The notes below the pieces were generated by a model. It had not been told where the DNA came from, did no database searches, and saw nothing but the letters and a program-made list of their open reading frames with translations. A program made the position numbers and the translations under genes. From Halichondria panicea (Eukaryota > Porifera > Demospongiae > Suberitida > Halichondriidae), in NCBI RefSeq assembly GCF_963675165.1, contig NC_087387.1:1787501-1851500 (forward strand): 64,000 nucleotides of DNA, written 5' to 3'. Below are positions 1 to 64,000 of this stretch, piece by piece; positions within the stretch are counted from its first letter, which is position 1; each line of letters opens with the position of its first letter.

Positions 1-148
1 TAAACAGCTGCCTGTACTGTAGCTTGTTACAACATGCACTGCACGTAGTTGGTTTCTAGTCGATCACCAGCTAGGCATTTGCATGACAAAGTAGTACGTA
101 TTACACACTGTATGTACATGTATAAATATCTCACCATAATTCCCCCAG

Positions 149-1489
149 GGATCTAGAGCTTGTTTCCTAAGAGACATCACATTCTCGGGCATCTATTTCC
201 CTGCTTATGCACACCTCAAGACATTTTTCGGAGGAGATCGTGGTCAACTTAACCCTGCCCAGCTTTTTGCAGCAGCATTCATTGCAGGTAAGAAACCTCT
301 CTGCCATAATTACCCAATACTTACACTCTTGTACATAATGTCACCTTCACCCCCTCACACAACACACACCTCACTTTACACATACCACAGCACACCCCTG
401 CATTGTTACCCACCTCATTGTATGCCCCATCCCCTCACATGGCACACATCCTCACAGGCGTCCCAGCAGCAGGTCTGGTGACTCCAGCGGATGTGATCAA
501 GACAAGACTACAAGTGGTAGCGAGAAAGGGCCAGCAATCGTACTCCGGAGTGATTGACTGTTACCGGAAGATTGTAGAGAGTGAGGGACAAAAGGCTCTC
601 TGGAAAGGAGCACCAGGTGCGTCCAGATTACAATAGCTATAGCAAGTTCCATCTCACCTAGCTAGCTAACTTTCGTTGTTCTTGCTTTCTACATGTGTCT
701 GCGATCACCACTGTAAAGTATACAAAGTCCTAAATGTGTAGATTCAATAAACATGCAGCAGTGTACACGTACATGTACGTGTATGTGCAGCTGCTTTCAC
801 ACCAGAAAGTTTGATGCAGCAAAATTGTGTATGCATATCGCCAAGAGTAGGTATGAGCTCTTGATGTGGCACATGGTACATACTATACATATACTGTTAA
901 CAGGCTACAATAATATTCTCTCTGCACACGTGACATCATCACCCCACCACCCACACACACACACACAGCTCGTATCTTCCGCTCCTCCCCTCAGTTCGGA
1001 GTAACCCTGGTCACCTACGAGCTGATACAGAGACTATTCTATGTTGATTTTGGCCATCGGTAAGTACATTACACATGCTTTACTAACTACAGTACAATAC
1101 GGTTTCCTTTACTAGTTACGGGAGCAATACATGTAGCTGCTACCAGACACAGGAACGGTTAATTATTTTGTTTGAAACAACATTTGTTAACATATGCGTA
1201 GTCAGTTGCACTCACATGTATGTATTAATTTGGTTAATGTCAGTCTTTTGCTCTAATTAAGAGACACATTCCTAATGCCATGTAAACTTATCAGAACTAC
1301 TTCACTTTAAAGTGCGTGCGTGCGTGTGTGTGTTAGGTAATAACTCTATTTCGTGCGTGTGTGTGTGTGTGTTAGGTAATAACTCTAAATAGAGTTATAT
1401 TACCTAACACACACACGCACGCACACACACACACACACGCACGCGCACACACACACACACGCACGCACACACATACACGCACGCGCGCA

Positions 1490-1546
<57 letters not shown>

Positions 1547-1707
1547 CAAAACAGTTCAAATCCTCTGTGCCCTCGGCCAAACCGACCAAACCACTAGACT
1601 CCGCCTTCTTTCACCTCCCGGACCATGTGGGTGGTTACAGGGTTGCACACTCAGCATTCTCTGGTGTTGAGAGCAGGTTCGGAATCATCTTCCCAAAGAC
1701 TAAGTAA
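149..1707 (+). CDS. Mitochondrial aspartate-glutamate carrier (aralar/citrin type), C-terminal part, 5' truncated by window
   Basis: Exons 149..287, 458..616, 969..1059 and 1545..1707 all have AG/GT borders and compatible phases (1,1,2, stop TAA). The first reads [20 protein letters not shown], the second holds the carrier signature [10 protein letters not shown], the third reads [20 protein letters not shown], and the fourth ends PDHVGGYR...[11 protein letters not shown]. These match the last carrier repeats and C-terminal tail of SLC25A12/SLC25A13, which exchange mitochondrial aspartate for cytosolic glutamate plus a proton across the inner membrane (family knowledge). The N-terminal EF-hand domain expected for this family lies outside the window. 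The intron before the last exon contains a long CA/CG dinucleotide tract running right up to its acceptor. The assignment is secure to family; which vertebrate paralogue it resembles cannot be decided. Confidence 0.93.
1395..1543. repeat. CA-rich microsatellite
   Basis: About 150 bp of (CA)n interrupted by CG, GC and TA dinucleotides. It lies at the 3' end of the last carrier intron, and the terminal CAG of the array is used as the splice acceptor. Just upstream (1318-1405) is a small inverted repeat around TAGGTAATAACTCTA. Cys/Val-rich ORFs on the reverse strand here are artefacts of the repeat. Confidence 0.9.
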
Positions 1708-1879
1708 ACCAGTTGTATATTCTTGTTCAGCACAAGTTTATATACCACTTAATTTGTATTTTTGGCTTACAGTTATATAGAATTATTATTTTCTGGTCGA
1801 GTTTCATAGTTGTTGCCCAGGTTACACGTTGTGTAATATAATTATGATGGTGAAATATTATTATTATTTATTGAAACGT

Positions 1880-1885
1880 AATAAA
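1880..1885 (+). promoter_or_regulatory. Poly(A) signal AATAAA of the carrier gene
   Basis: A canonical AATAAA lies 173 bp after the carrier stop codon in an AT-rich 3' flank. It is a plausible polyadenylation signal; no transcript evidence is available. Confidence 0.5.
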
Positions 1886-2443
1886 ATTTATTGAAATGTA
1901 AAACCATCCATCCTTGGCCTCATAATTTTGATGTAGTAAACACATTAGCACATGGCTGTGTAATAAATGCCAAATCAATTGCCCTGCGCATGTATGCCCC
2001 TGGGGCAAAATTCAAGATTAAATCCCCACCTATGTCCGTACTGGGGGAGGTGGGGCTTGCCATTAATAGGTGCATAAGCATATACAATATGAACAAACTA
2101 GTACGCACTATAGCTAGTACCTATATTATAATATATAAGACCTTTGAGTGCATGATAACTGGTCGAACTGTGGTGATCTCTTGACTGCAATAAAAATACA
2201 CAATAATCATGCATGTCTACTCAGGAAACGGTGTATACATGTTACAACACTTATATTCTTTTTCACATGCACTTCTGTTATATATTATACACTTCAATTT
2301 CAGCACAGCAATTAGTCACACCTCATAATAATTGTACTGATTGCACGTGCAGGTGATAATGGTGTGAACAGTCTATAGATGAGAGTAGATCTAGAGTCGT
2401 GATGCACATGCATTGTTCTACGTGTACGTATACGTACATGTAG

Positions 2444-5400
2444 CTACAACAAATGCTTGAGTCCGAATGTGCCTGCTAACTGTTCATTGAGAAACAGTCC
2501 ACTTGGGTCTAATTGAGATCGTATCTTCAGAAAGTCCTTGAATCTTGGGTACATTTTTTCCATGTCTGCTGGTGTCAGATCGAAGTACTTCCCCCAATGA
2601 AATCTTGGATTGAATTTGGCTACAGCCTCGTATAGTTTTTTGTAGTAGTTCAATCTTCTCTTAATGGTGGGGTTGTAGATACACATTGTGAGGTGGCAGC
2701 TGTCTCTCTGGTAGTTAGGGCTCAGCCACATGTCATCACCCTTCACCACTCGTACCTGCATGTGGGGAGGAGCATAAATTAAACTACATGTATGTATAGG
2801 TACACAAAATAAATAGCTAAAAATAATTTTGAATGCTAAATGTAATGTGTGGTAAAGATCAACCATAACTACAAGTGTAAAATGGATAATATAAGTTGAG
2901 CCTTGATTATCCGAAACCTCATTTTTGCATGTAGAGGGTACTCGAATTATTGATGGGCGTGGCTCTGATAAGTTATTCTGATTTCAGTCATCCGGATGAG
3001 GTGGGGACACCAGGTGTTCAAATAATCGAGGCTCAACTGTACATGTAAGTAGCACTGTTCCCTCACCTCCACAACGTAGTTAAGAAGCAGTCCTTCCTCG
3101 TGCACCAGTCTGTGTACCTCCATGACGGTTGCCGGGCAGTCCTCGACACTGACGACTATTTCTCCCTCATAATGGATGGGGAAATAGTGTGGAATATTGA
3201 AGACGAGATAACTCTTGTCCACCCGATCGTGAGGGGGAGTGGGCACAAGATACGTAAACATGAGCTTAAACATGGCATGGGTGGAGCTTGGTATCCAGGA
3301 AACAATGTTGCAAATGTTCTCAAAGCCATAGTTCTGAAAGAAGACAAAACATGTACTTCTCTTCAAAGCTCTGTACATAAAGTACATGTACATTGTACTT
3401 AAAACTTGACTCAGTAACTACAATAGATATGCTCAATTGAGTTCGTACAACTTACGTTTATGTACATAAATTATATACCTTGCCAGAATGGCTGGGAATG
3501 TCCCTCCCACACATACATGTACTGTATACATACCAGGATGGTCTCCACTTGGTGATTTGGATTATCCCTCGGGGCCTCTGTCGTTCTGTTGATCTCGAAC
3601 ACGGCACAAACATCGGAGTGAATCTCCACCCACCATTTGACATGTTCAGACCTTTGTGCAGTGTCAGCCATTTCTTTCAGACAGTCGCTCAGTTTCATGT
3701 TGTAGAGCACCTCTCTGAGGTTGAAGGCTGGCTCACACTGGAAGGTCACTTCGCTAATGACCCCCAGCAGTCCGATACTCACCTGGGGGGGGGGGGAAGG
3801 GGAAGCATTGAGAGCATGGATCATTAATTGATGGAGCCTTTGAATCAGATACTGCCATGTACATGAATCCTTTACCTAGACAGCTATATAAAAAATGTAA
3901 TTAGAACTAAAGCACTTGATATCCGTACTCACTCCAGCTGCCTTGAAGATCTCCGGATTCTCATTAGCACTTAAAAAGAGGATATCCCCCTTCCCGGTCA
4001 CCAACTCAAGCCGTGTTACCATGGAAGCATAATTTCCAAATGTAATCCCGGTACCATGAGTACCTGCAAAGCACGGATACAGGTGTAAGATCATCGTACT
4101 CATAGTCATGCGAATGATAAATAACCTTCATGAAATTTAACATAATTATTTGGGAAAATACAACTACCATGCTGGTTGGTATAGCCTTTGCTTTCTTCAA
4201 AAAACATAATCAGTGTTTCAGAACAGGTTCCATATATTTAATTTGATATAATCATTAACTTTAATACGAGCACACAATACAAGCAAGATAAAGCCCTGGT
4301 TACCTAAATGTTTCTACTTGCAGGAATTGATATACTGACCTGTAGAGATGGCCCCGGCAACAGTCTGCTCAGAGATTGATCCCAGTACGCTCATGGCCAG
4401 TCCGTTATCGTCAAGGATACGGTTGAGCTCATTGAAGGTTGTGCCCCCTCTCACTGTCACCTGGTGCAACTCGCGATTGATACTGACCAACCCCTGTTTA
4501 TTGTGTGTGTGTGTGTGTGTGTGTTTGAGGGTATACAAGAAGTACCATTTGTGTGGGAGAAATTGTGTCAACTGTTCATGTTACTAGCTCAAACAGAACG
4601 TTCACTTAAATTAATCGTTTGTGTGCGTGTGTATTCCTTGTTGTATCAGAAATCACATAACAAACCAGGCCTCCTAGAGTAGGACACAGCTGTAGGTCAG
4701 TAGTTGGGCGGAGTCCAACCAACGCTGCGCTCTGGGTTGGGTATCAGTACATGTAGCAGTTTTGTTCCACTGGTACTTAGACAGAGTATGAATGTTGTTT
4801 AATCTTAAGTGGCTGACAACCGCATGGCTCAGGGGTGCGATATAAAGAAATCAATGGATGGCTATTCTAGCTGCCTGGATCTAGCTATAGTTGTTTTGGA
4901 ATTCAAGAAAGACCTCAGACTCTTAGAGAAAGTAGAAGAATACTGTAACCTGTAATACTAGATTTAGTACAGGCAGAAATAAACTTTTTCATAATAGTTA
5001 GACATCTAGCACAAAGAGAGGTACAGCCAGCTATAAGACTACCCCAAGGCTTCTGGAGAAGCTTTTCGAAGACCAAAGAAGGCATACATAACACAGGTTT
5101 TGTCCAAACTAATGATCTAATCTTAGATTGGTAGCACAACAAAACTTAAAACAAAGACAAGTCCCTAATTAATACAAAGATACTACTGTTCAAGCTTCAT
5201 TCATAGATGCTAAGATAGACTATGCTTCTTTTCTAGTAGCCTAGATATCCAGCAGGAGCTGTTTCTGCAGTCTCCAGAGAAATACAGTGTCCCAGCTCGC
5301 CTTGCCTTGTCAGCTAAATTGAGCTGTAAGGTTTCCCACTTGAACGCAGCAATCTGATTGGGCTGCAAATTTCTTGCAGTTGGAACAAAACTGCTACGTG

Positions 5401-5976
5401 TACTGATACCCAACCATGAGCGAAGCGTTGGTTGGACTCCGCCCAACTAGTAGGTCAGTATGTACGTTGATTTCCAAGTTTAATTTCCTACAAAGGGACA
5501 CCCTCCCAATATTTAGTACACACACACATTCACATGTTCACACCTTATAATTATTCAGTGACATCTGTAGGTCATCTGATACTGCCACCCTCGACCACGA
5601 ATGCCCGGAGCCTATCACCTTGATCTTGTGACGACGATCAATAGCTCTCACGTCATTGGACGTGGGCACCAGTGCCGACTTGACCATATGAACTATCTCT
5701 TCCTTTGTCGTCGGCAGGAGAATGTTAGAAGGGTAAAGGGTACCCGGTTCTGGGTAGCCAAGTGACACATTGGGTAGCAACCAGAGGCCCTCCTCAGAGT
5801 CATGTGTGAAGTAGAGGGAGGCATCTATAAAATAACACAGGGGGCTGTGAGTGCTACAAAATTTGTGTCTTTAGCTTACCCCAGTTAACAAAAGGTGGTT
5901 TCTTCGGTGATATGTTCTCATTTATGATCCATGCCAGACAAACTAGCCCAGTGCTCAGTAGCCATAGTTTGGCCAT
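2444..5976 (-). CDS. GULO: L-gulonolactone oxidase (FAD-linked aldonolactone oxidase), complete
   Basis: Seven exons: 5976..5880, 5824..5544, 4493..4340, 4063..3933, 3782..3534, 3333..3067, 2755..2444. Lengths 97/281/154/131/249/267/312 keep one frame and give 496 residues; vertebrate enzymes are about 440. The start ATG opens a hydrophobic stretch (residues 4-18) that looks like a signal or anchor. The FAD-binding half has VIGSGHSW with His107 at the position that carries covalent FAD in this family, followed by GLAMSVLGSISEQTVAGAIS and STGTHGTG across an exon junction. The C-terminal ALO domain has YVVEVRVVKGDDMWLSP, QRDSC, HWGK (446-449), EKMYPRF and LDPSGLFLN. The family oxidises L-gulono-1,4-lactone to ascorbate with O2, normally at the ER membrane. 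I see no frameshift or stop, so the gene looks functional. The intron at 4494-5543 carries a TIR transposon. Confidence 0.9.
4701..5449. mobile_element. Non-autonomous MULE-like TIR element in the GULO intron
   Basis: The element is 749 bp, bounded by inverted repeats of about 68 bp starting TAGTTGGGCGGAGTCCAACC and ending with its complement. It is flanked by a perfect 9-bp direct repeat GTAGGTCAG (4692-4700 and 5450-5458). Long TIRs with a 9-bp target duplication are typical of Mutator-like elements. No transposase ORF is visible inside. The same TIR start occurs at 29764. Confidence 0.85.
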
Positions 5977-6510
5977 TTTCCTTGAGTAATATTACACCGC
6001 GGCTTTGTATGGAGGACACAACAGTAATGCCACAATGACACTAGATGGGCGTGGCCACAATTTCTTTTGAAAAAGAGTTGTTATTATAAACGGGTACTAA
6101 TTTTAGCGAATTTTAGCGAATTTGTAATTAACGCTAAATTAAGTACGCGCTAATAATAAAACGCAATTAAAAAATTATGATAAAAAAATTTTTTTTTTTC
6201 ATGTACTTTTGTATAATGTAATTATTATAATGTACTTTTGAGAGTATGCTAAGCAAGCTAGCCCTTTTTTCATCTGTATCTGACTCCAAACTTTCCATTC
6301 AACCTTAACTCTTTCCTTGGCAATCTGTTGTAGAAATTACAACAACGGTAACGAATCGTTATGATGAATTAGATGAAGTTGTATGTGAGCTCCTCCCTGA
6401 CAAACAAACTGTAGTCTAGGTAACGGCCTTATCAGGGAAGGGATTGGAAACACAGGGATTTCACGCGGCCCATGCGTGTCGCACCGGAAATTGACAGGAA
6501 GTTAATTTAA
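5977..6510. other. GULO upstream region, no gene seen
   Basis: AT-rich 5' flank of the GULO gene. It holds short direct repeats of TTTTAGCGAA (about 6103-6122), an imperfect inverted repeat built on CGCTAA, and a run of A/T near 6180-6200. No coding exon or clear core promoter was recognised. Confidence 0.4.
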
Positions 6511-6574
6511 TGGGAGGAGATTGGGGGAAAAGCTGCTTATTATAGATGCTGATCAACTACTTAGCTACATCAAA

Positions 6575-7945
6575 GATATAATAGGAAGGGAAGGATTGGC
6601 AACGGTAGAAAATTTGAAGCTATCCGTGACACGCTTACGTCATTGGAATGCATCACTTTGCCTCTACTTTTGTTGCCTCCAAACTATGGCAACAGAGAGA
6701 ACAAGTCCTTATTAACTCTGAAAGAAGTCATTGATGACAGATGCAAGTTGACATCCCAAGAATCTGCCTCAAGTTAAATACTGAGAGGGATTCTCAAAGT
6801 CAACAAGAAAGAGAGAAGCTCAGAAACAACACTTTAATACTTAGACAATACTGCTTGTGTTCATGTCCATTCTCACATTTGATACAAGCTCTGGGCTTGT
6901 ATGCACAAGAACTAGATAACATAGATAGACTGATAGTACTGTAGCCATTATCAATATTCTCTGTAACATGTTCTGTACGACATTTTATTAATACCAAATT
7001 TTAATAAATTATCAACATTTCACAAGTCATATAAACTGCCATAATAAGCTGCATAATGAACTGCTACTGCTGCTACTGCATGAGGTAGAGTTGGTGCTAT
7101 ACAACTGTACAGGTCTTTTGCATGTAACAAAGTCTTTCATTTCGTTTTTTAATATGTAGCCCAAAATAGTCAATCAACTCTTCCTTCTTCAGCTTCATAA
7201 ATTTCTTCCAGCATACTGATAGTACGATGAAGATCTAATAGTATGACTGTGTATGTGGGGGGGGGGGGGGGGGCATATGAATGAGTTAGTAAAACACTGT
7301 GGCACTGACCTGGAGCTTTCTATCCCAGTTCTGTTTCTTACTATATAAGCCGATAATCAGGCCTTACACCTCCAGTCATATTTTCTGCAACTGACTAAAA
7401 TTTAAAGCACAAAACCTGTACCAGTTGATGGACCTGACATTGATAAACACTCTCATGAAGTCAGTATAATTTTAAAAGCATGTGTGTTTCTTAAAAAGGG
7501 AGCATAAAACGTCAGATGAAATAAGCCATACTCAACACTACAACACATTCTAAATGGTATAAATAGGCGATTTTTGCTTTTCAGTAGATCAACCTACATA
7601 CATACAACCAGGAAAACTTGAAGAATAGTAATATGGATGAGTACTGTTTCTTAAAAAGGGATCAAACCTTGTAAAATTGTAGTTTTTCTGTAGTAAAAAG
7701 TCTTTGTTTCTTTAGTTTTACAAACTGGCAAGATAATCTAACTCTAAATAAAGCACAACATCAGTGTAACACCATGAGAGGTCATGAGGCACTAAAGGAA
7801 GACCATAACAGACTTTTTCTGCTTTTCGCGGGCATTCTGGCAGGAAAACAGGCGAGTCACGGATGGTTTCATTACAAAACTGCAGAAACACATGTAAAAT
7901 GATCACGTGAACCACTTCCGTTGCCAATCCTTCCCTCCTATATAG
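6575..7945. repeat. Inverted-repeat-bounded block of unknown type
   Basis: GGAAGGGAAGGATTGGCAAC near 6586-6605 reappears inverted near 7915-7940 (GTTGCCAATCCTTCCCTCC). A related GGGATTGGCAAC is found at 63798. The internal 1.3 kb has no recognised domain; a minus-strand open frame of 69 codons at 7718-7927 resembles nothing I know. There is a poly-G run at 7257-7273. It could be a decayed transposon. Confidence 0.4.
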
Positions 7946-7969
7946 AGTCTAAGTTTATATAGTCTGGCC

Positions 7970-8025
7970 TAGCCTCGAATCCAGGCCGATTAAAATACGT
8001 TTTAATCGGCCTGGTCTCAAGGTTA
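7970..8025. mobile_element. Short foldback MITE, TAGCCTCGA family
   Basis: A 56-bp near-palindrome starts TAGCCTCGAATCCAGGCCG and ends with its complement. It is flanked by the 9-bp direct repeat AGTCTGGCC at 7961-7969 and 8026-8034. Other copies lie at 15384 and 22280; half-copies are at 23376, 34140 and 36715. Confidence 0.8.
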
Positions 8026-8103
8026 AGTCTGGCCAGGAGTCGAGTGCTGGCTGAATGGACCACATGGATATGGGAAATCCCCATCTCTGTTCAGGGAGTT
8101 TTC

Positions 8104-8418
8104 TAGTTGGGTGTGGCCTGACGGTCCCTGACGGGACGTCGGGTTTCAACCCTATGTCAGAATTTGTCTTGCTGGATTATTGTAACACGCTGATAAGCAG
8201 CTATGAATATTTGATAGCAGCTATGAATATTCTTATTCTGACGTGGGTGTTAACCAATTTTACCTTGCTTGCAGTTGCGCAACCGGACGTGACGCTGACC
8301 ACATTAGAAATGCTGCAATCTGATTGGGCTGCAACTATAGTTGCAGCAAAGACAAATCCCAGATAGGCTTGAAACACGACCTCCTCCTGTCAGGGATGGT
8401 CGGGGCCACGCCCAACTA
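8104..8418. mobile_element. 315-bp TIR element related to the TAGTTGGG family
   Basis: It begins TAGTTGGGTGTGGCCTGACG and ends CCACGCCCAACTA. Arms of about 50 bp are imperfectly inverted (CCCTGACGGGA against TCCTGTCAGGG). The flanks GGAGTTTTC and GGAGCTTCC agree at 7 of 9 positions, a decayed 9-bp target duplication. Inside, a CAATCTGATTGGGCTGCAA stretch is shared with the element at 4701-5449. Confidence 0.65.
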
Positions 8419-8799
8419 GGAGCTTCCCTCAATTTTGCTGCTATTCGGCATAATTATTTGCGAAGCGATCCAGTTGAGAAAGAAGAAGAAGCTGCCACTG
8501 GTTTTAGCTAGCTTCTGTTCGTTCTGCATGCAGGTATTGACCTTAGTACATCAGTAGAATATGACTGTAAATGACTGTAAAACCATTTTGAGCAAACTGA
8601 GGGGGGTTCCTTTGCTCCCTTGGATCTCCCCCTGGATCTGCCACTGCAGAGGGGAACCCAGGCTAGGTTTAAAGGGGTGCATGCATGCCCTATACTATGA
8701 AGTGGTGCCTGGGGTATCCTGTATTGATAATGGTGGGTATACTGAAAGATAAACTGTGGGTTGTCAGTGTGTGTATAAACTTAAGGTATGCTGGATAAA

Positions 8800-9358
8800 A
8801 TGAAAGCACCACAGGTGCTGATGCCTCGGTGGAGATGCCAAAGCTATACATAACATGAAGCTACTAATAGCTTTTATACTGATGAACATTTTTGCAATAA
8901 TTATTTTGCTGCCATGCAGACTCAAAGAGTGGGTAATGATCGACCATGATTGTTGTTAAAAACGATCGATGCCAAAAGTTCAAGTCTAAAATTAATGGCT
9001 GCCATCAACAGAGCCTTGCAGCTCTCTTCCTCACTCTTGCAGCTACCAATAGCTAGCGTTCTAGTGCAGAGCTAACTACTAAGTAGAGTAGTAACACTCG
9101 GTAAACAAGTTTGGCTACGTGCTCTTCTGAAAAGGCTGCAATGGCATTCCAAGTAAGCAAAACTAGGCATAACTCGAGAACGAAGCATTATTTTGCAAAT
9201 CCACGAATTAAAATCCAAGTAAACATGACTAGAAGCCTATAGAAACTCTTACTTGCACTTGATTCATCCTTGAGCAGCTGTAGCAGTCTACACACACAGA
9301 CACACAGACACACTATACTACCGTATACCTCGCTTGCGCATGCGCACCGAGGCATAAT
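8800..9358. repeat. Dispersed repeat with GCCTCGGTG-type ends, copy 1
   Basis: It starts TGAAAGCACC...GATGCCTCGGTGGAG and ends CGCTTGCGCATGCGCACCGAGGCAT. Internal text such as CTCGAGAACGAAGCATTATT and AGCAGCTGTAGCAGTCTAC recurs at 16270-16791 (inverted), 11400-11870 (decayed), 13700-14070, 14600-14970 and 61110-61568, with end fragments at 19927 and 63325. It has no ORF and is probably a non-autonomous transposon family. Confidence 0.7.
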
Positions 9359-9369
9359 AATCCACTCAC

Positions 9370-9532
9370 CTCTCTGCTGTGACCTTTCAGATCAGTCTTG
9401 CTCTGACCGATGGTAATCTTACAGAGATAGCGATCATTGGTATCCATGACCCTGTTCCAGGTGATGGTGGAGGGGTCAATGTCCAGTCGGGAGAATTGAC
9501 CAATCTCAGCACTGCTCAGATCACCAGGGTTC
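9370..9532 (-). pseudogene. Isolated exon of C1-tetrahydrofolate synthase (MTHFD1-like)
   Basis: A 163-bp exon with intact AG acceptor and GT donor reads [20 protein letters not shown] then [20 protein letters not shown] and [15 protein letters not shown]. This matches the start of the formyl-THF synthetase domain of cytosolic or mitochondrial C1-THF synthase. No neighbouring exons of that gene were found except a weak trace near 8700-8760 on the same strand. It is therefore most likely a fragment carried along with the caspase module (compare 40065-41425 and 44290-45620). Confidence 0.75.
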
Positions 9533-10189
9533 CTGCATTTAAAGGGAATTATACAACACATATACCATAATTATAGTGTCTAACGGTTATAATAGTATAT
9601 CAGTGAGTTCATTTATAAGTCTTTTATTACCAGTATGTCACAAAAATGTGTGAGAGCTAGAAGAAATGTGCAATAATTATGCTAATATAATCTTGGCTAC
9701 AGCCTTGACATCCAACTCTAAGTGTACAAAGTGATGCAGCTACTGAAAAATTGGCAGGTATTATTATTTGACGAACTGACTTGGCGATTTTTAACTTGGC
9801 GTCTCAGGCGTGGCTACTACAACAATGACGTTGTGTCCACCGGAAAACCTTAATTTAGCGGTTTTAAATTTGGTAGCCAAATTACCAAATTAAAATAACC
9901 GCCAAATTTTCCAGTTACATGGTATTACCCATTAGTGCAGACACGTTGTGGACAGGAGGCAGCTGTCATAATAAATAAACCATGTCTTGGTTTTGGTGCA
10001 TATTTGTGGGTGGGAGATAATTTATTCAGAGGTTGTGTGTGTGTAATATTGAACATTGAACATCCCACCCACTAGATTCCACCCACTTTTATAACAACTA
10101 GCCCAAAGAACACTGCCAAAAAAGTGAGTGACCTAGCACATTAAGCAATAATTAACAGTATAACTATAAACAAACCTTCGATCACACAG

Positions 10190-13100
10190 ATGTCCAGCAA
10201 ACTGACCATTGATAATCTCCATTTGATAATAACAGAGCTGCTATCAGCTAAAAACGAATGGCGGGAAATAGGAAGGGCACTAGGTCTTAAAGATTTCGAC
10301 ATAGAAGGAATAAACAGCACAAACCCGCAACGAGCACTTTCAGCAGTACTGTCTACTATTCTCAAAATGAAATCTCTCACCTGGGGAAAACTTATTGATG
10401 TCTTAAGAGAACCGTTAGTAGCACACGGTACTCTAGCAAACACTCTATCAAAAAAATATGGTGAGTTTTCTATGCCAGCTTGTGGCACTGTGCAATCATG
10501 TGTTACTGTATCATTCAACAGATCGTACTAGACAGGCTACAAGCTATATACACTATATTGTCTCCGCACATGCATGCACCTGCATACAGTTTCAAAACAA
10601 AAGAGAAGCAAGCGAAAGAGTCAAGAAATGCTAGGTAAGGCCAGACAAAGTAAATTACACTCAATTAAGCCCGCCCGCTTTGTTGACACCGCTTGCTTTT
10701 TTAAAAATTGAATGGCTGTATAAAAATCATCAAAACAACTGGCCGAAAATGAGCTTTCAAGACCGTTGAAACTTTTGCCTTACGATGCAAATTTTTTTAG
10801 CTTTGTGATGTATGCTGAATGCATATAGCAGTGGAGTAGGAACAGTTAAACGTTGGGAGGGGGGCCACTTTGCGCCGGAAAATTTGAGACCGTAGGCCAC
10901 ACCTCCTCATTATGACATCATAATTAGCTGCGGCCTAGCTACAAGCTTATTAGCTCTAGCAGAAAATAAGAAAACTCCGTTCTTTATTCATTTCTGCTTA
11001 CAAATTCTTTGTGTTGAGATCTACTTCATCCGTCTGTTGACGATGTACATAAAGTAACATGCAATAGTTCAGTCAGTATACTTATCATTATTTGGGGAAA
11101 ATTTGATGAGCTGTATTGCCTCCATAGCGAAATTAAGGAAATTAAAGGGTTAGTTAGAAAGGTTTTCTAACTCAGGAACTGAAGAGTGGCTATATACTCT
11201 TATTGTTGGGGGGGGGGGGGGAGCAGGCCCCCTTGCTCTTAAGTTGGGGGGGGCCACTGGCCCCCTGGCTTGCCCCCCCCTGTTCCTACTCCACTGTATA
11301 GAAACAGAAGTCTGCATGATGGCTATACTATATAAATGATCTTTAAGGACAAAAGCATAGATCTATCATTATGCCGGTTGCACATGCCATGCACCCTCAG
11401 CGAGGTATATATACCGTTAATATGGTATTTGTGTGTGCGTGTGCTGTGTGTAGACTGTTATACAGATGCTCTATATGATAAGCAAGTCACGTTTTCTTGG
11501 ATTGCATGATTTGCCAAAATAATGCTTCGTTCGAGTTATATATATAGCTATATTATATAATTATATAGGTTTGCTTATACTTGGAATATAGCCTTTTCAG
11601 AACAGTGGATATAGTAAAACTTGTCTATGGAGTGTTGCTATATTCTATACTTATAGTAGTTAGCTCCCAGAAGCAGCAGCATGCAGCCAGTAAACTTGGC
11701 AGGTCCACCCTTTTTAATTACATTGACAGGAAATGTAATGTCATAAAACAAACATAATGAAAGCACTTTGGGTGTATAGATGGGCGTGACCCGTCTACCC
11801 AAAAGAAGGGTGAGTGGACAGGCCACGCCCATCTACCGTGGGTGCTAATACCTCGGCGGAGGCACCAAAGCTATACGACATAAAGCTACTAGATACATAG
11901 CTATTAAATTTACTTTGCTCAAAGTTCAATACAGAATTAATGCATGGCTGCTGCAATGAAACAGCTAAGTGCAGCTTTGCAGCTCTTTCTTCACTTTTGC
12001 ATAGCGTTCTAGCGCTTTAAACGCAAGGCTAATTTAACTATAAGTTGAATGCGAACAGATGATTCTGAGCCAACTGTATAAGTATATAAAACTATAGCCA
12101 TAACTCTAGAAAAAGCTTAGATTGCAAGCAAGTCCACGAACATGACTCCACTGATGATGTACCAACAAACAAATACACTGGTATAAGTGCATGTACGTCA
12201 TACTGCATACTGAAATTCAACAAGCACCCAGGTGCTTATAATGCATTCAATGGAGTGTGATTGGAAGAGGAGCTTAATGAAACAGAAGTCTTATGGCTAG
12301 AGATCGATGATCTTCAAGAATAGAAGCATATAGATCTAGTGTTGTACTACGGTTGCACCAAAGATCAAAGGCTTCAGTTGTAGTTTATACTACTTATACA
12401 ACCTGTCTGACCACAGCCATGGTATATGGCTGTTATACCCTAGTGTATAACAGCCATATACCATGGCTTGTGGTCAAACTACATGTACAGCTAGAACTGA
12501 ATACAGTATCCCACCTTTGCAACAAAATTGACACACTGTTTCAATTAAAACAATGACACACTACTCAATTCAATCAATATTAGCAATATTAGAGCTATAT
12601 AGAGAGACTCCAATACAAAACAGACTACTAATGATTTTAGTCAACATAAAAAGAGCCAAGTTCGAGCGATGAATAGTTCCAAAAAGGAGGCAAATTTGGA
12701 AGAACTCCGTGAACCGAACGATACTGGTTTGTTTGTGTTGCTTTTTTTCAACTTTCAACATTGGTTGTCACAACCTGCTTATTACATTGCTGCATGGGAC
12801 CAGGAGCATGGGTCCAGACTGCCAAGTGTTTCTCAGACTAAAGAGACTGCACTGCACTGGGCCAGTACAGTAGGCTTGTGGAATGATATTTTGGGGTACA
12901 TTTGCACTCTTTGTAGACAAGTAGCACCAGTGTACTTTCTTGAAGTGCCTTCTATAAAGATGCAGAAACACAGCCTTCACAATTGCTTGCTTGAATCATA
13001 GACGCTTGCTTGAATCAGCCATCGCTTTTTAAAAAGATAGCAAATTCATTGCATAGCTATAGCAACAGTGACGTCAAACAGTAGTTACCGTATATGCTCG

Positions 13101-14886
13101 ATCAGAGGCCGCTCTTGTATAAAGGCCGCACTCAAATAGTAGCCTCCCTTGCTAGCAAAATGAAACATTTAGTAGCCGCTCTCAAATAGTAGCCTCAGTG
13201 AACTTTGACTCTAGCATTTCTGCACGTGGCAGCCAAAAAAAGTATTACTAGTAGCTACATGTACGTAGCTACAAGTAGCAGCTTGTTAGTGCTTCACAAA
13301 GACTTTCTCATGGCAGAGTTCAAGTTTATGCAGGTGAAAACAACTTTTGATGACAAACTAAATTATCTGGAACTAATAAACGCCGCTCTTGAACAGTGGC
13401 CTCTCTTGAATTGTAGCCTCCTCTTCCAGCAAAATGAAACATTTAGTAGCCGCGGCTCCTGATCAAGCATATACGGTATAAGCATATTCATTGAAGAAGC
13501 ATGACAGGAAGTAGCTAAACATAGTAGTACAGTTCTAAACATAGTACAAGCCAGTTAAACTATGGCCTCTCGTGGTATATTTGCTTTACACGCTCGAGTA
13601 ATCAGATAAACCAACTCGGCTGCGCCTCGTCAGATTACTCTCGCGTGTAAATCAAATATACCACTCAAGGCCATTGTTTAACTATAACTTATATGCATTT
13701 CCTGTCAAAAAAGGGGTCTGCAAAGTTCACAATGATGGCTGCTGCAGCTTCTTGGGAGTGCACAGAAAGTTAGTGCTCTAATGCAAATAAGGCTAACTCA
13801 TTAGTTGAATAGAAACTTTGTACAAACAGATGATGCTACGAACGATTCTGAGGAGACTTTAACAACCTTCACTGTAAGTAAAACTATAACTGGATAAAAT
13901 AGTTTGCAAATCCACAAATCAATATTGTGACTATAAATAGAAGCATAATATATAGAATAGTTAGTTTTCGTCACATTGCAACCAGCTGGAATACACACAC
14001 AGACAGACAGAGAGACACACACACAGTCAGCTTTACCATATTTATGCGGCTACGCCTCGAGGCATAAAAATAAGTGTTTGATTGAAGCAGTATACCATGG
14101 GTGCTATTATAATTATACATGCATGCACTATAATTATTATGTCTCTGTGCACAAGCAGTTTCAAAACCAAAGAGAAGCAAGCGAAAGGGTCCACAAAAGC
14201 CAGGTAAGAGATACGTTTGTTGAGAAACACAAATAATTATCCTCTTGTCGCACGTAGGACCCTCAAAGAAGCAAAAACTGGAAACACTAGGTATAACACT
14301 CTACATTATATAAATACATGTATTATACTATCCTATATTTACACTATACTAATTATTAATAATAGATGATTCAAGCTCTGAAGATGACTCCACTGATGAT
14401 GTACCAACAAACAAATACACTGGTAAGTGCATGTTATACTGTATATTCTAGGCCTACATGTATATGATCAACAAGCACCCCCGTGCTTTTATCTCGAGGC
14501 ATATTTGGATTAATGAAACAGAAGTCTGATGATGATCTTCAAGAATAAAAGCATACATAATTATATCAGTATTAGTGTTATATGCATTTCCTGTCAAAAA
14601 AGGGGTCTGCAAAGTTTACAACGGTGGCTAGCTGCTGCAGTTTCTGGGAGTGCACACAGTCTCTAATGCAAGGCTAACAAAAATAAATAAATAAATTTCT
14701 GAATAGAAACGTGCAAACAGATGATGCTACGAACGATTATTAAAAGACTACATGGGACAACCTTCACTGTATTAAAGTAAAACTCTAGCTATAACTCGTA
14801 CTTTGCAAATCCACAAATCAAAATCCAAAAGAACGTGGCTAGAAGCCTATAGAATAGTTGTTTTTGTCACATTGCAACCAGCTGGA

Positions 14887-14922
<36 letters not shown>

Positions 14923-17900
14923 ACAAACACAGAGTCAGTTTATTCATGCGGCTATACGCCTCGAGGCATAAACATGAGGGCTTGATTAAAGCAGTACCAT
15001 GGAGTGCTATTATACATGCACTATAATATATTATATATTGTGTATACATGCACTATATATTGTGTCTCTGTCCACATGCAGTTTCAAAACCAAAGAGAAG
15101 CAAGCGAAAGGGTCTACAAAAGCCAGGTGAGAGATACGTTTGTTGAAACAAAAAAATAATATATATAATTGTGTCTATCTTGTCGAAAACACTAGGTACA
15201 TATTATTATTATTCACTGTCACTGCAGTGTCAGGTGATGGTAATAAAAAAGAAATGTAGCTTGGCAAATTGTGACTGACAGCATGCAGGCATCACTAATA
15301 TGGTGCCCCTGAATATAAAATACTAACACTATATATAGCTATAGGAGTTCCCGATACATCTGTTACAGGGACATAGGTAGTGCTAGCCTCGATCCCAGGC
15401 CGATCCGTCTCCAATTTTCAACTTCGTTCTATTAAAAAAAATTGGCCTGGGACCGAGGCTAAGGTAGTGCATGAAAGGTACATGGATTGTCGGAGTCAAA
15501 GTGTCTTTCAAAGTGTTCTGTGAAGTGACGAGTTAGATATATTTTGATAGACGAAGTAGGTAGGTCTAGGTTAATAGTGGGTAGCGCATTCCAAAGCCTT
15601 AGAAATAGAAGTGACGGGTGGTATTGTAGTGAGATACATTGTGTACAAGCTTGTTGGAAGTTATCGAGCGAGTTATTCTGCTTGAAGCATTCTTGGTGGC
15701 AAACTTGATGTACTGGGTTATGTCGAAGTTGTCAGCTGGCTGTTATATATATGCAGTTCACGAAAAACGTCTAGTAATTTGAGCCAGTAACATTAAGGGT
15801 AGCAATTTGAGCATGGTAAGTCTATCTTTGTAGTTCATATCCCAGTTTTGTAGTATTATATTTGGTGGCCTTACGCTGGGTTTTTTCCAGTTATATATCT
15901 TGTAGCAGGTTCGGATGCCACACTTGAGAACAACAGTACGTGTGTGAAGTGAGATCTAACCAACGTTAGGTAGAGAAGTCTTTTGGTGGGGACAGGTGTA
16001 AACATTGAAACAGTATGTCTTATTAGGTTTAGAGAATATAGTATGCTTTGGAACAGATTGCATTGTATAGTGGTTGGTCCATGAGAGATTAGTTGTCAAA
16101 ACAATTCCTAGATCTCTTTGTTGGGTCACTGATTGAAGTTGGTGGCCATTAATAATGTAATTTGTGGTGTTTGTGCAGGGTTGGGCTAGTGAGATTCTGA
16201 ATGTTGCACATTTGTCGTGGTTAAGAGTGAGTTTCCATTGGTTACATCAGGATGATAAGCAAAGGTTGTTATGCCTCGGTGCGCATGCGCAAGCGAGGTA
16301 TACAGTAGTGTGTTTGTGTGTGTGTGTAGACTGTTACAGCTGCTCAAGGATCAATGAAGTGCAAGTAAGAGTTTCTATAGGCTTCTAGTCATGTTTTCTT
16401 GGATTGGTATTTGTGGATTTGTAAAATAATACTTCGTTCTCGAGTTATGCCTAGCAGCCTTTTCAGAAGAGTACGTAACAAAACTTGTTCACCGAGTGTT
16501 GCTACTCTACTTAGTAGTTAGGTCTGCACTTATTGGTATAGTTGCAAGAGAGCTCTGATCCAGCCACTAATTTTAGACTTGAACTTTTGGCATCAATCGT
16601 TTTTAACAATAATCATCGTCGAATATTACCCACTCTTTGAGTTTCCCTGTGATTCCTGGACTCTGGATTTCTGCCACATGCAGCAAAAAATGTTCATCAT
16701 GATATAATGTGTGTATAAAAAGCTTTATGTCATGTAGCTTTGGCACCTCCACCGAGGCATCAGCACCCGCGGTGCTTTCATTAAAACTAGTAAGGTGGGC
16801 ACTTATAGATATGACTTGAACCAGAACCAAAGGTCGCCAGTTATACCCATAAGCCAAAGCTTAAATAGTAGTTCCTTGTGGGGCACTGAATCAAACGCTT
16901 TTCTAAAATCAAGATATACAATGTCACAAGCAAACTTTTGGTCAGCGTTGTTGACTACGGCCGAGAGGAAGGAGAGCATTTGGGATAAACTGGATCTGTT
17001 CTTCAGAAAACCAAATTGTTGCTTGTGTATATTCGGACGAATAAAAGTAATAACTTTGTTATAGATAAGAGCTAGCTAGTCTCTAGGGACTTTTGAAAGA
17101 ATTGGTAGAAGAGATATTGGGTGCAGTAGTTAATTTCTATTTGCTAATATTCTCAGGGTGTCGCAGGTTCAATTCAGTCTGACAAGTGTTGGTCTGCTTC
17201 TTTTGCTCAATTCTTTGTAGGAGCCTAGTCTCATGTAGTCTCTGACGTTCTGCTCTGGGATTGTCTCCTTTAGGAAGCCAATGATTTGTGAGATTTCTTG
17301 AAAATGATTGTTAGTACGTTCCTGTCTTGATGTACCCTTTAGGCATTCTGGGATTCCGTAGACAACAATGTTGAATTTCCTGTCTCCATTACTATTATAT
17401 AGCCGATGCTGGCTTGTTTGCCTTCTGGTTGTTGACAATATTATTGATGCATAGCTAGCACGCGTTATTTTTTCATCTTGGGCAGTAGGCACCTCATGTC
17501 CATCTGTTTGAGTATGAGTTACAAGGATTTCTTTTTCTGTCATGGTTGTTTTGAGTTGAGTTCGTTCGTTTCTAAGCTCGGCCACTCCTTCTGTAGGCAC
17601 TTGATGATTGCAGTATTCATTTGTTGTGTGCATAGCATAATTATAAACAAAGGGGGCGGAACTGGCAGACAGTTGTAGGAAGCAAGACTTGCTTATACTG
17701 GCGCAATATCTGTGGTAGAACTGGGCACAATCACCTTCGCAATGGAGAGTATCTTCGGTATCTTTGATGGCACCATCACATAGGTTGCACTGTTGCTTTT
17801 TTTTAGGTTTCTTAGTGTTGCTGACTGGTTTAGCAGCACTGTTGGCCTGGGTTTGGGCTCTGGTATTGGTGCTCATCATTAGGAGCTTCTATAATCACCC

Positions 17901-19702
17901 TGCTATAATTATAGTTGTAGTTATAGTACCAGCATTCGACTGCCTATACTCTTTTAGTAGAAAAAACAAAACAAAAAGAAGTTTAGTCTCCTCAGTGCAG
18001 TAACAGTCTTTCTCATGCACTCACTCAATAATTTCGCTCAGATATGTTCTCTCTCAGCACAGTTAACTTCCCCTCCAAAATAAAATTTCCTTTAAAATTA
18101 ATTACCCAAATTAATTTTCCTCCTAAAAAATAAATAATAATAATAAATTTAAAATTTAACAGTTAGTGCACATCATATAATTATACTATCCCATTACATT
18201 ATACAGACTCAAGCTCTGAAGATGACTCCACTGATGATGTATCAACAAACGAAGACACTGGTATAAATGCATGCAGCATGTACTGTCTTGTAAGCCTTCT
18301 GTGACACTCACTATGTTTGCATGGGCAATACCGTATATACTCCACCCGAGATTATGCCCACCCAAAATTTATATAGCCAAAAACGATAGTTAATTTACTC
18401 GAATTTACGCCCACCGATTGAGCTCAAATTGGTGTAATTAATATAGTTATACGTATATACAATAAATGCAAAATAATGAAAGTCACAATATAATTATCAA
18501 AGGTAATGCATGGGTAAAGTATAACTAGGCCCAAAGAAAATTAACTCACTGTATACATGTTGTCATCGTCATCAAAAAAAGTTGCTCTTTGTCTCTCTAT
18601 ACAATAGGAGTAATTGGATAAGCAGATGTGCATAGCTATTTTTAGAGCCTATAATTATTACCGCTCTTATACACAACAAACGGCTTCTCTAACATGCTTG
18701 ACAAACTGCATAAACTGATCAATCTCACCGAAACTGATTGGTGTATTTTTGAAAAATTAGTCTTTCACTTAAAAGCGAGGGTGGGTATAATCTTGCTATA
18801 GAATATCCATATACATACTTATATAACTATAGACAATTCTGATGAGGAGCAGTCATCAAATGAAGATCAGACGGACACAGATTTCCTTGGTGGGTTTGAG
18901 TTTACGCAACATCTTTGCCTATAATTACGTACGTTTCATACATGCATTTTTACTAATATATACAGATAGTCCTCAACCATATTCAATGAAGAATCGACAA
19001 GCTCTGATCATCAACATTGTCAAGCACCCAACGAAAGAGAGACACGGCTCAGACAAAGACAAAGATGCACTGAAAGAAACGTTGAACATACTAGGATACA
19101 CTGTGCATGTCAAACCAGACCTAAAACGCGACGAGATAATTCCAAAAGTTGTCAAATATGCAAAAAAAGACAAACACTGCGACAGTTTTATCTGCTGCAT
19201 CTTGGCACACGGTAGTCAGGGTGTGGTATGTGGGTCCGATGGAAAGAAAGTCGAGATAAAAGAAATTTCAAAGGCACTTAACATGGTAAAACAGTTAAAA
19301 GGGAAGCCGAAAATCTTTTTCTTCCAAGCTTGTCAGGGAAGTGATGCTCCAAAAGCTGAACAAGCCGAAGCTGATGATGGGTCCAATGTACATGTAAGTG
19401 GTGAAGTAGAGATAGACGTAACCATTCCGAAACTGCCTCGAGATAGTGATTTCTTCTACGGCTGTGCATCGTCTTTTGAAACTATCTCCATGCGAGTGCC
19501 TAGCGAAGGATCACTGTACATACAGGCCCTTTGCCGAGTCTTGAAGGAAAAGTACAAAACAGAGGATCTTCTAACCATGGTCACCACGGTCCACTATTTA
19601 GTTGCTAAGGATGAACGATCAGTTAGAAAAGGTGGAAAAGATGTCTTCTACCAACAGCAACCACAGTTAGTGTCTACTTTAAGGAAGCTAGTGCACTTTT
19701 AG
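10190..19702 (+). CDS. Caspase A: death-domain, basic/acidic linker, caspase catalytic domain
   Basis: Exons: 10190..10460, 10590..10634, 14159..14203, 14258..14290, 14366..14422, 15082..15126, 18207..18260, 18833..18889, 18966..19702. All internal exons are multiples of 3 bounded by phase-1 introns; using all gives 447 residues, but cassettes may be skipped. Exon 1 codes a death-domain-like helical fold (WREIGRALGLKDFDIEGINS; TWGKLIDVL). The linker alternates lysine/arginine-rich exons (SKPKRSKRKG, NLS-like) with acidic serine exons (DSSSEDDSTDD). The last exon holds the caspase domain: catalytic His in CCILAHGSQG (codon 19208) and catalytic Cys in FQACQGSD (codon 19331), then RDSDFFYG and a C-terminal QQPQLVSTLR. 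Caspases are cysteine proteases cutting after aspartate. The DD prodomain suggests recruitment to a death-fold complex (inference). The last exon is very secure, linker choice less so. Confidence 0.82.
11388..11875. repeat. Decayed copy of the GCCTCGGTG dispersed repeat in caspase A intron
   Basis: Left end CTCAGCGAGGTATATATACCG and right end GTGGGTGCTAATACCTCGGCGGAGGC resemble the ends of the 8800-9358 repeat, with diverged interior. Immediately upstream (11205-11300) are poly-G/poly-C stretches. No coding sequence was recognised here. Confidence 0.45.
12142..12180 (+). pseudogene. Truncated copy of the caspase A acidic cassette exon
   Basis: ATGACTCCACTGATGATGTA...AAATACACTG is identical to the 3' two thirds of the 14366-14422 exon. 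It lacks the 5' part and acceptor, and a GTATAAGT follows where the donor should be. It shows that this intron has undergone repeated local duplication. Confidence 0.7.
12408..12476. repeat. Near-perfect 69-bp hairpin in caspase A intron
   Basis: TGACCACAGCCATGGTATAT...GTTATAC is followed by a six-base loop and then its complement, with about one mismatch per arm. In caspase A pre-mRNA it would fold into a stable hairpin. It may be a solo foldback element or a small-RNA precursor. Confidence 0.8.
13086..13478. mobile_element. MITE with TACCGTATATGCTCGATCAG ends
   Basis: A 393-bp block with terminal inverted repeats TACCGTATATGCTCGATCAG and CTGATCAAGCATATACGGTA. Internal direct repeats of a motif like GCCGCTCTCAAATAGTAGCC occur four times. 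No ORF of known type was found. The intervening stretch 12480-13085 contains nothing recognised. Confidence 0.75.
13553..13683. repeat. 131-bp foldback element
   Basis: AGTTAAACTATGGCCTCTCG and GGTATATTTG...TTACACGC are mirrored by GCGTGTAAATCAAATATACC and GGCCATTGTTTAACT. The arms are about 50 bp with a short CG-containing loop. Confidence 0.75.
15384..15461. mobile_element. TAGCCTCGA-family MITE with 9-bp target duplication
   Basis: A 78-bp element starts TAGCCTCGATCCCAGGCCG and ends CCTGGGACCGAGGCTA. Perfect 9-bp flanking repeats AGGTAGTGC lie at 15375-15383 and 15462-15470. Confidence 0.85.
15470..17950 (-). mobile_element. Decayed CR1/L2-like non-LTR retrotransposon in caspase A intron
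   Basis: On the minus strand an open frame at 17879-17169 (236 codons) has a PHD-like zinc finger (CNLCDG...CEGDCAQFYHRYC) and an ORF1-type region FNIVVYGIPE...MRLGSYKELSKRSRPTLVRL. Next, at about 17070-16800, come reverse transcriptase motifs QFGFLKNRSSLSQMLSFL and IVYLDFRKAFDSVPH. After an interruption, RT tail motifs follow at about 16258-15500 (WKLTLNHDKC, RDLGIVLT). Stops and frameshifts make it dead. The active-site YADD region is missing where a dispersed repeat (16270-16791) has inserted. It is antisense to caspase A. Confidence 0.8.
16270..16791. repeat. GCCTCGGTG dispersed repeat, copy nested in the LINE
   Basis: Starts ATGCCTCGGTGCGCATGCGC and ends GAGGCATCAGCACCCGCGGTGC, in the opposite orientation to the 8800-9358 copy. 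It separates two parts of the LINE reverse transcriptase, so it inserted after the LINE. Confidence 0.75.
18329..18805. repeat. Inverted-repeat element between caspase A exons
   Basis: The left arm ACCGTATATACTCCACCCGA and GATTATGCCCACCC is mirrored near 18775-18800 by GGGTGGGTATAATCTTGC. A related sequence with GAGATTACGCCCAC is present at 62207-62285. It sits between the acidic exons at 18207 and 18833. Confidence 0.55.
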
Positions 19703-20138
19703 TACGTAGAACACAAATACTTAGCGACATCCAGGAAATGACTGGTCAATCATGTGGGTTGTTTATACCAATACATTTCTATACATACATGTATACAGTA
19801 GGTAGCTTTTTGTTATATACTCACGTTTCGTTAATTTCTATAAATTGTGCTGACAGGTTTGGATAAACGAGAAAAAGCGAGAAAAATATCATCACTGATT
19901 GGGTACAATAATTATTTTAAAACCTCATGCGCAAGCGAGGTAGTGTGTTTGTGACGGTGTGTGTGTGTGTGTGTCTGTCTGTCTGTGTAGACTGCTAACA
20001 GCTGCTTAAGGATCATTCTTGATGTGGCCTTTCCCTGCAGAGATAGAACAGTTTGAACAGGAGTCAAAATAATTATGTGAAATATTGCTATTAAAACACA
20101 AGCAAACCCACTGCCAATCCTATGTAAAGCCTACTTAA

Positions 20139-20460
20139 TAGGCGTAGCCATTCCGAAACTACTTCGAGATAGCGATTTCTTCGATTTCTTCTACGGCTGT
20201 GCATCGTCCTATGAAGCTTCCATGCGAAACCCCGCCAAAGGTTCACTGTACATACAGCAACTTTGCCGAGTCTTGAAGAGAAAGTACAAAGAAGAAGATC
20301 TTCTAACCATGGTAACCAGGGCCCACTATCTAGTTGCTATGGAAGAGCGAAAATTATAGAGAGAAAAGGGAGAGGAAGAATAATTATATCTTCTACCAAC
20401 AACCACAGCTAGTGTCCACCTTAATTAAGGAAACTACGTATATAGTGCATGCACTTTTAG
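20139..20460 (+). pseudogene. Caspase small-subunit fragment downstream of caspase A
   Basis: Reads IPKLLRDSDFFDFFYGCASS...GSLYIQQLCRVLKRKY and KEEDLLTMVTRAHYLVAMEE, then stops at TAG and resumes out of frame with a degraded QQPQLVSTL. It lacks the large subunit with catalytic His and Cys. The closest relative in the window is caspase A, so it is probably a tandem duplicate that lost its 5' part. Confidence 0.8.
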
Positions 20461-21224
20461 CACATACAGATGTAGATAATTATTATAATTATAACATGCA
20501 TGTACATTACAGCTTTTACTAACGGAAATATTTTTTGTTGTTCTCAACCAGAAAAATGCCATATTGTTTAGGACATAACTATACTCCGATTATTTGTATT
20601 TTTGTTAAGCTTACGTTTTGTTGATTTTACTGTATGTTTTGATAACTAAATAGCTGAAAACTCCCTCTTCCTGTTTTTTGAGGCCATGTATCAGTCGATT
20701 AAAGAAAGCCTGTATGAGGGCAGGATTTTACGGTTACATCTATAACATAACAACAAAGAAGAACGTATAATTATAGGGCACAACACATGCACTAAATTGT
20801 GTTACCTTTGTCTTCTCATCGAAGATCTGAGCAGCCAGGAAGATTTACCAGCTAATGTGATTAGATCATGTTTGCCATAAGTAGCTACAATGTACTGCAA
20901 TCTGTAAAGGAAGTGTTCTATCCAACTTAGAAAATCATGTACTTACATATAATTTATTAAGACAATCATGTAATTCACTTAGAAAACACTTAGACAATTA
21001 TGTAGCAAAGATTAGACACATCTGATTGGCTAGAGACTCATGGTTGCTATAATCTAAAATACTTAGACAAGGAAGTTTCCACATGATTTAGAAGCCCCCA
21101 GGGCTAGTAGAACCCTCACACAGAAACTTCCTAAACAGTGTCTAACTATTAGTAGATAAGAGTAAGCGCAGCTAGCGTGTTGAACTGATAGCTAGTAACA
21201 GCATTTGCCTAGGCCAGATACTAC

Positions 21225-21500
21225 GTTAGTCGGGCGCAGTCGCTCTCGACCGTTGCACGGAAGGAGGTTGGGAATCAAGCCTATATCCAGTTTGTTCTGG
21301 CCTGTTACGCAATATTATTTCTAGCCAATAGCGATGAATAAAGTGAGTGTTGGCCATGCCTCTCAGTCAATCCAACGTGTGCAAAATTCACATGTGGTAA
21401 AGTTGAGCGGGTGTGATCAATCCACTTGAGATACTGGATATTGCAATCTGATTGGAGCTGGTGGAATTCCACCAACAGAACTGGATATAGGCTTGTCTAG
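21225..21500. repeat. Imperfect inverted-repeat element
   Basis: TCAAGCCTATATCCAGTT at about 21274 is mirrored by AACTGGATATAGGCTTG at about 21480. The left edge TTAGTCGGGCGCAGTCG and right edge CTAGTTGG resemble ends of the TAGTTGGG TIR family but do not pair. The 750 bp before it (20470-21220) shows no gene. Confidence 0.45.
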
Positions 21501-21643
21501 TTGGTAATAGTCAAAGCACATGTACCCAGATTGGTGGCATGCACAATACCAACTAGAGACTGTGAAGGCGATGTTCCTCGAGGTTAGCCCGCGGCTGGAC
21601 TACTCTGCCTTAACTATAATTATATTTAACTACATTAAACTAC

Positions 21644-21875
21644 GTAGTGCTGCAAGCTGCGCTGTGCTAATGCCTCTCGCTATTGTTTTGCTTTCGCTTA
21701 AAAACTATTAGAAGAGGGGAAGAGGTATAATTATAATATTATGTTATTATTGTTGATTGCAATTGTTGATAGAATTGAATTCCAGACAGTCATTATAGGA
21801 GAGGAGCTGAATGGCAGAAGCCTATCTGATGGCTTGATGAATAATCTTCAACGATACTGAAGCTACTGCATGTTA
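21644..21875. repeat. 230-bp segment conserved downstream of two caspase modules
   Basis: GTGCTGCAAGCTGCGCTGTG through GCATGTTATTTAA is closely similar to 48935-49155, with a few substitutions and short indels. In both places it follows a caspase gene plus a broken small-subunit fragment. It codes no obvious protein. Confidence 0.75.
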
Positions 21876-22019
21876 TTTAAAACTCATACTTGTACATCTT
21901 TTGAGATATTACATAGGAATGAATAATTATTTGCTACAATGATCCGCCAAAATTAGTACCCTAAAAACGGAGAAAAATCTGAAAACGCTAAAATTACTAC
22001 CAGTCTATAATAGTAACAT

Positions 22020-22690
22020 TAAGGTACGTTGGAGTCGACGTCATAAAGGTCGATGTTATAAAAGTTTAAAAAAGAGCCACATTAGAGTAGGCCTATTCTG
22101 TGTTTTGTAGTAAGTCAACCTACTAATACGATTTGATTTCAATTTAACGGTAAACTGGAGAGTGTAGAGGTGTGCTGCACAAAACATACTGGAGAAACCC
22201 AATGAGTGACCTTAATGAACTAAGGTCAGCCTGCCCTGTGCAGTACCACCACTCCTCCTAGCCCTAGCCCTACACTGACTAGCCTCGAATCCAGGCCGAT
22301 TAATCGGCGTGGTCTCGAGGCTAACACTGACTTCAGTTTACCGTTAAATTGAAATTAAATTGTATTACGACTTTAATACTACAAAACACAGAATACTAAG
22401 TAATTATGGTAAACATCGACTCCTTTGTAATGTCAACCCTTTTATAACGTCGACTCCATTTCATAACATCGACTCTTTTTAATTTTGACACAAACGGCAA
22501 AACATCGACCTTTATGAGTCGACTCTTGACCTTTATGACGTTGACTCTTGGTAAACATCGACTCAATATTTTTAAAACATCGACCTTTATGACGTCGACT
22601 CTTGGTAAACACCGACTCATTATTTTTAAAACATCAACCTTTATGACGTCGACTCTGTTATAACATCGACTCTTTTTGGATTTGACACAA
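22020..22690. repeat. Long foldback element with nested MITE and GTCGAC-type minisatellite
   Basis: Arms TATTCTGTGTTTTGTAGTA (22095) with CAATTTAACGGTAAACT and their complements at about 22335-22397 form an inverted repeat. From 22416 to about 22680, diverged tandem units of roughly 50 bp repeat ACATCGACCTTTATGACG and TCGACTCTTGGTAAACA. Minus-strand reading gives repetitive VDVIKVDVLK, which I judge non-coding. A TAGCCTCGA MITE sits in the loop. Confidence 0.65.
22280..22323. mobile_element. 44-bp TAGCCTCGA MITE nested in the foldback element
   Basis: TAGCCTCGAATCCAGGCCGA to TCTCGAGGCTA, an almost complete palindrome. It is flanked by the 8-bp direct repeat ACACTGAC (22272-22279, 22324-22331). 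Confidence 0.8.
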
Positions 22691-22741
22691 ACAGCACCCC
22701 ATATTTAGCAAGTCTAGTCCTAACCTCCTTCACTGGCCAAT

Positions 22742-22898
22742 AAAAAATTATGCACCTAATAATATAAGCTTACGTACATGCATAGCTTGGATTACACATA
22801 AACAGCAGCAAGAAAACGCAGTTAACAGTAAATCACAAGTAAAACTCACAATTTAGTCCACTGCAAAGTAAAAGCAAACCTATAGAAAAAAATTACAC
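22742..22898. repeat. Duplicate of the kinase gene 3' end
   Basis: GCATAGCTTGGATTACACAT through AAAGCAAACCTATAGAAAAA is nearly identical to 23591-23735, which is the 3' flank plus last bases of the kinase gene, about 845 bp away in the same orientation. Confidence 0.8.
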
Positions 22899-23730
22899 TT
22901 AAGTTCCCTGCATGAGCGAAGTGCGGTCTGGAATTGACGCTAGTCTAGTCCCAGCATTATACAAATGAAATAGCCAACTGCATGCATAGATAATATCTAT
23001 GCATATATAATGCATGCCCTTGCCAGTTTCAGTGTATATACAAGAGTATAAAATTTGTACGTAGCCTTATGCTCTCTAATTCAGGAATCAGGAGTCGATC
23101 GATTCAGCTCGATTCCAGCCGCGAAGATAATGGCAGCCTGGTACCTTGTATGCGCATGCGCGTTGATCAGCTAAAGTACAGCCATGCAGACGACATGCAT
23201 GTTTATTACTTTATATTTGTAGCCATGATAGCTACATTGTGAGATATAATATTCTGCTTATAATTATGGCCTCTATATAATTATATACTTCAGTCTATAT
23301 ATATACTTCAGTCTATGGCGGCATGCATCTTTCAGTCTATGGCATGCATCTTAAATAGCATAGTGACTGTATATAGCCTCGATTCCAGGCCGCACTGAAG
23401 ATGAGGCCTTGTGAGAGAGGCTATAAGTGAACTGATTGCAAACTTTAAAGATCTCATAAACTTATAAATTATATAATTGTAGTGCTAATGCAGTAATTCA
23501 GAGATTTTTTGCCAGCTTGAAGGTCATTAATACTAATACACTTTCTTTTAATGGCATGCGTTAACTATACTTGTACACGATATTTTGATTCAAAAAATTA
23601 TGCACATAATTATATATACATGCATAGCTTGGATTACACATCAACAGCAAGAAAACGCAGTTAACAGTAAATCACAAGTAAAACTCACAATTTAGTCCAC
23701 TGCAAAGTAAAAGCAAACCTATAGAAAAAA

Positions 23731-26730
23731 TTATAGTTGTTTCTTCAACTCCCTGTTAACAGCAGCAAATCCTGTCTGATTCTTGTCTACCAGTACATGT
23801 ATTCGCTCAAGTTGCTCAGATTGTCCATCTAATAAAACACCTTGATGAATTCCAGTATCCATCATTCGTGACAGCTCTTCGCTTATTTTATCCAAGTTAG
23901 CATCGACTGCGCTTGGGTATTGGTGAAGTTGTGTTGTGATGTGTTGTGGCCTGTCCTTCGACTTTGGTTTTGATTTAGGCAGTGGGGTGTTGGGTTGACG
24001 CTTACTGGATTTCCTACCGGATTCCTTTTTGTGTCGCGAGCCAAAAGATGATTTGTTCGTTTCTCTTCCAGGTGTAAGATCAAGTTGTGGCCTGTCCTTA
24101 GAGCTTAGTGGTTTCGATGGGGTTTGGGACGATTGACCCTTACCGGATTTCCTACAGGATTCCTTTCTGTGTTGCGAGCCTTTGATCGTTTCTATATTAT
24201 GTTTTCCACTCGTAAGATCATCCCTCATCTGTTCATGATCTCGTTCGATATGGTTTAGCTTTTCAGTTTGCCGCTCAAGTTCTGCTAAAGTTGAAACACC
24301 CATTGCATTTGTCGCAACAAGAGCATTCACCGATCTTGCTGAAGATTTCTCCATCCGTTGAATCGCCGATTGTTCACGAAATTTCATCTCTTCAGACTTT
24401 TCTTCCTCTTTGTCAAATGGATTTGATCGAGATCTGGTTGGTGGAATCTCATTACTCTTCACTTTTGCTTTGCTAAATGGTTTACTTCTGTGGCTAGCAG
24501 ATTGCTTAGATGCAGAAGATTTCTCAATCGGCAGTACTTCTTTGATTTCCGAACCAAACCATCCACTGAAAAATCCTCGAGACTTTGGCGGTAGTTTGGG
24601 CTGTGTGTCGGTATCAGGTAGTGTTTTGACCGGTGAGAGTCGAATACTTGCTTTCAGATCAGTTTGTATCTGTTCTTGTAGCCTTTCAGTTTTGTCAATG
24701 GAGGCACCTTGATGCAGAAGAGCTTGATTTGTTAACACATCAATCCGATGAGCATCAGTTAAGGTGGCTAAAGACTTCTCACTGGAGATTTCAATTCTGT
24801 TAACTGCTGCTTTGGTTCGAACTTGTTCGGCTTGTGATGTAAACGTATCAGGTGCAGTTTCTTCATTATCTTTAGCGATTCCAGAATCCTGGTGCATCTT
24901 GGCAGTTTGCTTCAATCCTTCTAAGTCAAAATTTGGTAGGGTGGTCTGAGTAGAATTTGGTGGGAGGTCTATATCGAGCTTTGGCAGTGTGGCCTCGTTA
25001 GTAGGAGCTACAGTTTCTGGTTGTTTCTTGCTAGCATCGAGCTTTTGCTGTGTGGAATCGTTGACCTTAGTCACAGTTATCTCCTCAAATTCCTCGAGTT
25101 TGACTTCCTCATCTTTGTTACCGCCAATTAAGGTTTTTTTCATCTTTGTGAAGAACGACTCTTTGTCTGCACCAGTTTTTGATGACTTCTCAATTGGTTG
25201 TTTTTCGGCTGCTTTGTTCTGCTGTCGGCTGTTTTTTTTTTTGGAAGAGTCACCGGACTGCTGTTCAAGTTGAATGTGCAGTCTTTTAATTTGCTCTTCT
25301 TTCTCTCTCATCTTTTCAAGGTGAGTAGTATATTGAGCATTCTGTTCTTTGATATGTTGCTCTTGTTCATTGATTTTCCCCACTTGAGTAGCCAATTGTT
25401 CATTCTGCTCAGTGATTTTCTCACAATGTGAATCGATTTGCTTTTGCTGCTCAGTGACAGTTAGCTGGTGCTGTTCATTTTCTTGCTTCAGTTTTTCTTC
25501 TACGCTCTCGAGCTCATTTTCAGTTCCTTGGAGCTTCTCTAGAAGTTCTTGTTGAGTTTCAATGAGATTGTTGTATTGTAGAATTTCCTTTCCCAAAACA
25601 TGTTCTTTTGCTTCGAGTTGGTCTTTCATTGCTATAATTTTCCGTTCACTCTCTACCAGAAGCTGCTCAGTGCGTGTCAATTTCTCCTTTACCTCGTCCT
25701 TTACATGCACATAATCAAGTAGTTGTAAATCGAAGTTGTCGGTGCCAACGGCCTTCTCTTCTGTTTCACACTCAGTAGTACCCACACACTTGTCTTCCGT
25801 GATTCTCTGTGGTTTCTCTTCGGTTGTTTTGCTCTCGGTGTACAGTGTCGTTTCGGTGAGCGACGCCAGCCTGTCACATAGGTCACTAGCCAGTGGTCGA
25901 TCGGCCTCCTCATCTTTGAGGCAATCCAAAGCAATAGGTAAGAGAGAATGATCATGTGGGATCAGAGAAATGTGGTTGTTTCTACGCTCCAATTCTTTCA
26001 CAAGGGCTTTGATCTTTTCATTGCCGACTATTCTGTCTTCGAGCTTTCCCTGTGGTTTCGGAAACTTTTGCGTCAGAATTTGAATGAGGAGAACTGCAAA
26101 TGAAAAAATATCTCCGCTCTTTTTGAAATCGTCTCCAAAAGCTTCTGGTGGCATGTACACTTCTGTACCAGGAACAGCTGTGTTTGACACACGTGACATT
26201 TTGGTATTCAGAAATTTGGCCATTCCAAAGTCTGATAGCTTAGCATGTCGAGACTTTCCAGCCAAAAGAATGTTGTTGCTTGAAAGATCTCTGTGAACAA
26301 TTTCATTGACATGGAGAAACGAGAGGGCTCTCATGATATCGAGGCAGATGTTGACTTGGACGTGATAGGCAATTGGTTGAGTGGACCCTTCGAGGTATTG
26401 TGTCAGACTTTCGTCCATTAGTTCCATCAGCAATATGGGGAGGCGCGTTGATGGATCTGTGTACATCCCAAGATACTGAATGATATTTGGGTGACGTATC
26501 TCTTGCAAAAATTTAAACTCAGCTTCAAACCTTCGAATTGGAATTCGATGCTCATTTCTACAAGGTGTGGCTTGAGAAGGTTGTACTAGAATCCTATAGA
26601 TCCTCTTTGCGGCACACAACAGTTTGTCACAGATGGCCATGTGCACAGATCCATATGCACCCGCTCCGATTTCGTCTTCAAAAATTGTTATTTCCTTGAA
26701 TCCAACTTCTTCGACAGCTTCAGTTTCCAT
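23731..26730 (-). CDS. Intronless protein kinase with coiled coil and three SNAP-25-like SNARE motifs
   Basis: One open frame of 999 codons. Residues 12-290 form a complete kinase domain: glycine loop GAGAYGSV (22-29), AAKRI with K42, HRDLSSNN with D148, DFG at 167-169, PPE at 194-196, and DIFSFAVLL. The loop style resembles TKL/plant-like serine-threonine kinases. Residues 340-490 are a strongly charged, Q/E-rich coiled coil. Residues 500-999 are low complexity with three similar helical segments at about 645-695, 785-845 and 945-997. The last reads EELSRMMDTGIHQGVLLDGQ then SEQLERI, and the second VSTLAELERQTEKLNHIE. Both look like Qb/Qc SNARE motifs of the SNAP-25 family, and a glutamine sits at the expected zero layer (Q674, Q821, Q970). 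FFSGWFG (720-726) resembles a linker patch. No membrane segment was found. Kinase assignment is firm; SNARE homology is by eye. Confidence 0.88.
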   Translation of the reverse strand: METEAVEEVGFKEITIFEDEIGAGAYGSVHMAICDKLLCAAKRIYRILVQPSQATPCRNEHRIPIRRFEAEFKFLQEIRHPNIIQYLGMYTDPSTRLPILLMELMDESLTQYLEGSTQPIAYHVQVNICLDIMRALSFLHVNEIVHRDLSSNNILLAGKSRHAKLSDFGMAKFLNTKMSRVSNTAVPGTEVYMPPEAFGDDFKKSGDIFSFAVLLIQILTQKFPKPQGKLEDRIVGNEKIKALVKELERRNNHISLIPHDHSLLPIALDCLKDEEADRPLASDLCDRLASLTETTLYTESKTTEEKPQRITEDKCVGTTECETEEKAVGTDNFDLQLLDYVHVKDEVKEKLTRTEQLLVESERKIIAMKDQLEAKEHVLGKEILQYNNLIETQQELLEKLQGTENELESVEEKLKQENEQHQLTVTEQQKQIDSHCEKITEQNEQLATQVGKINEQEQHIKEQNAQYTTHLEKMREKEEQIKRLHIQLEQQSGDSSKKKNSRQQNKAAEKQPIEKSSKTGADKESFFTKMKKTLIGGNKDEEVKLEEFEEITVTKVNDSTQQKLDASKKQPETVAPTNEATLPKLDIDLPPNSTQTTLPNFDLEGLKQTAKMHQDSGIAKDNEETAPDTFTSQAEQVRTKAAVNRIEISSEKSLATLTDAHRIDVLTNQALLHQGASIDKTERLQEQIQTDLKASIRLSPVKTLPDTDTQPKLPPKSRGFFSGWFGSEIKEVLPIEKSSASKQSASHRSKPFSKAKVKSNEIPPTRSRSNPFDKEEEKSEEMKFREQSAIQRMEKSSARSVNALVATNAMGVSTLAELERQTEKLNHIERDHEQMRDDLTSGKHNIETIKGSQHRKESCRKSGKGQSSQTPSKPLSSKDRPQLDLTPGRETNKSSFGSRHKKESGRKSSKRQPNTPLPKSKPKSKDRPQHITTQLHQYPSAVDANLDKISEELSRMMDTGIHQGVLLDGQSEQLERIHVLVDKNQTGFAAVNRELKKQL

Positions 26731-26799
26731 GGTTATACACGAAGAGTATCTGTAGAATTAATTATTCATCAATGCAATGTCTGTCACTCATCAAAACTA

Positions 26800-26905
26800 A
26801 TACAGTATAGTATTAAAACATTGTTGCCTTTTGACCTCTGAGATCAAAAAGAAATGCGCAGTGAGAGGCATATTGTAGGTCCAATATGGCATATTGCACT
26901 GGAGC
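26800..26905. repeat. Dispersed ~90-bp repeat in the kinase 5' flank
   Basis: TTTTGACCTCTGAGATCAAA with CATATTGTAGG and CATATTGCACTGGAGCAAAG is found again, inverted and diverged, at 33786-33862. It may be a small transposon end; a promoter role cannot be excluded. Confidence 0.5.
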
Positions 26906-28890
26906 AAAGTTACTTGCCAGGATTTTAGGTATATAGAGAGTTTAGGGGTGTTATTATTTTAGCCGCGTAGTGCCAACTTGTTAAACCAGAAGCCACGCTT
27001 AATTACGACGTTGTAATTAACTTTTCTACCCAGTTGGGTGTGACCTAATTTTCTATTTGCATAGACTAGGTACAAGCTATTTTAGCTTAAGGAGAATTAT
27101 AGATTTAAGCCAGAGTAGCTCACTGTTCAGATACTGAATCATTTTGCTTGCCTACTAGCTATAGCTAACTGCAGCAAGATCTGAAAGAGAAGGGGGTGCT
27201 CAGCTAGATAATAAGGTACACTTTGTGTACAATCTCAGCCTATCTGAGACATAGAAAGGGGGTGTTTGAGCACCATGACTCACCCACTCCGGTTGTGATG
27301 GCAATTTGTGCCACAACTGAACAGTTATTGAATGGTCAAGGGCCTTTACTTATAGCTACGTAATAAATAATATATCATTATGACTATTCATTATAGATTA
27401 TGTATATAGTGCAGCAACATCGATCTAGATCTATAGTTGTCAAACTGTTTAACAATACATCATCAGTATACACGCGTATATACATGTGGAATACATGGAA
27501 CTCCATGCACTCTTTTCTTAAGTGTTGTATGCATGTAAAAATGCCTTTTGGATTATAATGATGGCCAGATATACCAATCACGCAAGTTATTGACCACTAA
27601 CATGATGTCCACCTGTACAGGTAAGAATAAATTAGTGAGATAGTTGCACACATGCATTCACACAATTCCAAGGCATTGTGACCTCAGTGTCACAAGACTA
27701 ACAGCTGTGTAGTGGTCTACATGTGGTCCCACATTTGTAGATTTGAACTTCCCCATACGGCACAATGAAATCCCAACAACAATGGTCAATCACATTTATG
27801 AACAAGAAGCTATGAACAAATAAAAAGAACCGAGTAACATGCACTACGCGTCTTCATTACTATACACAAAACTCGCCCTGAAGTGCGGCCACTCGCTACC
27901 CTGTATACTGGCATATATTTAAACGCTCAATATGGCTGGATATGACATTTTGGGTATATGGTTTGGCAGATGAAAATTGGTAAATAGAGAGCATATTAAT
28001 AATTCATTATCCTCGAGACAGAACTGAAAAATTATCATTAGATTCGAGAAAGGACAAGATTAATGAGAGTTGGACTCACTTGAACAAAACGACACGGTGA
28101 GTTTGACCATAGATTGAATAGTTAGAGGGATTAGTAATGGAGTGGTGCAATGCATGGAGTCTCGAAAACTATCCGCGCTCTACGCCCTATGAACGAGGCT
28201 ATTTTGCTTCCCTCAAAATAAGAAGTAGTTGTGTTTCCTCGAAACATCATCTCTTTCAGACATGAAAGACATGCCTAGTGAGCCACGTGTAGTACTTGCT
28301 AATCTGATCACACCCAGTAAAAAGAGATATTCCAGTATAGTTACAAGTCCTAAGTGCGATTTTATTGCTATAATGTGTAAATGTGCTGGTTATAACTCAG
28401 TACTACAATAGGTTTACAAATGGATAATAGTTGCATGTGCCTATATCTAGTTATCTGTAATGGATCGAAGCAACAGTCGAACAGAAATGAGTAGAATTCT
28501 ACCCTCAATGTCAACCAAAGATACAGATCTAGCCAACACATTAAATATACTTATTAACTGACTCACCAGCTAGGCCAGGCAGACTCGACTCTTTTGCTAA
28601 TTGCAAGACTCAGATATCAAGTTCCTTGTTAGTGCAATGGCAATACTGTTGCTCTGTGGCTAGCTAGCTAGCTGTATACACAGTGTGTAGTATGTTGTGG
28701 ATAATGCGCACCCACAGATCGGAAGGTGTAACCCTGGCAGGGAACAGGGTCATTTATTTTGCGAGTGAGATGTTTCGGCCTATTTTTATGAATTTGCCTG
28801 TGGCTATCTTTACCAATGTAAAGTTTTACCTTACGGCATAGTGAACTTTCACCTCTGATCGTAATAATAATTGATGTGCATGTGTGAGTA
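26906..28890. other. Gene-poor interval upstream of the kinase
   Basis: No exon or domain could be recognised in about 2 kb. A repeat unit at 27858-28110 (CCCTGAAGTGCGGCCACTCG ... ATTATCCTCGAGACAGA) recurs at 32745-32980 and 36400-36740. Short ORFs here (for example 28229-28411) have no supporting similarity. Confidence 0.4.
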
Positions 28891-28892
28891 TA

Positions 28893-29090
28893 TACCGTAT
28901 AGCGGGTAATTTTCGGGGGACAAGTGGTTCAGCAATATTGAAACATTTCGTGGGTAATTTTCGTGGTTGCTGCTTGGATTGTAGGTAAGGTGGCAAGGTC
29001 GCTTCATTCGTGGGTAAAATATTCGTGGTCAGACATTCAACCACAAAAACCACGAAATTTTGCCCCACGAAAATTAACCGCTATACGGTA
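28893..29090. mobile_element. MITE with TACCGTATAGCGGG ends, copy 1
   Basis: TACCGTATAGCGGGTAATTT at the left and AAATTAACCGCTATACGGTA at the right. The interior is rich in ATTTTCGTGG and its complement. No TSD beyond TA/ATA was seen. Confidence 0.8.
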
Positions 29091-29180
29091 CATAAATATG
29101 ACAGGATCTACAAAACCAGTGCTTACTTTTAGGAGCGTTCTTCAATCCAACACACTTTAAGTGAAACCATCCAAGACAAC

Positions 29181-29327
29181 TACCGTATAGCGGGTAATTT
29201 TCGGGGGACAAAATATTCGTGATTCAGCAATATTGAGACATTTCGTGGGTAATATTTTCGTGGTTGGAGCTTGCACTGCAGGTAACCACAAATATTTTGC
29301 CCCATGAAAATTACACGCTATACGGTA
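29181..29327. mobile_element. MITE with TACCGTATAGCGGG ends, copy 2
   Basis: A shorter relative of the 28893 element, with the same left end TACCGTATAGCGGGTAATTT and right end AAATTACACGCTATACGGTA. Confidence 0.8.
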
Positions 29328-29532
29328 TCACAGCCAATGCTTTCACTTGTAGATAAATCAATGCAGCATATTGATAATTATATCTATGCTATTTTAAACT
29401 CCAGCTGTCACAAGTGAAGTATTTTTGATTTGAGTATATAATACAAACACTGTCATCCAAGCACTTTCTGGGTATTTTCTCCGGGCAACATTCCACTTTT
29501 TGTTCTTCAATAGGGTCCCCACCTCTCGCTGC

Positions 29533-31571
29533 TCATTTAGTGACTTCTTCATCGACAAACCAGTTGAGCATAACTACAGAAAAAGAAGGAAAGACTCCAT
29601 AATAACACAGAATCTGTACATAAAATAAAGTAAGTACACACCTTTTGTCTTCTCCCATTCTGATTTTAGTGCAAATGCCTTCGATTTGGAAGAAGCTTTT
29701 CCTAGGAAGGCCAATCACTGTTAGTCCAGCACCTTTTGGTCGACCTCGTTTCTTGATTGAAGGTAGTTGGGCGGAGTCCAACCAACTGCGTGCTAGATTT
29801 TTAGCTGGGAGGGGGAAACGTTTAGGGGGGGTCCGGACCCCGGAATGATTATCTAAGGTGCGTTTTTTGTGTGAAACCATCAAATTTTACATTTTAAAAA
29901 AACCATACATTAGGTTATGACATAATTATTAATTTTTCAGATTTCTAGAGCGCCCCCCCCTCGATCTGTATAAAACCCTGTAAGATGCCTACTACTAATG
30001 TCAAACTACATACACAAATTTGGCAAAACACTTGTAAAACAGTGAGTATACACATACACAATAACATTGCGGAAAAATGTGTAACAGTCTCGTACTGAAA
30101 TTATACCTGCTGCTTCTCCAACGACAATCTTTTTGCCTTTTTCCCAGAGATGTGGTATTGATTGCAGGACTTCTATTCTGCTGGCATAAGCGTTGGCCTA
30201 TATTGAAAGATTTTCTGTATTTTGCTGCTCAGAGAGCATGCACTGCTCTTGCCGGTTCTAATGTAGAGATTTGAATCGTACCATCAATACGACTTTCCAC
30301 ATCATAATCACTCATATATCAGTTGGTATTCATTACCCCCCCCCCCCCCTCATATGTATTCCACCGGTGCTATGATTGTGGAGAGCAGTAAGCTGCTCCT
30401 CCCAGCACTGGCAGCCGCCTCACGTGTCGTGTCCAAGGTCCTCTACATTCCCCATACATATGCCCGATGACGGCTCGTAACATTTTTTTGTGTCCACCTT
30501 TCAGCACAGAGAGATTCCTCATACTCAGATAGAGACTGGGATGTGCGTACTGCAAAGATATGCTTGCATGGCAGTTTCATAGCAGAAACAAAGCCGCAGG
30601 GACAAGAGTCAATAGTAGTTGTTATAGATCGGCCTTGAGATTGCAATACACACGATTTTTGATCAATTTGTTGAATAATCTGCCATTTCCAGTTGGTCTT
30701 TTAAGGAGTATGGTGTCAAAAAAGACATATACCGTCCAAATGATGTATCAGAGTCATGTAATGATACACGTCTCATTTCTATTTCAAGTGTTCTATGATC
30801 ACGCTCATGCAATTCTCAGAGTGTTCAAACACTTCATAAAATCTTGGAAAAACTGAGTAACTCCTGAATACCAAGAAATTACGGACTTTAATTTCTGATT
30901 GATGCTTTCAACTCTATTATTGGTGCAATTCATGAAGTTGCAAGTTGCATTTTTCAAATCGTCCACCTATTCATGGCGAATGCTATGCCAATTATTTTCA
31001 AAGTACTCCACAAGTTGCTGTGGGCCATTCTTCAACTCATCAAAGAGCTTACTATAATATACTCTTCTTCATCTCTTGCGTACACTATTTTCAACCAAGC
31101 ATATATACTCCTTTCTCCATGTGATATGCCCAGCTTTTCGCAGGATACCTCTCTTTTCATAGTACGCAGAGTATGAAATAAGCAAATCAAAAGCTTGGAT
31201 TGTGGAAATTGTTCGCTTAAAGCAGTTCTCTCAGTCATATTTTTGTCGGACATAATACATTTCGTTGAAGTACCTTCTTTCGACAGAAATCGCCATTGCA
31301 TGGAGTTGACGTTCCAGTTGCATGTACATCTTACACCTTTAACCCATCTCTCCCGCCAGTCCATATAACTGGGGTATACAACCCAGCGCCGGAATAGGCA
31401 AGTCACAGCTGTGGTTGACTGGCTGCCGAAGGAGGGTGAGTGATTCAAACTACCCAAAATCTCAGGTGAAATCAGGAACGAAAAAAAATGGCCTCGAAAT
31501 CTGCACCAGAGTAGAAATATGCCGCAAATGCATGGGGCAGGGGAAATGGATGAGCGAACATTGAGGCTCAT
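29533..31571 (-). pseudogene. Broken MULE-type transposase / ZSWIM-like gene
   Basis: In order on the minus strand: a MULE-transposase-like segment at 31571-31032 (CIMSDKNMTERTALSEQFPQ, LLICLFHTLRTMKREV); a SWIM zinc finger at about 30646-30560 (CPCGFVSAMKLPCKHIFAVR); and a C-terminal tail at about 29760-29700 (KKRGRPKGAGLTVIGLPRKS). This order is that of MULE transposases and the domesticated ZSWIM family. The parts are in different frames, separated by stops and sequence without coding character, and a TIR fragment at 29764 cuts the tail off from the SWIM part. It is therefore probably dead. Whether it was a transposon or a host ZSWIM gene cannot be decided here. Confidence 0.75.
29764..29790 (+). 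mobile_element. Solo TIR of the TAGTTGGGCGG family
   Basis: TAGTTGGGCGGAGTCCAACC matches the outer end of the 749-bp element at 4701. No mirrored right end was found downstream to 34 kb, so this is a truncated element. It lies inside the broken transposase-like gene and contributes WLDSAQL to its open frame on the minus strand. Confidence 0.7.
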
Positions 31572-31599
31572 ATTAAATACTGTGAGATTTTGAAGATCC

Positions 31600-33380
31600 T
31601 GTGAGGGTGTGTGTGTGTGGCGTGATGAGTGTGAGGTAGTGAAGGTGTTGTGAGGTGTTTACATAATCAAGTTATGTAGCCACATGCGTCATGTCAAGAG
31701 TTCATTGATCATGCATGTATATCATTGAGAGCATTCTTAGACAACTGATCGGTTTTCAGGCCAAAATCCACTTTTTTGATAAATTGAGTGTTTGGATAGC
31801 CACCATAATTATATGCAGAGGCTATTTTGATTTTTGTGGACGGTCGGTACATCGCTATGCATCTTGAGAGACTTAACTGTTGTTACCAGGACAGCAGTTG
31901 GGAGCCAAACCTGCACAAGGGGAGTATAGTATTAGTCTACAGGTGCATGTGATGTCTCGAATATAGATCCTATCAGGTGTTAGCTATAGTTTTTACGTAT
32001 ATATATATGATGTAATGTCAGGCTGTATTCTATACATATTTTCAGGATATTTTCTATAGAGACGGTTTGTATAAATACCTGCGTATGTTCAAGTCCGTCT
32101 ACGATGTTACAATAGACCAGTCTACATATTAGGTACAGGTGCAATATAAACACCTGTCTGTATGTAAATTTCATGCCATGCTATCCACTTTAACATCAGA
32201 CAACCCATTGTACGCTCGTATCTTTTTGTTGGTGTGTAAATTATTTGCAATCCTTACATGTGACCTACAAACATGTACCATAATTACCCCGTGCGAGTGC
32301 AGAGAGTGATTGATTGGTGTGTGTGTGTGTGTTTGTGTGTGGACACAAATGAGCTGTTTTAGCAAACTAGACATGCTTTAACTGCTTGCTAATGAGACAG
32401 TTAAAACTTGTAGGAGATCTTCTGGTTCTAATTGATCTAATCATTGCTTTATAGATTCACGATCATTCCCCATAATGATATGTTATGGTAAAAAGTTATT
32501 CATTTACAGCTAAAAGGCTATGAAGCTATATAGCAAAGCTCAACGCATGAGGTGAATGCTCTATTGTATAAACTCGTGTTTTTTGTTGATTAATCATGTA
32601 CCGGGAACATTTATTATAATTATATTAATTATCTACTATAGTTCACAAAATAAATCCGCAAAATTTACAGTAGACTCTCACTATTCCACCTCGATATATA
32701 CCAGCCATTAGTTTGGCATGGATTGCTAGCATGTTTACTGCATAAACTATCCCTGAAATGTGCGGCCACTCGCTATTCTGTATACTGGTACTGGCTGCCC
32801 CAAACTAGGTTTAATGTACGTTTATTACGGTCGGATATGACGTTTTGGGCGTGGTTAGGCAAATAATAGAGAGCATAATGAATAATTATCCTCGAGACAG
32901 AGCCGCATTGGCAAAATTAGTCATTAGATTCGAGGTAGGGTCATTTTTAGCTGCGGCTATTTTCTGAAATGCGGCCGCCTCGCTATTCCAGCCAAACTAG
33001 ACTGTGTCCCAAGGGTGATCGGATTAACGAGAGCCTATACTGTATACCCTCGAAGCCCATAAATAGAGAGAAGATAATCAACTATATACGTGGATTATGT
33101 TTTGTAAGTGGCTATGACCGCATTGCCATATAATATGTAGAGTGAGAAGTACACTAAGTGGTTGAATCCGTTATATGTAATACAGTGCAGTGTTTTGCAA
33201 GCACTCAGTCGCTTTCTATATAAGGAATACGAAACGTAAACCTCGAGTATATACACTGAAGCTAGACATTATTTATGGGCTCCTGACGCTATATATTTAG
33301 TACTAGATCTATACAGCTAGTACTTGTTGTAATCACATGATGATCTCCAGCCAATCAGCTTAGCTAAAAGTAGTCACATG
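31600..33380. other. Intergenic, no gene seen
   Basis: Contains GT/TG microsatellite runs (31603-31625, 32315-32345), a copy of the 27858-type repeat (32745-32980), and part of a foldback family centred on GGCTATGACCGCATTGCCAT (33100-33310) related to 34040-34110 and 39490-39790. No coding exon was recognised. Confidence 0.4.
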
Positions 33381-33389
33381 ACCGTGACT

Positions 33390-33955
33390 ATGAGGTGGTG
33401 GGTTTGGGGAGATTAATAGAACAAGAGCAAATTGTTATAGTGAGTATATATAATGGTTAGAGTAATAAAACACTAACCTTAAGCTATAAGGTCTCAGACT
33501 TGCCTTGAAAACCAACTTCTGCATATAGAAACCAGCATAGAAACCACTTACGGCATAGATACGAGAAAAAATATATAATTTGGTAGTTTTATTCTGTTTT
33601 TGGTGGCTGGATTTACAATATTGTATAGTCAGTGCATCGAAACCATGCATATGCTGTCTAGTAAATTTACCACAGGAACCATAAGTGTCTCGATCATTCA
33701 TGTGTCACTATGATTTAAAGTATTAAAGTGTCACTATGATTTAAAGTATTGCGTGGAGGGTGCATGGGCTCTGGTCTCAAAAAGGTCACTTTGCACCAGT
33801 GCAACATGCCAATATATTGGCACTACAATATTCCTTTGATCTCAGAGGTCAAAAGACAACAAAGCTGTTTAAGGTTAGTGTTTTATTACTCTAACCATTA
33901 TATATACTCTTTGCTGCATGTTGTTCTATTAATCCCTCCAAACCCACCACCTCAT
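33390..33955. mobile_element. ~565-bp inverted-repeat element
   Basis: Arms of about 90 bp: GGTGGTGGGTTTGGGGAGAT ... GTAATAAAACACTAACCTTA on the left, mirrored by TAAGGTTAGTGTTTTATTAC ... AACCCACCACCTCA on the right. A direct repeat TGTCACTATGATTTAAAGTA is inside. No ORF was identified. Confidence 0.7.
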
Positions 33956-34300
33956 GTTTTCATGGACATTTTTTGGGATATGTTGTAGCAGGAGCCCATA
34001 TATAATAAGAGAAGGAGCGGCTGATACGGGGATCACATTTTGTAAGTGGTTATGACAACATTTCCATATATGCAGAGTCACTGAGTGGTTGAATCCCTAC
34101 ACGTGTTATATGCAATACAGGGCTTCCCTGAGTGAAATGCGGCCTGGGATCAAGGCTAAACTGCTACAGAATGCATGCAGGGAGGGTGTGTGTGCATGAT
34201 CTACATGTACATAGACGTCTATACATTATTTGGCTTCATTGACATGCAGTGAGTTCTAGAAAGATATATAGAAAAGCTACAGAAGAAGCAGTATAGTTAA

Positions 34301-35770
34301 ATGGCTTTTACAATACATGACATGACTCTTATTAAGATACTGTTTCAAATCAGTGTGCTATTATTAGCACTACAGAGAGGGACATCAACAGGTAGGTACT
34401 ATACAATAACAGAGTGACTGTCACAGTTTAATATATACTGCTTTAAAGATAGTTGTCTCCCTGAAGATCTGGATAAAATAAGACTGACTGGTCCAAGAAA
34501 CATAAAAAATGAGGGAGCTGTTCAATTGTGCATCCGTGGTGACAGTATTCTAAGAGATGAATATCTCTGGTACTACATTCAGGATAATAGCTGGACAAAT
34601 AATCTCGAAGCAGCAAACTTAGCTTGTAGAGAACTAGGTCTGAGTTACACTGGTAAGTTATACTGGTTCACGTATAGAGTATCAAATCAATACATTGTCG
34701 ATTGGTCGTAATTATAAGTCATTCTTTTTTTAAGCAGGTGTCATAGCGAGCGCAGTCCAGCTAACGGAAGCTGCTGAGACATTAACAGAAGAAATTGATT
34801 GTAATAGTGGTGATTTGCATTTAAGAGACTGTTTACCTGGTATGTTAGACACAAATGGCAGGAGGGGAGTTGCTGGACTGACTTGCAGTACGTTTACTAA
34901 TAATTGTGTGTCATTATCATTATAATTTATAGACTGCATAGAAGGATCCCTAAGACTGGTAGATGGCTCCAGCTACAATGAAGGACGAGTGGAGGTGTGC
35001 TCTAATGGTCGCTGGGGTACAGTGTGTGGTGATGGATGGACAGAGAGAGAAGTTAGTTTGGTGTGCACTAGACTGGGATTTTCAACTCTAAGTAAGGCAA
35101 TGCATGGTTGTGCTTATATTTCTTTTAACACTACATCCCCATGTAGACGCCACTTTCAGCAACTTTGGAGAGGGTAGTGGTCCATTGTACAATATTACCT
35201 GTCCAAGTACGGGAAGTGATGACCAGGAATGTGTACCAATAATAACATCTGCTCCATCAAGATGCAACCACTCAATGGATGTTGGAGTGAGATGTCTTCC
35301 TTTCACCGATGCTTGTGAAGTTCCCTCTCAGGGAGTGAGCAGTACCACCCGGAGTACAGTCATGAGTACTAGTGGGACATTAGAAGCACTCATTGGTCTA
35401 TTGGCAGCTACTCTAGTGGTTCTAGTGGTTGTTGTCGCTGGATGGATTGTGTCGTGTGTTTACTTTCAGCAGAAAATAAACAAGTAAGCTCTTCTAACAA
35501 CACCATCTCAATAAAAAACTAATACAAGCAACGGAAAAATAACAATGTCTTATATGGCACTGCATGCATGCACATGCACTTCTTAACCACCCTCTCAGGC
35601 ACCACACCCACTCTACACCCGTCTCTACTAACAACCCAACCCTCCAACACACACCACACAATGAGGGAGACCAGGCTCTGTTCGATACAATCAATGACAA
35701 CCTGGAGAACAGTGACTTTGTGCAGTGCGTTCAAAACAAAAGCTATTCACTTGTCGGACAAAGGAATTAA
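34301..35770 (+). CDS. SRCR receptor 1: signal peptide, two SRCR domains, TM, short tail
   Basis: Six exons: 34301..34391, 34449..34652, 34738..34887, 34933..35091, 35147..35483, 35599..35770; phases 1,1,1,1,2; 370 residues. A second ATG at 34322 aligns with the start of receptor 2. The hydrophobic leader [13 protein letters not shown] is followed by a divergent SRCR-like domain (exons 2-3, [17 protein letters not shown]) and a canonical SRCR domain (exons 4-5, [43 protein letters not shown]). The membrane helix is at about residues 281-308 (ALIGLLAATLVVLVVVVAGW). The tail is about 60 residues with one tyrosine motif SYSLVGQ. It is a type I surface receptor; the ligand is unknown. It is tandem with the next gene. 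Confidence 0.88.
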
Positions 35771-37370
35771 AGGACACCCAATGTGTACAGTTAAACAGAA
35801 GTCCAGTATATACTGTTGAAAATTAGGTAGTTTGCTTTTGTGAGTACCACTAATAATTAATAATTAGAAGACTACATGCATGCATGTGCTAAGAGTTAGT
35901 ATACACTTGCTTTTTCTATATACGCCAGCCAATAAATAAAATTATGGACAAAACGGTTTGACCGGCAACAATTAGACTAGGGCCATATAATACCCAGCAC
36001 AAGTGACAGGGATCTTACAAACATGCATGCACATATGCAATGGATTACGATAAACTCGACAAGCAGAGATAACGATGAAGTGGCCGGCATGCATATCGAG
36101 GAGACTTTAAGACATTAATTTAACTAAAGGACGCAAATCATAAGGCAACTCCAATTAAGCCATGCATGCATGCATTATATTTTAGTCACTTCAGCCAGGA
36201 GTATGGGGCGGGCTGGGTATTAAGACTACAAGACCACAAGTTAATTAGGGACTACAATTTTAGACAAAACATCAATAATGTTGTGCAATGTTGTGCATTG
36301 CAAGCATCGTGTGAGAAATACAGTGAGCAAATACAGACTCGCTAATCTGGCTCTCTGAATTACAGTCACCTCGGATTGCTAGCTAGAACATTACTACACA
36401 AAACTTGCCCTGAAATGCAGCCACCTAGCTATTCCGTATAATTATACTGGTCAGTTTTGACGGCATAAAACAATATTGATGTACTTTTACACGTATAATA
36501 CGGCCAGGTCGTATGAGGTTAATTATGGATGTGAATTGGCAAATGAAATTGGATAACGATTCGTTATCTCATGCAAGATAATCATCAGTCATGCATGCAT
36601 TAAGAATATATAGGACTGCCGCAGGCACTTTCTACATTGCAGCCACAATCGCTATATTACGGCCAAACTGCACTGTCACCCTAAGGCGACCGGATTAACT
36701 TCCCTGAGTGAAGTGCGGCCTGGGATCGAGGCTAATTTAACACAGATCAAATAATGCTAAGTCATATAAAATTTACGGGAATAAACAAGAGCGGGCGGAG
36801 TGACCAGAAACTATGGTAGCTTGGAGTGGCTTAGTGCACATTATAGGCATCACTATCATTGTATTGGTCGTTTTAATTTTCTCTTGCAACACAAACTGAA
36901 AGTAGATCACAGGAATATGCTTCGAAGGAGGCATATACAGTGTATTGGACGATGCTGGGAGGTCAGGTGACATAGTTACATGGCTGAGACAAACACCACC
37001 CCCTTCGCTCTAACGTCACTCAACTGAGCAACAGTGGAATTAACACAAGACACTATAATAATCTACAAGCAAACCAACAGACAGTTTATTATACCATCAG
37101 TATATATATATATATACAACTCGATGCCTGCACAGAATGCAGGGAGGTGTGTGTGTGCATGATCTACATGTACATATAGACGTCTACATGTATACATTAT
37201 AGCCAAGATGGGATTGTTAGAAGAGTGATAGTCACTTTACACACAACATATGCAGTCAAGGATATATGCACTGGTTGTTTACTCTAACTATTAAAGTTAC
37301 ATCATCATAGGAAGAATTTATGTTTGGCTTCATTAATAGTGAGAGTGTGAGTTCTATAAAGATATATGAA
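35771..37370. other. Interval between SRCR genes, repeats only
   Basis: Contains a copy of the 27858-type repeat (about 36400-36740), half a TAGCCTCGA MITE (GGCCTGGGATCGAGGCTA at 36718) and many GCATGCATGC tracts. The segment 37130-37200 repeats the sequence upstream of receptor 1 (GCATGATCTACATGTACATA, AGACGTCTA at about 34193-34230), so the tandem duplication included the 5' flank and probably the promoter. Confidence 0.5.
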
Positions 37371-39089
37371 ATGACTTTTAGGATACTGTTTCAAATCAGT
37401 GTGCTACTATTGACACTACAGAGAGGGACATCAACAGGTAAGTACTACAATAATAGAGTAACTGTAACAGTTTAATACTACTTTACAGATAGTTGTCTCC
37501 CTGAAGATTTGGATAAAATAAGACTGACTGGTCCAAGAAACATAAAAAATGAGGGAGCTGTTCAATTGTGTGTCCGTGGTATTAATGGTCAAAGAAATGA
37601 ATATCTCTGGCACTACATTCAGGATGATAGCTGGACAAATAATCTCGAAGCAGCAAACTTAGCTTGTAGAGAACTAGGTCTGAGTTACACTGGTAAGTTA
37701 TACTAGCTCACGTATATACAGTATCAAATCAATACATTGTCGATTGGTCGGAAGTCATTCTTTTTTTAAGCAGGTATCATAGCGAGCACAGTCGAGCTAA
37801 CAGAAGATGCTGAGACTTTAAGAGAAAATATTGATTGTAGTAATGGTGAAACGAATTTAAGAGACTGTTTACCTCGTATGTTAGACACAGGCGGCAGGCG
37901 TGAAGTTGCTGGACTGACTTGCAGTACGTTTACTAATGTTATACTATAATTGTGTGTCATTATTCTATATCATTGTATAGACTGCATAGAAGGATCCCTA
38001 AGATTGGTAGATGGCTCCAGCTACAATGAAGGACGAGTGGAGGTGTGCTCCAATGGTCGCTGGGGTACAGTGTGTGGTGATAGATGGACAGAGAGAGAAG
38101 CTGGTCTAGTGTGCAGTAGACTGGGATTTTCAACTCTAAGTAAGGCAATGGTTGCATGTGATAATTATGTTTATTTAACAGTCTATCCTCATAGACGCCA
38201 CAATCAGCAACTTCGGAGAGGGTAGTGGTCCATTGTACAATATTACCTGTCCAAGTACGGGAAGTGATAAACAGGAATGTATACCCATAATAACATCTGC
38301 TTTATCAAGATGCAACCACTCAATGGATGTTGGAGTGAGGTGTCTGAGCTATGAAGATGCATATGTAGCAGCAGCCAAGGAAACAATGACAATGCAAACA
38401 ACAACAGCCACTTCATGTGATGCTTTAGGAGCATTAGTAGGTCTGCTTGTAGTTGTCCTAATGGCTGTTGTGGCTGGGTGGATTTTGGCTTCTGTTTACT
38501 TCCAGAGGAAAATAAACAAGCGAGTTATAGTGCAAATTGACATGTACATGCAACTTTAATAAACTGACCTTTAAAATGATGACACATTGTGTATAGATTA
38601 AAGCAAGCTATAGTCCTCATATAAAATCAAATTCTCAGGAAATGCAAAGGCCACACCCACACAACGTCTGTCTCTACAAGTGACCCCACCCACACAACGT
38701 CTGTCTCTACGATTGAACCCACCCTCCAAATTGACAATCTAGTGTACGACGGTAGCACCTCTGTCCCACAAACCACATACAGTTCTCATGGACCATCCTA
38801 TGAGGTCATTCAAAATAAGGAGGGGGCAGCTAACAACTATGATGTCATCAGTGGTAAGAATGCAATTATGCCACACCCACATACCACACCACCTGTGTCC
38901 AACGAGGAGTACAGTACGCTAGACACAATCAGAGAGAATGATTATCACACACTAGAGAGCAATACTGGAGATGTTCAATATTCAACGATTGGACAAGGCA
39001 ACCCCCAGAATGACGGACCTGACCCCCGAGATTACGAGGTGCCTGCCCACCAAAATGGTGTGGAAGAGTACTCCACGCTGAAGCATTAA
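37371..39089 (+). CDS. SRCR receptor 2: two SRCR domains, TM, ITAM-spaced tyrosine tail
   Basis: Exons 37371..37437, 37489..37692, 37774..37923, 37981..38139, 38195..38519, 38639..39089; phases 1,1,1,1,2; 451 residues. The extracellular exons are close copies of receptor 1, with the same lengths 204/150/159. The TM helix is at about residues 270-296 ([20 protein letters not shown]). The last intron would start with GC (AACAA then GCGAGT); the expected acceptor CTCAG at 38638 restores the frame. Without splicing, the frame ends at 38559 after [12 protein letters not shown], overlapping an AATAAA. The tail has seven tyrosine motifs: Y356EVI, Y369DVI, Y393STL, Y404HTL, Y416STI, Y434EV, Y446STL. 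Spacing L-x7-Y and L-x8-Y fits ITAM, and single motifs fit ITIM-like SH2 docking. Signalling through SH2 proteins is inferred. Confidence 0.87.
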
Positions 39090-40060
39090 ATGAGGGAGAG
39101 TATAACCTACGTATACATACTGACTTAAAGACTTACTATCTTTATTATAATTATACCCTATTTACTTGATTAAACGCCCATGGTAAAAGCTCTGTCTCGA
39201 GACTTATACTTGTGGCCTGTTATATTATTTTTATTGACAACAACAATTTTATCAAACTAAAGCATAAACATGTATATTCGAGGGCAAGCAAAACCACACA
39301 GAAACTTTTATTATGCCTGTCTAATCTTGACACCACCATGCAATTAAAGCAAAGCCAACCGTATAGATAAAATTATAGTAGAGGAACTAACTCACTAAAC
39401 TGCTTTTCTTCACTATAACTTTACCACACTTATTATAAACATGTGATATTTTAGCTGATATATACACATGCTCAAGCTCGTCATTCTGGGTGGGCGTATT
39501 TTCACGAGGGTATATGCAGGAGGCCCATAAAAGAAAGAGCGGCTAACTTCAGCATAATTATACTCCAGGCCTATAGGTTTCGTAATTGCCGGTAAAACCA
39601 TTACATGGAAGCCACTAAGTGCTTTCAAACCGCAACTGTAATGCGTATGAGACGTGTAGGGATTCAACCACTTAGTATATGTACTCTTCATAATTATATG
39701 GATGAGATGCAATGCGGTCATAGCCACTTACGAAATGTGATCCCCGTAGTTAGCCACTCCTTCTCTCTAGGCTCCTAGTATACGGTACACGTATCTTTGA
39801 GCATTCTTAAGGAAATCAATCAAGACAATTGATTCCTTTTGGGCCAAAATCCACAGATGATGTATATATATAATTTCAATGAAACCGCATGGTATAAGCA
39901 CCACGTGGGTACCTTTCCTTACAAGCATGCAACATAGGCATTTATGTGTAGCCATAATAATTGACCAAGGGACTATTCTTAGGTCTATGCCCCAACGGTG
40001 TCTTGTAATGATAATGGTTCAATGCACACATGCACACATGCACATATAAGATATAATCCA
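39090..40060. other. Interval with a foldback element, no gene seen
   Basis: 39490-39790 is an imperfect foldback (GAGGGTATATGCAGGAGGCC ... AAAGAGCGGCTAAC against GTTAGCCACTCCTTC ... GGCTCCTAGTATAC), of the same family as 33040-33300 and 33983-34110. The rest shows no coding sequence. Confidence 0.45.
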
Positions 40061-40135
40061 CTCATCTTTCTGCTGTGACTGTCTTTCTCTTACGAAGATA
40101 TAGCGATCGTTGGTGCCCATGCACTGTTCCAGGTG

Positions 40136-41345
40136 TAGTCTCATGAATCAGCCGCCGTTCTTTTGGAACCACCGTCTGAGCACTCTTGTCATCGTTTTAT
40201 GTGCCAAGACGGAATTCCGTCTTGACCAATCAAATTGCAGAAGTCCAGTCAGGTGATGAACTTGGAGGCAGCAAAGAACTGCACTTTGCTCAACGCATTT
40301 GGATAATCATTATACGCATGCATTACGCATGGTAAACACTTCATACATAGAAGCTGCTACGAAGCATAAGCAAGGCAAGCAGGGGTCCTTGGGCACAGAT
40401 TTAGCACCACAGCAAAACACAAGTAGAGAGAGATGCCTTCGCTTGGCGATTTGTATAACAATTAGGAATCGCCACAACGAAATTCGTGACATCACAGCCT
40501 CACTGCTCACAGAAGTATGCCATAATGTCGCTACAGAGCCACCCCTCCAGCCCCTCACTGGAGAGCTCTTCTCTGCCAGATCAGTAAACACAAGCAACCA
40601 TGCTCGCCCCGATATTCGTGCAAGAGGCTTCTGGAACAACCACCAAGATGCATTTTTTGATGTAAGGGTATTCTACCCTAACGCACCTAGTAACCGTTCC
40701 GGAGATGCCTACAGGAGACACGAGCAAGCAAAAAAGAGGGAATACGGACAAAGGGTCAGAGAAATCAAGCGGGGAGTCTTCACACCCTTAGTCCTCTCAA
40801 CCTGGGGAGGAATGGGCAAAGAAGCAGCAACTTTTTACAAGAGGCTCGCTGATCTGTTATCCTCAAAAAGACAAAATCCGTACCCAGCAGTAATGGGATG
40901 GCTCAGATGCAGGCTATCCTTTGCATCGATCCGCTCTGCAATAATGTGCATTAGAGGAAGCCGTTCATCGCTGCACAGACCTGTCTACATGGACAATATC
41001 AACCTTGTATCTCAGGAGGGGCGAGCCCCCCCCCTGAATACATAATTCATCTATGAACTACTTATATTCGCTTTGTTTTTATTTTTTACTGCTACATAAT
41101 TACTATCACTAAACTACCTCCTTCTTTTGTACAATGTAATTTTTTCTTAGCCCCGAGATGGAGAGCTTTCACGCCAAAAAAAAAAAAAAAAAACAATTAG
41201 GAAATATGTGTGGGCGTAAGATCACGATTTAATTACATTCCATTGGTTTTGTGAGCAATCAACATTCCATTTTGAAATGACTTCATGACAATTAAGAGTG
41301 CTCAGACGGTGGTTCCAAAAGAACGGCGGCTGATTCATGAGACTA
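40136..41345. mobile_element. 1,210-bp DNA transposon with perfect 52-bp TIRs
   Basis: It starts TAGTCTCATGAATCAGCCGC and ends with the exact complement. The TIRs are identical over 52 bp (40136-40187 and 41294-41345). The flanking 9-bp repeat is TTCCAGGTG at 40127-40135 and 41346-41354. It carries one ORF (40299-41045) and an A-run (41176-41193) after it. Perfect TIRs and target duplication suggest a recent insertion. The first copy is intact; the copy after the gap is cut by Ns. Confidence 0.9.
40299..41045 (+). CDS. Transposon-borne restriction-endonuclease-like protein, 248 aa
   Basis: The C-terminal 190 residues match a domain common in invertebrate mobile-element proteins: RHNEIRDITASLLTEVCHNV (58-77), LQPLTGE, RPDIRARGFW with D105, FFDVRVFYPNAPSNR with D121, YGQRVREIKRGVFTPLVLST, GGMGKEAATFYKRL, and LRCRLSFASIRSAIMCIRGS. 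The PD...FFDVRV pattern is reminiscent of PD-(D/E)XK nucleases such as the endonuclease that follows reverse transcriptase in some non-LTR elements. I cannot confirm the fold. The first 45 residues lack similarity and the true start may be later. No reverse transcriptase or DDE transposase is present in the element. Confidence 0.6.
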   Translation: MDNHYTHALRMVNTSYIEAATKHKQGKQGSLGTDLAPQQNTSRERCLRLAICITIRNRHNEIRDITASLLTEVCHNVATEPPLQPLTGELFSARSVNTSNHARPDIRARGFWNNHQDAFFDVRVFYPNAPSNRSGDAYRRHEQAKKREYGQRVREIKRGVFTPLVLSTWGGMGKEAATFYKRLADLLSSKRQNPYPAVMGWLRCRLSFASIRSAIMCIRGSRSSLHRPVYMDNINLVSQEGRAPPLNT

Positions 41346-41734
41346 TTCCAGGTGATGGAGGAGGGGTCAGTGTCCAGTTGTAAGAATTGATCAATCTTAG
41401 CACTGCTCAGATCACCCGGCTGTGAAAATATAACATAACAGCAAATAAAGTTCATATGTCATGCATAAAAATTATTATCAGAGTAGTAGTACGTTTCCAA
41501 CGAATGCATGTAAAATGAACCATGCACACATTCTAAATAAAGAAGCGAGATGATGCAACAGACCATGCAAAGACGAGGATCAATTCCAAACAAGTTACGT
41601 ACCATAATTATATAACCTGTTGATATACGAAAGGTGAGATTATTAAACTGTAAATGTGTCAATAATTATAAACTAGCTAGAAAGTTTTAGGTGTGTCCTA
41701 TATACACTAGCTCTTAAATTGTTGCTCATTCATA

Positions 41735-42889
41735 CTAGTTGAATTTTACTTGACCTCTTAGGGTAGAAACAAGTTGTGGCTGTTGTCGGTAAGGCCCTTG
41801 ATCAAGGTTATGAACTTTTTCTGCCTCTTGGTAATGAACCCTAGTTACCATGGTCACAAGATCTTCATCTTTGTAATACGATTGGAGAACATTGCAAAGT
41901 TCTTGTATGTATGACGAGCCTAACAGATTATTTCTTGTTGCTCTGGTTTCGAAAGAAGTGGCAAATCCGTAGAAAAAGTCGCTGTCACGAGGAAGAGATG
42001 GCGTGGCTGTGTCAGTAGTTTCAACCTGAAGAGAAGAATCCAGAGGTGGTACGTCTTCCAAGCAATCAGTAATTGTTGATGATGGTGGTAAGTCACTTCC
42101 TTGGCAAGCTTGAATGAAAAAGATTTTGGGCTTTTGATGCAAATACTTTTGGCAAAGATTTTTGGAATTGACTAAAGCTCTCGCAATATCTGCTATTTTG
42201 ACTGTACTTCCATCCAGTCCTTGTATTGCACCTTCTTTTCCATGTGCCAGGATGCAGCAAATAAAGCTATCAGCATTTTCATCTTTGTTGGCATGTTCAA
42301 CAACTGTTGTTTTTATATCATCTGCTGTTGATAAATCATCTACAGACTCGACGGCATATCCCAACGTCTTGAGAGCCTTTTGCAATGCCTCCTTGTCCCT
42401 GTCGGAACCATATCTAGGATTATTTGGATATTTGACATTATTGATGATCAGGGCTCTTCCGTGTGGTTGGATGTTCATCGTATACTGATAAGATTGTCCT
42501 TTAAGTTTCTTGGGGGAAGGACCACCTATGAAACAAAACAGGTATTTGACAAATGCAATCAAACTGCAAAAGTTAAGCTCTATGAAAATATACTCACCAC
42601 TATCATCTCCTTCGATTTTCTTTGAAGGACAATATTTTTCTTGGATTTTCCTTGCTACCTTCCTTTCCTCTGCCTTAAACAAAGCGCTAGCAATATCTTC
42701 CCAATCAAATTCAATATTCCGAAGAGCAAAGATCAACATGTCCATTAGGGCATCTTTGTTTTCTTTGCCTTTTTGGTTTTCAAGAATTCCAGTTCGAACA
42801 CCCAGCTCCACACCAATTCGCCTCCAAATAAAAGATACTGAACTAAGCTCATCCAAGAGTTTGCTCAAATCTTCTTCAGTTAATGGCAT
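41735..42889 (-). CDS. Caspase B: death-fold prodomain plus caspase domain
   Basis: Two exons, 42889..42598 and 42525..41735, joined in phase 1 (GT donor at 42597, AG acceptor at 42526), 360 residues. The unspliced frame is also open but would insert a hydrophobic stretch. Residues 1-88 form a death-domain-like helical bundle (FIWRRIGVELGVRTGILENQ; FDWEDIASAL). A short lysine linker (PSPKKLKG) replaces the multi-exon linker of caspases A and C. The catalytic domain is at about 110-360: His192 in CCILAHGKEG, Cys238 in FIQACQGSD, then LPRDSDFFYGFATSFETRAT and a QQPQLVSTLRGQVKFN end. Interdomain aspartates could serve as processing sites (inferred). It is divergent to caspase C. The copy at 51435-52589 appears identical. 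Confidence 0.88.
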   Translation of the reverse strand: MPLTEEDLSKLLDELSSVSFIWRRIGVELGVRTGILENQKGKENKDALMDMLIFALRNIEFDWEDIASALFKAEERKVARKIQEKYCPSKKIEGDDSGEYIFIELNFCSLIAFVKYLFCFIGGPSPKKLKGQSYQYTMNIQPHGRALIINNVKYPNNPRYGSDRDKEALQKALKTLGYAVESVDDLSTADDIKTTVVEHANKDENADSFICCILAHGKEGAIQGLDGSTVKIADIARALVNSKNLCQKYLHQKPKIFFIQACQGSDLPPSSTITDCLEDVPPLDSSLQVETTDTATPSLPRDSDFFYGFATSFETRATRNNLLGSSYIQELCNVLQSYYKDEDLVTMVTRVHYQEAEKVHNLDQGPYRQQPQLVSTLRGQVKFN

Positions 42890-43227
42890 CTGTAAAAGTT
42901 AGTATCGTGCACAAGCAGTATATAATTATAATAGAACAACTAAGAAGCTATATACATGCTGTGACAAGTGTACACGTTTGTTTACATGTTAGAAAAACCA
43001 TTAGCCATATAATTAAGGTCAGATAATTGGCCTTGTAACTTACCTTATTGTATAGCTTGACTGTACACGTATATATATAGATCTATAAGTCACAGGCACT
43101 TTCAATTGTACTACATGTCTTTCAAATGGGTGGGCTATCACAAAACAGAGTGTGCATGCCTCCCACATTCCAATATCAAAACAATCTACCAGCCCCCCAC
43201 AAAAAAGTCATGATCCACCCATACTAC

Positions 43228-43441
43228 TACCGTATAGAGGGTAATTTTCGTGGGGCAAAATATTCGTGGTTTTTGTGGTTGAAGGTCTGACTACGAATAT
43301 TTACCCACGAATGAAGCAACCTTGCTTACCTTTACCTGCAGAGCAAGCTCCAACCACGAAATTATTACCCACGAAATGTCTCAATAATTTATTGCTGAAC
43401 CACGAATATTTTGTCCCCCGAAAATTACCCGCTATATGGTA
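43228..43441. mobile_element. MITE with TACCGTATAG ends, copy 3
   Basis: TACCGTATAGAGGGTAATTT ... AAAATTACCCGCTATATGGTA, same family as 28893 and 29181. Duplicated at 52928-53141 with the large repeat. Confidence 0.8.
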
Positions 43442-43844
43442 CTTGCTTCATGTGATTCAGAATGTATGTAACAAGGTCAGTTAGAGTTGCACCAAGGCTT
43501 GGTTGCACAGTGTAAAAGGGCCCAAACAATTTTGTTGGCATCTATACACAAATGCAAAACTTAAAGGACCCTTTCCTTATGATCACTTTCTTTTTTTAAT
43601 GTCATAAATTATATCTACGTACTTGTACCATGATGTGCTCTGACACTATAAGGATGAAACTCTCAGGATACTCTATAGGGTACAAATGCCCTGTACCCTC
43701 GGGGGTGTTACTGTACATATGTACAACCTATGGTACATGACTGTATAGTCAGCTTAAACACCTCTGTTTTAGAAAACTACCGTAACAAAAATTGTGGGAA
43801 GCACAAAAATGTGAAGGTGTGCAAGCACACCCACACAATACATA

Positions 43845-44074
43845 TACCGTATAGCGCGAAATTTTCGAGGCACTTATATTTCGTGGATTGGCCTCTAAAA
43901 GTATTTTCGTTGCACAATGTTCGCGGAATGACTGCTTTCCGGAAGCCACGCCTTTAAATCTTGCACGTTATAGCAGGTAAAGAACGATTTTCGTGGACTT
44001 AATTTTCGTGTAGGATTGCTAACCCACGAAATCCACGAAAATTAAGCCCCTCGAAAATTTCGCGCTATACGGTA
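43845..44074. mobile_element. MITE with TACCGTATAGCGCG ends, copy 4
   Basis: TACCGTATAGCGCGAAATTT at the left, AAATTTCGCGCTATACGGTA at the right; the interior again is ATTTTCGTGG-rich. Duplicated at 53545-53774. Confidence 0.8.
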
Positions 44075-44289
44075 TACACAGTGCGTGCACGGCAGAGATC
44101 AAAGAGAGTTGACTATACTACTCACTTCTAATCAAGTGTTTCATAGTACAAGCCATGCATGCATGGATATCTACGTGTGTATTGGTATATCCTCGTGCAG
44201 GTATTCCAAATACATAGAACTGCCCTCGGGTACAAATCCAATACATCCTAGATACAACTATTACATGTACAATACGCCCGCCCACTCAC

Positions 44290-45620
44290 CACTGTATGTG
44301 TATTATATTCTTCCATACCAATGTCGGCTTCAAACCCCGCCTTTGTGATCAAAAATCTCCTCTCCCACCAGCCTTGTCTGTCAGGATAGACAAGTTCCAT
44401 GGGCGATGTTGGCAAACGGTCCAGCGTACAAACCCAGGTGAGCCCTCTGACGAATAAAAAGGTGATCAGTTTTGTTTATCAGCACATTTCTACAGTAAGG
44501 AATTTACCACACAGAATTTGTATCACATGTGAACACAGACCACAAAACACATGCAATCTCCATGCACTATAATTATTGGGACATGCACTCATGCATGCAT
44601 GTCACATAATTATTATAGGTGAGTTAAAAATATCTCACCTAATGTTTGCATGAGTGGTTTGATGGCATCCTTCATTATAACAGCCAGTGCTCTTGTCACT
44701 CTTATAATTATCATTTGCTGTTTATAGGATCACCCTAGCTGGTTGCTATACTGCATGGTCACCACAATTCGTCCAATTTACTCCTTTATATCTGCCAGGT
44801 CGATCAGTAGTGAGAGCGAATATTGCCATCAGCTCACTGCATGACTATACTGAGATATCAACCTGGGTTTGAAGGTAAATATAGGGTGAATGATAAGGTT
44901 TGGAGCATCACCAAGTTAAAGAACACGAATCCATACTAATTATGCACAGTCAACTGTTTTCCCAGAGCCTTTTTAGCATAATGGTCCCATTTCATGCATT
45001 GTAGCCTCCATGGTTGAAGGGTTGACTTGTGCACCTGGAAGACAGGCTTACCGCTATTATATGCTGAATCATAGATGGTTGAATGAAGGGTGGATGCCCT
45101 ATAAATTAAGTGGTACCTGAGGTATCCTGTATTGATAATGGTGGGTACTGAAAGACAAACTGTGGGTTGTATATTTGTGGATAAGATATGAACGTATTAT
45201 GAACCATGTATAGACAGACACCTCTCTGCTTTGACCTTTCTCAATCTTTCCCTGACTGTTTGTGATGTTAAAAATACTGTTCGTGCATGGCGGTGGTGGA
45301 GGGGTCAATATCTAGTCGGGAGAACTGATCAATCTCAGCACTGCTCAGATCTCCCGCGGGTTCCTGCATGCATGTGAGAAATTAATCACACTATAGACAC
45401 TTTGACTGAACCGAGACCATGCATGCATGAACGATAAATTAGTATCACAAAGTGTCATCAGATTTGTATAATTATATGGATAAAACATGTACTTATACTT
45501 TCACTCAAGGTTTGCATGCATGCGGTTTGGTTTGATGGTGTCTTTCATTAGAGATTCCACCGAACTCTAATGCTTCTGAGGATACTCTGTATCCTGTATT
45601 GACAATGGTAAACCGTGGGT
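44290..45620 (-). pseudogene. Degraded, intron-containing C1-THF synthase (MTHFD1-like) fragments
   Basis: Reading down the minus strand: 45620-45500 decays from VSSEALEFGG into a frame-shifted LMKDTIKPN; 45364-45221 has the degraded [10 protein letters not shown] exon; 44697-44639 reads ALAVIMKDAIKPLMQTL and ends at a GT donor; 44440-44290 has AGPFANIAHG then, in another frame, ITKAGFEADIGMEE. These are successive landmarks of the formyl-THF synthetase domain, so an unprocessed genomic copy decayed here, possibly twice (LMKD...IKP occurs in two places). Frameshifts show it is dead. Duplicated at 53990-55320. Confidence 0.7.
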
Positions 45621-45838
45621 TGTGTAGTAAGGCTTGTTGGTTTACCACTCCATGTGATGATCCAGTCACCTCTAGCTCTGCTGTAACCTTTCCATAAGTC
45701 TTGCCTTGACCAACGTCAATCAACTAGTCACAAGACGGCATGCCACAGTAAAGAAGTCCTTCAAACAAAGTGACCTAATCTCAAGTAATAGTTTGCAGTG
45801 TAATAATTCATTATTGTTCAGAGAATCGACGAGTATAT

Positions 45839-48008
45839 ATGGATCTAGAGCTTGATCTAGATTCACTACTAACAGAGCTGCTAGAAGCTCAAATGCAATG
45901 GAAGTATATAGGAGGGGCACTAGGTCTTGAAGCATACGAAATTGCAGCAATAGATGAAAAGTGTAAAGATGCAAAAGATGCACTTAGAGAAATGCTGACT
46001 ATCGTTCTCCAAAGGAGATCTGTAACCAGGAAACTACTTACAGAAGTTTTAAGCAAATCTTCGATAAAACTCACTAAACTAGCAGCAAAAGGTGAGTATT
46101 ATATATCTCATGCCCCATTTGTCTGCATGTTCTGAATTTGGTATACCTTGTTATACAAAGGCAACTATATATAATTATGCATGCATTTTTCACGTTACAT
46201 TGTTAAACAGCTCATTCATAACTATAATGTTAACTCAAATAATACTTCCTATAATTTATACTGCATATATATTGCATGACTAAAACATAAAAACACAATA
46301 TTGAGTGCTTGGTTCTACTGCTACTGCATGTATGTGCACCTGCAGTTTCAAATCCAAGGAGTCAAGACGATTCCATTGACAGTGAAACACCAGGTAAACA
46401 CACCACCATGCTGCATGTACTTCTATTAATACTGTGTCTATATATAATGTATGTGCGTGCACCTGCAGTTTCAAATCCAAAGAGTCAAGACGATTCCATT
46501 GACAGTGAAACACCAGGTAAACACACCACCATGCAGTACTTCTACATTAATACTGTGTCTTCTATGTAATAAATTTATTATAGGCCGGTATATACATAAA
46601 CAAAATTTGATTGTGGCTATAGCTATAGATGATACTTTCTATAAGAAAGAAGTTAACTCACAGCATAATTAATACATAATTATATAGAGTGCATGGTATA
46701 CATAGGTAGAGCAAAACACACACCAGCATAAAATTATACCACATAACTTGCATACACTATAATAAAATTAATAGAACGAAGGAATAACGGTATAATTATG
46801 CTGTATACAGCCATGTATATATCGCTTTATTCCCTATATAGCTCGAAAGAAGAGAAAGCAAGATGATAGTCCAGACAGTGGGCAGATCAAAAGAATTAAA
46901 AGCGGTGAATATTTTAACCATCTTGAAATAGCATGTGCATATACCGTATTACTAGAATATTTTGCAGGTGAAAAACTTTTGCGAATGAGCCAAATCAGCA
47001 GAAAATTTGACCCTTACATCTATAATAATTGCATTCTGGCAAGGATCGTGTGTATTTACTAGTAATAATAATAGGCTTTGCGGATTTTATTGTTGCGAAT
47101 TGATCGACCATCGCAAAGTTCGCAAATGTTTGATACTCGCAAAACATTCTATGGTATACAGTTTGCATGCATGTTTACATGCATGCTGTCAGTTTCCCGT
47201 TTTGTTTTGTATAGGTGATGTATTAAAAACGCCAGGCCGTCTTGAACCACCTTATAAGTACACAATGACAAACCAACTACATGGAAATGCCCTAATCATC
47301 AACAACGTCAATTATAAAACTCCATTAACGGTTAGAAAAGGTTCTAACGAGGACAAGAAGGAGTTGAAAAAGGCTCTCGAGACGTTGGGATATGCCGTAG
47401 AGTCTGTAGATGATTTACCAACAGCAGATGATATAAAAACAACAGTTGTTGAGCATGCCAACAAAAATTCAAATCCCGATAGCTTTATTTGCTGCATTTT
47501 GGCACACGGAGAAGAAGGTGCAATAGTAGGACTGGATGGAAGTACGATCAAAATAGCTGAAATTTCAAGAGCTCTAGTCGAACCCCCAAATCCTTGTCAA
47601 AAGTATTTGCACCAAAAGCCTAAAATCTTTTTTATTCAAGCTTGCCAAGGTAGAGACACACCATCAGAACTTGATTGCACAAAAGACGTACCAACTGATC
47701 CTTCTCTTCCGGTTGAAAATCTCGACACGGGTATACCATCTCTTCCTCGTGACAGTGACTTTTTCTACGGATTTGCCTCTTCGTTTGAAACCGCAGCAAC
47801 ACGAAACCCAGATCACGGTGCATCGTATATACAAACCCTTTGCAACGTTCTTGAAACACATTACAAAGATGAAGATCTTGTGACGATGGTAACCAGGGTT
47901 CATTTCAAAGAGGCAGAAAATCCCCATAATATCGGGAATACAAAGCCCTTATACCGACAACAGCCACAACTTGTTTCTACTCTAAGAGGTCAAGTAAAGT
48001 TCAACTAG
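45839..48008 (+). CDS. Caspase C: death domain, two identical-length cassette exons, NLS-like linker, caspase domain
   Basis: Exons 45839..46091, 46346..46393, 46469..46516, 46842..46904, 47215..48008; all introns phase 1; 401 residues. Exon 1 codes a death-domain-like fold (MQWKYIGGALGLEAYEIAAI). Exons 2 and 3 are tandem duplicates (VSNPRSQDDSIDSETP and VSNPKSQDDSIDSETP). Exon 4 reads ARKKRKQDDSPDSGQIKRIK, a basic NLS-like cluster. The catalytic domain has His235 in CCILAHGEEG, Cys281 in FIQACQGRD, LPRDSDFFYGFASSFETAAT and QQPQLVSTLRGQVKFN. It is much closer to caspase B than to A in the catalytic part, but shares its linker layout with A. Its copy at 55539-57708 appears identical. Confidence 0.88.
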
Positions 48009-48599
48009 TAATTGAACAGCAAGAGTGTAATTATAAGATACATGCAACTGGAACTTTCTAGCTATAATATATAATAGTTTACTAATAGGCTATGCATGCA
48101 TGCATGCAATTACTTTTGTAGTTTGATTAGATATACTACTCCTTTTGTATCACAATTAATGCATTAATCCAGGTCTATAGGTATGATTGATTGTTTATGC
48201 TTTACTTTCTATTAATAAAGTGAGGTTCATTTAAACGAAACAAACCCTAGCTCCACTGACAACTCTGCAACTGTTATAGGACACACGTGCAAGCAAAATT
48301 TATCTTTTGCGCATGCGCAGACGCCCACGTTTAATTCGGTTATCTGGCCTGCTTCTGGAACTCTATGTATGCTGGAACCAAGGTGTCCGGATAATCTTAT
48401 TTTCTGCCCTTACTATAATTATGATTATTATGAAATTATCAGAGAAACCCATTAATTTGATCTACATTTGTATTGTCTGACAGTGTTAGCATGCATGCAG
48501 GTGCTGATGCCACGGTGGAGGCACCAAAACTATATACAACATGAAGTTACTATATATAGATCTACAGCCTAAACTTACATTGGTGCAAAAAGTGAGACC

Positions 48600-48818
48600 A
48601 CGATCGATTCCAAAGTTCAAAGACGGGCTCACCATACATACAAGTCCTTTGCAAAGTGCTTAAAGAACGGCACAAAGACGAAGATCTTGTAACCATGGTG
48701 ACCAGAGTTCACTATCTAGTGGCAGGAAAGGAGTACAAAATTATGAGAAGCGGAATACCTGTGCCCTAAGCAACAGCCGCAACTGATTTCCACCTTAGAA
48801 ATAGAGACAATTGAATAG
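48600..48818 (+). pseudogene. Caspase small-subunit fragment downstream of caspase C
   Basis: Reads GSPYIQVLCKVLKERHKDED then LVTMVTRVHYLVAGKEYKIM with a stop (TAA) soon after, then out-of-frame QQPQLISTL. No large subunit is present. It parallels the fragment at 20139-20460 behind caspase A. Second copy at 58300-58518. Confidence 0.8.
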
Positions 48819-48934
48819 TTATAGTATACGCCTAAATCAGGTATAGACACATGTATGTAAGGTATATATTATGTAGGTAGTTTGCATTATGAACTTACAT
48901 TTCGTTATTGACTTGCATGCTGATTTATTAACGA

Positions 48935-49155
48935 GTGTTGCAAGCTGCGCTGTGCTAATGCCTCTCACCGTTGTTTTGCTTTAATAGATCGAAGAGGTGA
49001 AGAGGTATAATTATACGTTATTATCGTTGATTGCAATTGTTGACAGAATTGAATTCCACACAGTCATTATAGGAGAGGAGCTGAATGGAAACAGAGCCTA
49101 TCTAATGGCTTGAAGAGTCTTCAACGATCTAAAGCAACTGCATGTTATTTAATAT
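48935..49155. repeat. Second copy of the conserved 220-bp downstream segment
   Basis: GTTGCAAGCTGCGCTGTGCT through GCATGTTATTTAA, matching 21644-21875. It again follows a caspase and its broken fragment. Third (duplicated) copy at 58635-58855. Confidence 0.75.
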
Positions 49156-49376
49156 GGCGGGCCTGTAGCCAAACAGTGGGAGCAAAGCAGAGTAAGAGAG
49201 AATTTTAAGCACAGACAGTAGTATAAGGATACAACAAATAGCTATAAAGCTAGAGTGAAGTGTGTCCTATAATATAAAAATTAAAACATTAACACATACG
49301 TTTTATTAGCTACAACATGTCAACTAAGTAAGAATACAAAAATATGTCTTAAATGAACATAATATACTAGCACAGT

Positions 49377-49988
49377 CTACTGAAGCAAATTCCTTGTGGC
49401 TAACAAGCTTATTCCATACTGCATGTGTGATTGCATGAGGGAAAAAAAAGGAAATTTGTACAAGGATGTTCTACATTTGTAGGGGACCAGAGAGAAACAG
49501 TTAACTGTTCTGCTGCTGAACATCAGATTTCTTTTAGTTGTTGGATTGTTTGGGAAGTTAGTCAGATTGTGCAGTATTTTTAACAGGCGCCTCAACTGTA
49601 GAGTAGGAAGCCTGGTCAAGGTAAGCAATTCTTCACTCCTCAAATTCCATTTCTTCAAACAGACTCTCATAGCGAATCTCTGAACTTTTTTTATAGATTG
49701 TTGATTTCCGACTTGTGAAATAGGTTCCACACAGAGGAAGTATATTCCAGATGTGGTCTCACAAAGGATGTATACAACTTTAATAGTGTTGTTGGAGAAG
49801 AATTGCCTGAGAACCGGCGATGTAGGAGTCCTATCAACTTCCTTGTTTTATTGCAGATGGTATTGATGAGTGTGCCAGCTCAACTCAGCCGATATGGTAA
49901 TTCCTAGTTAAAAACCTGCTGCAGTATACATAACCATTTAAAAGTAGAGTTGGGGCCTTCCATGAGCGCGAAGTTTTCTTAGAAACAG
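49377..49988 (-). mobile_element. 3' part of a CR1-like LINE, cut by the assembly gap
   Basis: The minus-strand frame 49730-49377 reads KKVQRFAMRVCLKKWNLRSE and LTRLPTLQLRRLLKILHNLT, the usual tail after reverse transcriptase in CR1/Jockey-type elements. It continues into the gap; the full context is seen at 59077-61060. Confidence 0.7.
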
Positions 49989-50188
49989 NNNNNNNNNNNN
50001 NNNNNNNNNNNNNNNNNNNNNNNNNNNNNNNNNNNNNNNNNNNNNNNNNNNNNNNNNNNNNNNNNNNNNNNNNNNNNNNNNNNNNNNNNNNNNNNNNNNN
50101 NNNNNNNNNNNNNNNNNNNNNNNNNNNNNNNNNNNNNNNNNNNNNNNNNNNNNNNNNNNNNNNNNNNNNNNNNNNNNNNNNNNNNNNN
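49989..50188. other. Assembly gap (200 Ns)
   Basis: Exactly 200 N. It is flanked by sequence shared with the other side (see 50189-59688). A round gap length is normally a scaffolding placeholder. Confidence 0.99.
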
Positions 50189-50745
50189 ACATCACAGCCT
50201 CACTGCTCACAGAAGTATGCCATAATGTCGCTACAGAGCCACCCCTCCAGCCCCTCACTGGAGAGCTCTTCTCTGCCAGATCAGTAAACACAAGCAACCA
50301 TGCTCGCCCCGATATTCGTGCAAGAGGCTTCTGGAACAACCACCAAGATGCATTTTTTGATGTAAGGGTATTCTACCCTAACGCACCTAGTAACCGTTCC
50401 GGAGATGCCTACAGGAGACACGAGCAAGCAAAAAAGAGGGAATACGGACAAAGGGTCAGAGAAATCAAGCGGGGAGTCTTCACACCCTTAGTCCTCTCAA
50501 CCTGGGGAGGAATGGGCAAAGAAGCAGCAACTTTTTACAAGAGGCTCGCTGATCTGTTATCCTCAAAAAGACAAAATCCGTACCCAGCAGTAATGGGATG
50601 GCTCAGATGCAGGCTATCCTTTGCATCGATCCGCTCTGCAATAATGTGCATTAGAGGAAGCCGTTCATCGCTGCACAGACCTGTCTACATGGACAATATC
50701 AACCTTGTATCTCAGGAGGGGCGAGCCCCCCCCCTGAATACATAA
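50189..50745 (+). CDS. Copy of transposon endonuclease-like ORF, 5' end lost in the gap
   Basis: Same sequence as 40489-41045; the frame opens into the Ns so the start is missing. The remainder of the element, with its right TIR, extends to 51045, and the C1-THF synthase half-exon follows (51046-51125). Probably an assembly duplicate. Confidence 0.7.
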
Positions 50746-51434
50746 TTCATCTATGAACTACTTATATTCGCTTTGTTTTTATTTTTTACTGCTACATAAT
50801 TACTATCACTAAACTACCTCCTTCTTTTGTACAATGTAATTTTTTCTTAGCCCCGAGATGGAGAGCTTTCACGCCAAAAAAAAAAAAAAAAAACAATTAG
50901 GAAATATGTGTGGGCGTAAGATCACGATTTAATTACATTCCATTGGTTTTGTGAGCAATCAACATTCCATTTTGAAATGACTTCATGACAATTAAGAGTG
51001 CTCAGACGGTGGTTCCAAAAGAACGGCGGCTGATTCATGAGACTATTCCAGGTGATGGAGGAGGGGTCAGTGTCCAGTTGTAAGAATTGATCAATCTTAG
51101 CACTGCTCAGATCACCCGGCTGTGAAAATATAACATAACAGCAAATAAAGTTCATATGTCATGCATAAAAATTATTATCAGAGTAGTAGTACGTTTCCAA
51201 CGAATGCATGTAAAATGAACCATGCACACATTCTAAATAAAGAAGCGAGATGATGCAACAGACCATGCAAAGACGAGGATCAATTCCAAACAAGTTACGT
51301 ACCATAATTATATAACCTGTTGATATACGAAAGGTGAGATTATTAAACTGTAAATGTGTCAATAATTATAAACTAGCTAGAAAGTTTTAGGTGTGTCCTA
51401 TATACACTAGCTCTTAAATTGTTGCTCATTCATA

Positions 51435-52589
51435 CTAGTTGAATTTTACTTGACCTCTTAGGGTAGAAACAAGTTGTGGCTGTTGTCGGTAAGGCCCTTG
51501 ATCAAGGTTATGAACTTTTTCTGCCTCTTGGTAATGAACCCTAGTTACCATGGTCACAAGATCTTCATCTTTGTAATACGATTGGAGAACATTGCAAAGT
51601 TCTTGTATGTATGACGAGCCTAACAGATTATTTCTTGTTGCTCTGGTTTCGAAAGAAGTGGCAAATCCGTAGAAAAAGTCGCTGTCACGAGGAAGAGATG
51701 GCGTGGCTGTGTCAGTAGTTTCAACCTGAAGAGAAGAATCCAGAGGTGGTACGTCTTCCAAGCAATCAGTAATTGTTGATGATGGTGGTAAGTCACTTCC
51801 TTGGCAAGCTTGAATGAAAAAGATTTTGGGCTTTTGATGCAAATACTTTTGGCAAAGATTTTTGGAATTGACTAAAGCTCTCGCAATATCTGCTATTTTG
51901 ACTGTACTTCCATCCAGTCCTTGTATTGCACCTTCTTTTCCATGTGCCAGGATGCAGCAAATAAAGCTATCAGCATTTTCATCTTTGTTGGCATGTTCAA
52001 CAACTGTTGTTTTTATATCATCTGCTGTTGATAAATCATCTACAGACTCGACGGCATATCCCAACGTCTTGAGAGCCTTTTGCAATGCCTCCTTGTCCCT
52101 GTCGGAACCATATCTAGGATTATTTGGATATTTGACATTATTGATGATCAGGGCTCTTCCGTGTGGTTGGATGTTCATCGTATACTGATAAGATTGTCCT
52201 TTAAGTTTCTTGGGGGAAGGACCACCTATGAAACAAAACAGGTATTTGACAAATGCAATCAAACTGCAAAAGTTAAGCTCTATGAAAATATACTCACCAC
52301 TATCATCTCCTTCGATTTTCTTTGAAGGACAATATTTTTCTTGGATTTTCCTTGCTACCTTCCTTTCCTCTGCCTTAAACAAAGCGCTAGCAATATCTTC
52401 CCAATCAAATTCAATATTCCGAAGAGCAAAGATCAACATGTCCATTAGGGCATCTTTGTTTTCTTTGCCTTTTTGGTTTTCAAGAATTCCAGTTCGAACA
52501 CCCAGCTCCACACCAATTCGCCTCCAAATAAAAGATACTGAACTAAGCTCATCCAAGAGTTTGCTCAAATCTTCTTCAGTTAATGGCAT
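51435..52589 (-). CDS. Caspase B, second (probably artefactual) copy
   Basis: Exons 52589..52298 and 52225..51435 translate identically to 41735-42889, including the intron. It has the same death-fold prodomain, LAHGKEG and QACQGSD motifs. Not counted as a separate gene unless depth or long reads show two copies. Confidence 0.7.
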   Translation of the reverse strand: MPLTEEDLSKLLDELSSVSFIWRRIGVELGVRTGILENQKGKENKDALMDMLIFALRNIEFDWEDIASALFKAEERKVARKIQEKYCPSKKIEGDDSGEYIFIELNFCSLIAFVKYLFCFIGGPSPKKLKGQSYQYTMNIQPHGRALIINNVKYPNNPRYGSDRDKEALQKALKTLGYAVESVDDLSTADDIKTTVVEHANKDENADSFICCILAHGKEGAIQGLDGSTVKIADIARALVNSKNLCQKYLHQKPKIFFIQACQGSDLPPSSTITDCLEDVPPLDSSLQVETTDTATPSLPRDSDFFYGFATSFETRATRNNLLGSSYIQELCNVLQSYYKDEDLVTMVTRVHYQEAEKVHNLDQGPYRQQPQLVSTLRGQVKFN

Positions 52590-52927
52590 CTGTAAAAGTT
52601 AGTATCGTGCACAAGCAGTATATAATTATAATAGAACAACTAAGAAGCTATATACATGCTGTGACAAGTGTACACGTTTGTTTACATGTTAGAAAAACCA
52701 TTAGCCATATAATTAAGGTCAGATAATTGGCCTTGTAACTTACCTTATTGTATAGCTTGACTGTACACGTATATATATAGATCTATAAGTCACAGGCACT
52801 TTCAATTGTACTACATGTCTTTCAAATGGGTGGGCTATCACAAAACAGAGTGTGCATGCCTCCCACATTCCAATATCAAAACAATCTACCAGCCCCCCAC
52901 AAAAAAGTCATGATCCACCCATACTAC

Positions 52928-53141
52928 TACCGTATAGAGGGTAATTTTCGTGGGGCAAAATATTCGTGGTTTTTGTGGTTGAAGGTCTGACTACGAATAT
53001 TTACCCACGAATGAAGCAACCTTGCTTACCTTTACCTGCAGAGCAAGCTCCAACCACGAAATTATTACCCACGAAATGTCTCAATAATTTATTGCTGAAC
53101 CACGAATATTTTGTCCCCCGAAAATTACCCGCTATATGGTA
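52928..53141. mobile_element. Copy of MITE 43228-43441
   Basis: Same element at offset 9,700. A copy of the 43845-44074 MITE follows at 53545-53774. Confidence 0.75.
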
Positions 53142-53989
53142 CTTGCTTCATGTGATTCAGAATGTATGTAACAAGGTCAGTTAGAGTTGCACCAAGGCTT
53201 GGTTGCACAGTGTAAAAGGGCCCAAACAATTTTGTTGGCATCTATACACAAATGCAAAACTTAAAGGACCCTTTCCTTATGATCACTTTCTTTTTTTAAT
53301 GTCATAAATTATATCTACGTACTTGTACCATGATGTGCTCTGACACTATAAGGATGAAACTCTCAGGATACTCTATAGGGTACAAATGCCCTGTACCCTC
53401 GGGGGTGTTACTGTACATATGTACAACCTATGGTACATGACTGTATAGTCAGCTTAAACACCTCTGTTTTAGAAAACTACCGTAACAAAAATTGTGGGAA
53501 GCACAAAAATGTGAAGGTGTGCAAGCACACCCACACAATACATATACCGTATAGCGCGAAATTTTCGAGGCACTTATATTTCGTGGATTGGCCTCTAAAA
53601 GTATTTTCGTTGCACAATGTTCGCGGAATGACTGCTTTCCGGAAGCCACGCCTTTAAATCTTGCACGTTATAGCAGGTAAAGAACGATTTTCGTGGACTT
53701 AATTTTCGTGTAGGATTGCTAACCCACGAAATCCACGAAAATTAAGCCCCTCGAAAATTTCGCGCTATACGGTATACACAGTGCGTGCACGGCAGAGATC
53801 AAAGAGAGTTGACTATACTACTCACTTCTAATCAAGTGTTTCATAGTACAAGCCATGCATGCATGGATATCTACGTGTGTATTGGTATATCCTCGTGCAG
53901 GTATTCCAAATACATAGAACTGCCCTCGGGTACAAATCCAATACATCCTAGATACAACTATTACATGTACAATACGCCCGCCCACTCAC

Positions 53990-55320
53990 CACTGTATGTG
54001 TATTATATTCTTCCATACCAATGTCGGCTTCAAACCCCGCCTTTGTGATCAAAAATCTCCTCTCCCACCAGCCTTGTCTGTCAGGATAGACAAGTTCCAT
54101 GGGCGATGTTGGCAAACGGTCCAGCGTACAAACCCAGGTGAGCCCTCTGACGAATAAAAAGGTGATCAGTTTTGTTTATCAGCACATTTCTACAGTAAGG
54201 AATTTACCACACAGAATTTGTATCACATGTGAACACAGACCACAAAACACATGCAATCTCCATGCACTATAATTATTGGGACATGCACTCATGCATGCAT
54301 GTCACATAATTATTATAGGTGAGTTAAAAATATCTCACCTAATGTTTGCATGAGTGGTTTGATGGCATCCTTCATTATAACAGCCAGTGCTCTTGTCACT
54401 CTTATAATTATCATTTGCTGTTTATAGGATCACCCTAGCTGGTTGCTATACTGCATGGTCACCACAATTCGTCCAATTTACTCCTTTATATCTGCCAGGT
54501 CGATCAGTAGTGAGAGCGAATATTGCCATCAGCTCACTGCATGACTATACTGAGATATCAACCTGGGTTTGAAGGTAAATATAGGGTGAATGATAAGGTT
54601 TGGAGCATCACCAAGTTAAAGAACACGAATCCATACTAATTATGCACAGTCAACTGTTTTCCCAGAGCCTTTTTAGCATAATGGTCCCATTTCATGCATT
54701 GTAGCCTCCATGGTTGAAGGGTTGACTTGTGCACCTGGAAGACAGGCTTACCGCTATTATATGCTGAATCATAGATGGTTGAATGAAGGGTGGATGCCCT
54801 ATAAATTAAGTGGTACCTGAGGTATCCTGTATTGATAATGGTGGGTACTGAAAGACAAACTGTGGGTTGTATATTTGTGGATAAGATATGAACGTATTAT
54901 GAACCATGTATAGACAGACACCTCTCTGCTTTGACCTTTCTCAATCTTTCCCTGACTGTTTGTGATGTTAAAAATACTGTTCGTGCATGGCGGTGGTGGA
55001 GGGGTCAATATCTAGTCGGGAGAACTGATCAATCTCAGCACTGCTCAGATCTCCCGCGGGTTCCTGCATGCATGTGAGAAATTAATCACACTATAGACAC
55101 TTTGACTGAACCGAGACCATGCATGCATGAACGATAAATTAGTATCACAAAGTGTCATCAGATTTGTATAATTATATGGATAAAACATGTACTTATACTT
55201 TCACTCAAGGTTTGCATGCATGCGGTTTGGTTTGATGGTGTCTTTCATTAGAGATTCCACCGAACTCTAATGCTTCTGAGGATACTCTGTATCCTGTATT
55301 GACAATGGTAAACCGTGGGT
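53990..55320 (-). pseudogene. Copy of the degraded C1-THF synthase fragments
   Basis: Same order and same lesions as 44290-45620, shifted by 9,700 bp. Confidence 0.65.
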
Positions 55321-55538
55321 TGTGTAGTAAGGCTTGTTGGTTTACCACTCCATGTGATGATCCAGTCACCTCTAGCTCTGCTGTAACCTTTCCATAAGTC
55401 TTGCCTTGACCAACGTCAATCAACTAGTCACAAGACGGCATGCCACAGTAAAGAAGTCCTTCAAACAAAGTGACCTAATCTCAAGTAATAGTTTGCAGTG
55501 TAATAATTCATTATTGTTCAGAGAATCGACGAGTATAT

Positions 55539-57708
55539 ATGGATCTAGAGCTTGATCTAGATTCACTACTAACAGAGCTGCTAGAAGCTCAAATGCAATG
55601 GAAGTATATAGGAGGGGCACTAGGTCTTGAAGCATACGAAATTGCAGCAATAGATGAAAAGTGTAAAGATGCAAAAGATGCACTTAGAGAAATGCTGACT
55701 ATCGTTCTCCAAAGGAGATCTGTAACCAGGAAACTACTTACAGAAGTTTTAAGCAAATCTTCGATAAAACTCACTAAACTAGCAGCAAAAGGTGAGTATT
55801 ATATATCTCATGCCCCATTTGTCTGCATGTTCTGAATTTGGTATACCTTGTTATACAAAGGCAACTATATATAATTATGCATGCATTTTTCACGTTACAT
55901 TGTTAAACAGCTCATTCATAACTATAATGTTAACTCAAATAATACTTCCTATAATTTATACTGCATATATATTGCATGACTAAAACATAAAAACACAATA
56001 TTGAGTGCTTGGTTCTACTGCTACTGCATGTATGTGCACCTGCAGTTTCAAATCCAAGGAGTCAAGACGATTCCATTGACAGTGAAACACCAGGTAAACA
56101 CACCACCATGCTGCATGTACTTCTATTAATACTGTGTCTATATATAATGTATGTGCGTGCACCTGCAGTTTCAAATCCAAAGAGTCAAGACGATTCCATT
56201 GACAGTGAAACACCAGGTAAACACACCACCATGCAGTACTTCTACATTAATACTGTGTCTTCTATGTAATAAATTTATTATAGGCCGGTATATACATAAA
56301 CAAAATTTGATTGTGGCTATAGCTATAGATGATACTTTCTATAAGAAAGAAGTTAACTCACAGCATAATTAATACATAATTATATAGAGTGCATGGTATA
56401 CATAGGTAGAGCAAAACACACACCAGCATAAAATTATACCACATAACTTGCATACACTATAATAAAATTAATAGAACGAAGGAATAACGGTATAATTATG
56501 CTGTATACAGCCATGTATATATCGCTTTATTCCCTATATAGCTCGAAAGAAGAGAAAGCAAGATGATAGTCCAGACAGTGGGCAGATCAAAAGAATTAAA
56601 AGCGGTGAATATTTTAACCATCTTGAAATAGCATGTGCATATACCGTATTACTAGAATATTTTGCAGGTGAAAAACTTTTGCGAATGAGCCAAATCAGCA
56701 GAAAATTTGACCCTTACATCTATAATAATTGCATTCTGGCAAGGATCGTGTGTATTTACTAGTAATAATAATAGGCTTTGCGGATTTTATTGTTGCGAAT
56801 TGATCGACCATCGCAAAGTTCGCAAATGTTTGATACTCGCAAAACATTCTATGGTATACAGTTTGCATGCATGTTTACATGCATGCTGTCAGTTTCCCGT
56901 TTTGTTTTGTATAGGTGATGTATTAAAAACGCCAGGCCGTCTTGAACCACCTTATAAGTACACAATGACAAACCAACTACATGGAAATGCCCTAATCATC
57001 AACAACGTCAATTATAAAACTCCATTAACGGTTAGAAAAGGTTCTAACGAGGACAAGAAGGAGTTGAAAAAGGCTCTCGAGACGTTGGGATATGCCGTAG
57101 AGTCTGTAGATGATTTACCAACAGCAGATGATATAAAAACAACAGTTGTTGAGCATGCCAACAAAAATTCAAATCCCGATAGCTTTATTTGCTGCATTTT
57201 GGCACACGGAGAAGAAGGTGCAATAGTAGGACTGGATGGAAGTACGATCAAAATAGCTGAAATTTCAAGAGCTCTAGTCGAACCCCCAAATCCTTGTCAA
57301 AAGTATTTGCACCAAAAGCCTAAAATCTTTTTTATTCAAGCTTGCCAAGGTAGAGACACACCATCAGAACTTGATTGCACAAAAGACGTACCAACTGATC
57401 CTTCTCTTCCGGTTGAAAATCTCGACACGGGTATACCATCTCTTCCTCGTGACAGTGACTTTTTCTACGGATTTGCCTCTTCGTTTGAAACCGCAGCAAC
57501 ACGAAACCCAGATCACGGTGCATCGTATATACAAACCCTTTGCAACGTTCTTGAAACACATTACAAAGATGAAGATCTTGTGACGATGGTAACCAGGGTT
57601 CATTTCAAAGAGGCAGAAAATCCCCATAATATCGGGAATACAAAGCCCTTATACCGACAACAGCCACAACTTGTTTCTACTCTAAGAGGTCAAGTAAAGT
57701 TCAACTAG
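55539..57708 (+). CDS. Caspase C, second (probably artefactual) copy
   Basis: Exons 55539..55791, 56046..56093, 56169..56216, 56542..56604, 56915..57708 give the same 401 residues as 45839-48008. The same catalytic motifs are present. Even the intronic sequence agrees, which argues against an old gene duplication. Confidence 0.7.
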
Positions 57709-58299
57709 TAATTGAACAGCAAGAGTGTAATTATAAGATACATGCAACTGGAACTTTCTAGCTATAATATATAATAGTTTACTAATAGGCTATGCATGCA
57801 TGCATGCAATTACTTTTGTAGTTTGATTAGATATACTACTCCTTTTGTATCACAATTAATGCATTAATCCAGGTCTATAGGTATGATTGATTGTTTATGC
57901 TTTACTTTCTATTAATAAAGTGAGGTTCATTTAAACGAAACAAACCCTAGCTCCACTGACAACTCTGCAACTGTTATAGGACACACGTGCAAGCAAAATT
58001 TATCTTTTGCGCATGCGCAGACGCCCACGTTTAATTCGGTTATCTGGCCTGCTTCTGGAACTCTATGTATGCTGGAACCAAGGTGTCCGGATAATCTTAT
58101 TTTCTGCCCTTACTATAATTATGATTATTATGAAATTATCAGAGAAACCCATTAATTTGATCTACATTTGTATTGTCTGACAGTGTTAGCATGCATGCAG
58201 GTGCTGATGCCACGGTGGAGGCACCAAAACTATATACAACATGAAGTTACTATATATAGATCTACAGCCTAAACTTACATTGGTGCAAAAAGTGAGACC

Positions 58300-58518
58300 A
58301 CGATCGATTCCAAAGTTCAAAGACGGGCTCACCATACATACAAGTCCTTTGCAAAGTGCTTAAAGAACGGCACAAAGACGAAGATCTTGTAACCATGGTG
58401 ACCAGAGTTCACTATCTAGTGGCAGGAAAGGAGTACAAAATTATGAGAAGCGGAATACCTGTGCCCTAAGCAACAGCCGCAACTGATTTCCACCTTAGAA
58501 ATAGAGACAATTGAATAG
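58300..58518 (+). pseudogene. Copy of the caspase small-subunit fragment
   Basis: Repeats 48600-48818 with the same premature stop; the conserved 220-bp segment follows at 58635-58855. Confidence 0.7.
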
Positions 58519-59076
58519 TTATAGTATACGCCTAAATCAGGTATAGACACATGTATGTAAGGTATATATTATGTAGGTAGTTTGCATTATGAACTTACAT
58601 TTCGTTATTGACTTGCATGCTGATTTATTAACGAGTGTTGCAAGCTGCGCTGTGCTAATGCCTCTCACCGTTGTTTTGCTTTAATAGATCGAAGAGGTGA
58701 AGAGGTATAATTATACGTTATTATCGTTGATTGCAATTGTTGACAGAATTGAATTCCACACAGTCATTATAGGAGAGGAGCTGAATGGAAACAGAGCCTA
58801 TCTAATGGCTTGAAGAGTCTTCAACGATCTAAAGCAACTGCATGTTATTTAATATGGCGGGCCTGTAGCCAAACAGTGGGAGCAAAGCAGAGTAAGAGAG
58901 AATTTTAAGCACAGACAGTAGTATAAGGATACAACAAATAGCTATAAAGCTAGAGTGAAGTGTGTCCTATAATATAAAAATTAAAACATTAACACATACG
59001 TTTTATTAGCTACAACATGTCAACTAAGTAAGAATACAAAAATATGTCTTAAATGAACATAATATACTAGCACAGT

Positions 59077-61060
59077 CTACTGAAGCAAATTCCTTGTGGC
59101 TAACAAGCTTATTCCATACTGCATGTGTGATTGCATGAGGGAAAAAAAAGGAAATTTGTACAAGGATGTTCTACATTTGTAGGGGACCAGAGAGAAACAG
59201 TTAACTGTTCTGCTGCTGAACATCAGATTTCTTTTAGTTGTTGGATTGTTTGGGAAGTTAGTCAGATTGTGCAGTATTTTTAACAGGCGCCTCAACTGTA
59301 GAGTAGGAAGCCTGGTCAAGGTAAGCAATTCTTCACTCCTCAAATTCCATTTCTTCAAACAGACTCTCATAGCGAATCTCTGAACTTTTTTTATAGATTG
59401 TTGATTTCCGACTTGTGAAATAGGTTCCACACAGAGGAAGTATATTCCAGATGTGGTCTCACAAAGGATGTATACAACTTTAATAGTGTTGTTGGAGAAG
59501 AATTGCCTGAGAACCGGCGATGTAGGAGTCCTATCAACTTCCTTGTTTTATTGCAGATGGTATTGATGAGTGTGCCAGCTCAACTCAGCCGATATGGTAA
59601 TTCCTAGTTAAAAACCTGCTGCAGTATACATAACCATTTAAAAGTAGAGTTGGGGCCTTCCATGAGCGCGAAGTTTTCTTAGAAACAGACATAAACTTAC
59701 ACTTGCCAAGATTGAATTCTAATAATTTGGTGTTCAAAACATTTGAGACTTCTGTAATGTCATTTTGGAGATCAACGTAGTCATTAGAAGATGTGATAAC
59801 TCTGTACAAGGCCATGTCATCAGCAAACATATTAATTACTGGCTTGAGAAATAACATCTGTGACTTGGTTTATGTACGTAATGAACAATATTGGACCCAA
59901 AACCAAGCCTTGGGGCACACCTGAAAGAACATCTAAGCTGCCTGAGTTACTGCCATCAATTCCCACAAACTGTTTCCTCTCCAGTAAGTAACTATGCACC
60001 CAGTTGGGGGAGGGGGATCCCTATAAGGCAGTTAGATGATTTAGCTCTGTGAAAGTAAGTGTTCCCCCTCTTTAATAATTCATGGGGTTTTACTTTTCAC
60101 CTTGATAGTTGTACATGGAATACTGAGTTCCATAATCTGCAGGAATAGTGATTGCCAGGCAAGTACACTGGAGTTAACATCATCAGAATTTACTTTTTCT
60201 TCCCAATCAATCATGTCCAAGAGCTCATTAGAGTCTGCTGCCGAATATTGCCAGATTTTCCAATATTTTCTCTGTTCAGCGGTGGTTCACAAATAGAGAG
60301 AGTCCCAGATGGCCAGAGTTTGCTAGCTTGGAATCGCATTGCAGCGTTTAATATTGCTTGGACAAGAACTAAATCAATAGTTGATGACTGATCAGGATGA
60401 GTTGGAAAGTTAACAATTTGTGACAGTGAATAAAACTTAACAAGTGGGAGTACAGGTAATGCTAATATTAAAGTCTCCAACAATAACTAAATTGGATAAA
60501 AAGGTATATAGAAAGTAAAACATTTGATAAAGTATTAAAAATAGATGACGGTGGACGGTAGAAAACTCCATGCAAGACTGAATTTAAGATGGTTTCTGAG
60601 AAGGGAGACTAACAAAAACTCCAGGCCTGGGGGTGCTGTAAGTAAAACTGAATATTTAACACTATTGTATATACATAGCAACGCCACCACCATGTCTATT
60701 TCTATCTTGACGAACAAAATAATAATTTAATTATCTATCTTTAATATCTTTACATAACCAAATTTCCACGAGACAGAGAACATCAGGGCTAAATGTTTGG
60801 CATACAGCAAGAAGCTCGTCATATTTTGGCAGAAGACTTCGACAATTGTAATAAATAATGGTGAACTGATCATGGGGGAGTTGCCTGTTACAAAAATTAC
60901 TGGGTTGAGAGTTTTCACCCTCCATGTGATGATGCATGCCTAATTGGTCTCTAAAAATTGAGGTGCCCTGGGAGGAGGTGCATGGTTGTGAGTTGTTTCG
61001 ATCCTCAGAAGGTTCCAGCGATGGGTCTAAAGACATTATAGTAATAAATAATTCAGCACA
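59077..61060 (-). mobile_element. Decayed CR1-like LINE: endonuclease, reverse transcriptase and tail pieces
   Basis: In order on the minus strand: an apurinic-type endonuclease start at about 60870-60731 (FTIIYYNCRSLLPKYDELLA, PDVLCLVEIWL); an endonuclease end at about 60430-60350 (QIVNFPTHPDQSSTIDLVLV); reverse transcriptase at about 59960-59600 (GVPQGLVLGPILF then, in another frame, INMFADDMALY with the FADD active site, and NLGKCKFMSVS); and a C-terminal tail at 59430-59077 (KKVQRFAMRV...LPTLQLRRLL). The frames are broken and the early RT motifs are missing, so it is inactive. Its 3' part is the segment also seen before the gap at 49377-49988. Confidence 0.8.
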
Positions 61061-61109
61061 TTGTATTGCTGTACAAATGAAAGCTACATAACATAAAGCT
61101 AGTATTATA

Positions 61110-61568
61110 GCTTCTTTATCATGATGAATAATTTTGTTTTGCTGCATGCAAACTTGAAGAGGTGATCGACCATAATATGTTGTTAAAACGATCGATGCCA
61201 AAATTCAAGTCTGAAATTAATGGCTGCATCAGCAGAGCCTTGCAGCTATACCAATAGCTATAACGTTCTAGTGCAGAGCTAATTACTAAGTAGAGTAGCA
61301 ACATTTGGTGGACAAGTTTTGCTACACACTCTTCTGAAAAGGCTGCAATAGCATTCCAAGTAGGCATAGACTCTAACTCGAGAACCAAGCATTATTTTGC
61401 AAATCCATCAATAAAATCCAAGAAAACATGACTAAAAGCCTATAGAAACTCTTACTCGAATGTCATTTGAGCAGCTGTAGCAGTCTACGAATGCACAGAC
61501 ACACAGACTGACAGACAGACAGACACACTACCGTATACCTCGCTTGTGCATGCGCACCAAGGCATAAC
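61110..61568. repeat. Partial GCCTCGGTG dispersed repeat
   Basis: GATCGACCATAATATG... through CTCGCTTGTGCATGCGCACC matches the right two thirds of the 8800-9358 copy in the same orientation. It abuts the 5' side of the LINE. Confidence 0.7.
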
Positions 61569-63300
61569 AATCTCCCCAAAATTACCTGCTATACGGCCTG
61601 ATTTCAGATTTCTTAGACAGATAGAAATCAGTCAAATTATGTATTTCAGATAGCTTTCAGACACATTTCAGACACAAATCACCCTATAGTAGTGTGTCTG
61701 ACCACAGCCCAGTATGGAAGTTATCAGTGTTGAGGCTACACCGTAATATTACGTGATCACACTAATCATATTCATGGAGGGTAGCTATAGAGACAGTGAC
61801 GTGTGTCAAATGGTTTTATCTATAGTTTCAGTATTAAACCATAATTATAGTATAATAGTTGACCCACCACTTGAAAAACAAAACGGTGACAGCATTCAGA
61901 GGACACTTGCATGAAGGACACATGCTGTTACATAACATAATTATGCATGCACCGCCATGATCTGCTCACCAGATGAACCAATATCCAGTTTTCTCTTATT
62001 TTGAGGTGGGGAAGGTATGCATGACGCAGTAGTGGCTGTACATAAACTATAGCCTCAAAGCATTACAAGTTAGCTGCCACTCGAGACCATAGTGGAATTT
62101 TAGTACCAAAGTATGTGAAAATCTTAATATTCCACGAGAAGCCTACACATTGTAGTGACGTAGCAGAGGCCCAATGTCATCTCCAGTGGCAGTTGTATAC
62201 CGTGCTCTACCGAGATTACGCCCACGTCCGAAATTACGCCCACCCCCACTTTTGAGTGAAAGTTCCTGCATAGGCGAGAATACGCCCACCAGGAAGTGAT
62301 ACATTTGTCAGTGCAGTTTATTGTGTAAGCTGGTTAGCTCTGAATATAGCGCTAGATTACTCAGAGACCGAGACAAGAACAATCTTTTCTAAATCTCTGT
62401 TGAAGAGCATCGAGGTGCCTAATGGTGCTTAATCGGTCAGATTTTCTGCATGACCAATCAAAATTCACACTGGATCATACTTGCAAGTATTATTAGCTAG
62501 GAACCTCTAATATAGTGCGAGCAAGGTAGATTTTGTTACTGAGTGCGTGTGCAGTCCACTGATGAGTCCCGGCACAATAAACATTAGGGACGAAAAGGTC
62601 TAGACCTTCTGGGCTATACCAATGATGGATGATCGACATGATCAATCTCCGTTCTGTAAGTGTATGGCTTTTTGTCACAGCCTTTTCTGCAGCTCAAGCA
62701 CACCTGTCCAGTAAATGTTTCTCCATAGCAATGCCTTCTCATGGATCTGACCAATCAGGTTGCGTAACACCAGGTAGAGGTAGCAGGAGTATGGCTGCCC
62801 AGTTTTCCCAGATTGAGAGCGACAAATGTCGAGAGAGAAGACTTATAAGAGAGAGTGCGTCAATGTGTTCTACATGTACGTATGGTAAGTACTTACTGTA
62901 AGTACAAAACTAAACTTTACATGCTCATCTACATGTATGTTCAGATAATTTTACTCCCTCACTGTAAAAATTTAGTCTACAGTAAGTACAAAACTATGTC
63001 CAGAACAGTGCAAGCTAGGATAATTAACATGCCCTATTAACATGCCGATTTACCTTAGGTTTTTGTTTCTCACATACATTTCACTTGGTCCATTTGCCTA
63101 TTCGTTCTGCAGGTGATGTACAGTTTGGATTCATTGAGAATGACGCTATTTTGATGTGAGGAACTGAACTGGCAGTATTTAAACAGTTACAGTCAAGAGA
63201 TGTGAGTCGTGGTGGTGATGTGTATTCTGATCTAAATAGCAGCTGTTGTATATGCCCCCCCCCCCCCCGCTCCATTAGACTATAACTTTCACTTTCAGCA
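61569..63300. other. Gene-poor interval
   Basis: Holds half of a TACCGTATAG-type end (TACCTGCTATACGG at 61586) and a GATTACGCCCAC inverted-type repeat (62205-62290) related to 18329. A splice-like CTGCAG lies before GTGATGTACAG at 63113, and there is a poly-C run (63258-63268). Short ORFs (for example 62629-62901) have no recognisable similarity. Confidence 0.35.
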
Positions 63301-63362
63301 TTAACACACACACACAAACGGACTACCGTATACCTCGCTTGCGCATGCGCACCGAGAGCATA
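63300..63362. repeat. End fragment of the GCCTCGGTG dispersed repeat
   Basis: ACACACACACAAACGG followed by TACCGTATACCTCGCTTGCG and CATGCGCACCGAGAGCAT, the right end of the family. Confidence 0.65.
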
Positions 63363-63430
63363 ATTATTCTCGGCCACAGCAATTATGTCTGCATGCAGTC
63401 ACATGGTATTCCTCTGATCTGTTCCTATAG

Positions 63431-63525
63431 GACCATAGAGGCCTCTCTTCCAATCGAACGCTACCAAGGTCACACACAGGAGGTGTGCAGGCTCAGATGG
63501 TCACCTGACGGTCAGCTCCTATGAT
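63431..63525 (+). pseudogene. CDC20/FZR1-like WD40 exon fragment
   Basis: After a TATAG acceptor the frame reads IEASLPIERYQGHTQEVCRL then RWSPDGQLL and hits TGA. GHxQEVCxLRWSPDGxxLASGG is the hallmark of the WD40 repeat in APC/C activators CDC20 and FZR1. Here it stops just before the expected LASGG, with no GT donor at the break, so it is a truncated exon. No other WD repeats of that gene are visible before the window end. Confidence 0.5.
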
Positions 63526-64000
63526 GTTTTCAGAGTACGAAGCTTGCACGTACATGTACGTGTACTTTAGATCGAGTCATCCAATGCAAATGTTCCTACA
63601 CAAAGATGCCTCTCAATCAGCAAATAAGCAAATAAAGCCTCTCTATAGAAAACCCGTTTTCAGGTGCACCTGCACAGCATGTATATCTCCCACTCACTTT
63701 TGGTCGCATCATTTATAATAGGGTCACAGGCCAATGTTACGTGCTCAATTAGACACTAACGTACTTTTTGTTAAACCATGCATAGATACAGGAAGAGAGG
63801 GATTGGCAACAAAAGCGCCTCGAATAGCCATCCGTGTTTCCCTGCGGTTTAATTGAGGCCGCCTACTTTCAACGTTGGGAAAAATGGCCAGACACAAAAT
63901 AAGAGACAAACGATTGTTTTACTGTCAGTATAAGCATTTTGCTGCTTAACTTTCAGTTCAATGCAGCTAGTGCTTTAGGCCATATATGCTACACAGTACA

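Follow-up and report, generated by a model that had tools for sequence, protein, structure and literature searches.

A single-exon sponge gene predicted to join a protein kinase to a SNAP-29-type SNARE tail

In a 64,000-nucleotide stretch of DNA from the sponge Halichondria panicea (hereafter the window) we identified one gene that is predicted to carry a protein kinase and a SNAP-29-type membrane-fusion protein in a single chain. The host genome holds two intact copies of this kinase–SNAP-29 fusion gene. Its reading frame is laid out as kinase, coiled coil, a first SNARE motif of Qb type (Qb'), an NPF motif, a second Qb motif (Qb) and a Qc motif. We found no description of a kinase–SNARE fusion in the literature searched, subscription papers being largely outside its scope.

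Structure of the fusion gene

The gene and its parts lie in the window as follows.

23731–26730, minus strand: whole single-exon open reading frame, 999 amino acids, open from ATG to stop
25876–26679, minus strand: protein kinase domain, residues 18–285 (Pfam PF00069, E 6.4e-39)
25252–25707, minus strand: coiled coil, residues about 342–493, following the kinase domain
24640–24807, minus strand: Qb', first SNARE motif, residues 642–697, zero-layer Q674; matched in the PDB and in the host's own SNAP-29
24550–24579, minus strand: RGFFSGWFGS, residues 718–727, read by eye
24412–24423, minus strand: NPFD, residues 770–773; NPF is shared with the second copy and the unfused SNAP-29
24181–24378, minus strand: Qb, second SNARE motif, residues 785–850, zero-layer Q821; matched in the host's own SNAP-29
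23734–23907, minus strand: Qc, third SNARE motif, residues 942–999, zero-layer Q970; matched in the host's own SNAP-29 and in the PDB

The preliminary description of this DNA had reported a complete kinase domain, a coiled coil, three C-terminal helices and glutamines Q674, Q821 and Q970, and our analysis agrees on each point. The frame occupies exactly 23731–26730, Pfam recovers the kinase domain, and the three glutamines are found at these positions. A single-sequence AlphaFold2 model predicts the later helices at residues 651–695, 774–857 and 938–998; because its confidence is low (mean pLDDT 59, pTM 0.23), the model is useful for helix positions only. When the sequence is read directly, the G loop, K42, HRDLSSNN and DFG are all present in the kinase domain, which keeps the G loop, Lys, HRD and DFG residues of active kinases and is predicted to be active. 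IRAK4 chains are its top matches among the best 60 of 2437 in the PDB (E 1.4e-22).

Evidence that the C-terminal segments are SNARE motifs

When residues 770–999 were compared with the PDB, 38 distinct sequences matched at E≤10: 37 belong to SNAP-25, SNAP-29 or SNAP-23, and one is a linked ribonuclease. The matches are collinear, the Qb part aligning to Qb and the Qc part to Qc. The best, a SNAP-25 entry, reaches E 3.2e-4 for both stretches combined and 0.17 and 2.1 for the stretches singly, so that the single motifs are weak alone and the significance comes from their combination. The Qc of SNAP-29 is matched at E 0.0034. Qb' alone, as a query of 106 amino acids, finds two sequences at E≤10, both of them SNAP-29 Qb (E 0.0077 and 0.01). 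As a control, the coiled coil of the fusion alone gave nine matches at E≤10, all generic coiled coils with no SNARE among them.

Comparison with the host's own unfused SNAP-29 gives scores of 89 for Qb', 150 for Qb and 110 for Qc. Shuffles that preserve the heptad pattern by keeping core and outer positions apart (2000 per motif) reach at most 52, 66 and 60, respectively, and none equals an observed score; against the Qb piece of SNAP-29 alone the shuffle maxima are 61 (Qb') and 68 (Qb). Among 38 related kinases no coiled coil scores above 59 against SNAP-29, and the fusion's own coiled coil scores 45. The preliminary description had allowed that generic coiled coils might explain the likeness; the shuffles, the relatives' coiled coils and the PDB control together rule this out. 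Cross scores are low, at 30 (Qb') and 41 (Qb) against SNAP-29 Qc and 42 for Qc against SNAP-29 Qb, and are reached by 217, 57 and 77 of the 2000 shuffles, respectively. By these scores Qb' and Qb resemble the Qb of SNAP-29 and not its Qc, and Qc shows the reverse. The three SNAP-25/29-like Qb/Qc motifs of the preliminary description are real, with their order refined to Qb, Qb, Qc: the first segment reads as a diverged second Qb and the third as a Qc. As judged from sequence, the chain has the order of a Qbc SNARE, with Qb followed by Qc.

The zero-layer glutamine is present in all six motifs of the two fusion copies; its conservation, on which the preliminary description had placed weight, holds for every motif of the second copy. 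Register tests based on the spacing of SNARE layers place hydrophobic residues at 8 of 15 layers in Qb and 11 of 15 in Qc, the best of seven registers in both copies. In the window copy Qb' has 6 of 15, and another of the seven registers gives 7; layer -3 of this motif is Asp, and its layers +6 to +8 are polar. In Qb, His occupies layer +3 and Gly layer +6.

No Pfam SNARE model scored above its cut-off on the fusion, whether the whole protein or pieces of it were searched. Sec20 reaches 16.6 bits on Qb against a cut-off of 27, and a phage lysis model does as well (16.9). The unfused SNAP-29 itself passes V-SNARE_C by only 0.5 bit (27.6 versus 27.1). The SNARE-profile support to which the preliminary description had looked is therefore missing from Pfam, where no model passes, whereas the comparisons with the PDB and with the host genome are significant and specific.

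SNAP-29 as the source of the tail

We searched the host genome in six frames with residues 770–999, Halichondria panicea being the sole eukaryotic genome searched. Besides the two fusion genes there is one significant match, an open reading frame on contig C8. The sites elsewhere in the genome to which we refer are the following.

G000:C8:5022820-5023503 (open reading frame at L016:3318-4079): unfused SNAP-29, matched here by the SNAP-29 query
G000:C15:2500-2808: SNAP-25-type Qb exon with a cysteine-rich linker
G000:C11:4364214-4367225: second fusion gene of the same layout, 2.55 Mb from the window copy

The unfused protein contains NPF, Qb, a linker beginning SPFGGIANYF, and Qc, and its PDB match to SNAP-29 Qb has E 1.9e-9. 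The Qb of the fusion is 43% identical to it (E 3.2e-10) and the Qc 36% (E 1.1e-6). As its zero-layer residue the Qc of the unfused protein carries Ser, not Gln.

Scored against SNAP-29 and against the host's SNAP-25-type Qb, the Qb-type motifs give 89 versus 52, 90 versus 59, 150 versus 74 and 166 versus 82; all four such motifs of the two copies thus appear nearer to SNAP-29. The host SNAP-25-type exon lacks a Qc, and for this motif the PDB gives 20.7 bits for the SNAP-29 Qc chain and up to 16 bits for Qc-only chains of SNAP-25. In the fusion, NPFD stands directly before Qb at residues 770–773. According to PMC6551745, NPF marks SNAP-29 alone within the SNAP-25 family, and SNAP-29 is without the cysteine-rich membrane anchor of its relatives. 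The linker of each fusion copy has one isolated Cys and no cluster. IKSPFG after Qb is kept in the second copy; at this place the window copy carries an additional 129 bases. The RGFFSGWFGS string that follows Qb' is possibly a relic of the SNAP-29 linker (SPFGGIANYF). An origin from SNAP-25 or SNAP-23 is unsupported by the Qb scores, the NPF motif and the linker. The joining of a kinase to motifs of the SNAP-25 family, as first described, is upheld with its source named more exactly: by homology, the tail is that of the Qbc-SNARE SNAP-29.

A second copy and the constraint on its parts

The second fusion gene is 90% identical to the first over residues 1–851 and 83% over 890–999. The flanking DNA is partly common to the two copies, which points to duplication at the level of DNA. 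All 14 coding gaps between them are multiples of three, compared with 6 of the 21 flank gaps (two of the 21 lie at alignment ends). We rejected an assembly or read-through artefact because a distant copy repeats the fusion and every coding gap between the two stays in frame. Overall dS between the copies is 0.14, and the fusion predates the gene duplication.

By our own Nei-Gojobori script, dN/dS is lowest in the kinase (0.07) and higher in Qb (0.44), Qc (0.59) and Qb' (0.97). Taken together, Qb and Qc show no significant excess of silent change (p 0.13, with approximate site counts, 25/75). The in-frame gaps and the high SNARE values together argue that the whole frame is kept while the SNARE part changes rather freely.

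Kinase–coiled coil–Kelch relatives and the origin of the fusion

A search of the host genome with the fusion gave 47 matches (46 of 989 candidates scored), three of which represent the two fusions; the others are at least 44 other kinases, a lower bound, most of them on contig C16. The single-exon kinase–coiled coil–Kelch genes of this genome make up a large and clustered family (L016:5753-7963, contig C16), for which no description was found in the literature searched. From 40 regions and the neighbour of the unfused SNAP-29 we obtained 38 open reading frames of over 300 amino acids with the string HRDLS. Four regions were left out, namely L022 and L048 (a different letter in HRDLS), L036 (broken) and L054 (no HRD found); Kelch-like pieces can be seen by eye in L022, L036 and L054.

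A kinase domain is present in all 38 relatives and Kelch repeats in 30; the eight without Kelch are short frames of 331–626 amino acids. No SNARE family was detected in any of the 38 at E≤0.001. Their kinase domains are 47–52% identical to that of the fusion over about 300 residues, and in several the match extends into the coiled coil, to query residue 453–460. Sequence scans yielded no relative among 36 pattern matches in viral contigs and one among 54 in genome contigs, a kinase-domain match in a bacterial MAG. A tree built from the two fusions and the 38 relatives puts the fusion kinase on a long branch (0.83) that falls outside a main group of 35 members (support 100/100); it joins L019 with poor support (94/16), and the program gave a long-branch warning there.

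The simplest history would be that the Kelch tail of an old kinase–coiled coil–Kelch member was swapped for SNAP-29, that Qb either underwent duplication or was gained on two occasions (Qb' scores 89 against SNAP-29 Qb and 64 against the fusion's own Qb), and that the whole fusion gene was duplicated afterwards. We infer the tail swap from this pattern. A local fusion involving the kinase–Kelch gene beside the unfused SNAP-29 was considered and rejected: this neighbour is opposite in direction and is not among the closest kinases.

Other features of the window

A stretch of 9500 bases is repeated at 100% identity at 40489–49988 and 50189–59688, on either side of 200 N (49989–50188), and is perhaps an assembly duplication. 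The caspase open reading frames at 41735–42898/51435–52598 and 46989–48008/56689–57708 may therefore each be a single gene. Three different caspase-domain frames lie near the fusion kinase, at 18833–19702, 41735–42898 and 46989–48008 (Pfam Peptidase_C14, E 2e-47, 6.5e-41 and 4.9e-38). A further frame at 60731–61204 on the minus strand resembles, by eye, the endonuclease part of a LINE-type element.

Possible functions

Our preferred reading, which we put at about an even chance, is that the fusion arose by SNAP-29 replacing a Kelch tail, with Qb present twice, and that the product works as a SNARE-addressed kinase. The most likely role of the SNARE tail would be the targeting of the kinase to SNARE assemblies. 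In this view a syntaxin and an R-SNARE, with which SNAP-29 normally pairs, would be bound by the Qb and Qc helices, and an EHD-type protein by the NPF motif. The kinase would thereby be placed at SNAP-29 fusion sites, such as autophagosome–lysosome or recycling membranes, where it would phosphorylate SNAREs or their regulators. Partner binding, location, kinase activity and substrates are all putative in this scheme. Against it weigh the apparently weak selection on the SNARE motifs, the poor layers of Qb' in the window copy, the missing Pfam SNARE call and the weakness of the motifs taken singly in the PDB search. PMC6551745 and PMC13282721 give syntaxin 17 and VAMP8 as partners of SNAP-29, which also binds EHD1 via NPF; since SNAP-29 is free of the cysteine-rich anchor and binds these proteins, the tail could deliver the kinase to places where SNAP-29 acts. 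NEK3 phosphorylates SNAP-29 on Ser105 and alters its membrane association, as stated in PMC7978312, citing another paper. Because a separate kinase regulates SNAP-29, control of a SNAP-29-type tail by a built-in kinase is plausible by analogy. Held more tentatively is a specific form of this reading, in which a covalent SNARE-kinase would enter SNARE bundles via Qb and Qc, employ the extra Qb to lock the chain internally or to give it a second grip, and phosphorylate the fusion machinery at assembly sites.

It is unlikely, by our estimate, that the tail enters bundles without driving fusion and competes with SNAP-29, the kinase or the coiled coil serving as a switch. Such an inhibitory SNARE would accord with the spare Qb' motif, with the His and Gly in the Qb layers and with the weak C-terminal Qb' layers of the window copy, and PMC6551745 discusses a role of this kind for SNAP-29 itself. 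However, the zero-layer residues are all kept, and so are most layers of Qc. The missing membrane anchor says little here, because SNAP-29 also has none (PMC6551745).

We also consider it improbable that the motifs merely bundle the kinase, or mimic SNAP-29 as a bait that signals SNARE interference via the kinase. A loosely evolving SNARE part stands beside a strongly conserved kinase, in keeping with this alternative, and the kinase family is large and clustered. Large, clustered gene families are a pattern often seen in immune families, although an immune role is here inferred from the pattern only. SNAP-29 is targeted by viruses (PMC6551745) and reportedly by a bacterium (PMC12317070).

Very unlikely is a decaying fusion in which the SNARE tail is a relic and the kinase alone is in use: both copies maintain the frame through the final codon with 14 of 14 gaps in frame, the zero-layer Gln stands in six of six motifs, and the fusion is older than a duplication with an overall dS of 0.14, although SNARE dN/dS is not significantly below 1 and Qb' is poor at its C-terminal layers in the window copy. 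A chance resemblance of an ordinary coiled coil to SNARE motifs is scarcely credible, despite the lack of a Pfam SNARE model above cut-off, given that no shuffle reaches the observed score of any motif, that neither the relatives' coiled coils nor the fusion's own approach these scores, and that the PDB matches are specific.

In the systems known, a SNARE and its regulatory kinase are separate proteins. If the more tentative reading is true, a covalent SNARE-kinase would be a class of SNARE found nowhere described in the literature searched. The joined gene would show that evolution has experimented with membrane fusion under the direct control of an enzyme in the same chain, and could offer a handle for asking which substrates sit at SNAP-29 sites. 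It would also represent a tail swap, SNAP-29 for Kelch, inside a large clustered kinase family of a sponge.

Comparison with known systems

The fusion resembles SNAP-29 in its NPF motif, in the order of Qb then Qc, in a linker with no cysteine cluster and, in the second copy, in the SPFG at the start of this linker. It differs in adding a kinase and coiled coil in front as well as a second Qb, and in the zero-layer residue of Qc, which is Gln in the fusion and Ser in the unfused protein. With the SNAP-25/SNAP-23 type it has in common a Qb motif with a zero-layer Gln. In contrast, the cysteine-rich linker of that type is missing from the fusion, and its scores against the four Qb-type motifs of the two copies are lower, Qb alone being compared. 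With the kinase–Kelch family the fusion shares the kinase domain and the start of the coiled coil. However, its kinase is a long, deep branch, and where 30 of the 38 relatives carry Kelch repeats the fusion carries SNAP-29 instead.
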